From positions 1 through 45,641 of the forward strand of contig JACRLX010000028.1 in NCBI GenBank assembly GCA_016235165.1: a stretch of 45,641 nucleotides of DNA, in the 5' to 3' direction. The notes under the pieces were generated by a model that was not told where the DNA came from, searched no databases, and saw only the letters and a program-made list of their open reading frames with translations. Shown piece by piece: positions 1 through 45,641 of the stretch (the first letter of the stretch is position 1; each line of letters opens with the position of its first letter). Both the position numbers and the translations under genes were made by a program. This DNA is from Rhodocyclales bacterium. GTDB lineage: Bacteria; Pseudomonadota; Gammaproteobacteria; Burkholderiales; Rhodocyclaceae.

Positions 1-444
<444 letters not shown>

Positions 445-605
445 AATCTCTCTTAAAACTCACTCAAACGAAAATCAGGGCCAATTTCTTGACCTTACTG
501 TATTCCGTGCAAGTGTTTGCTTCTCATTACTTTCGCTTTCGAGTCGCAGCAGGTCGATACCTTCCAGCATCCTGCGAACGACTGCTCAGCAGCAAAGAGG
601 GGCGC

Positions 606-633
606 ATTATACGGATCGTCCCAGCCCGGTCAA
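606..633 (-). promoter_or_regulatory. rRNA operon promoter (sigma-70)
   Basis: On the minus strand a TTGACC -35 box (628-633) and a perfect TATAAT -10 box (606-611) are separated by 16 nt. A GC-rich discriminator (GCGCCCCTC) follows, as in stringently controlled rRNA promoters, and an A/T block at 643-654 just upstream resembles an UP element. The predicted start near 598 gives a leader of about 155 nt before mature 16S. Region 445-605 is this leader; I recognised no tRNA or clear boxA in it. Confidence 0.85.
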
Positions 634-662
634 CAGCTTGACGAAAAATTTTTTGCGCTGCG

Positions 663-1850
663 TCAGATGACGGTGACGCGGGCGAATTTTCGCTTGCCTA
701 CCTGCAGTACCACGACGGCTCCAGCCGCAATCGGCGTACCGCCATCGCCGACTTTTTCGCCATTGATGCGCACGCCGCCGCCACCGATCATGCGCAGCGC
801 TTCGGAGGTGCTTGCGGTCAGTCCCGCCGCTTTCAGGATCTGCGCAATGCTGCCCGCAGGCACGCTGATTTCGGGCATGTCTTCGGGCAGCACACCACGC
901 TGGAACCTGGCCTCGAACTCCGCCAAGGCGGCCTCTGCATCCTTGCCGGAGTGGAAGCGGGCAACGATCTCCTGCGCCAGCAGCACCTTGATGTCACGCG
1001 GATTGCGCCCCTCACCGACCTCTCGTTTGAAACCGGCAATCTCGTCGTTGCCGCGGAAGGAAAGCAGGTCGTAGTAGCGCCACATCAGCTCATCCGAGAC
1101 CGACATCAGCTTGCCAAAAATCTCCGTGGGCGACTCGGCGATGCCAATGTAATTGCCGAGCGACTTCGACATCTTGTTCATGCCGTCCAGCCCCTCCAGC
1201 AGCGGCATCATCAATACGCACTGCGGTGCCTGGCCATAGTGCTTCTGCAACTCGCGGCCGACCAGAAGATTGAATTTCTGATCCGTACCGCCAAGCTCGA
1301 TGTCGGCCTTCATTGCCACGGAGTCGTAGCCCTGGCATAACGGATAGAGGAACTCGTGAATTGCGATCGGCTGACCATTGGCATAGCGCTTGGCAAAGTC
1401 GTCGCGCTCCAGCATGCGCGCCACGGTGTGGCGAGCCGCCAGCTTGATCATGCCCGCGGCGCCGATCGGCTCGAACCAGCTTGAGTTGAAGCAGACCTCG
1501 GTCTTCACCGGGTCGAGGATCTTGAACACCTGCTCGCGGTAGGTGTTCGCGTTCTCCAGGATCTGTTCGCGCGACAGCGGCGGTCGCGTTGCATTCTTGC
1601 CGCTCGGGTCGCCGATCATGCCGGTGAAGTCGCCGATCAGGAACATCACGTGATGACCGAGATCCTGGAAATGCCGCAGCTTGTTGATCAGTACGGTGTG
1701 ACCAAGGTGCAAATCCGGCGCCGTCGGGTCGAAGCCTGCCTTGACCCGCAGCGGCCGTCCAGACTTGATCTTTTCCACAAGTTCGGACTCGATCAGCAAT
1801 TCATCGGCGCCGCGCTTGATCAGCGCCATTTGGGATTCGATGTCGACCAT
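663..1850 (-). CDS. tyrS: tyrosyl-tRNA synthetase
   Basis: This cytoplasmic class I aminoacyl-tRNA synthetase charges tRNA-Tyr with tyrosine. The 395-residue product shows the HIGH-type signature as HLGH in [12 protein letters not shown], the KMSKS loop (NKMSKSLGN) and a C-terminal S4-like RNA-binding region ending in a lysine/arginine-rich strand. The length fits the roughly 400-residue TyrZ-type enzyme. I chose the ATG at 1850 ([14 protein letters not shown]); the reading frame stays open upstream to 1937, but that extension would run into the peptidase gene's promoter. Upstream spacing shows no strong ribosome binding site. It is transcribed toward the rRNA operon and lies divergent to the M23 peptidase gene, a common betaproteobacterial order. 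Confidence 0.96.
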
Positions 1851-1863
1851 GTTCTGACCCGGT

Positions 1864-1891
1864 TTGACGGAAGGGGGTTTTTTGCTACACT
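1864..1891 (+). promoter_or_regulatory. promoter of the M23 peptidase gene
   Basis: TTGACG (1864-1869) and TACACT (1886-1891) are spaced by 16 nt, giving a near-consensus sigma-70 promoter with a start near 1898. Its -35 box contains the TTG that a longest-frame gene call would use as a start codon, so that start can be dismissed. Confidence 0.7.
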
Positions 1892-1923
1892 CGCCCGACT
1901 TCAAGCTCGGTCCGCCCATCCAA

Positions 1924-3264
1924 TTGCAAAAAAACAAGAGCGGGATTTTAGCGCATCTCCATAGTTACCGATCCACCCGCCCGGGCCATTTCTGGGCCGG
2001 CGCGACGGTGTTTGGCGTGTCCCTGTTCGGCATGGTAGCCGCGTTCGGCACGGCCCGCGACACGCGTTTCGACGATGTTCCGCGACAACAGGTGATCGAG
2101 CAGCTTGCCTTGCCGGCTTTGTCGGCCGCGAGCGAAGCCGAGCAAAGCTTTCTGCGCGAAGATCGTGTGCAGCGTGGTGACACGGTCATGGAGCTGATGC
2201 GCCGGCTCGGAGTTGACGATCCCGAGGCGATGAGCTTTCTCAAGGGCAACGCCACCGCCCAAACCCTGTTCCGCCAGCTCAGCCCGGGCAAGAACCTCAG
2301 CGCCCGCACTGGCCCGCAAGGAGAATTGCAGAGCCTGGTCTTCCCGCTTAACGGGGGCAAGGATAGGGCTCTGGTGATACAGCGGAACGGTATCGGCTTT
2401 TCAGCTTCCGAACAGCCCCTGGCGCTGGAAACCGTGGTTGTGATGAAGACCGCCGAAATTCGACACTCCCTGTTCGGCGCCAGCGACGCGGCCGGAATCC
2501 CGGATGCGGTGGCGACCCAGATGGCCGACATATTTGGCGGTGACATCGACTTCCACCGTGATTTGCGCAAGGGCGACCGCTTCGCGGTGATCTACGAATC
2601 GGTGAATCATCTGGGGCGTCAGGTACGCGCCGGGCGCATCCTCGCCGCCGAATTCGTCAATGGCGGCAAGTCCTACCGGGCCGCCTGGTTCGCCGACCCG
2701 GCTGGCGGCGAAAACAGCAGCGGCTACTACACTGCCGATGGCAAGAATATCCGCAAGGCCTTCCTGCGCTCGCCGCTGGAATTCTCGCGCATCACCTCGG
2801 GTTTTACTTCGGCGCGATTCCACCCTGTGTTGCAGAAGTGGCGCGCGCACAAAGGCATCGACTACGGCGCGCCGAGCGGGACACGAGTCAAGGCGACCGG
2901 CAACGGCACGGTTGAATACGTAGGCGTGCAAGGCGGCTATGGCAAGGTGGTAATCCTGCGCCATCAGGGACGTTACACCACGCTCTATGGGCACCTGTCC
3001 GGATTCGCTGCGGGGTTGCGCAAAGGCAGCCGGGTCAGCCAAAGCGATGTGATCGGCTTCGTCGGTGCCACGGGCCTGGCCAGCGGCCCGCATCTTCACT
3101 ACGAATTCCGCATCAACGATGTGCATCAGAATCCCCTTGCCATGGCGCTGCCCAGTGCGCCGCCGCTCCAGGCACATCAGCTTGGGCAGTTCCGTGCCGG
3201 CACGGAGGCCTACCTGGCCCGCATCGACTTAATTCGCGGCTTCAACCTCGCCCAGGCAGACTGA
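1924..3264 (+). CDS. M23 family cell-wall metallopeptidase
   Basis: This is a membrane-anchored or periplasmic zinc endopeptidase of the M23 (LytM/OapA-like) family that cleaves peptidoglycan cross-bridges. A hydrophobic N-terminal segment ([21 protein letters not shown]) is followed by a LysM/OapA-like stretch and a C-terminal M23 domain with the zinc motifs HKGIDYG and GPHLHYEF (HxxxD and HxH), so the enzyme should be active. The start is uncertain: the frame is open from 1864, but that codon is in the promoter. The first plausible in-frame start after the transcription start is TTG at 1924; GTG at 2008 and ATG at 2032 are alternatives. It ends 1 nt before anmK, so the two are likely cotranscribed. 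Confidence 0.88.
1945..1950 (-). promoter_or_regulatory. possible -10 box for tyrS
   Basis: TAAAAT on the minus strand lies about 95 nt upstream of the tyrS start. No convincing -35 hexamer is visible 16-18 nt upstream, so this is a weak candidate. Confidence 0.3.
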
Positions 3265-3265
3265 G

Positions 3266-4354
3266 ATGTCGCTGGTAGTCGGGCTGATGTCCGGAACCAG
3301 CCTGGATGGCGTCGATGCCGCCTTGGTTGATTTTTCCGTAAGTCCTTTTCGGACGCGTCTCGCAGGTTGGACACCTTATCCGTCCGAAACCCGCAGCCAG
3401 GCCCTGGCACTGCAGGCGATGGGAAACAACGAGCTGCATCGCGGCGCACTATTGGCGAACCAGTTGGCAGTCACTTACGCAACCGCAGTGAAAAATCTGC
3501 TTGGGGAGGCGGGCTTATCGGCCGGACAAATCGCCGCCATCGGCTGCCACGGGCAAACCGTGCGCCACCAGCCAGCCAGCGGCTACAGCATCCAGCTCAA
3601 CAATCCCGCCCTGCTTGCGGAATTGTCAGGAATTCCGGTCGTCGCCGATTTCCGCAGCCGCGATATTGCCGCTGGCGGCCAAGGCGCTCCGCTGGTACCC
3701 GCTTATCATGCGGCAGTATTTGGTGACAGGAACGAGCACCGGGTAATCGTCAACATCGGCGGCATTGCCAACCTGACCAATCTGCAACCGGGCTTGCCCG
3801 CTAGAGGTTTCGACTGCGGGCCGGGCAATATGCTGCTGGACGCGTGGATCGAGCGTCACCACGGAAAAACTTACGATACGGATGGACGTTGGGCCGCAAG
3901 TGGCAAGGTTTTGCCGGAACTGCTCGACGCTTTGCTCACGCTGCCTTTTTTTGCGGCGCCGCCGCCCAAGAGCTGCGGACGCGATGAATTCAACCTGGCT
4001 TGGCTGGAACGGCATCTGCGTGTCGGCCAAAAGCCCGAAGACGTCCAGGCGACGCTCCTCGAACTGACTGCGGTATCAATTGCCAGTGCCATAGCCAACT
4101 GGTGCGGAAAGCCGCAACGCCTCCTGGTATGTGGCGGCGGCGGGCGCAACCTTGCCCTGATGGAACGCCTGCGCAGACTTGCGCAACCTGTCGTTGTTGA
4201 ATTGACCGACGCGTTCGGGCAGCCGGCGAATTCGGTGGAGGCCGTCGCCTTCGCCTGGCTGGCGTGGCAAACCCTGCAAGGAAGGACAGGCAGCCTGCCC
4301 GAGGTTACCGGAGCGAGACATGCAGCGGTGCTCGGCGCGATCTATCCGCGTTGA
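3266..4354 (+). CDS. anmK: anhydro-N-acetylmuramic acid kinase
   Basis: AnmK hydrolyses the 1,6-anhydro ring and phosphorylates anhydro-MurNAc to MurNAc-6-phosphate in cytoplasmic peptidoglycan recycling. The 362-residue protein begins with the family signature GLMSGTSLDGVDAAL and contains the phosphate/sugar-binding blocks IGCHGQTVRHQP, VNIGGIANLTNL and GFDCGPGNMLLDAW, plus a C-terminal LLVCGGGGRN and the PANSVEAVAFAWLA end block. Length is typical. It directly follows the M23 peptidase gene, which joins wall cleavage and recycling in one transcript. Confidence 0.95.
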   Translation: MSLVVGLMSGTSLDGVDAALVDFSVSPFRTRLAGWTPYPSETRSQALALQAMGNNELHRGALLANQLAVTYATAVKNLLGEAGLSAGQIAAIGCHGQTVRHQPASGYSIQLNNPALLAELSGIPVVADFRSRDIAAGGQGAPLVPAYHAAVFGDRNEHRVIVNIGGIANLTNLQPGLPARGFDCGPGNMLLDAWIERHHGKTYDTDGRWAASGKVLPELLDALLTLPFFAAPPPKSCGRDEFNLAWLERHLRVGQKPEDVQATLLELTAVSIASAIANWCGKPQRLLVCGGGGRNLALMERLRRLAQPVVVELTDAFGQPANSVEAVAFAWLAWQTLQGRTGSLPEVTGARHAAVLGAIYPR

Positions 4355-4371
4355 GTGTCGCGGTAAGCAAA

Positions 4372-4398
4372 AAGGCGCCGGGGAGATTCCGGCGCCTT
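4372..4398 (-). terminator. rho-independent terminator between anmK and erpA
   Basis: A 10-bp perfect stem (AAGGCGCCGG, 4372-4381, with CCGGCGCCTT, 4389-4398) encloses a 7-nt loop. On the minus strand it is followed by a T-rich stretch (TTTGCTT), which suits erpA. It lies between convergent genes and may also stop anmK transcription. Confidence 0.75.
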
Positions 4399-4411
4399 CG
4401 GGGGAAACAGA

Positions 4412-4762
4412 TCAGGCCGAGAACGAGGAACCGCAGCCGCAAGTGCTGGTGGCGTTCGGATTCTTGATCACGAACTGGGAACCCTCCAAGCCTTCGGTGT
4501 AGTCGATTTCGGCACCGACGAGGTACTGGTAGCTCATCGGATCGATCAGCAGCGAGACGCCATTCTTTTGCATCACGGTGTCGTCTTCGTTGGTAACTTC
4601 ATCGAAGGTGAAACCGTACTGGAAGCCGGAGCAACCGCCACCGGTGACGAACACCCGCAGCTTCAACTCCGGATTGCCTTCCTCGGCGATGAGTTCCTTG
4701 ACCTTGCTGGCCGCGCTGTCGGTGAAATTGAGCGGCGCCGGCATTTCGGTGGGTGCGTTCAT
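4412..4762 (-). CDS. erpA: A-type iron-sulfur insertion protein ErpA
   Basis: ErpA carries Fe-S clusters from the assembly machinery to apoproteins. The 116-residue product has the three conserved cysteines in [10 protein letters not shown] and STCGCGSSF, the HesB/IscA-type arrangement. The chosen ATG at 4762 has AGGAG six nt upstream; the frame is open to 4789. The [22 protein letters not shown] segment and the short proline-rich N-terminus match ErpA rather than IscA. It is likely monocistronic. Maturation of the many Fe-S enzymes in this window (MiaB, the ferredoxin subunit at 27260) could depend on it; that link is inference. Confidence 0.93.
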
Positions 4763-4837
4763 GCTGTTCTCCTGTGGGGTTCGACGCAATAGTGTATCAA
4801 ATAAGTCTACTAATTAGGATTTCAAGCCGGCAATAGA

Positions 4838-5242
4838 TCAATTGCTTGCCGCAAGCTTGAGTTCAACCGCCTTCGCCGGCGAACCCTGATGCACCAGGCG
4901 TCCCTGCACGATGGCGCCGAGGTGCATTTCTATCGTGGCGTACTCGACGTCACCGGTAACCTTGGCGCGCGGCTGAAGCTCGAGAAAGTCGCTGGAATGA
5001 ACCGGACCGATAACCGTGCCGTTGATCACCACGTGGGATACGGATATCTCCCCCTCGATACGTGCGTGCTCACTGAGCACCAGCGTTGCCGCTTGCCCGT
5101 CGGCACTGCGCACATTGCCCCGTACCTCGCCATCGACACGAAGGCCGCCGGAAAACGTAACGTCGCCAACCAGCGAGGTGCCGGCACCGATCAGGCTATC
5201 GATACGCCCCTGAGGCTTGCTGTTATTTTTCTTGCCGAACAT
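4838..5242 (-). CDS. bactofilin family cytoskeletal protein
   Basis: Bactofilins polymerise without nucleotide into filaments that organise cell-wall enzymes or polarity factors at the membrane. The 134-residue protein has the DUF583 core: repeated hydrophobic-glycine rungs (SLIGAGTSLVGDVTFSGGLRVDGEVRGNV, read in pieces) that build a beta-helix, with short basic and disordered tails. The ATG at 5242 has AGGAG upstream. It follows the coiled-coil membrane protein gene at 5281-6048 in the same direction, with 38 nt between, so the two probably form one transcript behind argC. Confidence 0.9.
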   Translation of the reverse strand: MFGKKNNSKPQGRIDSLIGAGTSLVGDVTFSGGLRVDGEVRGNVRSADGQAATLVLSEHARIEGEISVSHVVINGTVIGPVHSSDFLELQPRAKVTGDVEYATIEMHLGAIVQGRLVHQGSPAKAVELKLAASN

Positions 5243-5280
5243 GTTTTCTCCTGACTCTTGAACGACTGTGCATGCGAGCC

Positions 5281-6048
5281 TCAAAGGCTCACACTCTGAT
5301 TGGCCTTGACCACGCCATCCTGTAACAGACGGGCTTCGACACGTTGAATTCGGACTTCGCCAGGAATCTTGAAGCTGCCTTCGAGTCGCCGAAAGTGTCG
5401 GAAACTGACGCGATACTGGCTGGCCGCCGGATCGTTGGTGGCGGGAAACTGCATCATAACAGTCTCGTTGCCTCGCTGCACGATCGCCACGAGCTGTATC
5501 ACCCCATTGAACTCCTTGTCCTTTTTGTCTCCTGTCTGGGCAAGTAGCAGGCTGTAGCGATACTGCCCTTCACCTGCCGGAAGTATTTGCAAGCGGCTGA
5601 TCGCCAGGCCCGAATTCCCGGTCTGACCTCCGGCAAGGCTTTCGAAGGTCGCCAGGTCCGCCTTGAGTCGCGAGTTCTCTTCCTCCAGGGCGCTGATCTG
5701 CTTGGCCAGCCTCTCCTGCGAAGTGCTCTCGATGCGCAGCCGGCTTTCGCTGGCGTTGGCAATCTTGCGCGCTCCCTCCAGATCCGCTTCCAGACGAGCC
5801 ATGCGCTCGCGCATTCCGGCCAACTCCTGCTCGCTGGCACCGCGGTCGAAGCCGGCAAATTGCCGCCCGGCGTCGTAAATCCATCCGGCCAGCGCCAGGG
5901 ATGCTCCCGACAGCAATATGACGGACAAGGCCCGCCAATACCAGGGGACATGGGTGCGCACCGCTACGCGCGGCGCGGAGATGCCGAAGCGGCTGCGCAG
6001 CCGCCTCAGGATCAGGGCAAGACGGGAACTTGCAAAAGACCCGAACAT
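5281..6048 (-). CDS. single-pass membrane protein with coiled coil (DUF6776-like)
   Basis: Function is unknown. The 255-residue protein has a basic N-terminus, one membrane segment ([21 protein letters not shown], about residues 40-60), a coiled coil from about 70 to 145 (repeated E-R-L-E heptads) and a C-terminal beta-rich domain likely in the periplasm. Its start overlaps the end of argC by 37 nt and it precedes the bactofilin gene, an arrangement I recall from many betaproteobacteria. A scaffold or partner role for the bactofilin is possible but only inferred from position. Confidence 0.8.
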
Positions 6049-7049
6049 TCGTCGAGACCGAACATCAGGTTCATGTTCTGCACTGCCTGACCCGCGGCGC
6101 CCTTCACCAGATTATCGATCACCGAGAGCACAACCAGGGTGTCGCCCCCCTGGGGGCGGTGCAAGGCGATGCGGCAGGTATTGGCGGCGCGCACCGAGCG
6201 GGTATCCGGGTGCGACTTGGGCGGCAGCACATCGACGAAAGGCTCGTTGGCAAAGCGCCTTTCGAACAGGGCCTGGAAGTCCTCCTCGTGGGTGATGCGG
6301 GCATACAGCGTAGAGTGGATGCCGCGAATCATCGGCGTCAGGTGGGGCACGAAGGTCAGCCCGATCTCGCTCGCGGCCTTGCCGGCGAACTGGGCCAAGC
6401 CCTGCCGGATCTCCGGCAGATGGCGGTGGCCGGGCACGCCATAGGCCTTGAAGTTGTCCGACGCCTCGGAAAACAGGATGCCGATTTCGGCCTTGCGTCC
6501 GGCCCCGGAAACCCCCGACTTGGCATCGGCGATCAGGCGGCCCAGATCAACGCAGCCGGCCTCGACCAGCGGCAGGAAACCGAGCTGGGTCGCGGTCGGA
6601 TAGCAGCCGGGATTGGCCACCAGCCGTGCCTTGCGGATCGCCTCGCGATTCACTTCCGGCAGACCATAAACCGCCTCGGCAACGAGTTCGGGGCTGGCAT
6701 GGGTCATCCCATACCATTTTTCCCACAGGGCGATGTCCTTGATGCGGAAATCGGCGGCGAGGTCGATTACCCGCACGCCGGCCTTCAGCAATTCGCCCGC
6801 CTGCTGCATGGCGATGCCGTTCGGGGTGGCAAAGAACACCACATCGCAGTCACCCAGCGGCGCCTCCTTGGGATCGCTGAAATTCAGCCCGACCGCGCCG
6901 CGCAGGCTGGGGAACATGTCGGCTACGGCGCTGCCGGCATCCCCACGCGAGGTGATTGCCGCCAACTCGACATCGGGGTGACGCGCCAACAGGCGCAGCA
7001 ACTCGACACCCGTGTAGCCCGTACCACCAACGATACCTGCCTTGATCAT
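6012..7049 (-). CDS. argC: N-acetyl-gamma-glutamyl-phosphate reductase
   Basis: ArgC catalyses the NADPH-dependent third step of arginine synthesis in the cytoplasm. The 345-residue enzyme has the Rossmann glycine motif [17 protein letters not shown] at the N-terminus, the catalytic cysteine in [13 protein letters not shown] and the conserved [10 protein letters not shown] and [12 protein letters not shown] segments. Length and motifs indicate a working type 1 ArgC. It is separated from rpsI by a terminator, so it likely has its own promoter, which I could not place. Confidence 0.97.
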
Positions 7050-7100
7050 CGCAAACTCCTTGACTGAACCCGTGATGTTAACCCGAACGCCGCCGCCAAC

Positions 7101-7127
7101 AAAAAAGCCGCCCGGAGGCGGCTTTTT
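7101..7127 (-). terminator. rho-independent terminator after rpsI
   Basis: GCCGCC (7107-7112) pairs with GGCGGC (7117-7122) around a CGGA loop, flanked by A6 and T5 runs. The structure works in both directions; on the minus strand it ends the rplM-rpsI transcript. Confidence 0.85.
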
Positions 7128-7148
7128 GCGGCGACGCGAAGTCGCGGC

Positions 7149-7541
7149 TTACCGCTTCGAGAACTGCTTGCGACGGCGCGCCTTGCGCAGACCCACTTTC
7201 TTGCGCTCGACTTCGCGGGCATCGCGGGTGACGAAGCCGGCATTGGACAGCGCGGGCTTGAGGGTCGCGTCGTATTCGATCAGGGCGCGGGTAATCCCAT
7301 GACGGACGGCGCCGGCCTGGCCGGACTCGCCACCGCCTTCGACATTCACCAAGATGTCGAAGGTGGTCAGATGCTGGGTCAGTTCCAGCGGCTGGCGCAC
7401 AACCATGCGACCGGTCTCGCGGGAAAAGAACTCATCGACCGGCTTGTCGTTGACGACGAACTTGCCGCTGCCGTTGCGCAGGAAAACACGGGCAATGGCC
7501 GTCTTGCGGCGACCGGTTCCGTAGTATTGGGTGACTGCCAT
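7149..7541 (-). CDS. rpsI: 30S ribosomal protein S9
   Basis: S9 sits in the head of the 30S subunit and its C-terminal tail reaches the P-site tRNA. The 130-residue protein starts [20 protein letters not shown] and ends in the basic [11 protein letters not shown] tail with the invariant terminal Lys-Arg. The central [15 protein letters not shown] block is conserved. It follows rplM by 9 nt, the universal L13-S9 operon. Confidence 0.99.
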
Positions 7542-7550
7542 GTGAACTCC

Positions 7551-7979
7551 TTAGATTTCCAGAGCCTTGGGCTGCTGGGCGGTGTGCGGGTGGGCGCCAC
7601 CGGCGTAGCACTTCATTTTCTTCAGCATCGCGTAGCCCAAGGGGCCCTTGGGCAGCATGCCCTTGACCGCCTTCTCAAGGATGCGGCCGGGAAAGCGCTG
7701 CTGCAGCTTGATGAAGTTGGTCTCGTTGATGCCGCCCGGGTAGCCGGTGTGGCGGTAGTACATCTTGTCCTGCGCCTTGTTGCCGGTGACCTTCAGCTTT
7801 TCGACGTTGACCACGACGATATAGTCGCCGGTATCGACGTGGGGAGTGTAGATGGCCTTGTGCTTGCCGCGCAGGCGGCGGGCGATTTCAGTGGCCAGGC
7901 GGCCCAGCACCTTGTCCGTGGCATCGACCACGAACCAGTCGTGCTGGACTTCATGCGGCTTGGCGGAAAATGTTTTCAT
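7551..7979 (-). CDS. rplM: 50S ribosomal protein L13
   Basis: L13 is an early assembly protein of the 50S subunit. The 142-residue product begins [20 protein letters not shown] and includes [17 protein letters not shown] and the [20 protein letters not shown] block. The ATG at 7979 is preceded by a purine-rich stretch; the frame is open upstream to 8036, but family starts agree with 7979. It is first in the L13-S9 operon, driven by the promoter at 8058-8087. Confidence 0.99.
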
Positions 7980-8057
7980 TCTCTTGTTCCTTGCTTGCTT
8001 CGAAGACCCGGACCACGCAGCAAGGGTTCGGCCCATGCGGATCTCGGAGAGCCGGGC

Positions 8058-8087
8058 ATTCTAATCAATCCCGGAAGTTCCTGTCAA
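8058..8087 (-). promoter_or_regulatory. promoter of rplM-rpsI
   Basis: On the minus strand TTGACA (8082-8087) and TAGAAT (8058-8063) are 18 nt apart. The start near 8050 gives a leader of about 70 nt before rplM. Confidence 0.75.
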
Positions 8088-8128
8088 ATGCGATTTGCCC
8101 CATCCGGCCCGGACCGGGCAGATGCGGT

Positions 8129-9226
8129 TTACTCCTGCATCATTCGCCAGTACTGATACTTCATGGTTGCCGCCGCTCCGGCGACGATGGAAAACAGGGT
8201 CAGCAGCGAGCCCAGCGCCAGGGTGGACATGCCGGTGATGGCCTGACCGACGGTGCAGCCCATCGACAAGACGCCACCGATTCCCATCAACACGGCGCCG
8301 ATAGCGTGATTGATGAAATCGGCGCGATTGACAAACCATTCGATGCGGAAGTTGCGGCTGGTCAGCGAGTAGATAAGCGACCCGAGGATCACCCCGACTA
8401 AGGCCATGATGCCGAAGTTGATCAGCGAGGTGTCGGCCGGATTCATCACATAGCGCGCCAGATCACCCATCGGGCTGATGAAGGTGAAGGACTGGGCCTC
8501 GACCCGCAGGGGTTTGGTTTCCGCGAATTCCGCCCACTCCTTCCAGGCGCCCCCCATGCCTCCCGCAGTCACGTACCACCCAGCGATGATCGCCAGGCCG
8601 ATCACCGCGCCGCCGGCAATGTGATCGACATTGCCGCGAAAATCACGCGAGGAAAACGCGAATCCGGCCAGCACCAGCGCCAACACGGCGCCGAACGCGG
8701 TGTTGCCGAGGCCGGTGAGTTCGCCCAGCGCCTGGCTGGTCTTGCCCGCCGCCGCCAGATTGACGGTGGTCGCCGACACCAGGCTGCCGAACACGCTGTC
8801 GTAAAAATTGGTCCACAACATCGCATAGGCACAGGCCGAGGCGATCGCCAGCACCACGATCGACTTCAGATTGCCGCCGCCGATGCGGATCAGGGTCTTG
8901 TTGCCACAACCCGACGCCAGAGTCATGCCGACGCCGAACATCAGGCCGCCAAGCACGTAGCGCAACCAGGCCAGATTGGGAGTCCGATAGGGCGGGAAAG
9001 TGCCGGTTCCAAGCGCCACCTTGCCCGAGGCCTCGAGTGCCACGACCCCCAGCGTCGCCACCGCGATCGCCAGCAGCCAGGCCCGCAGGCGCCCGGTATC
9101 GCCCATGTTGACCCAGTCCGAAACCGCGCCCATGGTGCAGAAGTTGGTCTTGTTCGCCACCGCCCCCATGATCATGCCAATGACCAGGGCAGCGCCGAGT
9201 ACCTGCAGATGTATGGTGTTTTCCAT
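8129..9226 (-). CDS. YeeE/YedE family sulfur-compound transporter
   Basis: This inner-membrane protein belongs to the DUF395 (YeeE/YedE, TsuA-like) family, some members of which import thiosulfate. The 365-residue protein is a two-repeat form with about nine hydrophobic segments and family cysteines in KTNFCTMG, SGCGNKTL and MGCTVGQAITG, which relay the sulfur substrate in characterised members. No TusA-like partner gene is adjacent. The substrate here is unproven; thiosulfate or another reduced sulfur species is the best guess. It stands alone between queC and rplM. Confidence 0.88.
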   Translation of the reverse strand: MENTIHLQVLGAALVIGMIMGAVANKTNFCTMGAVSDWVNMGDTGRLRAWLLAIAVATLGVVALEASGKVALGTGTFPPYRTPNLAWLRYVLGGLMFGVGMTLASGCGNKTLIRIGGGNLKSIVVLAIASACAYAMLWTNFYDSVFGSLVSATTVNLAAAGKTSQALGELTGLGNTAFGAVLALVLAGFAFSSRDFRGNVDHIAGGAVIGLAIIAGWYVTAGGMGGAWKEWAEFAETKPLRVEAQSFTFISPMGDLARYVMNPADTSLINFGIMALVGVILGSLIYSLTSRNFRIEWFVNRADFINHAIGAVLMGIGGVLSMGCTVGQAITGMSTLALGSLLTLFSIVAGAAATMKYQYWRMMQE

Positions 9227-9332
9227 GACCCCTCCGAGCCGGGCCGCTGGCGGACCCTTTCATGAAGCGCGCGATTTTAGTTTCCCACGCCAGGGCGCGG
9301 AATCAGACTTCTTTGACGCCGAATAATCCGAA

Positions 9333-10019
9333 TCAATTGCCGTCGGCCGCCTGATAACGAGTCGGATCGCCGCATCCCGCGCTGGCAAAGCCCTCGCGGC
9401 GCAGGCGGCAGGAGTCGCAGACGCCGCAGGCACGACCATCCGCATCGGCCTGGTAGCAGGACACCGTCAGCCCGTAATCGACGCCCAGCCGCCGCCCGAG
9501 GGCAACAATCTGCGCCTTGCTCAACTCGATCAGCGGCGCATGGATACAAAGCGGACTGCCCTCGACCGCCGCCTTGGTCGCCAGGTTCGCCAGCGCTTCG
9601 AAGGCACGCACGAACTCGGGCCGGCAATCCGGATAGCCCGAGTAATCCACGGCATTGACACCGACGAAGATGTCCTGGGCGCCCAGCACCTCGGCCCAGG
9701 CCAGGGCCAGCGACAGCATGATGGTGTTGCGTGCCGGCACGTAGGTCACCGGGATGCCGGGCTGCACGCCGCCGGTCGGCACGGCAATCGAGCTGTCGGT
9801 CAGGGCCGAGCCGCCCAACTGCCCCAGGTCGAGCTTGAGCACGCGATGCGCGGCAGCGCCCAGCGCCTGGGCCACGCGCGCCGCCGCCTGCAGCTCGGCG
9901 CCGTGGCGCTGGCCGTAGTCGAGCGACAGGCAATGGCAGGCATAGCCCTGCTCACGGGCAAGGGCCAGTACGGTGGCGGAATCGAGGCCGCCGGAAAGCA
10001 GGACTACTGCGGGTTTCAT
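9333..10019 (-). CDS. queC: 7-cyano-7-deazaguanine synthase
   Basis: QueC converts 7-carboxy-7-deazaguanine to preQ0 with ATP and ammonia in queuosine biosynthesis. The PP-loop motif SGGLDSAT is at the N-terminus, the [18 protein letters not shown] core follows, and the C-terminus holds the zinc cysteines ([18 protein letters not shown], four Cys). The start [11 protein letters not shown] at 10019 gives 228 residues and matches the family; an in-frame ATG at 10031 is equally possible and neither has a clear ribosome binding site. It is divergent to miaB. Confidence 0.95.
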
Positions 10020-10058
10020 GCCGGGTTTCATGCGCCGGATGGTAGCAAAACCGGGCCG

Positions 10059-10064
10059 TATAAT
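10059..10064 (+). promoter_or_regulatory. -10 box upstream of miaB
   Basis: A perfect TATAAT lies 30 nt before the miaB ATG, giving a start near 10071. The -35 position is poor, so activator help or a weak promoter is possible. Confidence 0.5.
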
Positions 10065-10093
10065 CCGTGCTCCCCAACGCCTGCCCCGCACCA

Positions 10094-11428
10094 ATGGCCA
10101 AGAAAGTCTTCATCCGCACCTTCGGCTGCCAGATGAACGAGTACGACTCGGACAAGATGGCCGACGTGCTGGCCGGCAGCGAAGGTGCGGTGAAAACCGA
10201 GAACCCCGAGGAAGCCGACATCATCCTGTTCAACACCTGCTCGGTGCGCGAGAAGGCGCAGGAGAAAGTGTTCCACGACCTCGGCCGGGTGCGCCACCTG
10301 AAGCAGGCGAAGCCCGACCTGGTGATCGGCGTCGGCGGCTGCGTCGCCAGCCAGGAAGGCGAGGCGATCGTCCGCCGAGCGCCCTACGTTGACCTCGTCT
10401 TCGGTCCGCAGACCCTGCACCGCCTGCCGCAGATGATCGCCCGACGACTTGCCAGCGGCAAGGCCCAGGTCGATACCAGCTTTCCCGAGATCGAAAAGTT
10501 CGACGCCCTGCCGCCGGCCACCGTGACCGGCAGTTCGGCCTTCGTTTCGATCATGGAGGGCTGCTCCAAATATTGCAGCTTCTGCGTCGTGCCCTACACC
10601 CGCGGCGAAGAGGTTTCGCGTCCGCTGGCCGACGTGCTTGCCGAGATCGAGGGGCTCGCGGCGCGCGGCGTGCGCGAAGTCACCCTGCTGGGGCAGAACG
10701 TCAATGCCTGGCGCGGCGAAATGGACGACGGCGACAACGCGGACCTCGCCTTCCTGCTCGAAGCCGTGGCTGCCATGCCCGACATAGCGCGCATCCGCTA
10801 CACCACCTCGCATCCGCGCGAACTGACGCAACGCCTGATCGACGCCTACCGCGACGTGCCAAAACTGGTTTCGCACCTGCACCTGCCGGTGCAGTCGGGT
10901 TCCGACCGGATACTGGCGGCAATGAAACGCGGCTACACCGTGCTCGAATACAAGTCGCTGGTGAAGAAGCTGCGCGCCGCGCGGCCGGACATTTCACTCT
11001 CGTCCGATTTCATCGTCGGCTTTCCCGGTGAAACCGCGGAGGATTTCGAAAAGACACTGCGCCTGGCCGAGGAGCTGAACTTCGACAACAGCTTCTTCTT
11101 CATCTACAGCCCACGGCCGGGTACGCCGGCCGCCGACATGGCTGACGACACGCCGCCGGAACTCAAGGTCGAGCGCCTGATGCGCCTGCAAAAGCTGGTC
11201 GAGGGCCAGGCCTACGCCATCAGCCAGGCCATGGTCGGCAGCATCCAGCGCGTGCTGGTCGAAGGCCATGCGCGCAAGGACGCCACGGAACTGGCCGGCC
11301 GCACCGACAACAACCGGGTGGTCAATTTCGCCGGCCATGAGCGCCTGATCGGCCGTTTCATCGACGTCACCATTACCGCTGCCCTGCCGCACAGCCTGCG
11401 CGGCGAGATTCCGCTGACGGAGTCCTGA
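10094..11428 (+). CDS. miaB: tRNA-2-methylthio-N6-dimethylallyladenosine synthase
   Basis: MiaB is a radical SAM methylthiotransferase that modifies A37 of tRNAs reading UNN codons. The 444-residue protein shows the N-terminal UPF0004 cysteines ([31 protein letters not shown]), the radical SAM CX3CX2C motif in [16 protein letters not shown], and a C-terminal TRAM domain from about residue 375. The ATG at 10094 gives the family start [13 protein letters not shown]; the frame is open to 10067. It heads the phoH-ybeY-corC-lnt cluster. Confidence 0.98.
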
Positions 11429-11442
11429 GGCATACTGGTCCG

Positions 11443-12429
11443 GTGTCCGCAACAACCAAACCCCTTGCCCTGGCTCTCGCCCCGCTCGATAACGGGCGCT
11501 TGCAGAACCTCTGTGGCGCGCTGGACGAGAACCTGCGCCAGATCGAGGCCGCCTTCGATGTCGTCATCAGTCGGCGCGGCCCGCATTGCCGCATCAGCGG
11601 CGACACCGCGCAGGCCAGGTTGGCCGCCGCGGCCTTGCAGCACTTCTATGCGCAGGCCGCCGAGCCGCTGTCGATCGATGAAATCCAGCTCGGCCTGATC
11701 GAGATCACGCGCGGTCGCAAGGCCTACTCCGGGCCCGGTGCGTGGCCGCCCGGCGCCGGCTTGCAGACGCGCAAGAGCGACTTGCACGGGCGCACGCCCA
11801 ACCAGGTCGACTACCTGCGCAAGATCCAGGAGCACGACATCACCTTCGGCGTCGGCCCCGCCGGCACCGGCAAGACCTATCTCGCCGTGGCCTGTGCTGT
11901 CGACGCCTTCGAGCGCGACCAGGTCAGCCGCATCGTGCTCACCCGCCCGGCGGTCGAGGCCGGCGAACGCCTCGGCTTCCTGCCCGGCGACCTGGCGCAG
12001 AAGGTCGATCCCTACCTCCGGCCGCTGTATGACGCGCTCTACGACCTGATGGGTTTCGACAAGGTGGCCAAGCTGTTCGAGAAGCAGAACATCGAGATCG
12101 CGCCGCTGGCCTACATGCGCGGCCGCACGCTGAACCATGCCTTCATCATCCTGGACGAGGCGCAGAACACCACGCCGGAACAGATGAAGATGTTCCTCAC
12201 CCGCATCGGCATCGGCGCCCGCGCGGTGGTCACCGGCGATGTCACCCAGGTCGATCTGCCGCGCGGGCAGAAGTCCGGCCTGGTCGAGGCGCGGCGCATC
12301 CTGAAAGACGTGCGCGGCCTGGCCTTCACCGACTTCGACGCCAGCGACGTGGTGCGCCACCCGCTGGTGGCACGCATCGTCGATGCCTACGAGAAACACG
12401 GCAATGACATCCGCACGCCGCCTGCCTGA
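11443..12429 (+). CDS. ybeZ: PhoH-like ATPase (YbeZ)
   Basis: PhoH/YbeZ is a cytoplasmic P-loop ATPase that works with YbeY in RNA processing or ribosome quality control. The 328-residue product has an N-terminal KH-like region, Walker [12 protein letters not shown] at about residue 140, Walker [22 protein letters not shown] and the conserved [12 protein letters not shown]. The start is GTG at 11443, 14 nt after miaB. Its stop overlaps ybeY, so translation is likely coupled. Confidence 0.96.
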
Positions 12430-12856
12430 ACTGCGGCTTGCGGTGCAGTACCCCGGCGGCAGCCGCGATGCGCCCAGCAGGCCCCAGGTGCGGCGCTGGG
12501 TGCGCGCCAGTTGCGCGCGGCCCGCCGAAATCGCCGTGCGCTTCGTCGGCGGCGCCGAAGGCCAGGCCCTCAACCGCGACTACCGGGGCAAGGACTACGC
12601 CACCAACGTGCTCTCCTTTCCCTACGAATCCGGCGCACGGATTTGCGGCGACCTGGTACTGTGCCGCGAAGTGGTCGAGCGCGAGGCGCGCGAGCAGGGC
12701 AAGACGGCGGAAGCCCATTATGCCCACATGGTCGTGCATGGTATGCTGCATTTGCAGGGCCACGACCACGAGACCGGCAGTGCCGATGCCAGACGCATGG
12801 AGGCCCTGGAGCGCAAGATACTCTCCGCCCTCGGCTACGCCGACCCCTACATCTGA
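12404..12856 (+). CDS. ybeY: endoribonuclease YbeY
   Basis: YbeY is a zinc-dependent RNase for 16S rRNA 3' maturation and ribosome quality control. The zinc motif [11 protein letters not shown] (HGxLHLxGYDH type) is intact near residue 110-120, and NVLSFPYE is the conserved core segment. The ATG at 12404 lies inside the end of phoH and gives 150 residues, typical for the family. It ends 2 nt before corC. Confidence 0.96.
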
Positions 12857-12858
12857 CC

Positions 12859-13713
12859 ATGGACCCGTCCAGCAGACCCAGCCTGATCGAACGCCTGTCC
12901 GCGCTGCTGTTGCGCGAGCCCGAGGACCGCGAACAACTGCTGGAGCTGCTGCGCAGCGCCTTCGAGCGCCACCTGATGGACGCCGACGCGCTGTCCATCA
13001 TCGAGGGCGCGCTGGGCGTGGCCGACATGGCGGTACGCGACGTCATGGTGCCGCGCGCGCAAATGGACGTGGTGGATATCGCCGACAGCCCGGAGCGGAT
13101 CGTCGAGGTGGTGCTCGCCGCCGCCCATTCGCGCTTCCCCGCCGTCGGCGAAGGCAAGGACGATGTGCTCGGCATCCTGCTGGCCAAGGACCTGCTGCGC
13201 TATTTTGCCGGCAAGGAATTCGACTTGCGCGACATGCTGCGGCCAGCCATTTTCATTCCCGAATCGAAGCGGCTGAACGTGTTGTTGCGTGAGTTTCGGG
13301 CTTCGCGCAACCACATGGCGATCGTGGTCGACGAATACGGCGGCGTCGCCGGCCTGGTCACCATCGAGGATGTGCTGGAGCAGATCGTCGGCGACATCGA
13401 GGACGAATACGACTTCGACGAAACCGAGGACAACATCGTCAGGGACAACACCGGCCGTTACCGCGTCAAGGCCGTGACCGAAATCGCCGACTTCAACCAG
13501 GCCTTCGCCACGCAGTTCGCCGACGAGGACTACGACACCGTCGGCGGCCTGGTGATCCACCTTCTCGGCCGCCTGCCCAAGCGCAACGAGGTCGTCAGCG
13601 TCGGCGGACTGCGCATCCAGGTGCTGCGCGCCGACAGCCGTCGGGTACATACCCTGCTGGTCGATCCGCAAAAGGATCTGCCGCTCGCGGCGGCACAATC
13701 CGGCCGCGAATGA
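12859..13713 (+). CDS. corC: CorC/HlyC-type CBS-domain protein
   Basis: The 284-residue protein has paired CBS domains (about residues 65-185: VRDVMVPRAQMDVVDI and NHMAIVVDEYGGVAGLVTIE) and a C-terminal CorC_HlyC transporter-associated domain with the DYDTVGGLVIHLLGRLPK signature. Such proteins are linked to magnesium/cobalt export or to membrane stress; the true substrate is not settled. There are no membrane helices, so it is the soluble CorC type rather than a CNNM transporter. The ATG at 12859 follows ybeY by 2 nt; the stop overlaps lnt (ATGA). Confidence 0.93.
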   Translation: MDPSSRPSLIERLSALLLREPEDREQLLELLRSAFERHLMDADALSIIEGALGVADMAVRDVMVPRAQMDVVDIADSPERIVEVVLAAAHSRFPAVGEGKDDVLGILLAKDLLRYFAGKEFDLRDMLRPAIFIPESKRLNVLLREFRASRNHMAIVVDEYGGVAGLVTIEDVLEQIVGDIEDEYDFDETEDNIVRDNTGRYRVKAVTEIADFNQAFATQFADEDYDTVGGLVIHLLGRLPKRNEVVSVGGLRIQVLRADSRRVHTLLVDPQKDLPLAAAQSGRE

Positions 13714-15194
13714 TCGCCGGCCGGCCCGCGCTTGCCACGCTGGTCGCGGCCGCGCTGGGCGCCTGCTGCGTCCTCGGCTTCGCCCCCTTCGACCAATGGT
13801 TCGCCGTCTGGCCAGCGCCGACTTTTGCGCTGGGCGGGCTGCTCCTGCTCTGGCAGAACACGCCCGACCCGCGTCGCGCTGCCTGGCTGGGGCTGGCCTG
13901 GGGCGCCGGCTTTTTCCTCTGCGGCGTGTCCTGGGTCTATGTCAGCCTGTCCGAATTCGGCGGCATGGCGCCGCCCGCTGCTGCCGCCGCGACCCTGGCT
14001 TTCTGCCTCTACCTGGCGCTGTTCCCGGCGCTGGTCGCTTACCTGTATCGCCGTTATTGCGGTGTGCAGCCCGCCGGCATCGACAGCCAGCCCATGGCCG
14101 ACGCCTTCCTGTTTGCCGGCTTGTGGGCCATTGCCGAATGGCTGCGCGGCACGCTGTTCACCGGCTTTCCCTGGCTGGCGATCGGTTACTCGCAAAGCCC
14201 GCCCAGCCCGCTCGCCGGTTGGGCCTCGGTGCTCGGCGTGTACGGCGTCGGCTTCATCCTCGCCCTGATCGCCGGCCTGCTGGCCCGCGCCTGGCGCCGG
14301 CCAGCGGCCTGGACGGGCATCCTGCTGCTGCTCGCCGGCGGCGCGCTATTGCGTGCGATGGACTGGACCCAGCCGCAGGGCGCGCCGCTCAAGGTCAGCC
14401 TGCTTCAAGGCAACGTGCCGCAAAGCCTGAAATGGGACCCGCGTCGCCTGCCGCTGTCGATCGACACCTATCTGGCATTGGCCAGGGCCCACCCCGCGCC
14501 ACTTACCGTATTGCCGGAAACCGCGATCCCGCTCTACTTCAACGAAGTCCCGCGCGAAGTGCTGCACGGCCTCACCGCCCACGGCAGCGCCCTGGTCGGC
14601 GTTGCCGTCAGCACCCGCGACGGCGGCTACAGCAACGGCGCCGTGGCGCTCACCCCGGAGCTGGCGGTCAGCGCCTATGCCAAGCGCCACCTGGTGCCCT
14701 TCGGCGAGTACCCGCCCCCGGGATTTGCCTGGTTCTTCCGTTTCGCGCGGATTCCGATGTCGGATTTCACCGCCGGCCCGGCGCGGCAGGCGCCGCTGGA
14801 CATTGCCGGCCAGCGCATCGCGCCCAACATCTGCTACGAGGATCTGTTCGGCGAAGAGTTGCTCGATGCGCTGCCGGCGGCCACGCTGCTGATCAACCTC
14901 TCCAACACCGCCTGGTTCGGCGATTCGCTGGCCCAGCCGCAGCATCTGCAGATCGCCCGCCTGCGCGCCATCGAAACCGGGCGCACGATGTTGCGCGCGA
15001 CGAATACCGGCATGACGGCGATGGTGCATCCGGATGGCTCGATCGCCGCCGCGCTGCCGCCCTTCGCCGCCGCCGCGCTGGTGGTCGAGGCGCAGGGACG
15101 CAGCGGCACGACACCTTACGCGCGCTGGGGCAATGCGCTGGCCCTGTTGCTCGCCTTCTGCGCCTGCATTCCGGCGCTGCGGCGCCGGAACTGA
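13710..15194 (+). CDS. lnt: apolipoprotein N-acyltransferase
   Basis: Lnt adds the third acyl chain to the N-terminal cysteine of lipoproteins at the periplasmic face of the inner membrane. The 494-residue protein has about six to seven membrane helices in the first 210 residues and a nitrilase-fold domain with catalytic Glu (VLPETAIPLYF), Lys (AKRHLVPFGEYPP) and Cys (PNICYEDLFGEEL). It overlaps corC by 4 nt. Residues around 31-38 (FAVWPAPTF) are encoded by a copy of the dispersed repeat at 13801-13825, apparently tolerated in a membrane-loop region. Confidence 0.96.
   Translation: MIAGRPALATLVAAALGACCVLGFAPFDQWFAVWPAPTFALGGLLLLWQNTPDPRRAAWLGLAWGAGFFLCGVSWVYVSLSEFGGMAPPAAAAATLAFCLYLALFPALVAYLYRRYCGVQPAGIDSQPMADAFLFAGLWAIAEWLRGTLFTGFPWLAIGYSQSPPSPLAGWASVLGVYGVGFILALIAGLLARAWRRPAAWTGILLLLAGGALLRAMDWTQPQGAPLKVSLLQGNVPQSLKWDPRRLPLSIDTYLALARAHPAPLTVLPETAIPLYFNEVPREVLHGLTAHGSALVGVAVSTRDGGYSNGAVALTPELAVSAYAKRHLVPFGEYPPPGFAWFFRFARIPMSDFTAGPARQAPLDIAGQRIAPNICYEDLFGEELLDALPAATLLINLSNTAWFGDSLAQPQHLQIARLRAIETGRTMLRATNTGMTAMVHPDGSIAAALPPFAAAALVVEAQGRSGTTPYARWGNALALLLAFCACIPALRRRN
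13801..13825 (-). repeat. dispersed 24-25 bp repeat, copy 1 (inside lnt)
   Basis: The minus strand reads AAAGTCGGCGCTGGC then CAGACGGCGA, differing from copy 5 by a single base (a C for G after the GGC). It is fully inside the lnt coding sequence. Confidence 0.7.
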
Positions 15195-15200
15195 GCAGGC

Positions 15201-15515
15201 TTAGAGAGTATTGCTGGCCAGATCGATGGTCAGCGTCGGTCGCGCCATGGCTTTCAAGGCATTGACCATGAATCGGCGCAGTTCCGGCGTCACCGGATGA
15301 AAGTCGCCGGCCTTGAAATGGGCCGCCAGCAGAAGGATCTGGTCAACCAGCAGCATCTTGCCCATCGGGTTGGGATTTTCCAGCCCGGCCCTGACGAACT
15401 CCTCGCCTATCCAGTGGCGCGCGGCGGCCGGCTCGATGGCAGCCAGCTCACCCGCCGCAATCGGAAAACTGAAACGCTCGCCGTTCTTCAACACCACGCT
15501 GACTTCATGATCCAC
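15201..15515 (-). CDS. conserved hypothetical protein, 104 residues
   Basis: I do not recognise a family. The start is GTG at 15515, preceded by AAGGAG at a 7-nt distance, which is much better than any ATG further up the open frame (to 15674). The protein begins VDHEVSVVLKNGERFSF, has an acidic helix-rich middle (GEEFVRAGLENPNPMGKMLLVDQILLLAAHFKAG in pieces) and lacks signal peptide or membrane segments, so it is probably a small cytoplasmic protein. It is convergent with lnt (6 nt apart). Confidence 0.7.
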   Translation of the reverse strand: MDHEVSVVLKNGERFSFPIAAGELAAIEPAAARHWIGEEFVRAGLENPNPMGKMLLVDQILLLAAHFKAGDFHPVTPELRRFMVNALKAMARPTLTIDLASNTL

Positions 15516-15637
15516 GGTACTGCTCCTTGAATAGGGCCAAGACAGGCGCGGATGATACCGGAGTCTGCTGCATCGCAGCTTGACCAGGGGGAGGCCCACA
15601 GCATAATGCGGCGCCCCCAGCGCACAGGAGATACCAC

Positions 15638-15748
15638 ATGCTGTTCCGCCTCTTGAAGCCGCTTGCCCTGGCACTCTCCGCGCTCATCGCCCCGCCGGCC
15701 GGCGCCGGATGGCGAAGAACCCAAGCAGCTCAGCCGACCCCCAGATAA
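15638..15748 (+). pseudogene. gene stump: signal-peptide-like start cut off after 36 codons
   Basis: A good ribosome binding site (AGGAG, 7 nt before the ATG) precedes a frame encoding MLFRLLKPLALALSALIAPP then AGAGW, a classical signal peptide with cleavage after Ala-Gly-Ala. Reading then continues for about a dozen unrelated residues and stops, overlapping the 3' end of the amidotransferase gene on the other strand. This looks like the 5' end of an exported-protein gene left after a deletion joined it to the neighbour. Confidence 0.5.
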
Positions 15749-16503
15749 GCGCCATCGACGAACTGGACGACACGCCCGACCGGCAGCGGCGTCCAGGTTT
15801 CGTTATCGGTCAGCGGCTGCGTCGCCACCAGGGCGACGCGATCATCGGCGCCGGTGACCTCGGCGAAGTCGATGCTCATGTCCTGATCTGTCAGGTGCGC
15901 CATGGCAAAGGGCGCCTGACGCACGATGAAATGCAGTTCGGTGGAACAATGCGCGAACAGACAATCGCCGTTCGAGAGCAGGAAATTGAAGGGCCCCAGG
16001 GGGCGAACCCGTGCCGCGAAATCTTCCAGCGCCTCGCGCAGTTCGGCGCGCATCGGCATCCCCCCGGGGAAGCGCGAGCGCAGCGTCTGCAGCAGGTGAC
16101 AGAAGGCAAGCTCGCTGTCGGTCTGGCCGACCGGATGAAAGCTGCCGTCGAGCTCCGGCGCGTAGCCGGCGAGGTTGCCGTTGTGGGCGAAGATCCAGTA
16201 ACGGCCCCACAGTTCGCGCATGAAGGGGTGGGTGTTCTCCAGGCTCACCGTGCCCTGCGTCGCCTTGCGGATATGCGCGATGACGTTGAGCGAGTGGATC
16301 GGGTAGTTGCGGACCAGCTCGGCCACGGGAGATTGCGATGATGGTCGCGGATCGAGGAAGACCCTGGCGCCCGCCCCTTCGAAGAAGGCAATGCCCCATC
16401 CATCGCCATGGACGTCCGTGGCGCCACCTCGCGCCTGGAAGCCGGTAAAGGAAAAGCAAATGTCGGTGGGAACGTTGCAGTTCATTCCCAAAAGTTGGCA
16501 CAT
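15730..16503 (-). CDS. class II glutamine amidotransferase (YafJ-like)
   Basis: The 257-residue protein begins MCQLLGMNCNVP, so Cys2 becomes the N-terminal nucleophile after Met removal, as in Ntn amidotransferases. Other hallmarks are HGDGWGIAFFEG, IAHIRKATQG, NTHPF, WIFAHNGNLAG and DSELAF. Members hydrolyse glutamine or gamma-glutamyl amides; no synthase partner domain is present and the substrate is unknown. The ATG at 16503 has AAGGAG 7 nt upstream; the frame stays open to 16869 but crosses glyQ. It is divergent to glyQ. Confidence 0.9.
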   Translation of the reverse strand: MCQLLGMNCNVPTDICFSFTGFQARGGATDVHGDGWGIAFFEGAGARVFLDPRPSSQSPVAELVRNYPIHSLNVIAHIRKATQGTVSLENTHPFMRELWGRYWIFAHNGNLAGYAPELDGSFHPVGQTDSELAFCHLLQTLRSRFPGGMPMRAELREALEDFAARVRPLGPFNFLLSNGDCLFAHCSTELHFIVRQAPFAMAHLTDQDMSIDFAEVTGADDRVALVATQPLTDNETWTPLPVGRVVQFVDGAYLGVG

Positions 16504-16601
16504 GAGGCATCTCCTTCGAAGCGACCGAATTATCTTCCGGAAACCGCCGCGATCGTACTGAAGCAATCCAACAAGCGGCTGCCCGTCGCGGGACATGCCT
16601 G

Positions 16602-16607
16602 TAAAAT
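16602..16607 (+). promoter_or_regulatory. possible -10 box of glyQ
   Basis: TGTAAAAT, an extended-type -10 element, lies about 32 nt before the glyQ ATG. The -35 is unclear. Confidence 0.35.
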
Positions 16608-16638
16608 CATCGCTTTCGCGATTTGACGGGGCTTCCCG

Positions 16639-17568
16639 ATGAGCAACAAACCCACCTTCCAGCAGATCATCCTGCGCCTGCAGGAATTCTGGGACAAGCA
16701 GGGCTGCGCGCTGCTGCAACCCTACGACATGGAAGTCGGCGCCGGCACCAGCCATACTGCCACCTTCCTCCGTGCGCTCGGCCCCGAGCCCTGGAAGGCC
16801 GCCTACGTCCAGCCCTCGCGCCGACCCAAGGACGGCCGCTACGGCGAGAATCCCAACCGCATGCAGCACTACTACCAGTATCAGGTGGTGCTCAAGCCCG
16901 CCCCTGAGAACATCCTCGAACTCTATCTCGGCTCACTCGAAGCCTTGGGTTTCGACCTGAAACAGAACGACGTGCGCTTCGTCGAGGATGACTGGGAAAA
17001 CCCGACGCTGGGCGCCTGGGGCCTGGGCTGGGAAGTCTGGCTCAACGGCATGGAAGTCACCCAGTTCACCTATTTCCAGCAGGTCGGCGGCATCGACTGC
17101 AAGCCGATCACCGGCGAGATCACTTACGGCCTGGAACGCCTGGCGATGTATTTGCAAGGCGTGGAAAACGTCTTCGACCTGGTCTATGCGCCGGGCCTGA
17201 AATATGGCGACGTCTTCCACCAGAACGAGGTCGAGCAAAGCGCCTACAACTTCGAACACAGCAATGTCGATTTCCTGCTCACCGCTTTCGGTGCCCACGA
17301 AGGCAACGCGAAGCACCTGATGGAACAACAGCTCGCCCTGCCGGCCTACGAGCAGGTGCTGAAGGCGGCGCACACCTTCAACCTGCTCGACGCACGCGGC
17401 GCCATCTCGGTCACCGAGCGCGCCGCCTACATCGGCCGCATCCGCAACCTGGCGCGCAGCGTCGCCCAGAGCTACCTTGAGAGCCGCGCGCGGCTGGGCT
17501 TCCCGATGGCGCCAAGAACCTGGGCCGAGGAAGTGCTGGCGAAGCTGAACGAGAAAAAGGCAGCCTGA
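16639..17568 (+). CDS. glyQ: glycyl-tRNA synthetase alpha subunit
   Basis: GlyQ is the catalytic (class II) subunit of the alpha2-beta2 glycyl-tRNA synthetase. The 309-residue protein starts [18 protein letters not shown], has the class II motif 2 region [33 protein letters not shown] and the [14 protein letters not shown] block. Length is typical. In most bacteria glyS follows at once; here a foreign-looking gene at 17570-18808 lies between them, starting one nt after the glyQ stop. Confidence 0.98.
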
Positions 17569-17569
17569 A

Positions 17570-18808
17570 ATGACGGGCAACCGCTTTGTCTGTCGTCATT
17601 CGGCCCTGAATTGGGCAGAATTCCAAACCATCCAGAAGTGGCTGCATCGTACGGTCGAAGAACAGGGATTCTCCGACGCAACTATCGATCTAGCAGACCT
17701 GCGCCAAGCCTATCCTAACGGCGCTGTACCTTTGATAGTGCTTCTTGATCAATATCGCCAAACGCAAGGCGTCGATTTCGATATCGTTCCGCCGAGTGAT
17801 CCCCTCTGTTTGCGAACGATGACAGAGCAAAACTATCTCGGGTATCTGGCCGCAGGAAAAAGTCACGCCGCAGTTTCCGGTCGCCCCAATGCATTGCATC
17901 AATTTACTGGCGACTCGCAACTCAATGATCTTATCGACCAACAAATTCATCAAGTGCTGGAGCGCGCCGTTTATGCGGAAGGGGTGTTGCAGTCCTTTGA
18001 ATGGGCGCTCAACGAGGTCGCCGGAAACGTGCTCGTTCATGCTGGAGTGGATGTCGGCTGGCTTCAGGTCGTCGTTCATCCGAATTCACGCCATATGGCA
18101 ATCGCAGTTGCTGATGGCGGTCTGGGCATTCCGGCAAACATTCGTAGTGCTTACAAAGAGTTTTCAGGCAAGCGCGACGAAGATGCCATAGCTTTTGCTC
18201 TACAGGAGGGAATCACTTCGCGCCCAGATTTCGGACAGGGAAAAGGATTGACCGGTACCTTGGAAATTGCAAAAAGCAATCTTGGTGGCAGGATTGCCAT
18301 TCATTCACAAAAAGGCAAGGTTGAATGGTTGGATGGGCGACTGCGCATTGCTGGTGACTTTCCTCCTTTCACTGGAACGTTTGTCGACATTCAACTGGAT
18401 ACGTCTCAGCCCATTGCCATCGAAAAGGCTCTATGGGGCAAAGGACCGGCTTTTCCGTTCAACGAAAATTTCTACGGACAAGACACAAGAGTCGGCGAAA
18501 TGAAATTTCTCCTGTCTGAAGAGGCTTCGAGCTTCGGCAACCGCCCAACAGCTGTCAAGATCAGAAATAAAGTCGAGAATCTACTAGTTTCCGCACCAAA
18601 CGACGTATTGGTAATCGATTTCCAGAATATTGACTTAATTGCTTCGTCATTTGCAGATGAGCTTTTTGGCAAGCTAGTAATCGCGTTGGGTTTTGTCGGA
18701 TTCCTGTCCAGGATTCGGATTGTCAATATCAACAAGTTCTGTCGTGGGATCATCGACGATGTCGTCCAGTCACGAATTGTTCAATCAAGAAGCAACCAAA
18801 ATGAATAA
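17570..18808 (+). CDS. GHKL-ATPase protein with STAS-like (DUF4325-like) C-terminus, inserted between glyQ and glyS
   Basis: The 412-residue protein has an N-terminal region of about 120 residues with a STAS-like pattern (TIDLADLRQAYPNGAVPLIV), a central GHKL ATPase at about 135-240 (N box NEVAGNVLVHAG, G1 VADGGLGIP, G2 GQGKGLTG) and a C-terminal STAS-like segment at about 335-395 (LVIDFQNIDLIASSFADELF) of the DUF4325 type. There is no dimerisation/phosphoacceptor histidine domain, so it resembles anti-sigma-factor/antagonist modules more than a sensor kinase. Base and codon use is visibly richer in A+T than glyQ and glyS. Its last 8 nt overlap glyS. Function is unknown; acquisition by transfer is inferred. 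Confidence 0.75.
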   Translation: MTGNRFVCRHSALNWAEFQTIQKWLHRTVEEQGFSDATIDLADLRQAYPNGAVPLIVLLDQYRQTQGVDFDIVPPSDPLCLRTMTEQNYLGYLAAGKSHAAVSGRPNALHQFTGDSQLNDLIDQQIHQVLERAVYAEGVLQSFEWALNEVAGNVLVHAGVDVGWLQVVVHPNSRHMAIAVADGGLGIPANIRSAYKEFSGKRDEDAIAFALQEGITSRPDFGQGKGLTGTLEIAKSNLGGRIAIHSQKGKVEWLDGRLRIAGDFPPFTGTFVDIQLDTSQPIAIEKALWGKGPAFPFNENFYGQDTRVGEMKFLLSEEASSFGNRPTAVKIRNKVENLLVSAPNDVLVIDFQNIDLIASSFADELFGKLVIALGFVGFLSRIRIVNINKFCRGIIDDVVQSRIVQSRSNQNE

Positions 18809-20885
18809 AAATCTTCTGCTCGAACTCTTCGTCGAGGAACTGCCGCCCAAGGCGCTGAAGAAACTCGGTGAAGCCTTCGCCGCTAATCTGGCGACGAGCC
18901 TCAAGTCACAAGGCTTGTGCGCCGCCGACTCGATCGCTACGCCGTACGCCTCGCCGCGCCGCCTGGCGACGCATGTCACCTGCGTTGCCGCCAAGGCCGC
19001 CGACAAGCAGGTGCAGCAAAAACTGATGCCGGTTGCCGTTGCGCTCGATGCCAACGGCAATGCGACGCCGGCACTGCTGAAGAAGCTCGCCGCGCTGGGG
19101 GCCGATGCCGCCGTGGTGCCATCGCTCAAGCGCCAGCCCGACGGCAAGGCGGAAGCACTGTTTCTCGACAGCATGGTGCCTGGCGCGACGCTGGCAGAAG
19201 GCCTGCAGGCCGCGCTCGAAGCAGCGCTGGCCGCGCTGCCCATCCCCAAGGTGATGAGCTACCAACTGGCCGACGGCTGGAGCAGCGTCAACTTCGTGCG
19301 CCCGGCACACAGACTGTTGGCATTGCACGGCAACGATGTCGTTGATGTCGATGTGCTCGGCCTCCAGGCCGGGCGCGAGACCCAGGGCCACCGCTTCGAG
19401 GCCGCCAATCCGATCGTCGCGATCCGCGATGCCGATTCCTACGCGCAGCAACTCGAAAGCGAAGGCGCGGTGATCGCCGGCTTCGCCGCGCGCCGCGCCG
19501 AGATCGAGAAGCAACTGAAAGCCGCCGCGGCGAAGGAAGGCTTGCAGCCGATCGATGACGATGCCCTGCTCGACGAAGTCACCGCGCTGGTCGAGCGGCC
19601 GAACGTACTGACCTGCGCCTTCGAAGAGGAATTCCTCGACGTGCCGCAGGAATGCCTGATCCTGACCATGAAGGCCAACCAGAAGTATTTCCCGCTGCTC
19701 AGGGACAGCAGGCTGACCAACAAGTTCCTCGTCGTCAGCAACATCCGCCCGGCCGACGCTTCGGCGGTGATCGGCGGCAACGAGCGCGTGGTGCGCCCGC
19801 GCCTGGCCGATGCCAAATTCTTCTTCGACCAGGACCGCAAGAAGTCGCTGATGGACCGCATCCCGGGCCTTGCCAAGGTGGTCTATCACAACAAGCTGGG
19901 CTCCCAGGGCGAGCGCGTCGAACGCGTCGCGGCATTGGCGCGCGCCATCGGCCACAAACTCGGCGGAGAGGCGCTGGCCGGCCAGGCCGGCCGCGCCGCG
20001 GTGCTGGCCAAGGCCGACCTGCTGACCGACATGGTCGGCGAATTCCCCGAGCTGCAGGGCATCATGGGCCGCTACTATGCGCTGCACGACGGCGAGCCGG
20101 TCGACATCGCGGATGCGATCGAAGATCACTACAAGCCACGCTTCGCCGGTGACGAGCTGCCGCGCGGCGATGTCGGCCTCTGCGTGGCGCTGGCCGACAA
20201 GCTGCAGACCCTGGCCGACATGTTCGGCATCGGCCAGTTGCCGACCGGCGACAAGGACCCCTTCGCGCTGCGCCGCCATGCTTTTGGCATGATCCGCATG
20301 CTTATCGAACGCGACCTGCCGCTGGACCTGCCAGGGTTGTTCGCCGCCACCAAACTCACCGACGCCAAGGTGATCGGGCAATTGTCCGAGTTCATCTACG
20401 AGCGCCTCGCCGGCAGCCTGCGCGAGCAGGGCTATTCGGCGCTCGAAGTCGACGCCGTGGTCGGCCTGCGCCCGCAGCGCCTGGGCGACATCCCCAAGCG
20501 TCTGGCCGCGGTGCGCGCCTTCGCCGCGCTGCCGGAAGCCGCCAGCCTGGCCGCCGCCAACAAGCGCGTCGGCAACATCCTGAAGAAGGTCGCGGGCGCG
20601 GTGGCGGCGCAAGTCGATGCCGGCCTGCTCAGGGAAGCCGCCGAAGTCGCCCTGCACGGTGCGCTGGGCAATGCGAAGCCGCAGGCCGACGCCGCCTTCG
20701 AGCGCGGCGACTACACGGCCTCGTTGCAGGCGCTCGCCGCGCTGAAGGGCCCGGTCGATGCCTTCTTCGACGACGTGATGGTGAACGCCGAGGACCCGGC
20801 CTTGCGCGCCAACCGCCTCGGCCTGCTGGCCACGCTGCACCAGGCGATGAACCGCGTCGCCGATCTTTCCAGGCTGTCGGGCTGA
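18801..20885 (+). CDS. glyS: glycyl-tRNA synthetase beta subunit
   Basis: GlyS binds tRNA-Gly and supports catalysis by GlyQ. The 694-residue protein starts MNKNLLLELFVEELPPKALK and includes LTMKANQKYFPL, GGNERVVRPRLADAKFFFDQD, KVVYHNKLGSQGERVERV and the C-terminal anticodon-binding (DALR-like) region ending in LSRLSG. The ATG at 18801 overlaps the preceding gene by 8 nt, with only a weak ribosome binding site, so translation may depend on the inserted gene being read. Confidence 0.97.
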   Translation: MNKNLLLELFVEELPPKALKKLGEAFAANLATSLKSQGLCAADSIATPYASPRRLATHVTCVAAKAADKQVQQKLMPVAVALDANGNATPALLKKLAALGADAAVVPSLKRQPDGKAEALFLDSMVPGATLAEGLQAALEAALAALPIPKVMSYQLADGWSSVNFVRPAHRLLALHGNDVVDVDVLGLQAGRETQGHRFEAANPIVAIRDADSYAQQLESEGAVIAGFAARRAEIEKQLKAAAAKEGLQPIDDDALLDEVTALVERPNVLTCAFEEEFLDVPQECLILTMKANQKYFPLLRDSRLTNKFLVVSNIRPADASAVIGGNERVVRPRLADAKFFFDQDRKKSLMDRIPGLAKVVYHNKLGSQGERVERVAALARAIGHKLGGEALAGQAGRAAVLAKADLLTDMVGEFPELQGIMGRYYALHDGEPVDIADAIEDHYKPRFAGDELPRGDVGLCVALADKLQTLADMFGIGQLPTGDKDPFALRRHAFGMIRMLIERDLPLDLPGLFAATKLTDAKVIGQLSEFIYERLAGSLREQGYSALEVDAVVGLRPQRLGDIPKRLAAVRAFAALPEAASLAAANKRVGNILKKVAGAVAAQVDAGLLREAAEVALHGALGNAKPQADAAFERGDYTASLQALAALKGPVDAFFDDVMVNAEDPALRANRLGLLATLHQAMNRVADLSRLSG

Positions 20886-20929
20886 TCCGGGGCATGGCAA
20901 ACAGGGGCGGTTTTGCGGCGCTGTTCGCA

Positions 20930-20954
20930 AAAGTCGGCGCTGGCGACACGGCGA
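20930..20954 (+). repeat. dispersed repeat, copy 2 (after glyS)
   Basis: AAAGTCGGCGCTGGCGAC followed by ACGGCGA, in the 229-bp glyS-gmhB gap. The same gap holds a hairpin (CCTCCCC at 21033-21039 with GGGGAGG at 21044-21050) without a T tail; nothing else is recognisable. Confidence 0.75.
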
Positions 20955-21114
20955 GAATGAATCGCTCGTGGTACGGAGTTCTCTCGCGGAAAATGAATGC
21001 GCGACAAGCCATAAAACACCCGCCCCTCCCATCCTCCCCTCGCGGGGAGGCTACTAGTCAGCTCGCTTTGCTCGGCTGTCACCTATCGCTCCTGGCGAGG
21101 TTTTCACGTTTCCC

Positions 21115-21648
21115 ATGAAGCTCGTCATCCTCGATCGCGACGGTGTGATCAACCACGACTCCGACCAATACATCAAGTCGCCCGATGAGTGGAAGCCGAT
21201 TCCCGGCAGCCTCGCCGCGATAGCGCGCCTGAACCAGGCCGGCTACCGCGTGGTGGTGGCCAGCAACCAGTCCGGCGTCGGCCGCGGCCTGTTCGAGACC
21301 GACACCTTGATGGCAATCCACGACAAGATGATCAAATCCCTGGCCCAGGTCGGTGGCCGCCTCGACGCGATCTTCTTCTGCCCGCACACCAACGCCGACA
21401 ACTGCGAATGCCGCAAGCCGAAGCCGGGCCTGTTCAAGGAAATCGCCGCGCGCTTCAATGCCGACCTTGCCGGCGTGCCGGCCATCGGCGACAGCCTGCG
21501 CGACCTGCAAGCGGCGGTGGCGGTCGGCGCCGCCCCGATGCTGGTGCTGACCGGCAAGGGGCGCAAGACCCAGGGCGACCCCGAGCTGCCACCGGGCACG
21601 CCGGCATTTGCCGACCTCGCCGCCGCCGTGGCGCATATCCTGCGCTAG
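21115..21648 (+). CDS. gmhB: D-glycero-D-manno-heptose 1,7-bisphosphate 7-phosphatase
   Basis: GmhB is a HAD-family phosphatase in ADP-heptose synthesis for lipopolysaccharide inner core. The 177-residue protein starts MKLVILDRDGVINHDSD (nucleophile and acid Asp), has SNQSGVGRG, the zinc-binding loop FFCPHTNADNCECRKPKPG and GDSLRDLQAA. The ATG at 21115 fits the family start. It is followed closely (10 nt) by an acyltransferase gene, as in many betaproteobacteria where gmhB follows glyQS. Confidence 0.95.
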   Translation: MKLVILDRDGVINHDSDQYIKSPDEWKPIPGSLAAIARLNQAGYRVVVASNQSGVGRGLFETDTLMAIHDKMIKSLAQVGGRLDAIFFCPHTNADNCECRKPKPGLFKEIAARFNADLAGVPAIGDSLRDLQAAVAVGAAPMLVLTGKGRKTQGDPELPPGTPAFADLAAAVAHILR

Positions 21649-21658
21649 CCACGGCCGC

Positions 21659-22387
21659 ATGGCTGCGCTCCGCTCCCTGCTGTTCCTGCTGATCCTGGTC
21701 GTGGTGACGCCGCCCTATACGCTGGGCGTGCTGCTGTGCTGGCCCCTGCCGCACCACCTGCGCCGCCGCTCGGTGGTGCCCTGGGTGAAGTTCGTGATCT
21801 GGCTGGTCAAGTACCTGCTCGGCATTCCTTACCGCCTGGTCGGCGCCGAGAACCTGCCGACGCGGCCGGTGGTGGTGCTGGCGAAGCACCAGTCGGCCTG
21901 GGAAACCCTGGTGTTGCAGGAAATTTTCAAGGACACGGTCTTCGTCTGGAAGAAGGAGATCAAGTACCTGCCCTTCTTCGGCTGGGCGCTGGCGGTGACG
22001 CCGATGATCGAAACCGACCGCAGCGCAACCAAGGCGGCCTTGAAGAGCCTGGTGGACCAGGGCCGCGACCGGCTCGCCAGCGGTTATACCGTGATCATTT
22101 TCCCGGAAGGCACCCGTTCGCAGCCGGGGACCAAGAACCGTTACAAGGGAGGCGGCGCCCACCTCGCGGTGGAGACCGGCACGCCGGTGGTGCCGGTGGC
22201 GCTGAATTCCGGCGAATTCTGGGGCCGCAACGCGCTGTTCAAACGCAGCGGCACGGTCACCGTCAGCATCGGCCCGGCCATCGATCCCGCCGGCCTGAGT
22301 TCGAGCGAGTTGCTGGCGCGCGCCGAATCCTGGATCGAGCATGAAATGCGGCGCATCAGCCCGCATCTGTACACGGTGGCGGCATGA
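21659..22387 (+). CDS. plsC: 1-acyl-sn-glycerol-3-phosphate acyltransferase family protein
   Basis: This inner-membrane acyltransferase likely converts lysophosphatidate to phosphatidate. The 242-residue protein has an N-terminal membrane segment (LLFLLILVVVTPPYTLGVLLC), the catalytic H-X4-E block KHQSAWETL, and the substrate-binding IIFPEGTRSQPG. The first block carries Glu instead of the usual Asp, a variant I associate with this betaproteobacterial group. The stop overlaps the next gene (ATGA). Confidence 0.9.
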   Translation: MAALRSLLFLLILVVVTPPYTLGVLLCWPLPHHLRRRSVVPWVKFVIWLVKYLLGIPYRLVGAENLPTRPVVVLAKHQSAWETLVLQEIFKDTVFVWKKEIKYLPFFGWALAVTPMIETDRSATKAALKSLVDQGRDRLASGYTVIIFPEGTRSQPGTKNRYKGGGAHLAVETGTPVVPVALNSGEFWGRNALFKRSGTVTVSIGPAIDPAGLSSSELLARAESWIEHEMRRISPHLYTVAA

Positions 22388-22905
22388 GTCCAAGCAGGCG
22401 CACGCCGCAGCTGAACCTGCGCCTCGATGCCGGCACGCCCGATCCAGCGCAGCGCTGGCACGACGGTGCCAGTCTCGCCTATCTCGGCGATCGCCTGCGC
22501 CTGACACTGGACAGCAGCCAGGCCGAGGCGCGCCGCGAAGGCGACCGCCTGCACCTGCCGCTGCCGCCCCAGGCCACCCCGCGCCAGATCCAGGACCGCG
22601 CCGAGGCCTGGCTGCGCGAGGAAGCGACGCGCCTGCTGCAGGAGGTCATGACGCAAAAGTTCCTGGAAGGACGCAGCGCACTGGCGCTGGCGACACGGTG
22701 CGCGCCGCGCCTGGCGCTGTCCTTCGCTGCCCGCGGAAACTGGGTCGAGCCACGCGACGGCGACAGCCTGCGTTGCAACTGGCGCCTCATTGAACAGCCG
22801 CTGCCGGTGATCGAACAGGCCATTGCGCGCGGTCTCGCGGCGCTGCCGCGCGAGGATCGCGGCAGTGACCTGTTCGGCGCCAACACGGCGGCCCCGGCGA
22901 CCTGA
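22384..22905 (+). CDS. degenerate YgjP-like protein lacking the metal site
   Basis: The 173-residue protein aligns by eye with the middle and end of the YgjP-like hydrolase encoded just downstream: its LRCNWRLIEQPLPVIEQAIARGL matches [26 protein letters not shown], but the HExxH residues are replaced (IEQAI). It also lacks the third-ligand region and the tail. It appears to be a diverged tandem copy, perhaps a regulatory or structural partner. It is coupled to the acyltransferase gene upstream by a 4-nt overlap and ends 2 nt before the intact paralogue. Confidence 0.65.
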   Translation: MSPSRRTPQLNLRLDAGTPDPAQRWHDGASLAYLGDRLRLTLDSSQAEARREGDRLHLPLPPQATPRQIQDRAEAWLREEATRLLQEVMTQKFLEGRSALALATRCAPRLALSFAARGNWVEPRDGDSLRCNWRLIEQPLPVIEQAIARGLAALPREDRGSDLFGANTAAPAT

Positions 22906-22907
22906 CG

Positions 22908-23651
22908 ATGCTCAGCGAACAGCTCCAGCTCTTCCGCCTGCCTTCGCCCCCCGCCACCACCAGGACGCGCCACCTGCTGATCGGCGGCCGCATCGTCGAC
23001 TACCGCCTGAAGAGCGGCGCCAAGCGGCTGACCATGACCATCGACGAACGCGGCCTGCGCATCGGCGCACCGCATCGCGTCGGCCTGACCGAAATCGAGG
23101 CCTTCGTCCGGGAACACCGCGAGTGGGTGTTGAACAAGCTGGCCGAGCTGGCCCACGCCACCCAGCCGCGCCATGTCGCTGTGCGCGACGGCACGCGCCT
23201 GCCGCTGCTCGACGGCGAAGCCGAGGTACGCGTGCTGCCCGGTGCCAACCGCGTGCGCTGGATCGGCGAGCAACTGGTGCTCGAAGCACGCGCCGAGGCC
23301 GACCTCGGCCAACTGGCGATGCGCGCCCTGCAAAAGCGGGCGCTGGCGCATTTCGGCGAACGCCTGGCGCGCTACTGCGGCCTGCTCGGCCTGCCGACGC
23401 CGAAGCTCAGCCTTTCCTCGGCGCATACCCGCTGGGGCAGTTGCAGCAGGCACGGCGGCATACGCATCAACTGGCGCCTGATCCACCTGCCGACCCATCT
23501 CGGCGACTACGTGGTGGCGCACGAAGTCGCCCACCTGGTGGAGATGAACCACAGCAAGCGCTTCTGGGTCGTGGTCGGATCGATCTACCCCGACTGGAAG
23601 ACCGCCCGCGTCGAGCTCAAGCAGCGCACCACTTCGCTGCCGATACTGTGA
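22908..23651 (+). CDS. YgjP-like (DUF45) metal-dependent hydrolase
   Basis: The 247-residue protein belongs to the YgjP/WLM-like M48-related zincin family. It has the [22 protein letters not shown] signature (read in pieces), the zinc motif [18 protein letters not shown] with HExxH and a downstream His, and the WxxV tail. Family members are probable zinc peptidases or DNA-repair-associated proteases; the substrate is unknown. It is the last gene but one of the gmhB-plsC transcript. Confidence 0.9.
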
Positions 23652-23661
23652 AAGGCCAGCG

Positions 23662-24045
23662 ATGAGAATCCTGCACACCATGATCCGCGTCGGCAACCTC
23701 GACCAGTCGCTGACCTTTTATACCGATGTCCTCGGCATGCGCCTGCTGCGTCGTAACGACTACCCCGAGGGGAAATTCACCCTCGCCTTCGTCGGCTACC
23801 AGGAAGAAGCCGACGGCGCGGTACTCGAACTCACCCACAACTGGGGCGTGGACAAGTACGAGATCGGCACCGGCTACGGCCACATCGCACTGGCCGTGGA
23901 TGACGCCTACGCCGCCTGCGCCGGGATCAAGGCGCGCGGTGGCAAGGTCACGCGCGAAGCCGGGCCGATGAAGGGCGGCACCCGCGTCATCGCCTTCGTC
24001 GAAGATCCGGACGGCTACAAGATCGAGCTGATCCAGCGCACGTAG
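23662..24045 (+). CDS. gloA: lactoylglutathione lyase (glyoxalase I)
   Basis: GloA isomerises the methylglyoxal-glutathione hemithioacetal to S-lactoylglutathione. The 127-residue protein has the metal ligands of the nickel-type family: His5 ([10 protein letters not shown]), Glu in VLELTHNWG, His in [11 protein letters not shown] and Glu in YKIELIQ. It ends 69 nt before the convergent cytochrome operon. Confidence 0.96.
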
Positions 24046-24067
24046 CGCGTCACTGCGTCGTCGCCAG

Positions 24068-24113
24068 CGTGAATGGCAGTGCCGGAACGGCAAGGCGGCA
24101 TGTGGAATTCACG
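24068..24113. terminator. possible terminator hairpin between convergent gloA and the cytochrome operon
   Basis: CGTGAAT (24068-24074) pairs with ATTCACG (24107-24113), and inside it TGCCG-GAA-CGGCA (24080-24092) forms a tight hairpin. There is no T run, so it may act as a structured 3' end rather than an intrinsic terminator. Confidence 0.35.
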
Positions 24114-24114
24114 T

Positions 24115-26091
24115 TCACGCTCCAGTCGTAAAGCCGATCACAATCAGCGTCAGTAGTATCAAACCGAAAGCGATCAGCACCAGGCCGAGGATCTTGGACG
24201 CAAGCGTAAAGGGGCGCGACGGGGCATCGACCAGGTAATTTTCCAGTTGTCCGCTTTGGACCAGGCGGTCATATTGCGCCGCGTGCTCGTGGCGGAACTC
24301 GTCCAGCGACTGGGTGCCGGTGAACATCACCACGTCCGGCGGCGGCAGCTTGTCCGGGCGGAAGTGGTTGTTGAAGAAATGCACCGTGAACAGGAACACC
24401 GCGGCCAGGAAGGCTTCTTCGCCATGCACCACCATGGCGATGTTGAAGACCCAGCCCGGCAGATAGTTCGCCACCACATGCGGGAAGGCCAGGGCCATGC
24501 CGCTGCTGCCGATGATCGCCATGCCCCAGAACACCGCCCAGTAGTCGAACTTCTCCCAGTAGGACCAGCGCTCGATCGCCGGCCGTGGCCCCTTGCCGAG
24601 GAACCACTTGAACATGCCGATCATGTCGTGCATGTCCTTCCAGTTCGGCACGAAGGAGTCCGGACCGAAGAACGTGAAGGTCTTCCTGTTCCTCAGGATG
24701 TTGGTCGCGACGCCGATCAGGTGCAGGAAGAAGATGCCGAGCATGGTGAAGGCCGCGATCCGATGCACCAGGCCCGCGTTCTTCGGTCCGCCGAACGTGG
24801 CCATCACTGCCTTGGCCCAGCCGGTTTCGGCATAGAAGGCGGCCATGCCGGTCAGCACCAGGGTCATCACCGCCAGGGCGAAGCAAAGGTGCGCCAGGCG
24901 CCAGATCGGGCCGAAGCGCTTGACGTGCTTGCCCTTGAAGTCCTCGGGCAGGGCATCGGTGCGGATGTGGGGGGCGGTCTTGCCCTGCTTGCGGTCCTGG
25001 TACTCGCGGTACCACCAGAGGAGGGAGTGGGACCAGAAGAAGAGGAAGACGCCGACCAGGAGCGCCACCATGAACTTGGTGGTGAACCAGATCTGCGGGT
25101 ACTTGTCGAAGTTGTCGGCCGTGCCGTGCGGACTGAAGGTGAGGAAGCCGGCGGTGGCGAGCGGCAGATCCTTCTTGCCGCTGTGGCATTTCTGGCAGGT
25201 CTTGAGCCGGTTCTTCTCGTGCAGCTTGGACTTGGGATCCTTGGACGGCTCGATGCCGTGGCTGCCGTGGCAGTCGAAGCATTTGGCGGTGTAGGAGTAG
25301 CCCAGGGTATTGACCTGGCCGTGGTAGGAGGCCTTGTAGGACTTGTAGGCATCCTGGTGGCAATCGCCGCAGCTGGCGGTGATGGCGAGTTTGGCGGTAT
25401 GGGTCGAGCTGCCCACGATGTCATGGGTGGTGTGGCAGTCGGAGCAGACAGCGGTCTTCAGGTTTCGCTTGTCGGCTTCCTTGCCGTGGATGGAGCCGCC
25501 CCATTCTTCGCGATGATCCTCATGGCAGCGGCCGCAGATGTCGGCGACCGTGAGGTGCCATTCCTTGCGTTCCTGCGTTCCGCGCGGGGGGACGTCGAAG
25601 CTGTGCACGTTGTGGCAGTCGCTGCAGATGGCCATCTGCTTGGTCGGGTCGTCCTTGTCCGGCTTGGCGTGGAAGGATTTCTTGTAGGCGGCGACGTTGT
25701 CGGCGACGATGCCCAGGCGGGGTTTTTCCGCGGCCTTGCCCTGTTTCCGGGTCGCTTCCCAGAGGTCGAGGTGGCACTGGGCGCATTCGGCCTTGGCGAC
25801 TCCCGCAGCCTTCTTGTGAGGGCTGGCGGCGTCGGTGATTTCGGCGTGACAGGCGACGCAGTCCATCCTGGCGTGCACGCTGGCGGCGTATTTGCCGGGG
25901 TGGATGGTCTGCACGGGGCGCGTTTCGCCATTGCTGCCCGGCATCTCCAGCTTGCCCTTCTTGCCGTCGTGACAACTCTGGCAGCTGGCATTGTCGAGTT
26001 TCGGGGCGGCGGCGATGGCGGCGTGGCCGGCCGGCGCAAGGAGAATGGTCGCGGCGGCCAGGAGCCCTGCCGCAAGCGTGCTGCCCTTCAT
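24115..26091 (-). CDS. CbcL-like nine-haem cytochrome c fused to a membrane cytochrome b domain
   Basis: The 658-residue protein has a signal peptide (MKGSTLAAGLLAAATILLAP then AGHA), nine CXXCH haem sites within about residues 37-320 (CQSCH, CVACH, CAQCH, CSDCH, CGRCH, CSDCH, CGDCH, CFDCH, CQKCH), then about six membrane segments with histidines placed as in cytochrome b561-type diheme domains (RLAHLCF, VHRIAAF, FFLHLIG, VVHGEEAF, FTVHFFNNHF). This is the architecture of Geobacter CbcL, a menaquinol-linked cytochrome bc. As the last gene of the arr-like operon it probably exchanges electrons between the quinone pool and the periplasmic molybdoenzyme. The ATG at 26091 was chosen because the signal peptide begins there. 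Confidence 0.85.
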   Translation of the reverse strand: MKGSTLAAGLLAAATILLAPAGHAAIAAAPKLDNASCQSCHDGKKGKLEMPGSNGETRPVQTIHPGKYAASVHARMDCVACHAEITDAASPHKKAAGVAKAECAQCHLDLWEATRKQGKAAEKPRLGIVADNVAAYKKSFHAKPDKDDPTKQMAICSDCHNVHSFDVPPRGTQERKEWHLTVADICGRCHEDHREEWGGSIHGKEADKRNLKTAVCSDCHTTHDIVGSSTHTAKLAITASCGDCHQDAYKSYKASYHGQVNTLGYSYTAKCFDCHGSHGIEPSKDPKSKLHEKNRLKTCQKCHSGKKDLPLATAGFLTFSPHGTADNFDKYPQIWFTTKFMVALLVGVFLFFWSHSLLWWYREYQDRKQGKTAPHIRTDALPEDFKGKHVKRFGPIWRLAHLCFALAVMTLVLTGMAAFYAETGWAKAVMATFGGPKNAGLVHRIAAFTMLGIFFLHLIGVATNILRNRKTFTFFGPDSFVPNWKDMHDMIGMFKWFLGKGPRPAIERWSYWEKFDYWAVFWGMAIIGSSGMALAFPHVVANYLPGWVFNIAMVVHGEEAFLAAVFLFTVHFFNNHFRPDKLPPPDVVMFTGTQSLDEFRHEHAAQYDRLVQSGQLENYLVDAPSRPFTLASKILGLVLIAFGLILLTLIVIGFTTGA

Positions 26092-26174
26092 GTGCTCTTC
26101 CCTTTGTGGCGTGATGCCGCCCTTCGCCGGGCGCAAGTCAAGCGACCGGGGCCCGGCCCCGGTCGTTCAGTGCT

Positions 26175-26513
26175 TCAGCGCGAGAGTATCCATTGCGCGA
26201 GGTTGCTCAAGACCTTCGGATCCTTGTTCTCGATGATCTTGTGGTCTTCTTCGGTGCCATCTTCGAGCTTGACCTTGGGACCCGTGGTCATCTGCTTGAT
26301 GGCTTCCTTTTCGGTGAGCTTCTTTTCCTTGTACTTCGCCGCGATCTTCTTGTAAGACGGCCCCTTCTTGGTCTTGTCGATGGCGTGGCACTTGAAGCAG
26401 TCTTCCTTCTTCGCCAGCGCCTGGGCAGCGGCTTCGTCGACGGCGGCATGGGCAGGGCTTAGCGCGGCGAGGAACAGCATGCCGACGATGACGGGAATGG
26501 TCCTGGATTTCAT
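26175..26513 (-). CDS. monohaem class I cytochrome c, periplasmic
   Basis: The 112-residue precursor has a signal peptide (VGMLFLAALSPAHAA), one haem site CFKCH in AKKEDCFKCHAIDKTKKGPS and a lysine-rich middle, ending NLAQWILSR, the typical C-terminal helix of c551/c552-type carriers. A methionine in KQMTTGPK could be the sixth ligand. Its place between the chaperone and the CbcL-like gene suggests a mobile carrier between the molybdoenzyme and a membrane partner. The ATG at 26513 has AGGA upstream. Confidence 0.88.
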   Translation of the reverse strand: MKSRTIPVIVGMLFLAALSPAHAAVDEAAAQALAKKEDCFKCHAIDKTKKGPSYKKIAAKYKEKKLTEKEAIKQMTTGPKVKLEDGTEEDHKIIENKDPKVLSNLAQWILSR

Positions 26514-26559
26514 GTCTTGGTTTCCTGGGTAATGGTTAAACGGAGGCAACTCGGTCTGT

Positions 26560-27186
26560 TCAATTCATCAGCGTCATGGCACGGTTTTGCTCGGCCCTGA
26601 CGAAGCGTTCGGTAATCTCGCCCAGCGCTTTGTAGAACCCGGTTTCGGCCCCGGCATCGACAGCCTTGGCGAAGGCAGGAATCCACGCGCCGAGATGGGC
26701 GCTGACGAAGCGACTATACAGCGGCGCATCGTTCGCGGGATCGTCGAGTCCGGCATTGGCGGCATGGATCAGCCGATACAAAAACTCCAGCTCGACCGCC
26801 GCATGGTCGGGCAATTCAGGCAGGTCGTCGCCGACATCGAGCCCGCCCTGCTCATAGAAATCCAGCGCCACCTGGGTCGCCTCGTGGCGTTGCGAGGGGT
26901 CGTCGGTCAGCCAGAACGAGGCATAGGGCAGGGCACGCGGTTGCCCAGGGCCAATGAACAATCGGGTGTAGTCCACCAGCAACGTGCCTACATCCGTCGC
27001 CGCGAAGGCAGCGCCCAGGCGTTCGGCGACCTCGGCGAGATCCGGCTCGATGGCCGCCGCCGCCGCCCGGATGGAGTCGAAAAGGCGCTCTTCGGCAAAC
27101 GCGGCGCTCGGCTCGTAATAGCAGGCGGCAAGGTAGCGGCACAGATCTTCCCGTGCGCCGTCGATACCGGTTGGATAGGCAGTCAT
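26560..27186 (-). CDS. TorD/DmsD-family molybdoenzyme chaperone (ArrD/ArxD-like)
   Basis: The 208-residue cytoplasmic protein is helix-rich with the TorD-family pattern: LCRYLAACYYEPS near the N-terminus, DYTRLFIGPGQPRALPYASF (Y/F-x-x-L-F-x-G-P motif) and ELEFLYRLIHA. Such chaperones bind the Tat signal and guide cofactor insertion of the catalytic subunit. The start at 27186 (MTAYPTG) is likeliest; a GTG at 27267 overlapping the ferredoxin gene is possible. Position directly after the two enzyme subunits supports the role. Confidence 0.88.
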   Translation of the reverse strand: MTAYPTGIDGAREDLCRYLAACYYEPSAAFAEERLFDSIRAAAAAIEPDLAEVAERLGAAFAATDVGTLLVDYTRLFIGPGQPRALPYASFWLTDDPSQRHEATQVALDFYEQGGLDVGDDLPELPDHAAVELEFLYRLIHAANAGLDDPANDAPLYSRFVSAHLGAWIPAFAKAVDAGAETGFYKALGEITERFVRAEQNRAMTLMN

Positions 27187-27259
27187 GGCAAGTCCCGCGG
27201 CAGGATGCCCCGGAGCCCGCGCAGTCGCCCACGGGTCCGGGATGGCAAAGGATTGTAGT

Positions 27260-28069
27260 TCAGGCACGGGGACTGTACTTCCCGATGTAGTGCACGTTGG
27301 GCTTGGTGCCCTTGTCTTCCTGCAGGCGGAAGGATTTCTCCTTTTTCAGGATCTGCGAGATCCTGCTGTTGGGATCCTGCTGGTCGCCAAAGATCCGCGC
27401 CTGGGAGGGGCAGACCTCGACGCAGGCCGGTTGCAGGCCGTTGCTGACGCGGTGGTAGCAGAAGGTGCACTTCTCGATCACGTCATCCGAACGGATCGCC
27501 GTCAGCTCGCCGCCTTTCCAATCGTTCATCGCCGGCAACCGCGCGCCGGCCTTCGCCGCCACGTCGGCGCCGGACGAGGTGCCGCCCGGTATTGCCGCAG
27601 CCTTGTCGGCCCAGAAGGGTTGCGGCTCGTCTTCCGCCGGGTTGAGACTGATCACGCTGTAGGTCTCGCCGCTGAGGCTCCTGGCATCGAGCTTCTCGTG
27701 GCTGTAGGGGCAGCCATTCTTGGTCTGGCAATCGCCGCAGCCGACGCAGAGCTCGGGATTGTGCAGGGTGATGCCTTCCGGCGTCTTGAACAGCGCCTTG
27801 TAGGGCTTGCCCTTGCCGGCCTTTTCCGGATTTCCCGGGCAGATCTTGATGCAGGGCGGTTCGTCGCAGTGGTTGCACAGGACGGGGATGACGAAGTGTT
27901 TCGTATTGGGGAATGTCCCCTCGCTGTGCATCAGGAAGTCGGCCCAGTTGTGGCTCTGGCCCTTTTCGGTATTGCGGTTGCGCGTGTTGTTTTCGGTCTT
28001 GCAGGCAAAGGCGCAGGCGCCACAACCAACACAGCGCGACAGATCGATAAGCATTCCGAGTTTCATCAT
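27260..28069 (-). CDS. arrB: four-cluster ferredoxin subunit (ArrB/ArxB-like)
   Basis: The electron-transfer subunit of the molybdoenzyme has 269 residues and sixteen cysteines in four groups: CVGCGACAFAC, CNHCDEPPCIKICP, CVGCGDCQTKNGCP and CTFCYHR with PACVEVCP, giving four [4Fe-4S] clusters as in the DmsB/PsrB/ArrB family. There is no signal peptide, so it would travel folded with the Tat-exported catalytic subunit. It starts 20 nt after that subunit's stop with AAGGAG upstream. An inserted stretch at about residues 140-190 is longer than I expect for ArrB. Confidence 0.88.
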   Translation of the reverse strand: MMKLGMLIDLSRCVGCGACAFACKTENNTRNRNTEKGQSHNWADFLMHSEGTFPNTKHFVIPVLCNHCDEPPCIKICPGNPEKAGKGKPYKALFKTPEGITLHNPELCVGCGDCQTKNGCPYSHEKLDARSLSGETYSVISLNPAEDEPQPFWADKAAAIPGGTSSGADVAAKAGARLPAMNDWKGGELTAIRSDDVIEKCTFCYHRVSNGLQPACVEVCPSQARIFGDQQDPNSRISQILKKEKSFRLQEDKGTKPNVHYIGKYSPRA

Positions 28070-28089
28070 AGTCTCCTTGTCGAGGGCGC

Positions 28090-30642
28090 TCAGGCCTTGG
28101 TGATGCGCACGCCGGTGAAGCCACCGTTGCGCGCCGTGGCGCCGCTCAAGCGGTCGTAGTCATCGACCAGGATTTCGTTGTTGTTGCCGCCCAGGGGGAC
28201 TGACTTGGCATAGTCCTTCGCGGCGACGCGGCCGTAGGCCCAGTGGCCCTGGCCGTAACACTTGGCCACGGTGCCGGGACGCACGCCCTCCCACAGCTTG
28301 AGGTCGACGGTGATGGAACCCGCCGGCGAGGTGATGGTGACCTTGTCGCCGGTCTTCAGGCCCAGTTTGGCGCCGTCGGCCGGATTCATCTTGACCACGT
28401 CGCCCCAGGACACATCGCCCGGATCGACCTTCTTGAACTCCTGGTACCAGGGCAGGTTCTGCGAACGACCTTCACGGTTGAGCCGCGACTTGTAGTCGAT
28501 GAAGGTGAAGGGGTAGTCCTCGAAACTGCCATGGCGCTTGGGCGGCTCGTAGTGCGGCACGAAGGCCACCTCGCCCTTGGCGGTATAGCCGCTGACGGCG
28601 AGGATGTCGTCGACCGAGGTCTCGTGCTTCTTGGCATGGGCGTCCAGCAGCTTCTTCAGGGTCGCGCTGTAGAACTCGAACTTCTTCGTTTCGCTCTTGA
28701 ACTTGCCGCCCCAGCCCTTCTTGAGCGTGTAGCGCGGGCCGCTGAACATGCCCCTGGCCTTGAACGCGGCCCAGCCCTTGATCGGCGCATCGCCCTTCTG
28801 CTCTTCCTTGCCATCCCAGATCGGCGCGCTGATGAACTTGGTGACCAGTTCGGCGAATTCCAGCTCGCTGGTCGCCGACTTGCCGGTCTCAGGATCCTTG
28901 ATCGTGTCGAAGTAGTCGGCCAGGTTGGGGAAGCCCTTGGCCTTCAGCTTCTGCCCCAGCAGCCACTGCACTTCGGTTTCTTCCTGCTTGACATCGAAGA
29001 CGCGCTTGATCGGGCTCTGCTGGATCGAGGCGTAGGTGTAGCCGTTGCTGCCGTTGGTGACGATGTTCCAGCCCTCGGACGAGTTGAAGGTGGAGGGCAG
29101 CACGATGTCGGCGAACTGGGTCATTTCCGACGGGTTGGTGACCATGTGCACGAAGAAGGGCAGCTTGGCCATTACCTGGTTCCAGCGGTCGGCGCCGGTG
29201 CAGGAGTGGTTGAAGTTGTTCCACGAGGCCAGCAGCACCTTGACCGCACCGGGATTCTTCAGCAACACATTGGGAATGTCGTTGACCGCCGCCGTCTGGA
29301 AGGCTGGCAACTCCTTGCTGCCCCGGCGATTGGTATCGTGATTCTTGGAGCCCTTCTTGGCCACTTCGTCGATGAAGGCATCCTTGCTGGGGAACTTGTT
29401 CAGCTTGGGACCGCTGCCGCCTTCCTGCACCACGATGTCGATCGAGCCAAGCAGGCCGTTCAGGGCATATACGGCCATGGCAGCGTAGGTGCCGCGCGGC
29501 CACATTGCCACACCGGGGCCCATCCAGACGGCGGTATTGGGGCCTGATTTCGCCATGGCGCGGGCGACGCGAATGATCTGCTCGGCGGGGATGCCGCATT
29601 CCTTTGCAGCGAAGGCCGGCGTGCGGTCCTTCAGCTCCAGGTTCCACCACTTGACCAGGCCGGAGGTTTCCTTCTCGACGAAGGCATCTTCGGCCACCGT
29701 GGCACCGGCGACGAAGAGGTTCTTGCCGTCCTTGAAGTCGCCGACGAAGTCGCGGCTCCAGCTACCGTCGGTGAGGATCACGTGGGCGATGGCGCCGGCC
29801 AGCGCGCCGTCGGTGCCGGGCAGTACCGGCAGCCACTCGTGCGACTTGGCGCCGGCATTGGAAAGGCGCGGATCGACCGTGATCACGGTGCCGCGGGCGA
29901 CGATTTCATGGAAGCGATGGATGGTATTCGGCACCTGCCGATTCGAGGCCAGCGGATCGCAGCCCCAGACCACCAGGCAGTTGGTCTTTTCCAGGTCGTA
30001 GTCGCGGTAACCGGCGAAGCCCTGGGTCAGGCGCGGACCCATCTTCTCGGCTTCGGCGCAGATCGCGCTGTGCGAGAAGTAGTTGCCGGTGCCGAAGATC
30101 TTCGGCAGGGTGCCGTAGAGCAGTTCCTGCGAGATCGGTCCGTAGCGGCCACGCAGGTACATCAGCTTTTCCGGCTCGCCGGCCTTGCGCAGTTCGAGCA
30201 TCTTGTCGGCGACGATGTTCATCGCCTCGTCCCAGGAGATCGGCACGAACTTCGGATCGATGCCGCGCCCCTTCATCGGATTGGTGCGTTTCAGCGGCTG
30301 CTTGATGCGATCCGGGTCGTAGGTCTGCTGCGTGATCAGATGGCCACGCGGGCAGACATAGCCGTGGTTGCTCTTGGAAAACTCGTTGCCGCGCACGCGT
30401 GTGACACGCCCGCCACTGACGAACAGCTGGATGGCGCACCACTGGGTGCAGCCCTGGCAGGTGCTGGCGATCCATTCGCCCTTGGCCGGTGTGCTGGCCC
30501 TGGCCTTGCGTGGTATCAGCGCGGCCTTGAAGGGCATGGGCTTGGGCTTGGCCGCATCGGCCGCCCAGGCAAGGCCACCACAGGCCCAGCAAGCCGCAGA
30601 TGCCGCGGATGCCTTGATGAATTCACGTCGGGTCAGCCTCAT
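28090..30642 (-). CDS. arrA: ArrA/ArxA-family molybdopterin arsenate reductase or arsenite oxidase, catalytic subunit
   Basis: The 850-residue protein has a twin-arginine signal (TRREFIKASAA), the [4Fe-4S] motif CX2CX3CX27C (Cys62, 65, 69, 97) and the Mo-bis-MGD core. RGRY at 164-167, HSAIC at 191-195 (Cys195 the probable Mo ligand), Lys200 and Tyr212 match arsenate-contacting residues I recall from ArrA structures. As I recall, RGRY marks ArrA while ArxA carries GRGWG, favouring arsenate reduction; the adjacent ArxX/AioX-type sensor could equally suit arsenite oxidation. The ATG at 30642 has AAGGAGG 8 nt upstream and replaces a longer open frame to 30810. Neighbours are arrB, torD and two cytochromes; ArrC is absent. 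Polysulfide/thiosulfate reductase is the main alternative. Confidence 0.78.
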   Translation of the reverse strand: MRLTRREFIKASAASAACWACGGLAWAADAAKPKPMPFKAALIPRKARASTPAKGEWIASTCQGCTQWCAIQLFVSGGRVTRVRGNEFSKSNHGYVCPRGHLITQQTYDPDRIKQPLKRTNPMKGRGIDPKFVPISWDEAMNIVADKMLELRKAGEPEKLMYLRGRYGPISQELLYGTLPKIFGTGNYFSHSAICAEAEKMGPRLTQGFAGYRDYDLEKTNCLVVWGCDPLASNRQVPNTIHRFHEIVARGTVITVDPRLSNAGAKSHEWLPVLPGTDGALAGAIAHVILTDGSWSRDFVGDFKDGKNLFVAGATVAEDAFVEKETSGLVKWWNLELKDRTPAFAAKECGIPAEQIIRVARAMAKSGPNTAVWMGPGVAMWPRGTYAAMAVYALNGLLGSIDIVVQEGGSGPKLNKFPSKDAFIDEVAKKGSKNHDTNRRGSKELPAFQTAAVNDIPNVLLKNPGAVKVLLASWNNFNHSCTGADRWNQVMAKLPFFVHMVTNPSEMTQFADIVLPSTFNSSEGWNIVTNGSNGYTYASIQQSPIKRVFDVKQEETEVQWLLGQKLKAKGFPNLADYFDTIKDPETGKSATSELEFAELVTKFISAPIWDGKEEQKGDAPIKGWAAFKARGMFSGPRYTLKKGWGGKFKSETKKFEFYSATLKKLLDAHAKKHETSVDDILAVSGYTAKGEVAFVPHYEPPKRHGSFEDYPFTFIDYKSRLNREGRSQNLPWYQEFKKVDPGDVSWGDVVKMNPADGAKLGLKTGDKVTITSPAGSITVDLKLWEGVRPGTVAKCYGQGHWAYGRVAAKDYAKSVPLGGNNNEILVDDYDRLSGATARNGGFTGVRITKA

Positions 30643-30741
30643 GACGATTGCCTCCTTAAGGTAGAACCGGGCCTTATCGGCGAAGTACCGATGGCGCCCG
30701 GAGTTGAATTTGCCAAACCTGTCGCTCCTGCCAGCCCACGC

Positions 30742-30757
30742 GTTACTGTTCGGTAAC
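30742..30757. promoter_or_regulatory. palindrome GTTAC-N6-GTAAC, site A
   Basis: GTTACTGTTCGGTAAC, perfect 5-bp arms with a 6-nt spacer, about 100 nt upstream of arrA in its leader region. It is identical in arms and spacing to sites B and C, and probably binds the response regulator encoded at 33444. Confidence 0.65.
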
Positions 30758-30817
30758 AGGCCACACTCCAGACCTTGCCCGCCACACGGGATTGCGCGGA
30801 GCGCCACCACGCCGTCA

Positions 30818-30841
30818 AAAGTCGGTGCTGGCGATACGGCG
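30818..30841 (+). repeat. dispersed repeat, copy 3 (arr intergenic region)
   Basis: AAAGTCGGTGCTGGCGAT followed by ACGGCG, two transitions from copy 2. It lies between regulatory site A and the candidate sigma-54 promoters. Confidence 0.7.
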
Positions 30842-30948
30842 CCGCGCAGCGCAAGCCATGGCAGACCATTGCTTGAGAGCTGAAGCGATTTGGCAGGGGG
30901 CAGGCGGGTTTCACGGGAAAACAGGGATCAATGTCGTACCCGTAATCC

Positions 30949-30964
30949 TGCGAAAACCATGCCC
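30949..30964 (-). promoter_or_regulatory. candidate sigma-54 promoter of the arr-like operon
   Basis: The minus strand reads GGGCATG-GTTT-TCGCA against the consensus TGGCACG-N4-TTGCA, with the essential GG and GC at correct spacing. Sites B and C lie about 86 and 139 bp upstream, the usual place for enhancer-bound activators. It would give a leader of about 300 nt before arrA. Confidence 0.45.
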
Positions 30965-30997
30965 AAGGAAAAAACCACAAAGACATCAAGGCATTGA

Positions 30998-31013
30998 TGG
31001 CATCCATCGTGCA
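30998..31013 (+). promoter_or_regulatory. candidate sigma-54 promoter of the sensor operon
   Basis: TGGCATC-CATC-GTGCA matches the -24/-12 pattern with correct GG-GC spacing, 67 nt before the binding-protein gene. Site A is about 240 bp upstream; site B lies just downstream and might repress. Confidence 0.4.
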
Positions 31014-31049
31014 TCGGGCTCGGCAACGCCTGAAATCTGGTCTAGTATC

Positions 31050-31065
31050 GTTACCATTCCGTAAC
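31050..31065. promoter_or_regulatory. palindrome GTTAC-N6-GTAAC, site B
   Basis: GTTACCATTCCGTAAC, 15 nt before the binding-protein gene. With site C it shares GTTACC and CCGTAAC; the two are 53 bp apart, about five helical turns, so they lie on the same face of DNA. Confidence 0.7.
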
Positions 31066-31079
31066 TAAGAGCCGCCAAC

Positions 31080-31973
31080 ATGAACTCAATCACGCCGTTG
31101 GTGTTACCAAACCGTAACCGCCGCCAGTGGCTATTCCAGGCCGGCTGTCTCACCGCCGCCGGCCTGGTCGGCCTCGCGCGCGAGCCCGGCGCGACGGAAA
31201 AAAAGATCCGCGTCGGCATGACGCCCGCTTTCCTCCACGACCAACACGGCCTGCTCGGCGAATGGCGCGACTTCATGGCCGATTCGCTGCGGCGCCCGGT
31301 CGAATTCGTGCAGCGCGACAGCTACCGCGAAACCATGGATCTGCTGCGCCTCGACAAGCTCGAATTCGCCTGGGTCTGCGACTACCCCTATCTGCACCTC
31401 AAGGACACCGTGCGCCTGATGGCCGTGCCGCTCTACCAGGGCAAGCCGCATTACCGCTCCTACCTGATAGTGCACAAGGACACCGCCAATGTCCGTTCCA
31501 TGGCCGACCTGCAGGACAGCGTGTTCGCCTATGCCGATCCGTACTCGAATACCGGCTACCTGGCGCCGCGCTACGAGATCCGCCAGTTGGGTCGCGACCC
31601 GGCGGGCTTCTTCCGCAAGACCTTCTTCACCTGGTCGCACCGCAAGGTGGTCGAAGCCGTGGCCAGCGGCCTGGCACGCGGCGGCGCGGTGGACAGCTAC
31701 ATCTGGGAAACCCTGGCCCATGTCGAGCCGGCCCTGGTAAAGCGCACGCGCCTGGTGTCGCGCTCGCCCGAATACGGCTTTCCGCCCTTCGTCGCCCACC
31801 GTTCGGTGGCACAGGCGGAATTCCGCCAGATGCAGGAGCATCTGCTCGGCACCGGCAACAGCGAAGCCGGCCGGCGCCTGCTGGCCCGCCTGTACCTCGA
31901 CGGCTTCACCGCCGGCAGCCCCGCGCTCTACGACGGCGTGGCGCAGATGATGCGCGCCTTCGGCGAAAGTTGA
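31080..31973 (+). CDS. periplasmic PhnD-like arsenite-sensing binding protein (ArxX/AioX-like)
   Basis: The 297-residue protein has an RR-containing signal (NRRQWLFQAGCLTAAGLVGLA) and a PhnD-type fold: KIRVGMTPAFLHDQHGLLGEW, FAWVCDYPYLHL, SYLIVHKDT, FAYADPYSNTGYLAPRY. The mature protein has a single cysteine, Cys100 in WVCDYPYL; AioX proteins use a conserved cysteine to bind arsenite, so this residue is the likely sensor. It is followed by a kinase and regulator, the X-S-R order of arx and aio loci. Site C lies within its first 13 codons. The ATG at 31080 lacks a strong ribosome binding site. Confidence 0.85.
   Translation: MNSITPLVLPNRNRRQWLFQAGCLTAAGLVGLAREPGATEKKIRVGMTPAFLHDQHGLLGEWRDFMADSLRRPVEFVQRDSYRETMDLLRLDKLEFAWVCDYPYLHLKDTVRLMAVPLYQGKPHYRSYLIVHKDTANVRSMADLQDSVFAYADPYSNTGYLAPRYEIRQLGRDPAGFFRKTFFTWSHRKVVEAVASGLARGGAVDSYIWETLAHVEPALVKRTRLVSRSPEYGFPPFVAHRSVAQAEFRQMQEHLLGTGNSEAGRRLLARLYLDGFTAGSPALYDGVAQMMRAFGES
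31103..31118. promoter_or_regulatory. palindrome GTTAC-N6-GTAAC, site C
   Basis: GTTACCAAACCGTAAC lies inside codons 8-13 of the binding-protein gene. It is a third copy with the same arms and spacing, unlikely to be dictated by coding. Confidence 0.65.
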
Positions 31974-31983
31974 GTGCGGCATC

Positions 31984-33465
31984 GTGCGCTGGCTGTTCAA
32001 TCTTTCCTTCCGCCACAAGATTCCCTTGTGGACCTCCTTCCTGATCGGCTTGTCGATCTTCGTGGTCGGCGCCGCCTTGATGACGCGCGCCTACCGGGAC
32101 ATGAAGGCCGCGGTGGTGATCAGCGCCGACAACCTCGGCCACACGCTGGCCAATACCGTGGCGCCGATGCTGCTGCACGACGACGTCTGGCGCGCCTTCG
32201 AGATCGTGCGTTCGCCGATCCGCGCCGAATCGGCGCGCAGCCCGGTGCAGGTGGATGCGGTGGTGGTGTTCGGCCGCGACCGCCGCATTTTCGTTTCCAG
32301 CCACCCGGAAAGCCTGCCCATGCTGAGCGAGCCGGCGGCGCTCGGCGCCGACTGGCTGGCGCTGGCGGCAGGGCTCGACGCTCCGACGCCCGTCGCCTGG
32401 CCGCTGGTGATCGAACCGGAGGGCTCCAGCTACCTTTACCTCGCGCTGCCGATCACCGACAAGGATGCCCAGTTGGGCCACCTGGTCCTGCGCTATGCCA
32501 AATCGGTGTTCCATCCCTGGTTCGTCGCCACCACCTGGCAGGGCCTCGGCCTTGGCCTGCTGGTGCTGGCGGTGCTGATTCCGATCAACTGGTACTGGGG
32601 CAGTCGCATGGCCTCGCCGCTGGTCGACCTGGCGCAGCGCATGGGCATGATGATGGAAAGGCCGCCCGAGCCGCTGCCGCCGGACCTCTATCCCTACCAT
32701 GACGAGCTCGGCCAGTTGTTCCAGGCCTATGACCGCATGGTGCTGGCGCTGCGCGAAAAGGCGGCGCTGGAAAGCGAGGTCGTGCGCAGCGAACGCCTGG
32801 CCGCGATCGGCCAGCTCACCGCCGGCATCGCCCATGAAATCAACAACCCGCTGGCCGGACTGATCACCGCCGTCGATACCCTCAAGCTGCGCCAGGACCT
32901 CGATCCGAGGGCCCTGCGCCACCTCGATCTGATCGATCGCGGACTGATGCAGATCCGCGATACCGTCGCCGCCCTGCTGGTGCAGACCCGGGTGCAGGCC
33001 AGGCCCCTGAACCAGCACGACCTCGACGATGTGCATACGCTGATCCAGCCCCAGGTCGCCAAGCGCCGCATCACGCTCGACTGGTCCGCCACCATGCCGC
33101 CCGAGTTGCCCGCGCCCGCCAGCCTGGTCCGCCAGATCCTGATCAACCTGTTGCTGAATGCCGTGCAGGCGGCGGCAGAAGGCGGCCACGTGAGCCTGCG
33201 GCTGGGCCAGAAAGCGGATTCCGGGTCCTGTCTCGCCATCGTCGTGCGCAATGACGGCACGCTGCTGAGTGACGAACAACTCGCCCACCTGTTCGAGCCC
33301 TTCGCCTCCACCCGCGCCGGCGGCCACGGCCTCGGACTCTGGGTCACCTACCAGATCGTCACCCAGCTCGACGGCCGCATCAGCGCCCGCAACGTCGACG
33401 ATCAGGTCGAGTTCGTGGTCAACCTGCCACTTGGAGATGCTCCATGCAACACCGCATCGGCCTGA
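31984..33465 (+). CDS. membrane sensor histidine kinase (ArxS/AioS-like)
   Basis: The 493-residue kinase starts at GTG 31984. It has two membrane segments (about residues 15-35 and 182-203) flanking a periplasmic domain of about 145 residues, a HAMP-like linker, the H box GIAHEINNPLAGL with the phosphoacceptor near His284, the N box ILINLLLNAVQAAA and the G box GGHGLGLWVT. It probably reads the arsenite-loaded binding protein encoded upstream and phosphorylates the regulator whose gene overlaps its end by 22 nt. Confidence 0.9.
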   Translation: MRWLFNLSFRHKIPLWTSFLIGLSIFVVGAALMTRAYRDMKAAVVISADNLGHTLANTVAPMLLHDDVWRAFEIVRSPIRAESARSPVQVDAVVVFGRDRRIFVSSHPESLPMLSEPAALGADWLALAAGLDAPTPVAWPLVIEPEGSSYLYLALPITDKDAQLGHLVLRYAKSVFHPWFVATTWQGLGLGLLVLAVLIPINWYWGSRMASPLVDLAQRMGMMMERPPEPLPPDLYPYHDELGQLFQAYDRMVLALREKAALESEVVRSERLAAIGQLTAGIAHEINNPLAGLITAVDTLKLRQDLDPRALRHLDLIDRGLMQIRDTVAALLVQTRVQARPLNQHDLDDVHTLIQPQVAKRRITLDWSATMPPELPAPASLVRQILINLLLNAVQAAAEGGHVSLRLGQKADSGSCLAIVVRNDGTLLSDEQLAHLFEPFASTRAGGHGLGLWVTYQIVTQLDGRISARNVDDQVEFVVNLPLGDAPCNTASA

Positions 33466-34766
33466 TCGAGGACGATCCCATCATCGGCGAGGCGCTCTCC
33501 GAACGTCTCGAATTCGAAGGCTTCGCCTGCGACTGGTACCGCGACGGCCGCACCGCCCGACGCGGACTCGGCCAACGGCGTTACAGCGTGGTGGTGAGCG
33601 ACATCAACCTTCCCGAAATCAGCGGCGAATCGTTGTTCAGCGATCTGCTCGCCGGCGGCCAGCCCATGCCGCCCTTCATTTTCATCACCGGCTACGGCGC
33701 CATCGACCAGGCCGTGCGCCTGCTCAAGCTGGGAGCCCATGACTATGTCACCAAACCGTTCAATGTCGGCGAACTGATCACCAAGATTCGCGGCCTGTGC
33801 GAACGCATGCCGACACTGAATGAATCCGAGGCGACGCTGGGGATCTCCGCCGGCATGCGCCAGATCGAGGCGCTGCTGCCGCGCCTGGCGGCGAGCCGCA
33901 GCGCCGTGCTGATTTCCGGCGAATCCGGCGCCGGCAAGGAGGAAGTGGCGCGCGCCCTGCACCGCGCCGGCGACCCCGATGGCAAGGCGCCCTTCATCGC
34001 CGTGAATTGCGGCGCGATTCCGGAGAACCTGATCGAGTCCGAGCTCTTCGGCCACGACAAGGGCGCCTTCACCGGCGCGGATCGCGAGCGGCGCGGCGTC
34101 TTCGAACAGGCCGACGGCGGCACCCTGTTCCTAGACGAAATCGGCGAAATGCCGCCGACCATGCAGGTCAAGCTGCTGCGCGCGATCCAGGACCGCGCCA
34201 TCGTCCATGTCGGCGGCGCCACCCGGCGACAGGTCGACATCCGCCTGGTCTGCGCCACCCACCACGACTTGAAGGCCATGGTCGAACAAGGGCGCTTCCG
34301 TGAAGACCTCTATTACCGCATCCACGTCGTGCATCTGCATGTGCCACCCCTGCGCGAACGCCAGGAAGACATCCTCTGGCTGGCCGCACGACTGCTCGAC
34401 GCCCACGCCGCGCGCGGCGAAGCAAGACGAAGCCTGAGCCCGGAAGCGGAGCGTGCGATGGTGCGCTACCCGTGGCCCGGCAACGTGCGCGAGCTCGCAC
34501 ACTGCCTGGAGCGCGCCTGCGTGCTGTCGCTCACGCCGCAACTGCGGGCCGAAGACCTGTTTGGCGCCGCCACCAGTGCCAACCCGTCGTCCGAATCGCT
34601 GCGCCAGAACCTCAGCGAGCACCTGCAGGACTGCGAGCGGGCCTACATCCGCGGCGCGCTGGCCGAGTGCGACGGCCGCATCACCGACACCGCCGCCCTG
34701 CTCGGCATCAGCCGCAAGAATCTGTGGGAAAAGATGCGCAAGCTGGGAATCGCCGAGACCGCCTGA
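33444..34766 (+). CDS. sigma-54-dependent response regulator (ArxR/AioR-like)
   Basis: The 440-residue NtrC-type activator has a receiver domain (Asp53 in VVVSDINLP, Lys in YVTKPFN), an AAA+ domain with Walker A GESGAGKE, the sigma-54 contact loop GAFTGA at about 207-212 and DEIGEMP, and a Fis-type helix-turn-helix (ITDTAALLGISRKNLWEKM). Its presence explains the candidate -24/-12 promoters and the repeated palindromes at 30742, 31050 and 31103. It probably turns on the arr-like operon when arsenite is present. Confidence 0.93.
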   Translation: MQHRIGLIEDDPIIGEALSERLEFEGFACDWYRDGRTARRGLGQRRYSVVVSDINLPEISGESLFSDLLAGGQPMPPFIFITGYGAIDQAVRLLKLGAHDYVTKPFNVGELITKIRGLCERMPTLNESEATLGISAGMRQIEALLPRLAASRSAVLISGESGAGKEEVARALHRAGDPDGKAPFIAVNCGAIPENLIESELFGHDKGAFTGADRERRGVFEQADGGTLFLDEIGEMPPTMQVKLLRAIQDRAIVHVGGATRRQVDIRLVCATHHDLKAMVEQGRFREDLYYRIHVVHLHVPPLRERQEDILWLAARLLDAHAARGEARRSLSPEAERAMVRYPWPGNVRELAHCLERACVLSLTPQLRAEDLFGAATSANPSSESLRQNLSEHLQDCERAYIRGALAECDGRITDTAALLGISRKNLWEKMRKLGIAETA

Positions 34767-34792
34767 CACCACCCATCCGCCAGCCACGGGCG

Positions 34793-34798
34793 TAGAAT
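34793..34798 (+). promoter_or_regulatory. -10 box of the ars operon
   Basis: TAGAAT lies 34 nt upstream of arsR, with no good -35 element. The ArsR operator candidate immediately follows. Confidence 0.4.
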
Positions 34799-34807
34799 GC
34801 GCATGAC

Positions 34808-34823
34808 TTCCATATCCGTGGAA
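34808..34823. promoter_or_regulatory. candidate ArsR operator
   Basis: TTCCATATCCGTGGAA has 5-bp perfect inverted arms (TTCCA/TGGAA) around 6 nt and sits between the -10 box and the arsR start, where a repressor would block transcription. Confidence 0.5.
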
Positions 34824-34831
34824 ATGTAGAA

Positions 34832-35179
34832 ATGAAAACCGCACACGCCGTTGCCAAGCTGGCCGCCCTGGCGCAGGAAAGCCGCCTGCGCATTTTCCGC
34901 CTGCTGGTGCAGGCCGGGCCGGAGGGCATGAACGCCGGCGCCATCGCCGAGGCGGTCGGCATTCCCGCCAACACGCTTTCCTTCCACATCGCCCACCTGG
35001 CCCGCGCCGGGCTGGTCGCGGCGCGCCAGGAAAGCCGCTTCATCTACTACTCGGCCAGCTACCCGGCGATGGATGAACTGCTCGCCTTCCTTACCGACAA
35101 CTGCTGCCAGGGTGAGGGGCAATGCCTGCCCAGGACCGTGGCGGCATCCACCAGCAAGCGCCGCCCTCGGGCGGCTTGA
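34832..35179 (+). CDS. arsR: ArsR-family arsenite-responsive repressor
   Basis: The 115-residue winged-helix repressor controls the ars operon. The helix-turn-helix is at about 36-60 (AIAEAVGIPANTLSFHIAHLARAGL) and the wing follows (ARQESRFIYYSA). The arsenite site is at the C-terminus: Cys91-Cys92-x5-Cys98 in TDNCCQGEGQC. This matches the Cys95/96/102 arrangement I recall from Acidithiobacillus ArsR and not the helix-3 pair of the E. coli plasmid type. It is first in arsR-arsC-acr3-arsD-arsA. Confidence 0.94.
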   Translation: MKTAHAVAKLAALAQESRLRIFRLLVQAGPEGMNAGAIAEAVGIPANTLSFHIAHLARAGLVAARQESRFIYYSASYPAMDELLAFLTDNCCQGEGQCLPRTVAASTSKRRPRAA

Positions 35180-35191
35180 GGAGATAGCATC

Positions 35192-35677
35192 ATGTCTTTC
35201 CAGATTCTCGTTTTGTGCACGGGCAATTCGGCGCGCTCCATCCTCGGCGAAATGCTGTTCAACCATCTTGGGCAGGGTCGCATCACGGCGTACTCGGCCG
35301 GCAGCAGGCCGGGCGGCACGGTCAATCCGGTCGCCATCGAAACCCTGCACAGGCACGGCATTCCCTGCGAGGGAGCGCGCAGCAAGAGCTGGAATGAATT
35401 CGCGGCGCCCGGCGCGCCCGAATTCGATTTCATCTTCACCGTTTGCGCCAACGCCGCCAACGAGACCTGCCCGATCTGGCCCGGCCATCCGACCACGGCG
35501 CACTGGACCTTGCCCGATCCCGCCCATGTCGAGCCGATGGAAGCGCGCCGCGCCGCCTTCGAGCAAGCCTATCAATCGCTGAGGAAGCGCATCGCAGCCT
35601 TCCTCGCCCTGCCGCTGGAAAGCATGACGCCGCAAGAGTCGGCGCTGGCGGCACGGCGCATCCACGAGGAATCCTGA
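35192..35677 (+). CDS. arsC: arsenate reductase, low-molecular-weight phosphatase type
   Basis: This cytoplasmic enzyme reduces arsenate to arsenite for export. The 161-residue protein has the phosphatase-like P loop CTGNSAR (Cys9 to Arg15) near the N-terminus, additional cysteines at 59, 85 and 93 (FTVCANAANETCPIWPG) and the DPA motif of the family (LPDPAHVEP). The cysteine pair at 85/93 suggests a thioredoxin-type redox relay, though the exact spacing differs from what I recall for S. aureus ArsC. It lies 1 nt before acr3. Confidence 0.9.
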   Translation: MSFQILVLCTGNSARSILGEMLFNHLGQGRITAYSAGSRPGGTVNPVAIETLHRHGIPCEGARSKSWNEFAAPGAPEFDFIFTVCANAANETCPIWPGHPTTAHWTLPDPAHVEPMEARRAAFEQAYQSLRKRIAAFLALPLESMTPQESALAARRIHEES

Positions 35678-35678
35678 C

Positions 35679-36755
35679 ATGTCCGCGCAATGTGAAACCA
35701 CCGCCAAGCTCGCCGCCAAGGCACCCATGAGCCTGTTCGAGCGCTGGCTGACACTCTGGGTCTTCCTCTGCATCGTCGCCGGCATCGCCCTTGGGCAATT
35801 CGTGCCGGCGCCCTTCCAGGCCCTCGGACGCATGGAAGTCGCCCGCGTCAACATCCCGGTCGGCCTGCTGATCTGGGTGATGATCATCCCGATGCTGGTC
35901 AAGGTCGATTTCGGCGCCCTGCACGAAGTCAGGAGCCATGTCAAAGGCATCGGCGTGACGCTGTTCGTGAACTGGCTGGTGAAGCCCTTCTCGATGGCGC
36001 TGCTGGGCTGGATCTTCATCCGCCACCTGTTCGCGCCCTACCTGCCGGCCGACCAGCTCGACAGCTACATCGCCGGCCTGATCCTGCTCGCCGCCGCGCC
36101 CTGCACGGCGATGGTCTTCGTCTGGAGCCGGCTGACCAATGGCGACCCGCTGTTCACGCTGTCGCAGGTGGCGGTCAACGACACCATCATGATCTTCGCC
36201 TTTGCGCCGCTGGTCGGCCTGCTGCTCGGCATCTCGGCGATCACCGTGCCCTGGGACACGCTGGTGACCTCGGTCGTGCTCTACATCCTGATTCCGCTGG
36301 CGCTGGCGCAACTGTGGCGCAAGGCGCTGCTGAACAAAGGCCAGGCGCATTTCGATGCCACCATGGAAAGGATCGGCCCCTGGTCAATCAGCGCACTGCT
36401 GGCGACGCTGGTGCTGCTGTTCGCCTTCCAGGGCAAGGCCATCGTGGACAAGCCGCTGATCATCGCGCTACTCGCGGTGCCGATCCTGATCCAGGTCTTC
36501 TTCAACGCCGGCCTCGCCTACTGGCTCAACCGCGTGGTCGGCGAGAAGCACAACGTCGCCTGCCCCTCGGCCCTGATCGGCGCCAGCAACTTTTTCGAAC
36601 TCGCCGTCGCCGCCGCCATCAGCCTGTTCGGCTTCGAGTCCGGCGCGGCGCTGGCCACCGTGGTCGGCGTGCTGATCGAGGTACCGGTGATGCTGCTGGT
36701 GGTCAAGGTGGTGAACGCCAGCAAACCCTGGTATGAACAAGGAGTGAAGTCATGA
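35679..36755 (+). CDS. acr3: Acr3-type arsenite efflux permease
   Basis: Acr3 exports arsenite across the inner membrane. The 358-residue protein has about ten membrane helices and the family hallmarks APCTAMVFVWS (catalytic Cys in helix 4) and the GEKHNVACPSALIGASNFFELAVA region (read in pieces) with the conserved Glu. With ArsA encoded three genes later, an ATP-driven Acr3-ArsA pump is possible. The stop overlaps arsD (4 nt). Confidence 0.95.
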   Translation: MSAQCETTAKLAAKAPMSLFERWLTLWVFLCIVAGIALGQFVPAPFQALGRMEVARVNIPVGLLIWVMIIPMLVKVDFGALHEVRSHVKGIGVTLFVNWLVKPFSMALLGWIFIRHLFAPYLPADQLDSYIAGLILLAAAPCTAMVFVWSRLTNGDPLFTLSQVAVNDTIMIFAFAPLVGLLLGISAITVPWDTLVTSVVLYILIPLALAQLWRKALLNKGQAHFDATMERIGPWSISALLATLVLLFAFQGKAIVDKPLIIALLAVPILIQVFFNAGLAYWLNRVVGEKHNVACPSALIGASNFFELAVAAAISLFGFESGAALATVVGVLIEVPVMLLVVKVVNASKPWYEQGVKS

Positions 36756-37120
36756 AAACGCTTGAAGTCTTCGATCCCGCGATGTGCTGTTCCACCGGCG
36801 TCTGCGGCGTCGATGTCGATCCCGTGCTGGCGCTGTTCGCCGCCGACCTGAAATGGGCGGGCGAGCAGGGCGTGACGGTGAACCGCCACAACCTCGGCCA
36901 GGAGCCGGCCGCCTTCGCCGCCAATCCGGCGGTGTTGAAGGAAATGGAAGCCGGCATGGAACGCCTGCCGATCCTGGTGATCGACGGCCAGATCGCCTCG
37001 ACCGGCCTCTACCCTTCGCGCGCGCAACTGGCGCAGAAGCTCGGCCTGAAAGTCGGCGCTGGCGACACGGCGGCCAGCCCGGCCAAATCCTGCTGCGCGC
37101 CCAAATCCGGCTGTTGCTGA
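36752..37120 (+). CDS. arsD: ArsD arsenic metallochaperone
   Basis: ArsD takes arsenite from thiols and hands it to ArsA. The 122-residue protein has the essential Cys12-Cys13-Cys18 (MCCSTGVC) and two C-terminal vicinal pairs, Cys114-115 and Cys121-122. Residues 100-107 (KVGAGDTA) are encoded by a copy of the dispersed repeat, lying just before the vicinal pairs, so the linker seems to have absorbed the repeat in frame. Confidence 0.95.
   Translation: MKTLEVFDPAMCCSTGVCGVDVDPVLALFAADLKWAGEQGVTVNRHNLGQEPAAFAANPAVLKEMEAGMERLPILVIDGQIASTGLYPSRAQLAQKLGLKVGAGDTAASPAKSCCAPKSGCC
37049..37072 (+). repeat. dispersed repeat, copy 4 (inside arsD)
   Basis: AAAGTCGGCGCTGGCGAC followed by ACGGCG, identical to copy 2 over 24 nt. 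It is read in frame within arsD. Confidence 0.75.
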
Positions 37121-37121
37121 C

Positions 37122-38870
37122 GTGGTGTTGCCGGCAATCCGCACCCGCCACGCCTTCTTCACCGGCAAGGGCGGGGTGGGCAAGACCTCGCTGTCCTGTG
37201 CCACGGGCCTGGCACTGGCCGAAGCCGGCCGGCGCGTGCTGATCGTCAGCACCGATCCGGCCTCCAACCTCGACGAAGTGCTGGGCACGCCGCTCGGACA
37301 AACACCCACCGCGATTGCCGGCGCCGATCGGCTCTTCGCCCTCAACATCGACCCCGAGGCGGCGGCGCAGGCCTACCGCGAGCGCATGGTGGCGCCCTAT
37401 CGCGGCGTCCTGCCGCCGGCGGCGATCCAGAGCATGGAGGAGCAGTTCTCCGGCGCCTGCACCGTCGAGATCGCCGCCTTCGACGAATTCTCCAAACTGC
37501 TCGGCGACCCGGCAGCCACGCGGGATTTCGATCATGTGATCTTCGACACCGCGCCCACCGGCCACACGCTGCGGCTGTTGACGCTGCCCTCGGCCTGGGA
37601 CGAATTCATCGCCTCCTCGACCGGCGGCGCCTCCTGCCTCGGGCCGCTGGCCGGACTGGAAAAACAGAAAGCCCTGTATGCCGCCACGGTCCGCCAGCTC
37701 GCCGATGCCGCCATGACCACGGTGGTGCTGGTGAGCCGGGCCGAGACTTCCGCCCTGCGCGAGGCGGAACGCACCCGCGCGGAACTCGCCGCGCTTGGCG
37801 TGACAAACCAGCAACTCGCCATCAACGGCTTTTTCGCGGCGGCCACGCCGGGCGACGCGATTGCCGACGCCATGACGCGACGCATGGCCGCCGCGCTGGC
37901 CGCCATGCCACCGGGCTTGGCCGCACTGCCCGCCACGACCACCGCCTTCGTGCCGCGCGGCACCGTCGGGCTGGCTGCGCTGCGCAGCCTCGAGCAGCCA
38001 CCGGACCAGTCCGCCGCCACCGAAACAGTCAGCACCGGCGACACCCCGCTGCCGCCCGGACTCTGCGGCCTGGTCGACGACCTCGCCTCAAAAGGCCGCG
38101 GCGTCATCATGACCATGGGCAAGGGCGGCGTCGGCAAGACCAGCCTCGCCGCCGCGCTGGCCCTGGCGCTGGCCGGCCGCGGCCATGCCGTGCATCTGTC
38201 CACCACCGATCCCGCCGCGCACCTGACGCAGGCGCTGGGCGACGCCGCCGGCCCGCTGACCGTCGGCCGCATCGATCCCGCCGCCGAGGTGGCACGCTAC
38301 ACGCAGGAGGTGCTGGCGAAGGCCGCCGACCGGCTCGACGCCGCCGGCCGCGCCCTGCTCGAAGAAGACCTGCGCTCGCCCTGCACCGAGGAGATCGCCG
38401 TCTTCCGCGCCTTCGCCCAGGCCGTGCATGCGGGGCGCAAGGGCTTTGTCGTGCTCGACACCGCGCCCACCGGCCACACGCTCCTTCTGCTCGATGCCGC
38501 CGAGGCCTACCACCGCGAAGTCCAACGGACCCGGGGCGAGATGCCCGAAAGCGTTACCGCACTGCTGCCGCGCCTGCGTGACCCGGACTACACGCGCATC
38601 CTCATCGTCACCCTGCCCGAGGCCACGCCGGTGCACGAAGCCGAGCGCCTGCAAGGCGACCTGAAGCGCGCCGGCATTGCGCCCTATGCCTGGGTCATCA
38701 ACCAGAGCCTGTTTGCCAGCGGCACGCAGGATGCGCTGCTGCGCCAGCGCGGGCAGTACGAGATACCCTTCATCCGCCGCGTCGCCGACCAACTGGCGCC
38801 GCGCGCCTGCCTCGCCCCCTGGCTGGCCGAGGCGCCGGAAGGCGAGGGGTTGCGCCGGCTGGTCGCGTAA
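37122..38870 (+). CDS. arsA: arsenite-stimulated pump ATPase ArsA
   Basis: ArsA is the cytoplasmic ATPase that energises arsenite export. The 582-residue protein is a tandem duplication: P loops GKGGVGKTS near residue 13 and again near 332, each with a DTAPTGHTL signature. The metalloid-site cysteines are present in GACTVEIAAF, ASCLGPLAG and SPCTEEIAVF. It starts at GTG 37122, 1 nt after arsD. Confidence 0.95.
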   Translation: MVLPAIRTRHAFFTGKGGVGKTSLSCATGLALAEAGRRVLIVSTDPASNLDEVLGTPLGQTPTAIAGADRLFALNIDPEAAAQAYRERMVAPYRGVLPPAAIQSMEEQFSGACTVEIAAFDEFSKLLGDPAATRDFDHVIFDTAPTGHTLRLLTLPSAWDEFIASSTGGASCLGPLAGLEKQKALYAATVRQLADAAMTTVVLVSRAETSALREAERTRAELAALGVTNQQLAINGFFAAATPGDAIADAMTRRMAAALAAMPPGLAALPATTTAFVPRGTVGLAALRSLEQPPDQSAATETVSTGDTPLPPGLCGLVDDLASKGRGVIMTMGKGGVGKTSLAAALALALAGRGHAVHLSTTDPAAHLTQALGDAAGPLTVGRIDPAAEVARYTQEVLAKAADRLDAAGRALLEEDLRSPCTEEIAVFRAFAQAVHAGRKGFVVLDTAPTGHTLLLLDAAEAYHREVQRTRGEMPESVTALLPRLRDPDYTRILIVTLPEATPVHEAERLQGDLKRAGIAPYAWVINQSLFASGTQDALLRQRGQYEIPFIRRVADQLAPRACLAPWLAEAPEGEGLRRLVA

Positions 38871-38878
38871 GCGCCCGC

Positions 38879-38902
38879 CGCCGTCTCGCCAGCGCCGACT
38901 TT
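38879..38902 (-). repeat. dispersed repeat, copy 5 (after arsA)
   Basis: On the minus strand AAAGTCGGCGCTGGCGAG followed by ACGGCG, 9 nt after the arsA stop. Confidence 0.75.
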
Positions 38903-38960
38903 CCCTATTTTCAAGTTCTGCAATCAGAATCGCAGAATCTCGACGTAACGAAATATTTTC

Positions 38961-38966
38961 TATACT
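38961..38966 (+). promoter_or_regulatory. -10 box of the DUF4160/DUF2442 pair
   Basis: TATACT lies 9 nt before the ATG at 38975, so the transcript would be almost leaderless. No ribosome binding site is visible. Confidence 0.45.
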
Positions 38967-38974
38967 ATGCCGCC

Positions 38975-39205
38975 ATGACCACGAAGCAGCGCTTTCGCAA
39001 CAACAAGTACCGGCTTGAAGTGCGCGAGCGCGATCATGGTCCGGCGCATGTCCATCTGGTCGGTGGCGGTTTCGACGTGATCATCGATCTGGGCAGTCTG
39101 GAAACCGATGGCGAATGGCCGCGCGGCTTGCGCGCCGAGGTATTGGCTTGGGTCTCGGCGCATCGCGGCGACTTGATGAAGGAGTGGCAAAAATGGCATC
39201 CATGA
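38975..39205 (+). CDS. DUF4160 family protein
   Basis: The 76-residue protein has the DUF4160 signature: an N-terminal basic strand, ERDHGPAHVHLVGGGFDVIIDL with the two conserved histidines, and a final helix LMKEWQKWH. Function is unknown; members usually pair with a DUF2442 protein, as here (13-nt overlap), and the pairs recur in accessory DNA, suggesting a small two-component module, possibly toxin-antitoxin-like. Confidence 0.85.
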   Translation: MTTKQRFRNNKYRLEVRERDHGPAHVHLVGGGFDVIIDLGSLETDGEWPRGLRAEVLAWVSAHRGDLMKEWQKWHP

Positions 39206-39645
39206 AACGTCCCCGCCTTGCAGCGATCAAGGTACTGACCAGGCAACGCCTGCGGCTCAGTTTCGTCGACGGCAGCGCATTCACCGTAGACTTCGCGCCG
39301 CTCATCGAGGGGTCTCCCGGTCTGGCACCGTTGCGCGACGCCAAGGCGTTCAACAAGGCCACCATCGAACCCAATGCCGGATGGTCGGTGGAATGGCCCG
39401 CGCTCGATATCCAGATCGGCGCCGATACCTTGTGGCTCGACGCTCAAGCGCAGAATGCCCCGGACGAAAACACGCGCATCTTCGCTCAATGGCGGGTGCG
39501 CCATGGGCTGAGTCTCAAGGCTGCCGCGGCCGCGCTGGGGATGACGCCGCGCACCATGAGCGCCTACGGAACCGGGGCGCGCCCGGTACCGCGCTATGTC
39601 GCATTGGCTTGCCGGGGATGGGAAGCGGAGCACAGCCAAGTCTGA
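39193..39645 (+). CDS. DUF2442 protein with C-terminal helix-turn-helix
   Basis: The 150-residue protein has an N-terminal DUF2442 domain (LRLSFVDGSAFTVDFAPLI, FNKATIEPNAGWSVEWP) and a C-terminal XRE-like helix-turn-helix of about 45 residues (LSLKAAAAALGMTPRTMSAY). The HTH suggests it binds DNA and may regulate its own operon. The ATG at 39193 overlaps the DUF4160 gene; the frame is open to 39115. Confidence 0.82.
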   Translation: MASMKRPRLAAIKVLTRQRLRLSFVDGSAFTVDFAPLIEGSPGLAPLRDAKAFNKATIEPNAGWSVEWPALDIQIGADTLWLDAQAQNAPDENTRIFAQWRVRHGLSLKAAAAALGMTPRTMSAYGTGARPVPRYVALACRGWEAEHSQV

Positions 39646-39775
39646 GCGCCGTCCCGCCATCCGCAGCGGTGAGTCTCCGCAGCAGCGAGGAGAGCGTACT
39701 TCGTCCGATCATCTTGTACTCCAGTCGCTTTATCAGCGCCGACCCTCAAGCAAGAATCAAGTTTCAGGAGGAGCC

Positions 39776-40720
39776 ATGAATCCCTTTTCCGCCGCGCGAC
39801 TCGCCACCCTGCTGTGCGGCCTCTGGCTGCTGGCGCTAGCCAGCCTCGCCCATGCCGCCGCGCCCGATTTTCTGGTCGATGCCGACTGGCTGGCCGACAA
39901 GTTGAAGGACCCGAAGCTGGTGGTCCTCGAAGTGCGCTACCACCCGCACCGCCACACCACCGTCGGCCACATCCCCGGCGCAATCCAGGTGCAGCGCTTC
40001 GCCGACCTGGGCGCCAATGACGAACTGCCGATCATGAAATTTCCCTCGCGCGCCGCCTTCCAGGCCACGCTGCGGCGCTGGGGCATCGATGACGACTCGA
40101 CCGTCGTCGTCTATGACGATTCCTCGACCGCCTTGGCCTCACGCGTGCTCTTCCTGCTCGATCTCTACGGCTTCGACATGCGGCGCGTCAAGCTGCTCGA
40201 CGGCGGTACCGTGGGCTGGACCGGATTCAACGAATTGACCAAAACGCCGACGCCGCCGCGCAAGGCCGGCACGGTGTCGCTCAAGGCACCGGCGGCGCAG
40301 CGCATGCCCGGCTGGACCGATGTGTATCGCCGCGTCGTCGCCGAGCGCGCACCGCGCATCACCCTGATCGACGCCCGCCCCGCCGACATGTACGAGGGCA
40401 GCCGCATCCAGCACTCGGTGCAGGGAGGCCACATTCCGGGCGCGGTGAACATCGTCAGCCTGCAAGGTGTCGACGGCCAGTCGCAGCAGTGGAAGTCGCT
40501 CGACGAACTGGCCGCGCTGTACAAGGCGGTGCCCAGGGATCACGCCGTCATCACCTACTGCCACGACGGCTTCCGCTCGACCCTGGTCTGGCTCCAGCTC
40601 AAGGCGCTGGGCTACAAGGACGTGCGCGTCTACAACGGCGGCTGGTCCGACTGGGATCGCACCCTGACCCTGCCGGTGGTCAAGGGCAGCGCGCCCTTCG
40701 ACGCCGATTTCTCCTTGTAA
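39776..40720 (+). CDS. periplasmic two-domain sulfurtransferase (SseA-like)
   Basis: The 314-residue protein has a signal peptide (LLCGLWLLALASLAHAAA) and two rhodanese domains. The C-terminal one holds the catalytic loop CHDGFRSTLVW near residue 262; the N-terminal one is inactive. It starts at 39776 with CAGGAGGAG upstream. Thiosulfate, mercaptopyruvate or persulfide carriers are possible substrates. It is followed closely by a sigma-factor gene (4 nt) and lies in a sulfur/cytochrome cluster. Confidence 0.88.
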   Translation: MNPFSAARLATLLCGLWLLALASLAHAAAPDFLVDADWLADKLKDPKLVVLEVRYHPHRHTTVGHIPGAIQVQRFADLGANDELPIMKFPSRAAFQATLRRWGIDDDSTVVVYDDSSTALASRVLFLLDLYGFDMRRVKLLDGGTVGWTGFNELTKTPTPPRKAGTVSLKAPAAQRMPGWTDVYRRVVAERAPRITLIDARPADMYEGSRIQHSVQGGHIPGAVNIVSLQGVDGQSQQWKSLDELAALYKAVPRDHAVITYCHDGFRSTLVWLQLKALGYKDVRVYNGGWSDWDRTLTLPVVKGSAPFDADFSL

Positions 40721-40724
40721 GCCC

Positions 40725-41261
40725 ATGCGCTGCATCGACGACGCCTGGAGCCGACACGAAACGGAACTGCGCCGCTTCCTGCGCCATCGTGCCGGCTCCG
40801 ACGCTGAAGGCGACGACTTGCTGCAAGAAGTTTTTTTGCGCGCACTGCGCCAGAAGAGCGGCCTGTGCGGCATCGACAATCCGCGCGCCTGGCTGTTCCA
40901 CGCCGCGCGCAATCTGCTGATCGACCGCCTGCGCCTCTCCAAGGCGCAAGTTCCGCTGCCCGAGGATCTCGCCGCCGAGCCCGGCGAGGCGCCGCCGGCG
41001 GTCGATGGCCTCTCGCAATGCCTGCCGCGGGTCCTGTCCGAACTTTCGCCGGAGGACCGCGAGGCGCTCACCTTGTGCGATATCGAGGGCATGACGCAGC
41101 AGGACTTCGCACGCCTGAAGGGCATCACGCTGCCGGCCGCCAAGTCGCGGGTGCAGCGCGCGCGGACGCGCCTCAAGGCGCGCATGACGGAAGTTTGCCG
41201 GGTCAGCTTCGAAGCGAGCGGCGAAGTGGCCGCCTTCGTGCCGCGTCCGCCGCTGGAATAG
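40725..41261 (+). CDS. ECF-like RNA polymerase sigma factor (SigZ-like)
   Basis: The 178-residue protein has sigma region 2 (EGDDLLQEVFLRALRQ, NPRAWLFHAARNLLIDRLR) and region 4 (LSPEDREALTLCDIEGMTQQDFARLKGITLPAAKSRVQRAR, read in pieces). The tail VCRVSFEASGEVAAFVPRP resembles the end of SigZ proteins, so the gene looks complete. No anti-sigma gene is adjacent; the next recognisable coding matter is a decayed CDF transporter end. Confidence 0.88.
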   Translation: MRCIDDAWSRHETELRRFLRHRAGSDAEGDDLLQEVFLRALRQKSGLCGIDNPRAWLFHAARNLLIDRLRLSKAQVPLPEDLAAEPGEAPPAVDGLSQCLPRVLSELSPEDREALTLCDIEGMTQQDFARLKGITLPAAKSRVQRARTRLKARMTEVCRVSFEASGEVAAFVPRPPLE

Positions 41262-41527
41262 CGTTCGCCCTTGACCTCGACCACCTGGGCCACGAACTCG
41301 CCGCCGTACCCGGTGTCAACAACATCCACGACCTGCACGTCTGGCGGCTCTCCGGCGAAGGCCTGGCGCTCAGCGCCCACGTGCGGGTAGACAGGCTTGC
41401 CGACTGGCCGACCCTGCTGCCGCAACTGCTGCATATGGCACAGGACCATGGCATCGGCCATGCCACCTTCCAGCCGGAAACAATCCCGCAATCGCCGCTG
41501 CTGCGCCAGGAAAGAACCCCGACATGA
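41255..41527 (+). pseudogene. C-terminal remnant of a cation diffusion facilitator (CzcD-type)
   Basis: In a frame different from the sigma gene, about 90 codons encode AFALDLDHLGHELAAVPGV, NNIHDLHVWRLSGEGLALSA and HATFQPETIPQSP, the cytoplasmic C-terminal domain of CDF metal exporters. No start codon or membrane part remains. The fragment joins the sigma gene end and overlaps the Crp gene start by 4 nt, indicating a deletion that fused neighbours. Confidence 0.7.
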
Positions 41528-42123
41528 ATATCGCCAGCCTTCCCGACTACCTGCCAGCCCCCCTGCGCGATCAGGCCAAGCTGCTGCAACTCAAACGACG
41601 CGAATCCCTGTTCCGCTTCGGCGATCCGGTGACGTCGATCTTCTTCGTCCGCGCAGGCGAGCTGGAAGCCCTGCGCTATTCGCCGGACGGCGAGGCCCTG
41701 GTCATGGTGCGCGCCGGCGCCGGGGATTTCTTCGGCGAGCCGGCCCTGGCGGTGGATAGTTACACTTGCGCCGCACGCGCCCGGCTCGACAGCGAGCTGG
41801 CCGTCTTTCCAAAACGCGCGATGCTCGCCGCGCTGCTGGCCGACCAGAGCTTTGCCACAGCCTTCCTGCTGGCGCAGATTCGCAATGCCCGCCAGCAATG
41901 CTCGCGCTACGAGCGGGTGCGGCTGCGGCGCGCCGAAGATCGCATACTCCATTACCTGGTCTGCGAAGCGGATGCCGCGGGCAAAATCGTGCTCAAGGGA
42001 TCGCTGGCCGACTGGGCCGGCGAGCTCGGCCTGCAACCGGAAAGCCTGTACCGCGCACTGGCGCGCCTGCGCGACGAGGGCCGCATCGAGGGCGACGGGG
42101 ATCACCTGCGGGTAAAGGCATAG
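41524..42123 (+). CDS. Crp/Fnr-family transcription regulator
   Basis: The 199-residue regulator has a cyclic-nucleotide-binding-like beta-roll (FRFGDPVTSIFFVRAGELEAL, GDFFGEPALAV) and a C-terminal winged helix (GSLADWAGELGLQPESLYRALARL). It lacks the N-terminal cysteines of FNR, so oxygen sensing through an Fe-S cluster is unlikely; DNR-like or haem sensing is possible. A TGAT-N4-ATCA box lies just downstream before the cytochrome gene and is its probable target. Confidence 0.9.
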   Translation: MNIASLPDYLPAPLRDQAKLLQLKRRESLFRFGDPVTSIFFVRAGELEALRYSPDGEALVMVRAGAGDFFGEPALAVDSYTCAARARLDSELAVFPKRAMLAALLADQSFATAFLLAQIRNARQQCSRYERVRLRRAEDRILHYLVCEADAAGKIVLKGSLADWAGELGLQPESLYRALARLRDEGRIEGDGDHLRVKA

Positions 42124-42140
42124 ACCGCCCGGATTGCTGC

Positions 42141-42170
42141 GGCGCACACTGATTGCAATCATGGTGCGCC
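42141..42170. promoter_or_regulatory. FNR/DNR-type box in a 30-bp palindrome
   Basis: TGATTGCAATCA (42150-42161) is a perfect 12-bp palindrome of the TGAT-N4-ATCA class, framed by GGCGCAC (42141-42147) and GTGCGCC (42164-42170). Its centre is 41.5 bp before a start expected from the -10-like TAAGGT at 42185-42190, the class II activator position. Confidence 0.6.
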
Positions 42171-42220
42171 TCGGCGGGCTTCGCTAAGGTCGCGACTCCA
42201 GGAACATCGAGGAGTCCCCC

Positions 42221-43594
42221 GTGAAGCGAAACCCCATTGCGGCACTGTGCCGCCCTGCATTCCTGTTGCTGCTTGCGTTCTGTGCGGCAATCCCGGCGCG
42301 GGCCTACGACCCGGCGGTCGCCGGCAGCGCCGACGATCCGCAGTACTGCGGCGCCTGCCATCAGCGCATCTATAAGGAATACTCGCAATCGGTAATGGGT
42401 AGCGATCTCCAGAACCCGATCGTCTATCAGTTCTTCACCGCCACCAACGCCAGGGGCGAGAAGGACGGCATGGGCTACCAGGGCTTCTTTCCCGGCCAGG
42501 CGGGCGACTGCGCCCAGTGCCACGTGCCCAGGCTGGTGTTGAAGGAGCACAAGGCCGGTCGCGAGGTCGACCTGGGTCAGGCCATCCGCGACAAGGCCGA
42601 CTTCGGCATCTCCTGCAACTACTGCCACGGCATCGAGAAAACCGTGGTGAAGAAGGAAGGCACGCGTTACAAGACCGGCCCGGTCAACACCGTCACGCTC
42701 GACGGCAGCGGATCGGTTCGCGGACCCGGCAAGGGAGGAAAGTCGCCGGGGCACCCGATCAAGGTCGATCCGGCGCTGCGGACCTCGGAGTTCTGTTCGC
42801 AATGCCACCTCAACCAGGAGGAAGGCCACGCCAAGACCCGCAATGAAGGCAGGGGCGTGCTGGCGATTTCCACGTACGAAGACTGGAAGCTGCTTTACGA
42901 CAAAGGCATCGTCAGGCAGACCTGCCAGGAATGCCACATGCCGCTGCTGCCGGGCAGGCAGGAGATCGCCGTCGGCGCGCCCAAGCGCCATGGCGCCCGC
43001 GCCCATAGCTTCGTCGGCGCCCATGATCCGGCAACGCTGCGAGATTCGGTGAGCCTCGACCTGACGACGCGGATCGTCGGCGACGAACTGGTGGTGACTA
43101 CCGTCATCGAAAACATCGGCGCCGGCCACGGCATTCCCGGCTCCGGGCCGATCCGCGCCGCGCTGCTGAAACTCGACGTCTTCGATGCCGACGGCAATGT
43201 GCTGAGCTATACCGGCGACAAGAACGGACTGCTGCATCCGCTGGCCGGCATGGGCAATCCGCAAACCGGCCAGCGCGGCCCGCAGGACTGGGGCGGCATG
43301 CCAGGCAGGTTCTACGCCAAGCCGCTGCAATCGCCGCCCGATCCCAAGACCGGGCAGCCGCGCCTCGGCGTCGGCGGCTTCCAGGCCGAGAAGGTCGCCT
43401 TCGACACCACGCTCAAACCCTTCACCCCGGATCGCGGCGAGTTCCGCTTCAAGCTGCCGCCGGGCAAGACGCCGGTCAAGGTGGTCGCGCGCCTGGTCTA
43501 TCGCTGGGCCCCCATCGGCCTGGCGACAGCCAAGGGCTGGAAGGTCGATGACCGGCCCATGCGGGTGGTCAGCAGGACCGTCGAACGATCCTGA
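42221..43594 (+). CDS. five-haem cytochrome c (c554-like)
   Basis: The 457-residue exported protein has a signal peptide (FLLLLAFCAAIPARA) and five CXXCH sites within about residues 43-240 (CGACH, CAQCH, CNYCH, CSQCH, CQECH), then a beta-rich C-terminal domain of about 200 residues without haem sites. This fits the cytochrome c554-like multihaem family; the partner is unknown. The start is GTG at 42221 with GAGGAG upstream. The rhodanese gene behind it suggests a sulfur-related electron-transfer role, which is inference. Confidence 0.85.
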   Translation: MKRNPIAALCRPAFLLLLAFCAAIPARAYDPAVAGSADDPQYCGACHQRIYKEYSQSVMGSDLQNPIVYQFFTATNARGEKDGMGYQGFFPGQAGDCAQCHVPRLVLKEHKAGREVDLGQAIRDKADFGISCNYCHGIEKTVVKKEGTRYKTGPVNTVTLDGSGSVRGPGKGGKSPGHPIKVDPALRTSEFCSQCHLNQEEGHAKTRNEGRGVLAISTYEDWKLLYDKGIVRQTCQECHMPLLPGRQEIAVGAPKRHGARAHSFVGAHDPATLRDSVSLDLTTRIVGDELVVTTVIENIGAGHGIPGSGPIRAALLKLDVFDADGNVLSYTGDKNGLLHPLAGMGNPQTGQRGPQDWGGMPGRFYAKPLQSPPDPKTGQPRLGVGGFQAEKVAFDTTLKPFTPDRGEFRFKLPPGKTPVKVVARLVYRWAPIGLATAKGWKVDDRPMRVVSRTVERS

Positions 43595-43672
43595 GCGCTG
43601 TACGGCAAGCGCAAGTACTACCTGCAATTCGCAAGTTGCATTTCCATCCATGAAAATCCAAGGAGATACCGT

Positions 43673-44188
43673 ATGAAAAATCAGTTGATCGCATCTTTTG
43701 TGGCAACCCTGGCCCTATCCACCGCAACGGCCTTCGCCGGCAACAGCCTGCTGCCGGAAACGGCAACGGAAGCCGTCGCACTCAAAGTCGCCAAGGAAGT
43801 CCAGCAAGGCGGCTACAAGCTGCTCAGCGTGGCCGACATGAAGAAGATGATCGACGCCAAGGAAGACATGGTGCTGGTGGACGCGCATCCGCCCGAGGAA
43901 TTCGTACTGGCCTACGTCGCCGGCGCCACCAACTTCGGCTTCCAGTCGAACCGCAACGGCAAGTGGGAAGATGACGCGCTGGGCAAGACGCAGGACGCCT
44001 ACCGCAAGCTGCTCGGGCCGGACCTCAACAAGAAGATCGTCATCTACTGCGGCTTCGTCAAGTGCGGTCGCTCGCACAATGCCGCCGTTTGGGCCAAGGA
44101 AATGGGGTACACCAACCTCTATCGCGTCCCCGGTGGTATCTCGGCCTGGATGGATGCGGGGTATCCCTACAAGACCCAAATCAAATAG
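43673..44188 (+). CDS. periplasmic single-domain rhodanese
   Basis: The 171-residue protein has a signal peptide (FVATLALSTATAFAG) and one rhodanese domain with DAHPPEEFVLAYVAGATNF and the active loop YCGFVKCGRSHNAA, in which the first Cys is the expected nucleophile and a second Cys sits four residues on. It follows the five-haem cytochrome gene by 78 nt and has a good ribosome binding site (AAGGAG). Confidence 0.88.
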   Translation: MKNQLIASFVATLALSTATAFAGNSLLPETATEAVALKVAKEVQQGGYKLLSVADMKKMIDAKEDMVLVDAHPPEEFVLAYVAGATNFGFQSNRNGKWEDDALGKTQDAYRKLLGPDLNKKIVIYCGFVKCGRSHNAAVWAKEMGYTNLYRVPGGISAWMDAGYPYKTQIK

Positions 44189-44197
44189 ACGGCGGAA

Positions 44198-44313
44198 CTG
44201 TTGCACGTCCCGCGGCAAGGGGGCTGCTGACCCGCGCGTACCCCGAGCAGGTCGCGGACGACGCCCCGCTGCCTGCCGGACGCAAGCGCTGGTGGCAGGC
44301 GCTGTTCGGCTGA
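44198..44313 (+). pseudogene. possible 3' remnant of a membrane-protein gene
   Basis: A frame without start codon reads VARPAARGLLTRAYPEQV then ADDAPLPAGRKRWWQALFG and stops at 44313. The tail looks like a natural C-terminus (basic, WW-rich), with nothing upstream, so it may be a leftover of a deleted gene. Evidence is thin. Confidence 0.3.
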
Positions 44314-44314
44314 T

Positions 44315-44338
44315 CGCCGTCTCGCCGGCGCCGACTTT
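44315..44338 (-). repeat. dispersed repeat, copy 6 (before the ArsP-type permease)
   Basis: On the minus strand AAAGTCGGCGCCGGCGAG followed by ACGGCG. It directly follows the possible remnant at 44198-44313 in the 216-bp rhodanese-permease gap. Confidence 0.75.
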
Positions 44339-44404
44339 CCGCATCGCCTGCATCCTTTTTCGCCCGGCTTCGTCTTCTGTGGGAACCCCGATCCGGAGCC
44401 CAAA

Positions 44405-45502
44405 ATGAACGAAACCACCCTGACCGCCGTCCCGCCGGCGCCAGCGCCCTGCGTGCCGGAGAAGCCGCTTCGCGGGCCGGCAAGCTTTTGGCGCTGGGCC
44501 GTCGGCATCGCCATCGCCGCCCTCGCCTGGGTAGCGGTCTATTCGCAACTCACCCCTTTTGCCGACTGGGTCGTCACATCGCTCGGCTTGGTACGCGGCA
44601 CGCACTTCGCCGAGGCGATGCATTTTTTCTTCTACGACACGCCCAAGGTGATCCTGCTGCTCATCGGCATCGTCTTCGTGATGGGCATCGTGCAGACGTT
44701 TTTCTCGCCGGAGCGTACCCGCGCACTGCTCTCGGGCAAGCGCGTCGGCGTCGGCAACGTCATGGCGGCTTCCCTGGGCATCGTCACGCCGTTTTGTTCC
44801 TGCTCGGCGGTGCCGCTGTTCATCGGCTTCCTCTCGGCCGGTGTGCCCCTGGGCGTGACCTTTTCCTTCCTGATCTCGGCACCGATGGTCAATGAAGTCG
44901 CGCTGGCCCTGCTGTTCGGCATGTTCGGCTGGAAAGTCGCAGCGCTTTATCTCGGTCTCGGCCTGACGGTTGCCATCGTCGCCGGCTTCGTCATCGGCAA
45001 GCTGAAAATGGAAAACCACCTCGAAGACTGGGTGCGCGCCATCCACGCCGGGGAAGCGCAAGCCACCAGCGGCACGGAGATGAGCTGGGTGCAGCGCTTC
45101 GAGGCGGGCTGGCGTCACGTCAAGGAAATTGTCGGCAAGGTCTGGCCCTACATCCTCGCCGGCATCGCGCTGGGCGCCGGCATCCACGGCTATGTGCCGC
45201 AGGATTTCATGGCCTCGATCATGGGCCGGGACGCGCCCTGGTGGTCGGTGCCGGCGGCCGTATTGATTGGCGTGCCGATGTACACCAATGCGGCGGGCAT
45301 CATCCCGGTGGTCGAAGCGCTGATCGGCAAGGGCGCGGCACTGGGCACCGTGCTGGCCTTCATGATGTCCGTGATCGCCCTTTCGGCCCCCGAGATGATC
45401 ATCCTGCGCAAGGTACTCAAGCCAACGCTGATCGCCACCTTCGCCGGCGTGGTCGCGATCGGCATCCTGCTGGTGGGCTATGTGTTCAATGCGGTGCTCT
45501 AA
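44405..45502 (+). CDS. ArsP-type (DUF318) permease
   Basis: The 365-residue inner-membrane protein has about eight to ten helices and the family motif VTPFCSCSAVPLFIGFLSAG at about residues 128-147, with SFLISAPMVNEVAL and GVPMYTNAAGIIPV downstream. Some members (ArsP) export trivalent organoarsenicals such as MAs(III), the FCSC cysteines being implicated; others have unknown substrates. The nearby ars operon supports an arsenic role. It starts at 44405 (MNETTLTAVPP). Confidence 0.82.
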   Translation: MNETTLTAVPPAPAPCVPEKPLRGPASFWRWAVGIAIAALAWVAVYSQLTPFADWVVTSLGLVRGTHFAEAMHFFFYDTPKVILLLIGIVFVMGIVQTFFSPERTRALLSGKRVGVGNVMAASLGIVTPFCSCSAVPLFIGFLSAGVPLGVTFSFLISAPMVNEVALALLFGMFGWKVAALYLGLGLTVAIVAGFVIGKLKMENHLEDWVRAIHAGEAQATSGTEMSWVQRFEAGWRHVKEIVGKVWPYILAGIALGAGIHGYVPQDFMASIMGRDAPWWSVPAAVLIGVPMYTNAAGIIPVVEALIGKGAALGTVLAFMMSVIALSAPEMIILRKVLKPTLIATFAGVVAIGILLVGYVFNAVL

Positions 45503-45641
45503 GCTAAGGAAACGCTGAACAAGCCACCGCAAAAAGCAGCGACGAATTGAAATCGAGACGAAAACGTGACGGAAATGCCATTTTCATTGGGTGATCGGCC
45601 TGTTCGAGGGCAGACAAGGGGTGATTCCCCTGGATTTTGCT
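45503..45641. other. non-coding right edge, possible insertion-sequence terminus
   Basis: The last 139 bp hold no convincing gene. The block starting AAGGAAACGCTGAACAAGCC resembles the terminal repeat of betaproteobacterial insertion sequences of the IS5/IS1182 kind as I remember them, and the base composition differs from the permease gene. The window ends before a transposase could be seen. Confidence 0.3.

Follow-up and report, generated by a model that had tools for sequence, protein, structure and literature searches.

A CbcL-family cytochrome bc encoded behind the ArrA-type genes of a Rhodocyclales bacterium

To our knowledge, there is no settled answer as to how ArrAB, the respiratory arsenate reductase, is supplied with electrons in arsenate respirers that have neither ArrC nor CymA. 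In the Arx cluster (arxB2ABCD, arxXSR), which encodes a related catalytic subunit and, divergently, a PhnD-like sensor, a kinase and a sigma-54 regulator, arxC encodes the NrfD-type anchor. One survey found the order arxABC conserved in each of its 46 arx genomes. CymA serves arsenate respiration in two Shewanella strains (PMC6295460). Sulfuritalea hydrogenivorans sk43H is described as respiring arsenate and possessing arrAB (PMC6397845), an arr cluster is present in 9 of the 30 Sulfuritalea genomes of one survey, and arrDE, encoding a TorD protein and a 4Fe-4S protein, adjoins arrAB (PMC11283718).

The known members of the CbcL/MtoC/MtrH family are tied to extracellular electron transfer. CbcL combines nine c-haems with a six-helix di-haem b domain (PMC9129911), and its identity to MtoC/MtrH is 35.4-35.7% (PMC6295460). 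Since its members occur in Fe(III)-reducing as well as Fe(II)-oxidising bacteria, the latter survey takes the family to be capable of oxidising quinols and of reducing quinones; its accessible text mentions arsenate for CymA only.

The ArrA-type operon

The DNA analysed here, referred to as the window, comprises the whole of contig C14, 45,641 nucleotides from the 4.47 Mb genome of a Rhodocyclales bacterium, and its relevant features are collected in Table 1. The five genes proposed in the original prediction, including a monohaem cytochrome c (cytC1) and a fusion of a nine-haem cytochrome c with a six-helix cytochrome b (hereafter CBC), are indeed present at 24115-30642 on the minus strand, in the order arrA-type, arrB-like, torD-like, cytC1 and CBC (30642-24115). 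Neighbouring genes are 20 to 83 bases apart. None of these gaps contains a terminator-like site of the minus strand, the single such site being located inside the CBC gene; the five genes may be co-transcribed. The NCBIfam and Pfam-type profile matches listed for the five proteins of the operon include no NrfD family, and no arrE is apparent in the operon. The predicted span leaves out the divergent sensor and regulator genes and the ars genes (31080-38870). Acr3 (394 bits), ArsD (114), ArsA (770) and ArsR/SmtB (67) all score above their NCBIfam cut-offs, and the gene at 35252, which has no NCBIfam match at 1e-10, is arsC-like in our reading. A search of a plasmid collection returned no match at 1e-100.

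Table 1. Coordinates of the genes and predicted regulatory elements of the arr region in the window.
Feature	Position	Strand	Basis or remark
CBC, CbcL/MtoC/MtrH family	24115..26091	-	nine CXXCH; six hydrophobic segments; Cytochrome_C7 and Ni_hydr_CYTB
Monohaem cytochrome c (cytC1)	26175..26513	-	one CXXCH; PF00034, 30.3 bits; signal-peptide-like N-terminus
TorD-like maturation chaperone (arrD)	26560..27186	-	PF02613, 92 bits; TorD and DMSO-type chaperone models below cut-off
arrB-like ferredoxin subunit	27260..28069	-	NF041715 ArrB, 219 bits (cut-off 450); Fer4 families
arrA-type molybdoenzyme catalytic subunit, 850 aa	28090..30642	-	twin-arginine signal (MRLTRREFIKASAA); [4Fe-4S] motif; RGRY
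arr box 3	30742..30757	.	between the -24/-12 element and arrA
Sigma-54 (-24/-12) like element upstream of arrA	30948..30964	-	GGGCATGGTTTTCGCAG; consensus match, predicted
arr box 2	31050..31065	.	spaced 53 bp from box 1; -24 element 102 bp further downstream
PhnD-like periplasmic binding protein	31080..31973	+	PF12974, 180 bits; arxX-like position, divergent from arrA
arr box 1, GTTAC-N6-GTAAC	31103..31118	.	within the 5' end of the annotated PhnD-like gene, which may actually start more internally
Sensor histidine kinase	31984..33465	+	HisKA, HATPase_c
NtrC-type sigma-54 response regulator	33444..34766	+	Response_reg, Sigma54_activat, HTH_8
Arsenic resistance genes arsR (34832), arsC-like (35252), acr3 (35679), arsD (36752), arsA (37122)	34832..38870	+	NCBIfam, except 35252

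A comparison with ArrAB systems (Shewanella 6cz7 and betaproteobacterial arr clusters) reveals the same catalytic and FeS subunits, a TorD-like chaperone, the RGRY motif and nearby ars genes; the window operon differs in that it contains no NrfD-type ArrC and carries a cytochrome bc behind arr. The best NCBIfam model for the catalytic subunit is ArrA (NF041714), and the best match in the PDB is ArrA 6cz7 of Shewanella (837 bits, followed by the next at 148). The NCBI equivalog cut-offs (ArrA 1600 and ArrB 450 bits), which are thresholds for naming, are not reached (942 and 219 bits), and the enzyme is therefore called ArrA-type, its arsenate function resting on the literature for the genus. 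The catalytic subunit is 46% identical to the ArrA of locus L087, one that passes the NCBI cut-off. The arrB-like subunit appears to contain four 4Fe-4S cysteine groups.

The ArrA and ArxA enzymes are separated by a motif rule, for which PMC6549141 cites Glasser 2018. Near the active site, ArrA has (R/K)GRY and ArxA has XGRGWG (PMC6549141). Among 83 ArrA-type proteins (the window's, those of 80 named loci and two from relatives' genomes), RGRY is present in all 83 and is followed by SHSxxCAEA in 82, and the ArxA motif GRGWG is present in none. The enzyme had been called "arsenic-type" in the original prediction, which holds in that it is an arsenic enzyme; the direction, left open there, is best read from the RGRY motif as that of a predicted respiratory arsenate reductase of the ArrA type, and an ArxA identity is ruled out by the motif. 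The regulators of the window resemble arxXSR in order and divergent position, and the CbcL/MtoC/MtrH family is thought to run both ways (PMC6295460), as would suit an Arx-like arsenite oxidase working in the reverse direction, with electrons entering the quinone pool via CBC. However, the window has RGRY rather than XGRGWG, contains no arxC, unlike the 46 surveyed arx genomes with their arxABC order, shows no sign of arxB2, and has a congener, S. hydrogenivorans sk43H, that respires arsenate (PMC6397845), which makes arsenite oxidation at this locus highly improbable.

With an alignment of nine ArrA-type proteins as the query, 478 relatives are found, of which the best 80 were kept as named loci (L labels); the nearest are from Sulfuritalea and Rhodocyclales MAGs. 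In 61 genomes of relatives (G labels, a set that partly overlaps with the loci), an ArrA-type match (E value of 1e-100 or better) occurs in 12, the window's own genome included, and all 12 belong to the window's genus. On the basis of the nearest named loci and of these genus-limited matches, the genus is referred to as Sulfuritalea.

Haem motifs of CBC and its occurrence behind arr

The CXXCH motifs of CBC are located at residues 37, 78, 103, 156, 186, 216, 241, 271 and 299, in agreement with the nine sites originally counted, and Kyte-Doolittle analysis gives six hydrophobic segments. In an alignment of 22 homologues (the window's protein included, and three from Desulfuromonadales/Geobacteraceae MAGs), the Cys and His residues of all nine haem motifs are invariant, with one motif spaced CX3CH in some rows. 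The b-type histidines that had also been noted are borne out: H355, H401, H443, H556, H571 and H576 of the membrane domain are invariant, as are eight further periplasmic histidines, and H457 is present in 21 of the 22. Four Desulfuromonadales/Geobacteraceae MAGs, reached via their arr loci, contain one CBC match each; the three complete homologues have nine CXXCH motifs and an identity to CBC of 34-35% by tblastn and 36-39% in the alignment. In light of the nine-haem make-up and an identity close to the published 35.4-35.7%, these proteins are inferred to be CbcL. CBC, which shares with CbcL/MtoC/MtrH the nine c-haems, the six predicted helices and the membrane histidines, is a member of this known family by sequence, and differs from the described members, which are tied to extracellular electron transfer, in being encoded within an arr operon, next to its monohaem partner. 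Membrane cytochromes of this type are otherwise known from metal-breathing bacteria. An AlphaFold model of CBC (mean pLDDT 44) is too poor for use, with long helices in the membrane part.

CytC1 and CBC follow arr on the same strand in 9 of the 13 ArrA-type operons of the 12 Sulfuritalea genomes, namely in the window, G002, G004, G005, G012, G018, G023, G025:C106 and G026, where arrA is located on a different contig end in G026 and one UbiE-like methyltransferase gene lies between torD and cytC1 in G002. The pair is not behind arr in two operons, G003 and G025:C45 (L091, a complete arr operon without CBC), and the remaining two (G019 and G030) are cut by contig ends. The search for other ArrA homologues followed by a CbcL-like gene, which had been suggested as a check, thus succeeds within the genus, and also in three further loci: L130 (Burkholderiales MAG) has the complete order of arr, monohaem c and CBC, L128 (Rhodoferax MAG) has arr and monohaem c followed by a CBC running into the contig end, and L107 (uncultured proteobacterium) has arr, one extra gene, and then monohaem c and CBC up to the contig end.

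Related arrangements are observed elsewhere. In two Rhodoferax loci (L133 and L140), the nine-haem protein and the cytochrome b (approximately 210 residues) are unfused and encoded by separate genes, together with a monohaem c. The ArrA of L108 (Rhodocyclaceae MAG) shares 83-84% identity with that of the window; this locus has the monohaem c and lacks CBC, and its unfused pair lies on the opposite strand. In 45 loci, the sequence continues for 4.5 kb or more beyond arrA. Among these, CBC occurs in four, the unfused pair in three and an NrfD gene of another operon in one; in the other 37, no match to CBC, the unfused pair, monohaem c or NrfD is found downstream of arrA, which indicates that Arr needs no CBC in cis, and in six of these 37 a match to monohaem c or to cytochrome b/multihaem lies upstream. 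The NrfD near arr in L132 is part of another molybdoenzyme operon on the opposite strand and was discarded as a partner. When 20 arr-bearing genomes were searched for CBC anywhere, the membrane part was matched in 11, the haem part only in 4, and neither in 5.

These frequencies, together with the many genomes that have CBC without arr and the presence of arr without CBC in L091 and L108, are what would be expected if arr had simply landed beside a resident CBC locus, with electrons supplied by a soluble cytochrome or by a different quinol dehydrogenase of the NapC/CymA type. CBC is detected in 30 of the 61 relatives (one of them a weak match) vs arr in 12 of the 61, and most genomes of the genus contain CBC whether they have arr or not, so that co-occurrence by itself proves nothing. 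The same order in nine operons, the absence of minus-strand terminator-like sites between the genes, and the recurrence of the order outside the genus in L130 argue against such a chance neighbourhood, as does the promoter layout described below.

Boxes and a sigma-54-like element upstream of arr and CBC

The palindromic pattern GTTAC-N6-GTAAC occurs three times in the window, in the stretch from arrA to the beginning of the sensor gene, and in none of 100 shuffles; the whole genome contains four such sites, and two of the reversed control pattern. In 750,682 bases of loci (the window included, and overlapping loci counted twice), 61 of 62 sites adjoin a PhnD-like sensor or an arrA-type gene. 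A -24/-12 like element is present in 10 of the 11 Sulfuritalea arr upstream regions examined, and the spacing from box to element is 100-103 bp in the eight arr regions that have both in the stretch cut out. The case for this element rests on its conservation because a plain scan with the sigma-54 consensus gives 71 matches against 64 expected; no sigma-70 promoters were found. The sigma-54 response regulator is the likely binder of the boxes.

The lone exception among the 62 sites is an exact box before cytC1-CBC in G003, where the pair is located behind the regulators, still only about 5 kb from arrA. Its upstream region has two boxes, one of them with a mismatch, at a spacing of 53 bp, followed after 104 bp by the element TGGCATGGTTTCTGCA, which is the arr promoter layout in copy. 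Among 30 CBC upstream regions scanned from the called gene starts (7 of them inside arr operons, and that of L082 only 1 bp long), boxes and the -24/-12 element occur together in G003 only; lone two-mismatch boxes are present in four and lone sigma-54-like matches in three, and the boxes of G050, further upstream, fell outside the scan. The promoter copy of G003, in one genome, is the strongest evidence that CBC belongs to the arr regulon. The conserved order, this one copied layout and the lack of an NrfD family in the operon proteins bear out the proposal that a CbcL-family cytochrome stands where ArrC or ArxC would be expected, and a chance neighbourhood of arr and CBC is rather unlikely.

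An NrfD/TtrC-like gene on contig C48, below both cut-offs, lies in a molybdoenzyme operon of its own, which has a separate PhnD/kinase/regulator set and one box-like site. This gene comes closest to an NrfD-type gene acting with arr from elsewhere, which had been named in advance as counter-evidence; it may be such a partner, although nothing observed ties it to arr.

Partners of CBC and the proposed electron path

CBC copies of the relatives adjoin genes for decahaem DmsE-family and MtrB/PioB proteins (MtrAB conduits) or the gmk-rpoZ-spoT locus (gene names checked on L058), and CBC also stands beside other molybdoenzymes (L056, L057 and L065). In G005, the arr operon itself is located at gmk-rpoZ-spoT, the place in which other genomes keep CBC, an arrangement that would also fit a chance landing of arr; in the window's genome, where CBC is single copy, the gmk-spoT stretch examined has no CBC. 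Trees were built for the N-terminal haem part and for the membrane part of CBC with 7 of the 9 arr-linked copies, the partial copies of G023 and G025 being left out. The seven arr-linked rows need seven label changes, at least three (N-terminal part) and at least four (membrane part) of which are forced by well-supported branches. A single clade of arr-linked copies is thus rejected, since they interleave with MtrAB-side and gmk-rpoZ-spoT copies, and the distinct electron route that had been postulated is not supported as one made for the arsenic enzyme.

The single-contig genome G002 has one CBC copy at arr and, at a distance of 8 kb, a second at the gmk locus. The two share 100% identity in a stretch of about 1.5 kb that covers the last three haems, the membrane domain and some 3' flank, vs 75-86% identity over most of the N-terminal part. 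This pattern is as recent gene conversion would give; the CBC pair of G012 has no identical stretch of this kind. The module is best read from these comparisons as not specific to arr, being a shared and interchangeable quinol dehydrogenase of the genus that appears to have been repeatedly placed or homogenised beside arr.

In L056, DmsE-family decahaem and MtrB/PioB proteins, both above the NCBIfam cut-off, are encoded beside a close copy of CBC. G050, which belongs to a different family of the order, has two boxes and a set of sensor, kinase and regulator genes (45-61% identity to those of the window) divergent to CBC, cytC1 and genes for DmsE-family decahaem and MtrB/PioB proteins (the last two above cut-off), and no ArrA-type match is found in the genome. 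CBC might accordingly serve an outer-membrane conduit and be co-induced for mineral-bound Fe(III)/As(V), with ArrAB fed elsewhere. However, the window operon contains no conduit genes, and CBC with the monohaem c is the only candidate for electron input in the operon, so a conduit role for the window's module is improbable.

In G027, regulators 81-84% identical to those of the window, three boxes and cytC1-CBC accompany a molybdoenzyme 25% identical to ArrA and below every NCBIfam cut-off listed, the cytochrome pair lying behind it. Tentatively, these loci may represent a modular cassette in which the sensor system, the boxes and a CbcL/MtoC-type quinol dehydrogenase stay constant and the terminal oxidoreductase is exchanged (ArrAB, the G027 molybdoenzyme, or the decahaem/MtrB-type conduit of G050), while gene conversion would keep the membrane half identical, as in G002, and the haem-rich N-terminal part diverges as if choosing the partner.

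For the window, the Arr operon is probably linked to the quinone pool by the monohaem c and the CbcL/MtoC/MtrH-type cytochrome bc instead of an NrfD-type ArrC, with CBC as a shared quinol dehydrogenase plugged into Arr. CBC thereby becomes a concrete candidate electron donor, with a regulatory link, for ArrAB without ArrC or CymA. Arsenate reduction mobilises arsenic into water, and if the proposal is true, arsenate respiration and extracellular electron transfer would be tied to one exchangeable quinone module. Arr in Sulfuritalea and the CbcL/MtoC/MtrH family are already known; the new element, on the best reading, is the use in an arr operon of a quinol dehydrogenase from the CbcL family, shared across the genus. 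No description of a CbcL-family gene in an arr operon was found in the literature searched, a set to which most subscription papers do not belong.

In the proposed path, the PhnD-like sensor, the histidine kinase and the sigma-54 regulator, acting at the GTTAC-N6-GTAAC boxes, would switch the operon on. Quinol oxidation would take place in the six-helix membrane domain of CBC, at its two b-haems, and the electrons would pass along the nine periplasmic c-haems to the monohaem cytochrome c. From there they would reach ArrB, with its four [4Fe-4S] clusters, and then the Mo centre in ArrA, where arsenate would be reduced to arsenite in the periplasm. Cytoplasmic arsenite would be exported by Acr3 with ArsDA.

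Menaquinol, which CbcL of Geobacter links to low-potential acceptors according to the original prediction, is not retained as a proven donor here: menD, menB and mqnA speak against it and menA for it. In the window's own genome, MenD and MenB matches are found only below cut-off and MqnA has no match, whereas the control genomes score above cut-off in the same searches. Because no menD, menB or mqnA is recognised despite the presence of menA, menaquinol is not to be assumed. The MenA match scores 171.8 bits (cut-off 102), and a MenG/UbiE-family gene is adjacent to it.

Fused and unfused cytochromes near arr operons

Behind the arr operon of two Rhodoferax loci (L140 and L133) lie an unfused nine-haem cytochrome c, a separate cytochrome b and a monohaem cytochrome c, a gene set that is the CbcL-type module in pieces. 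The separate cytochrome b of L140 matches the thiosulfate-reductase type, with a score under the NCBIfam cut-off. The relative G002 carries two copies of the fused nine-haem cytochrome (CBC) spaced 8 kb apart in locus L064; about 1.5 kb is identical between them and the N-terminal parts have diverged, a pattern such as gene conversion would give. In L067, L071, L107 and L205 the monohaem cytochrome (cytC1) and CBC have beside them a protein of some 400-424 residues that bears a single CXXCH site and whose recurrence is judged by the N-terminus; the L067 copy weakly matches the haem-b subunit of type II enzymes of the DMSO reductase family. The arr genes of contigs L138 and L161 are betaproteobacteria-like, whereas the titles of these metagenome-assembled genomes read Selenomonadales and Chitinophaga pinensis, which do not fit; these labels may be wrong.

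Regulators, boxes and molybdoenzymes

In L065 (contig C4 of G027) the regulators and GTTAC-N6-GTAAC boxes are of the arr type, and the genes in front of cytC1-CBC code for a two-haem protein and for a molybdoenzyme that is unrelated and unclassified. The arr-type sensor system of L076, with its boxes, points away from a gene group made up of CBC, cytC1 and a pair of the decahaem/MtrB family; arrA has no match in the genome of this locus, G050. The window's own genome has a second molybdoenzyme operon (contig C48, L235), conserved in relatives, which comprises FeS, NrfD/TtrC-like, MopB and TorD-like genes with a PhnD-like sensor, kinase and regulator of its own, and at which one box-like site, GTTACGCCGGCGTAAC, is present.

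Quinone genes, methyltransferases and the region past ars

In the window's genome (99.99% complete), menD, menB and mqnA were not recognised, the presence of menA notwithstanding. Many Sulfuritalea loci have, next to CBC or to the regulators of arr, a UbiE-like methyltransferase of about 253 aa, as judged by the N-terminus, and in G002 its gene sits within the arr operon. Two copies from among these loci were scanned, and neither reaches a UbiE or MenG cut-off. The window's genome has two copies (L220 and L221; 79-81% identical) away from the window. Past the ars genes, the window may hold a second cluster, for metalloids or for sulfur.

Positions of accessory genes in the window and in compared loci
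Feature	Position	Remark
menA and menG/ubiE-family gene	G000:C38, L223:1459-3140	window's genome
One-CXXCH protein beside cytC1-CBC	L067:8999-10273	
UbiE-like methyltransferase	L090:8118-8900; L064:4160-4957	similar copies elsewhere
Rhodanese-like, ExtKL-like cytochrome, TsoB-like rhodanese and SaoE-like permease genes	window 39776-45502	all under cut-off
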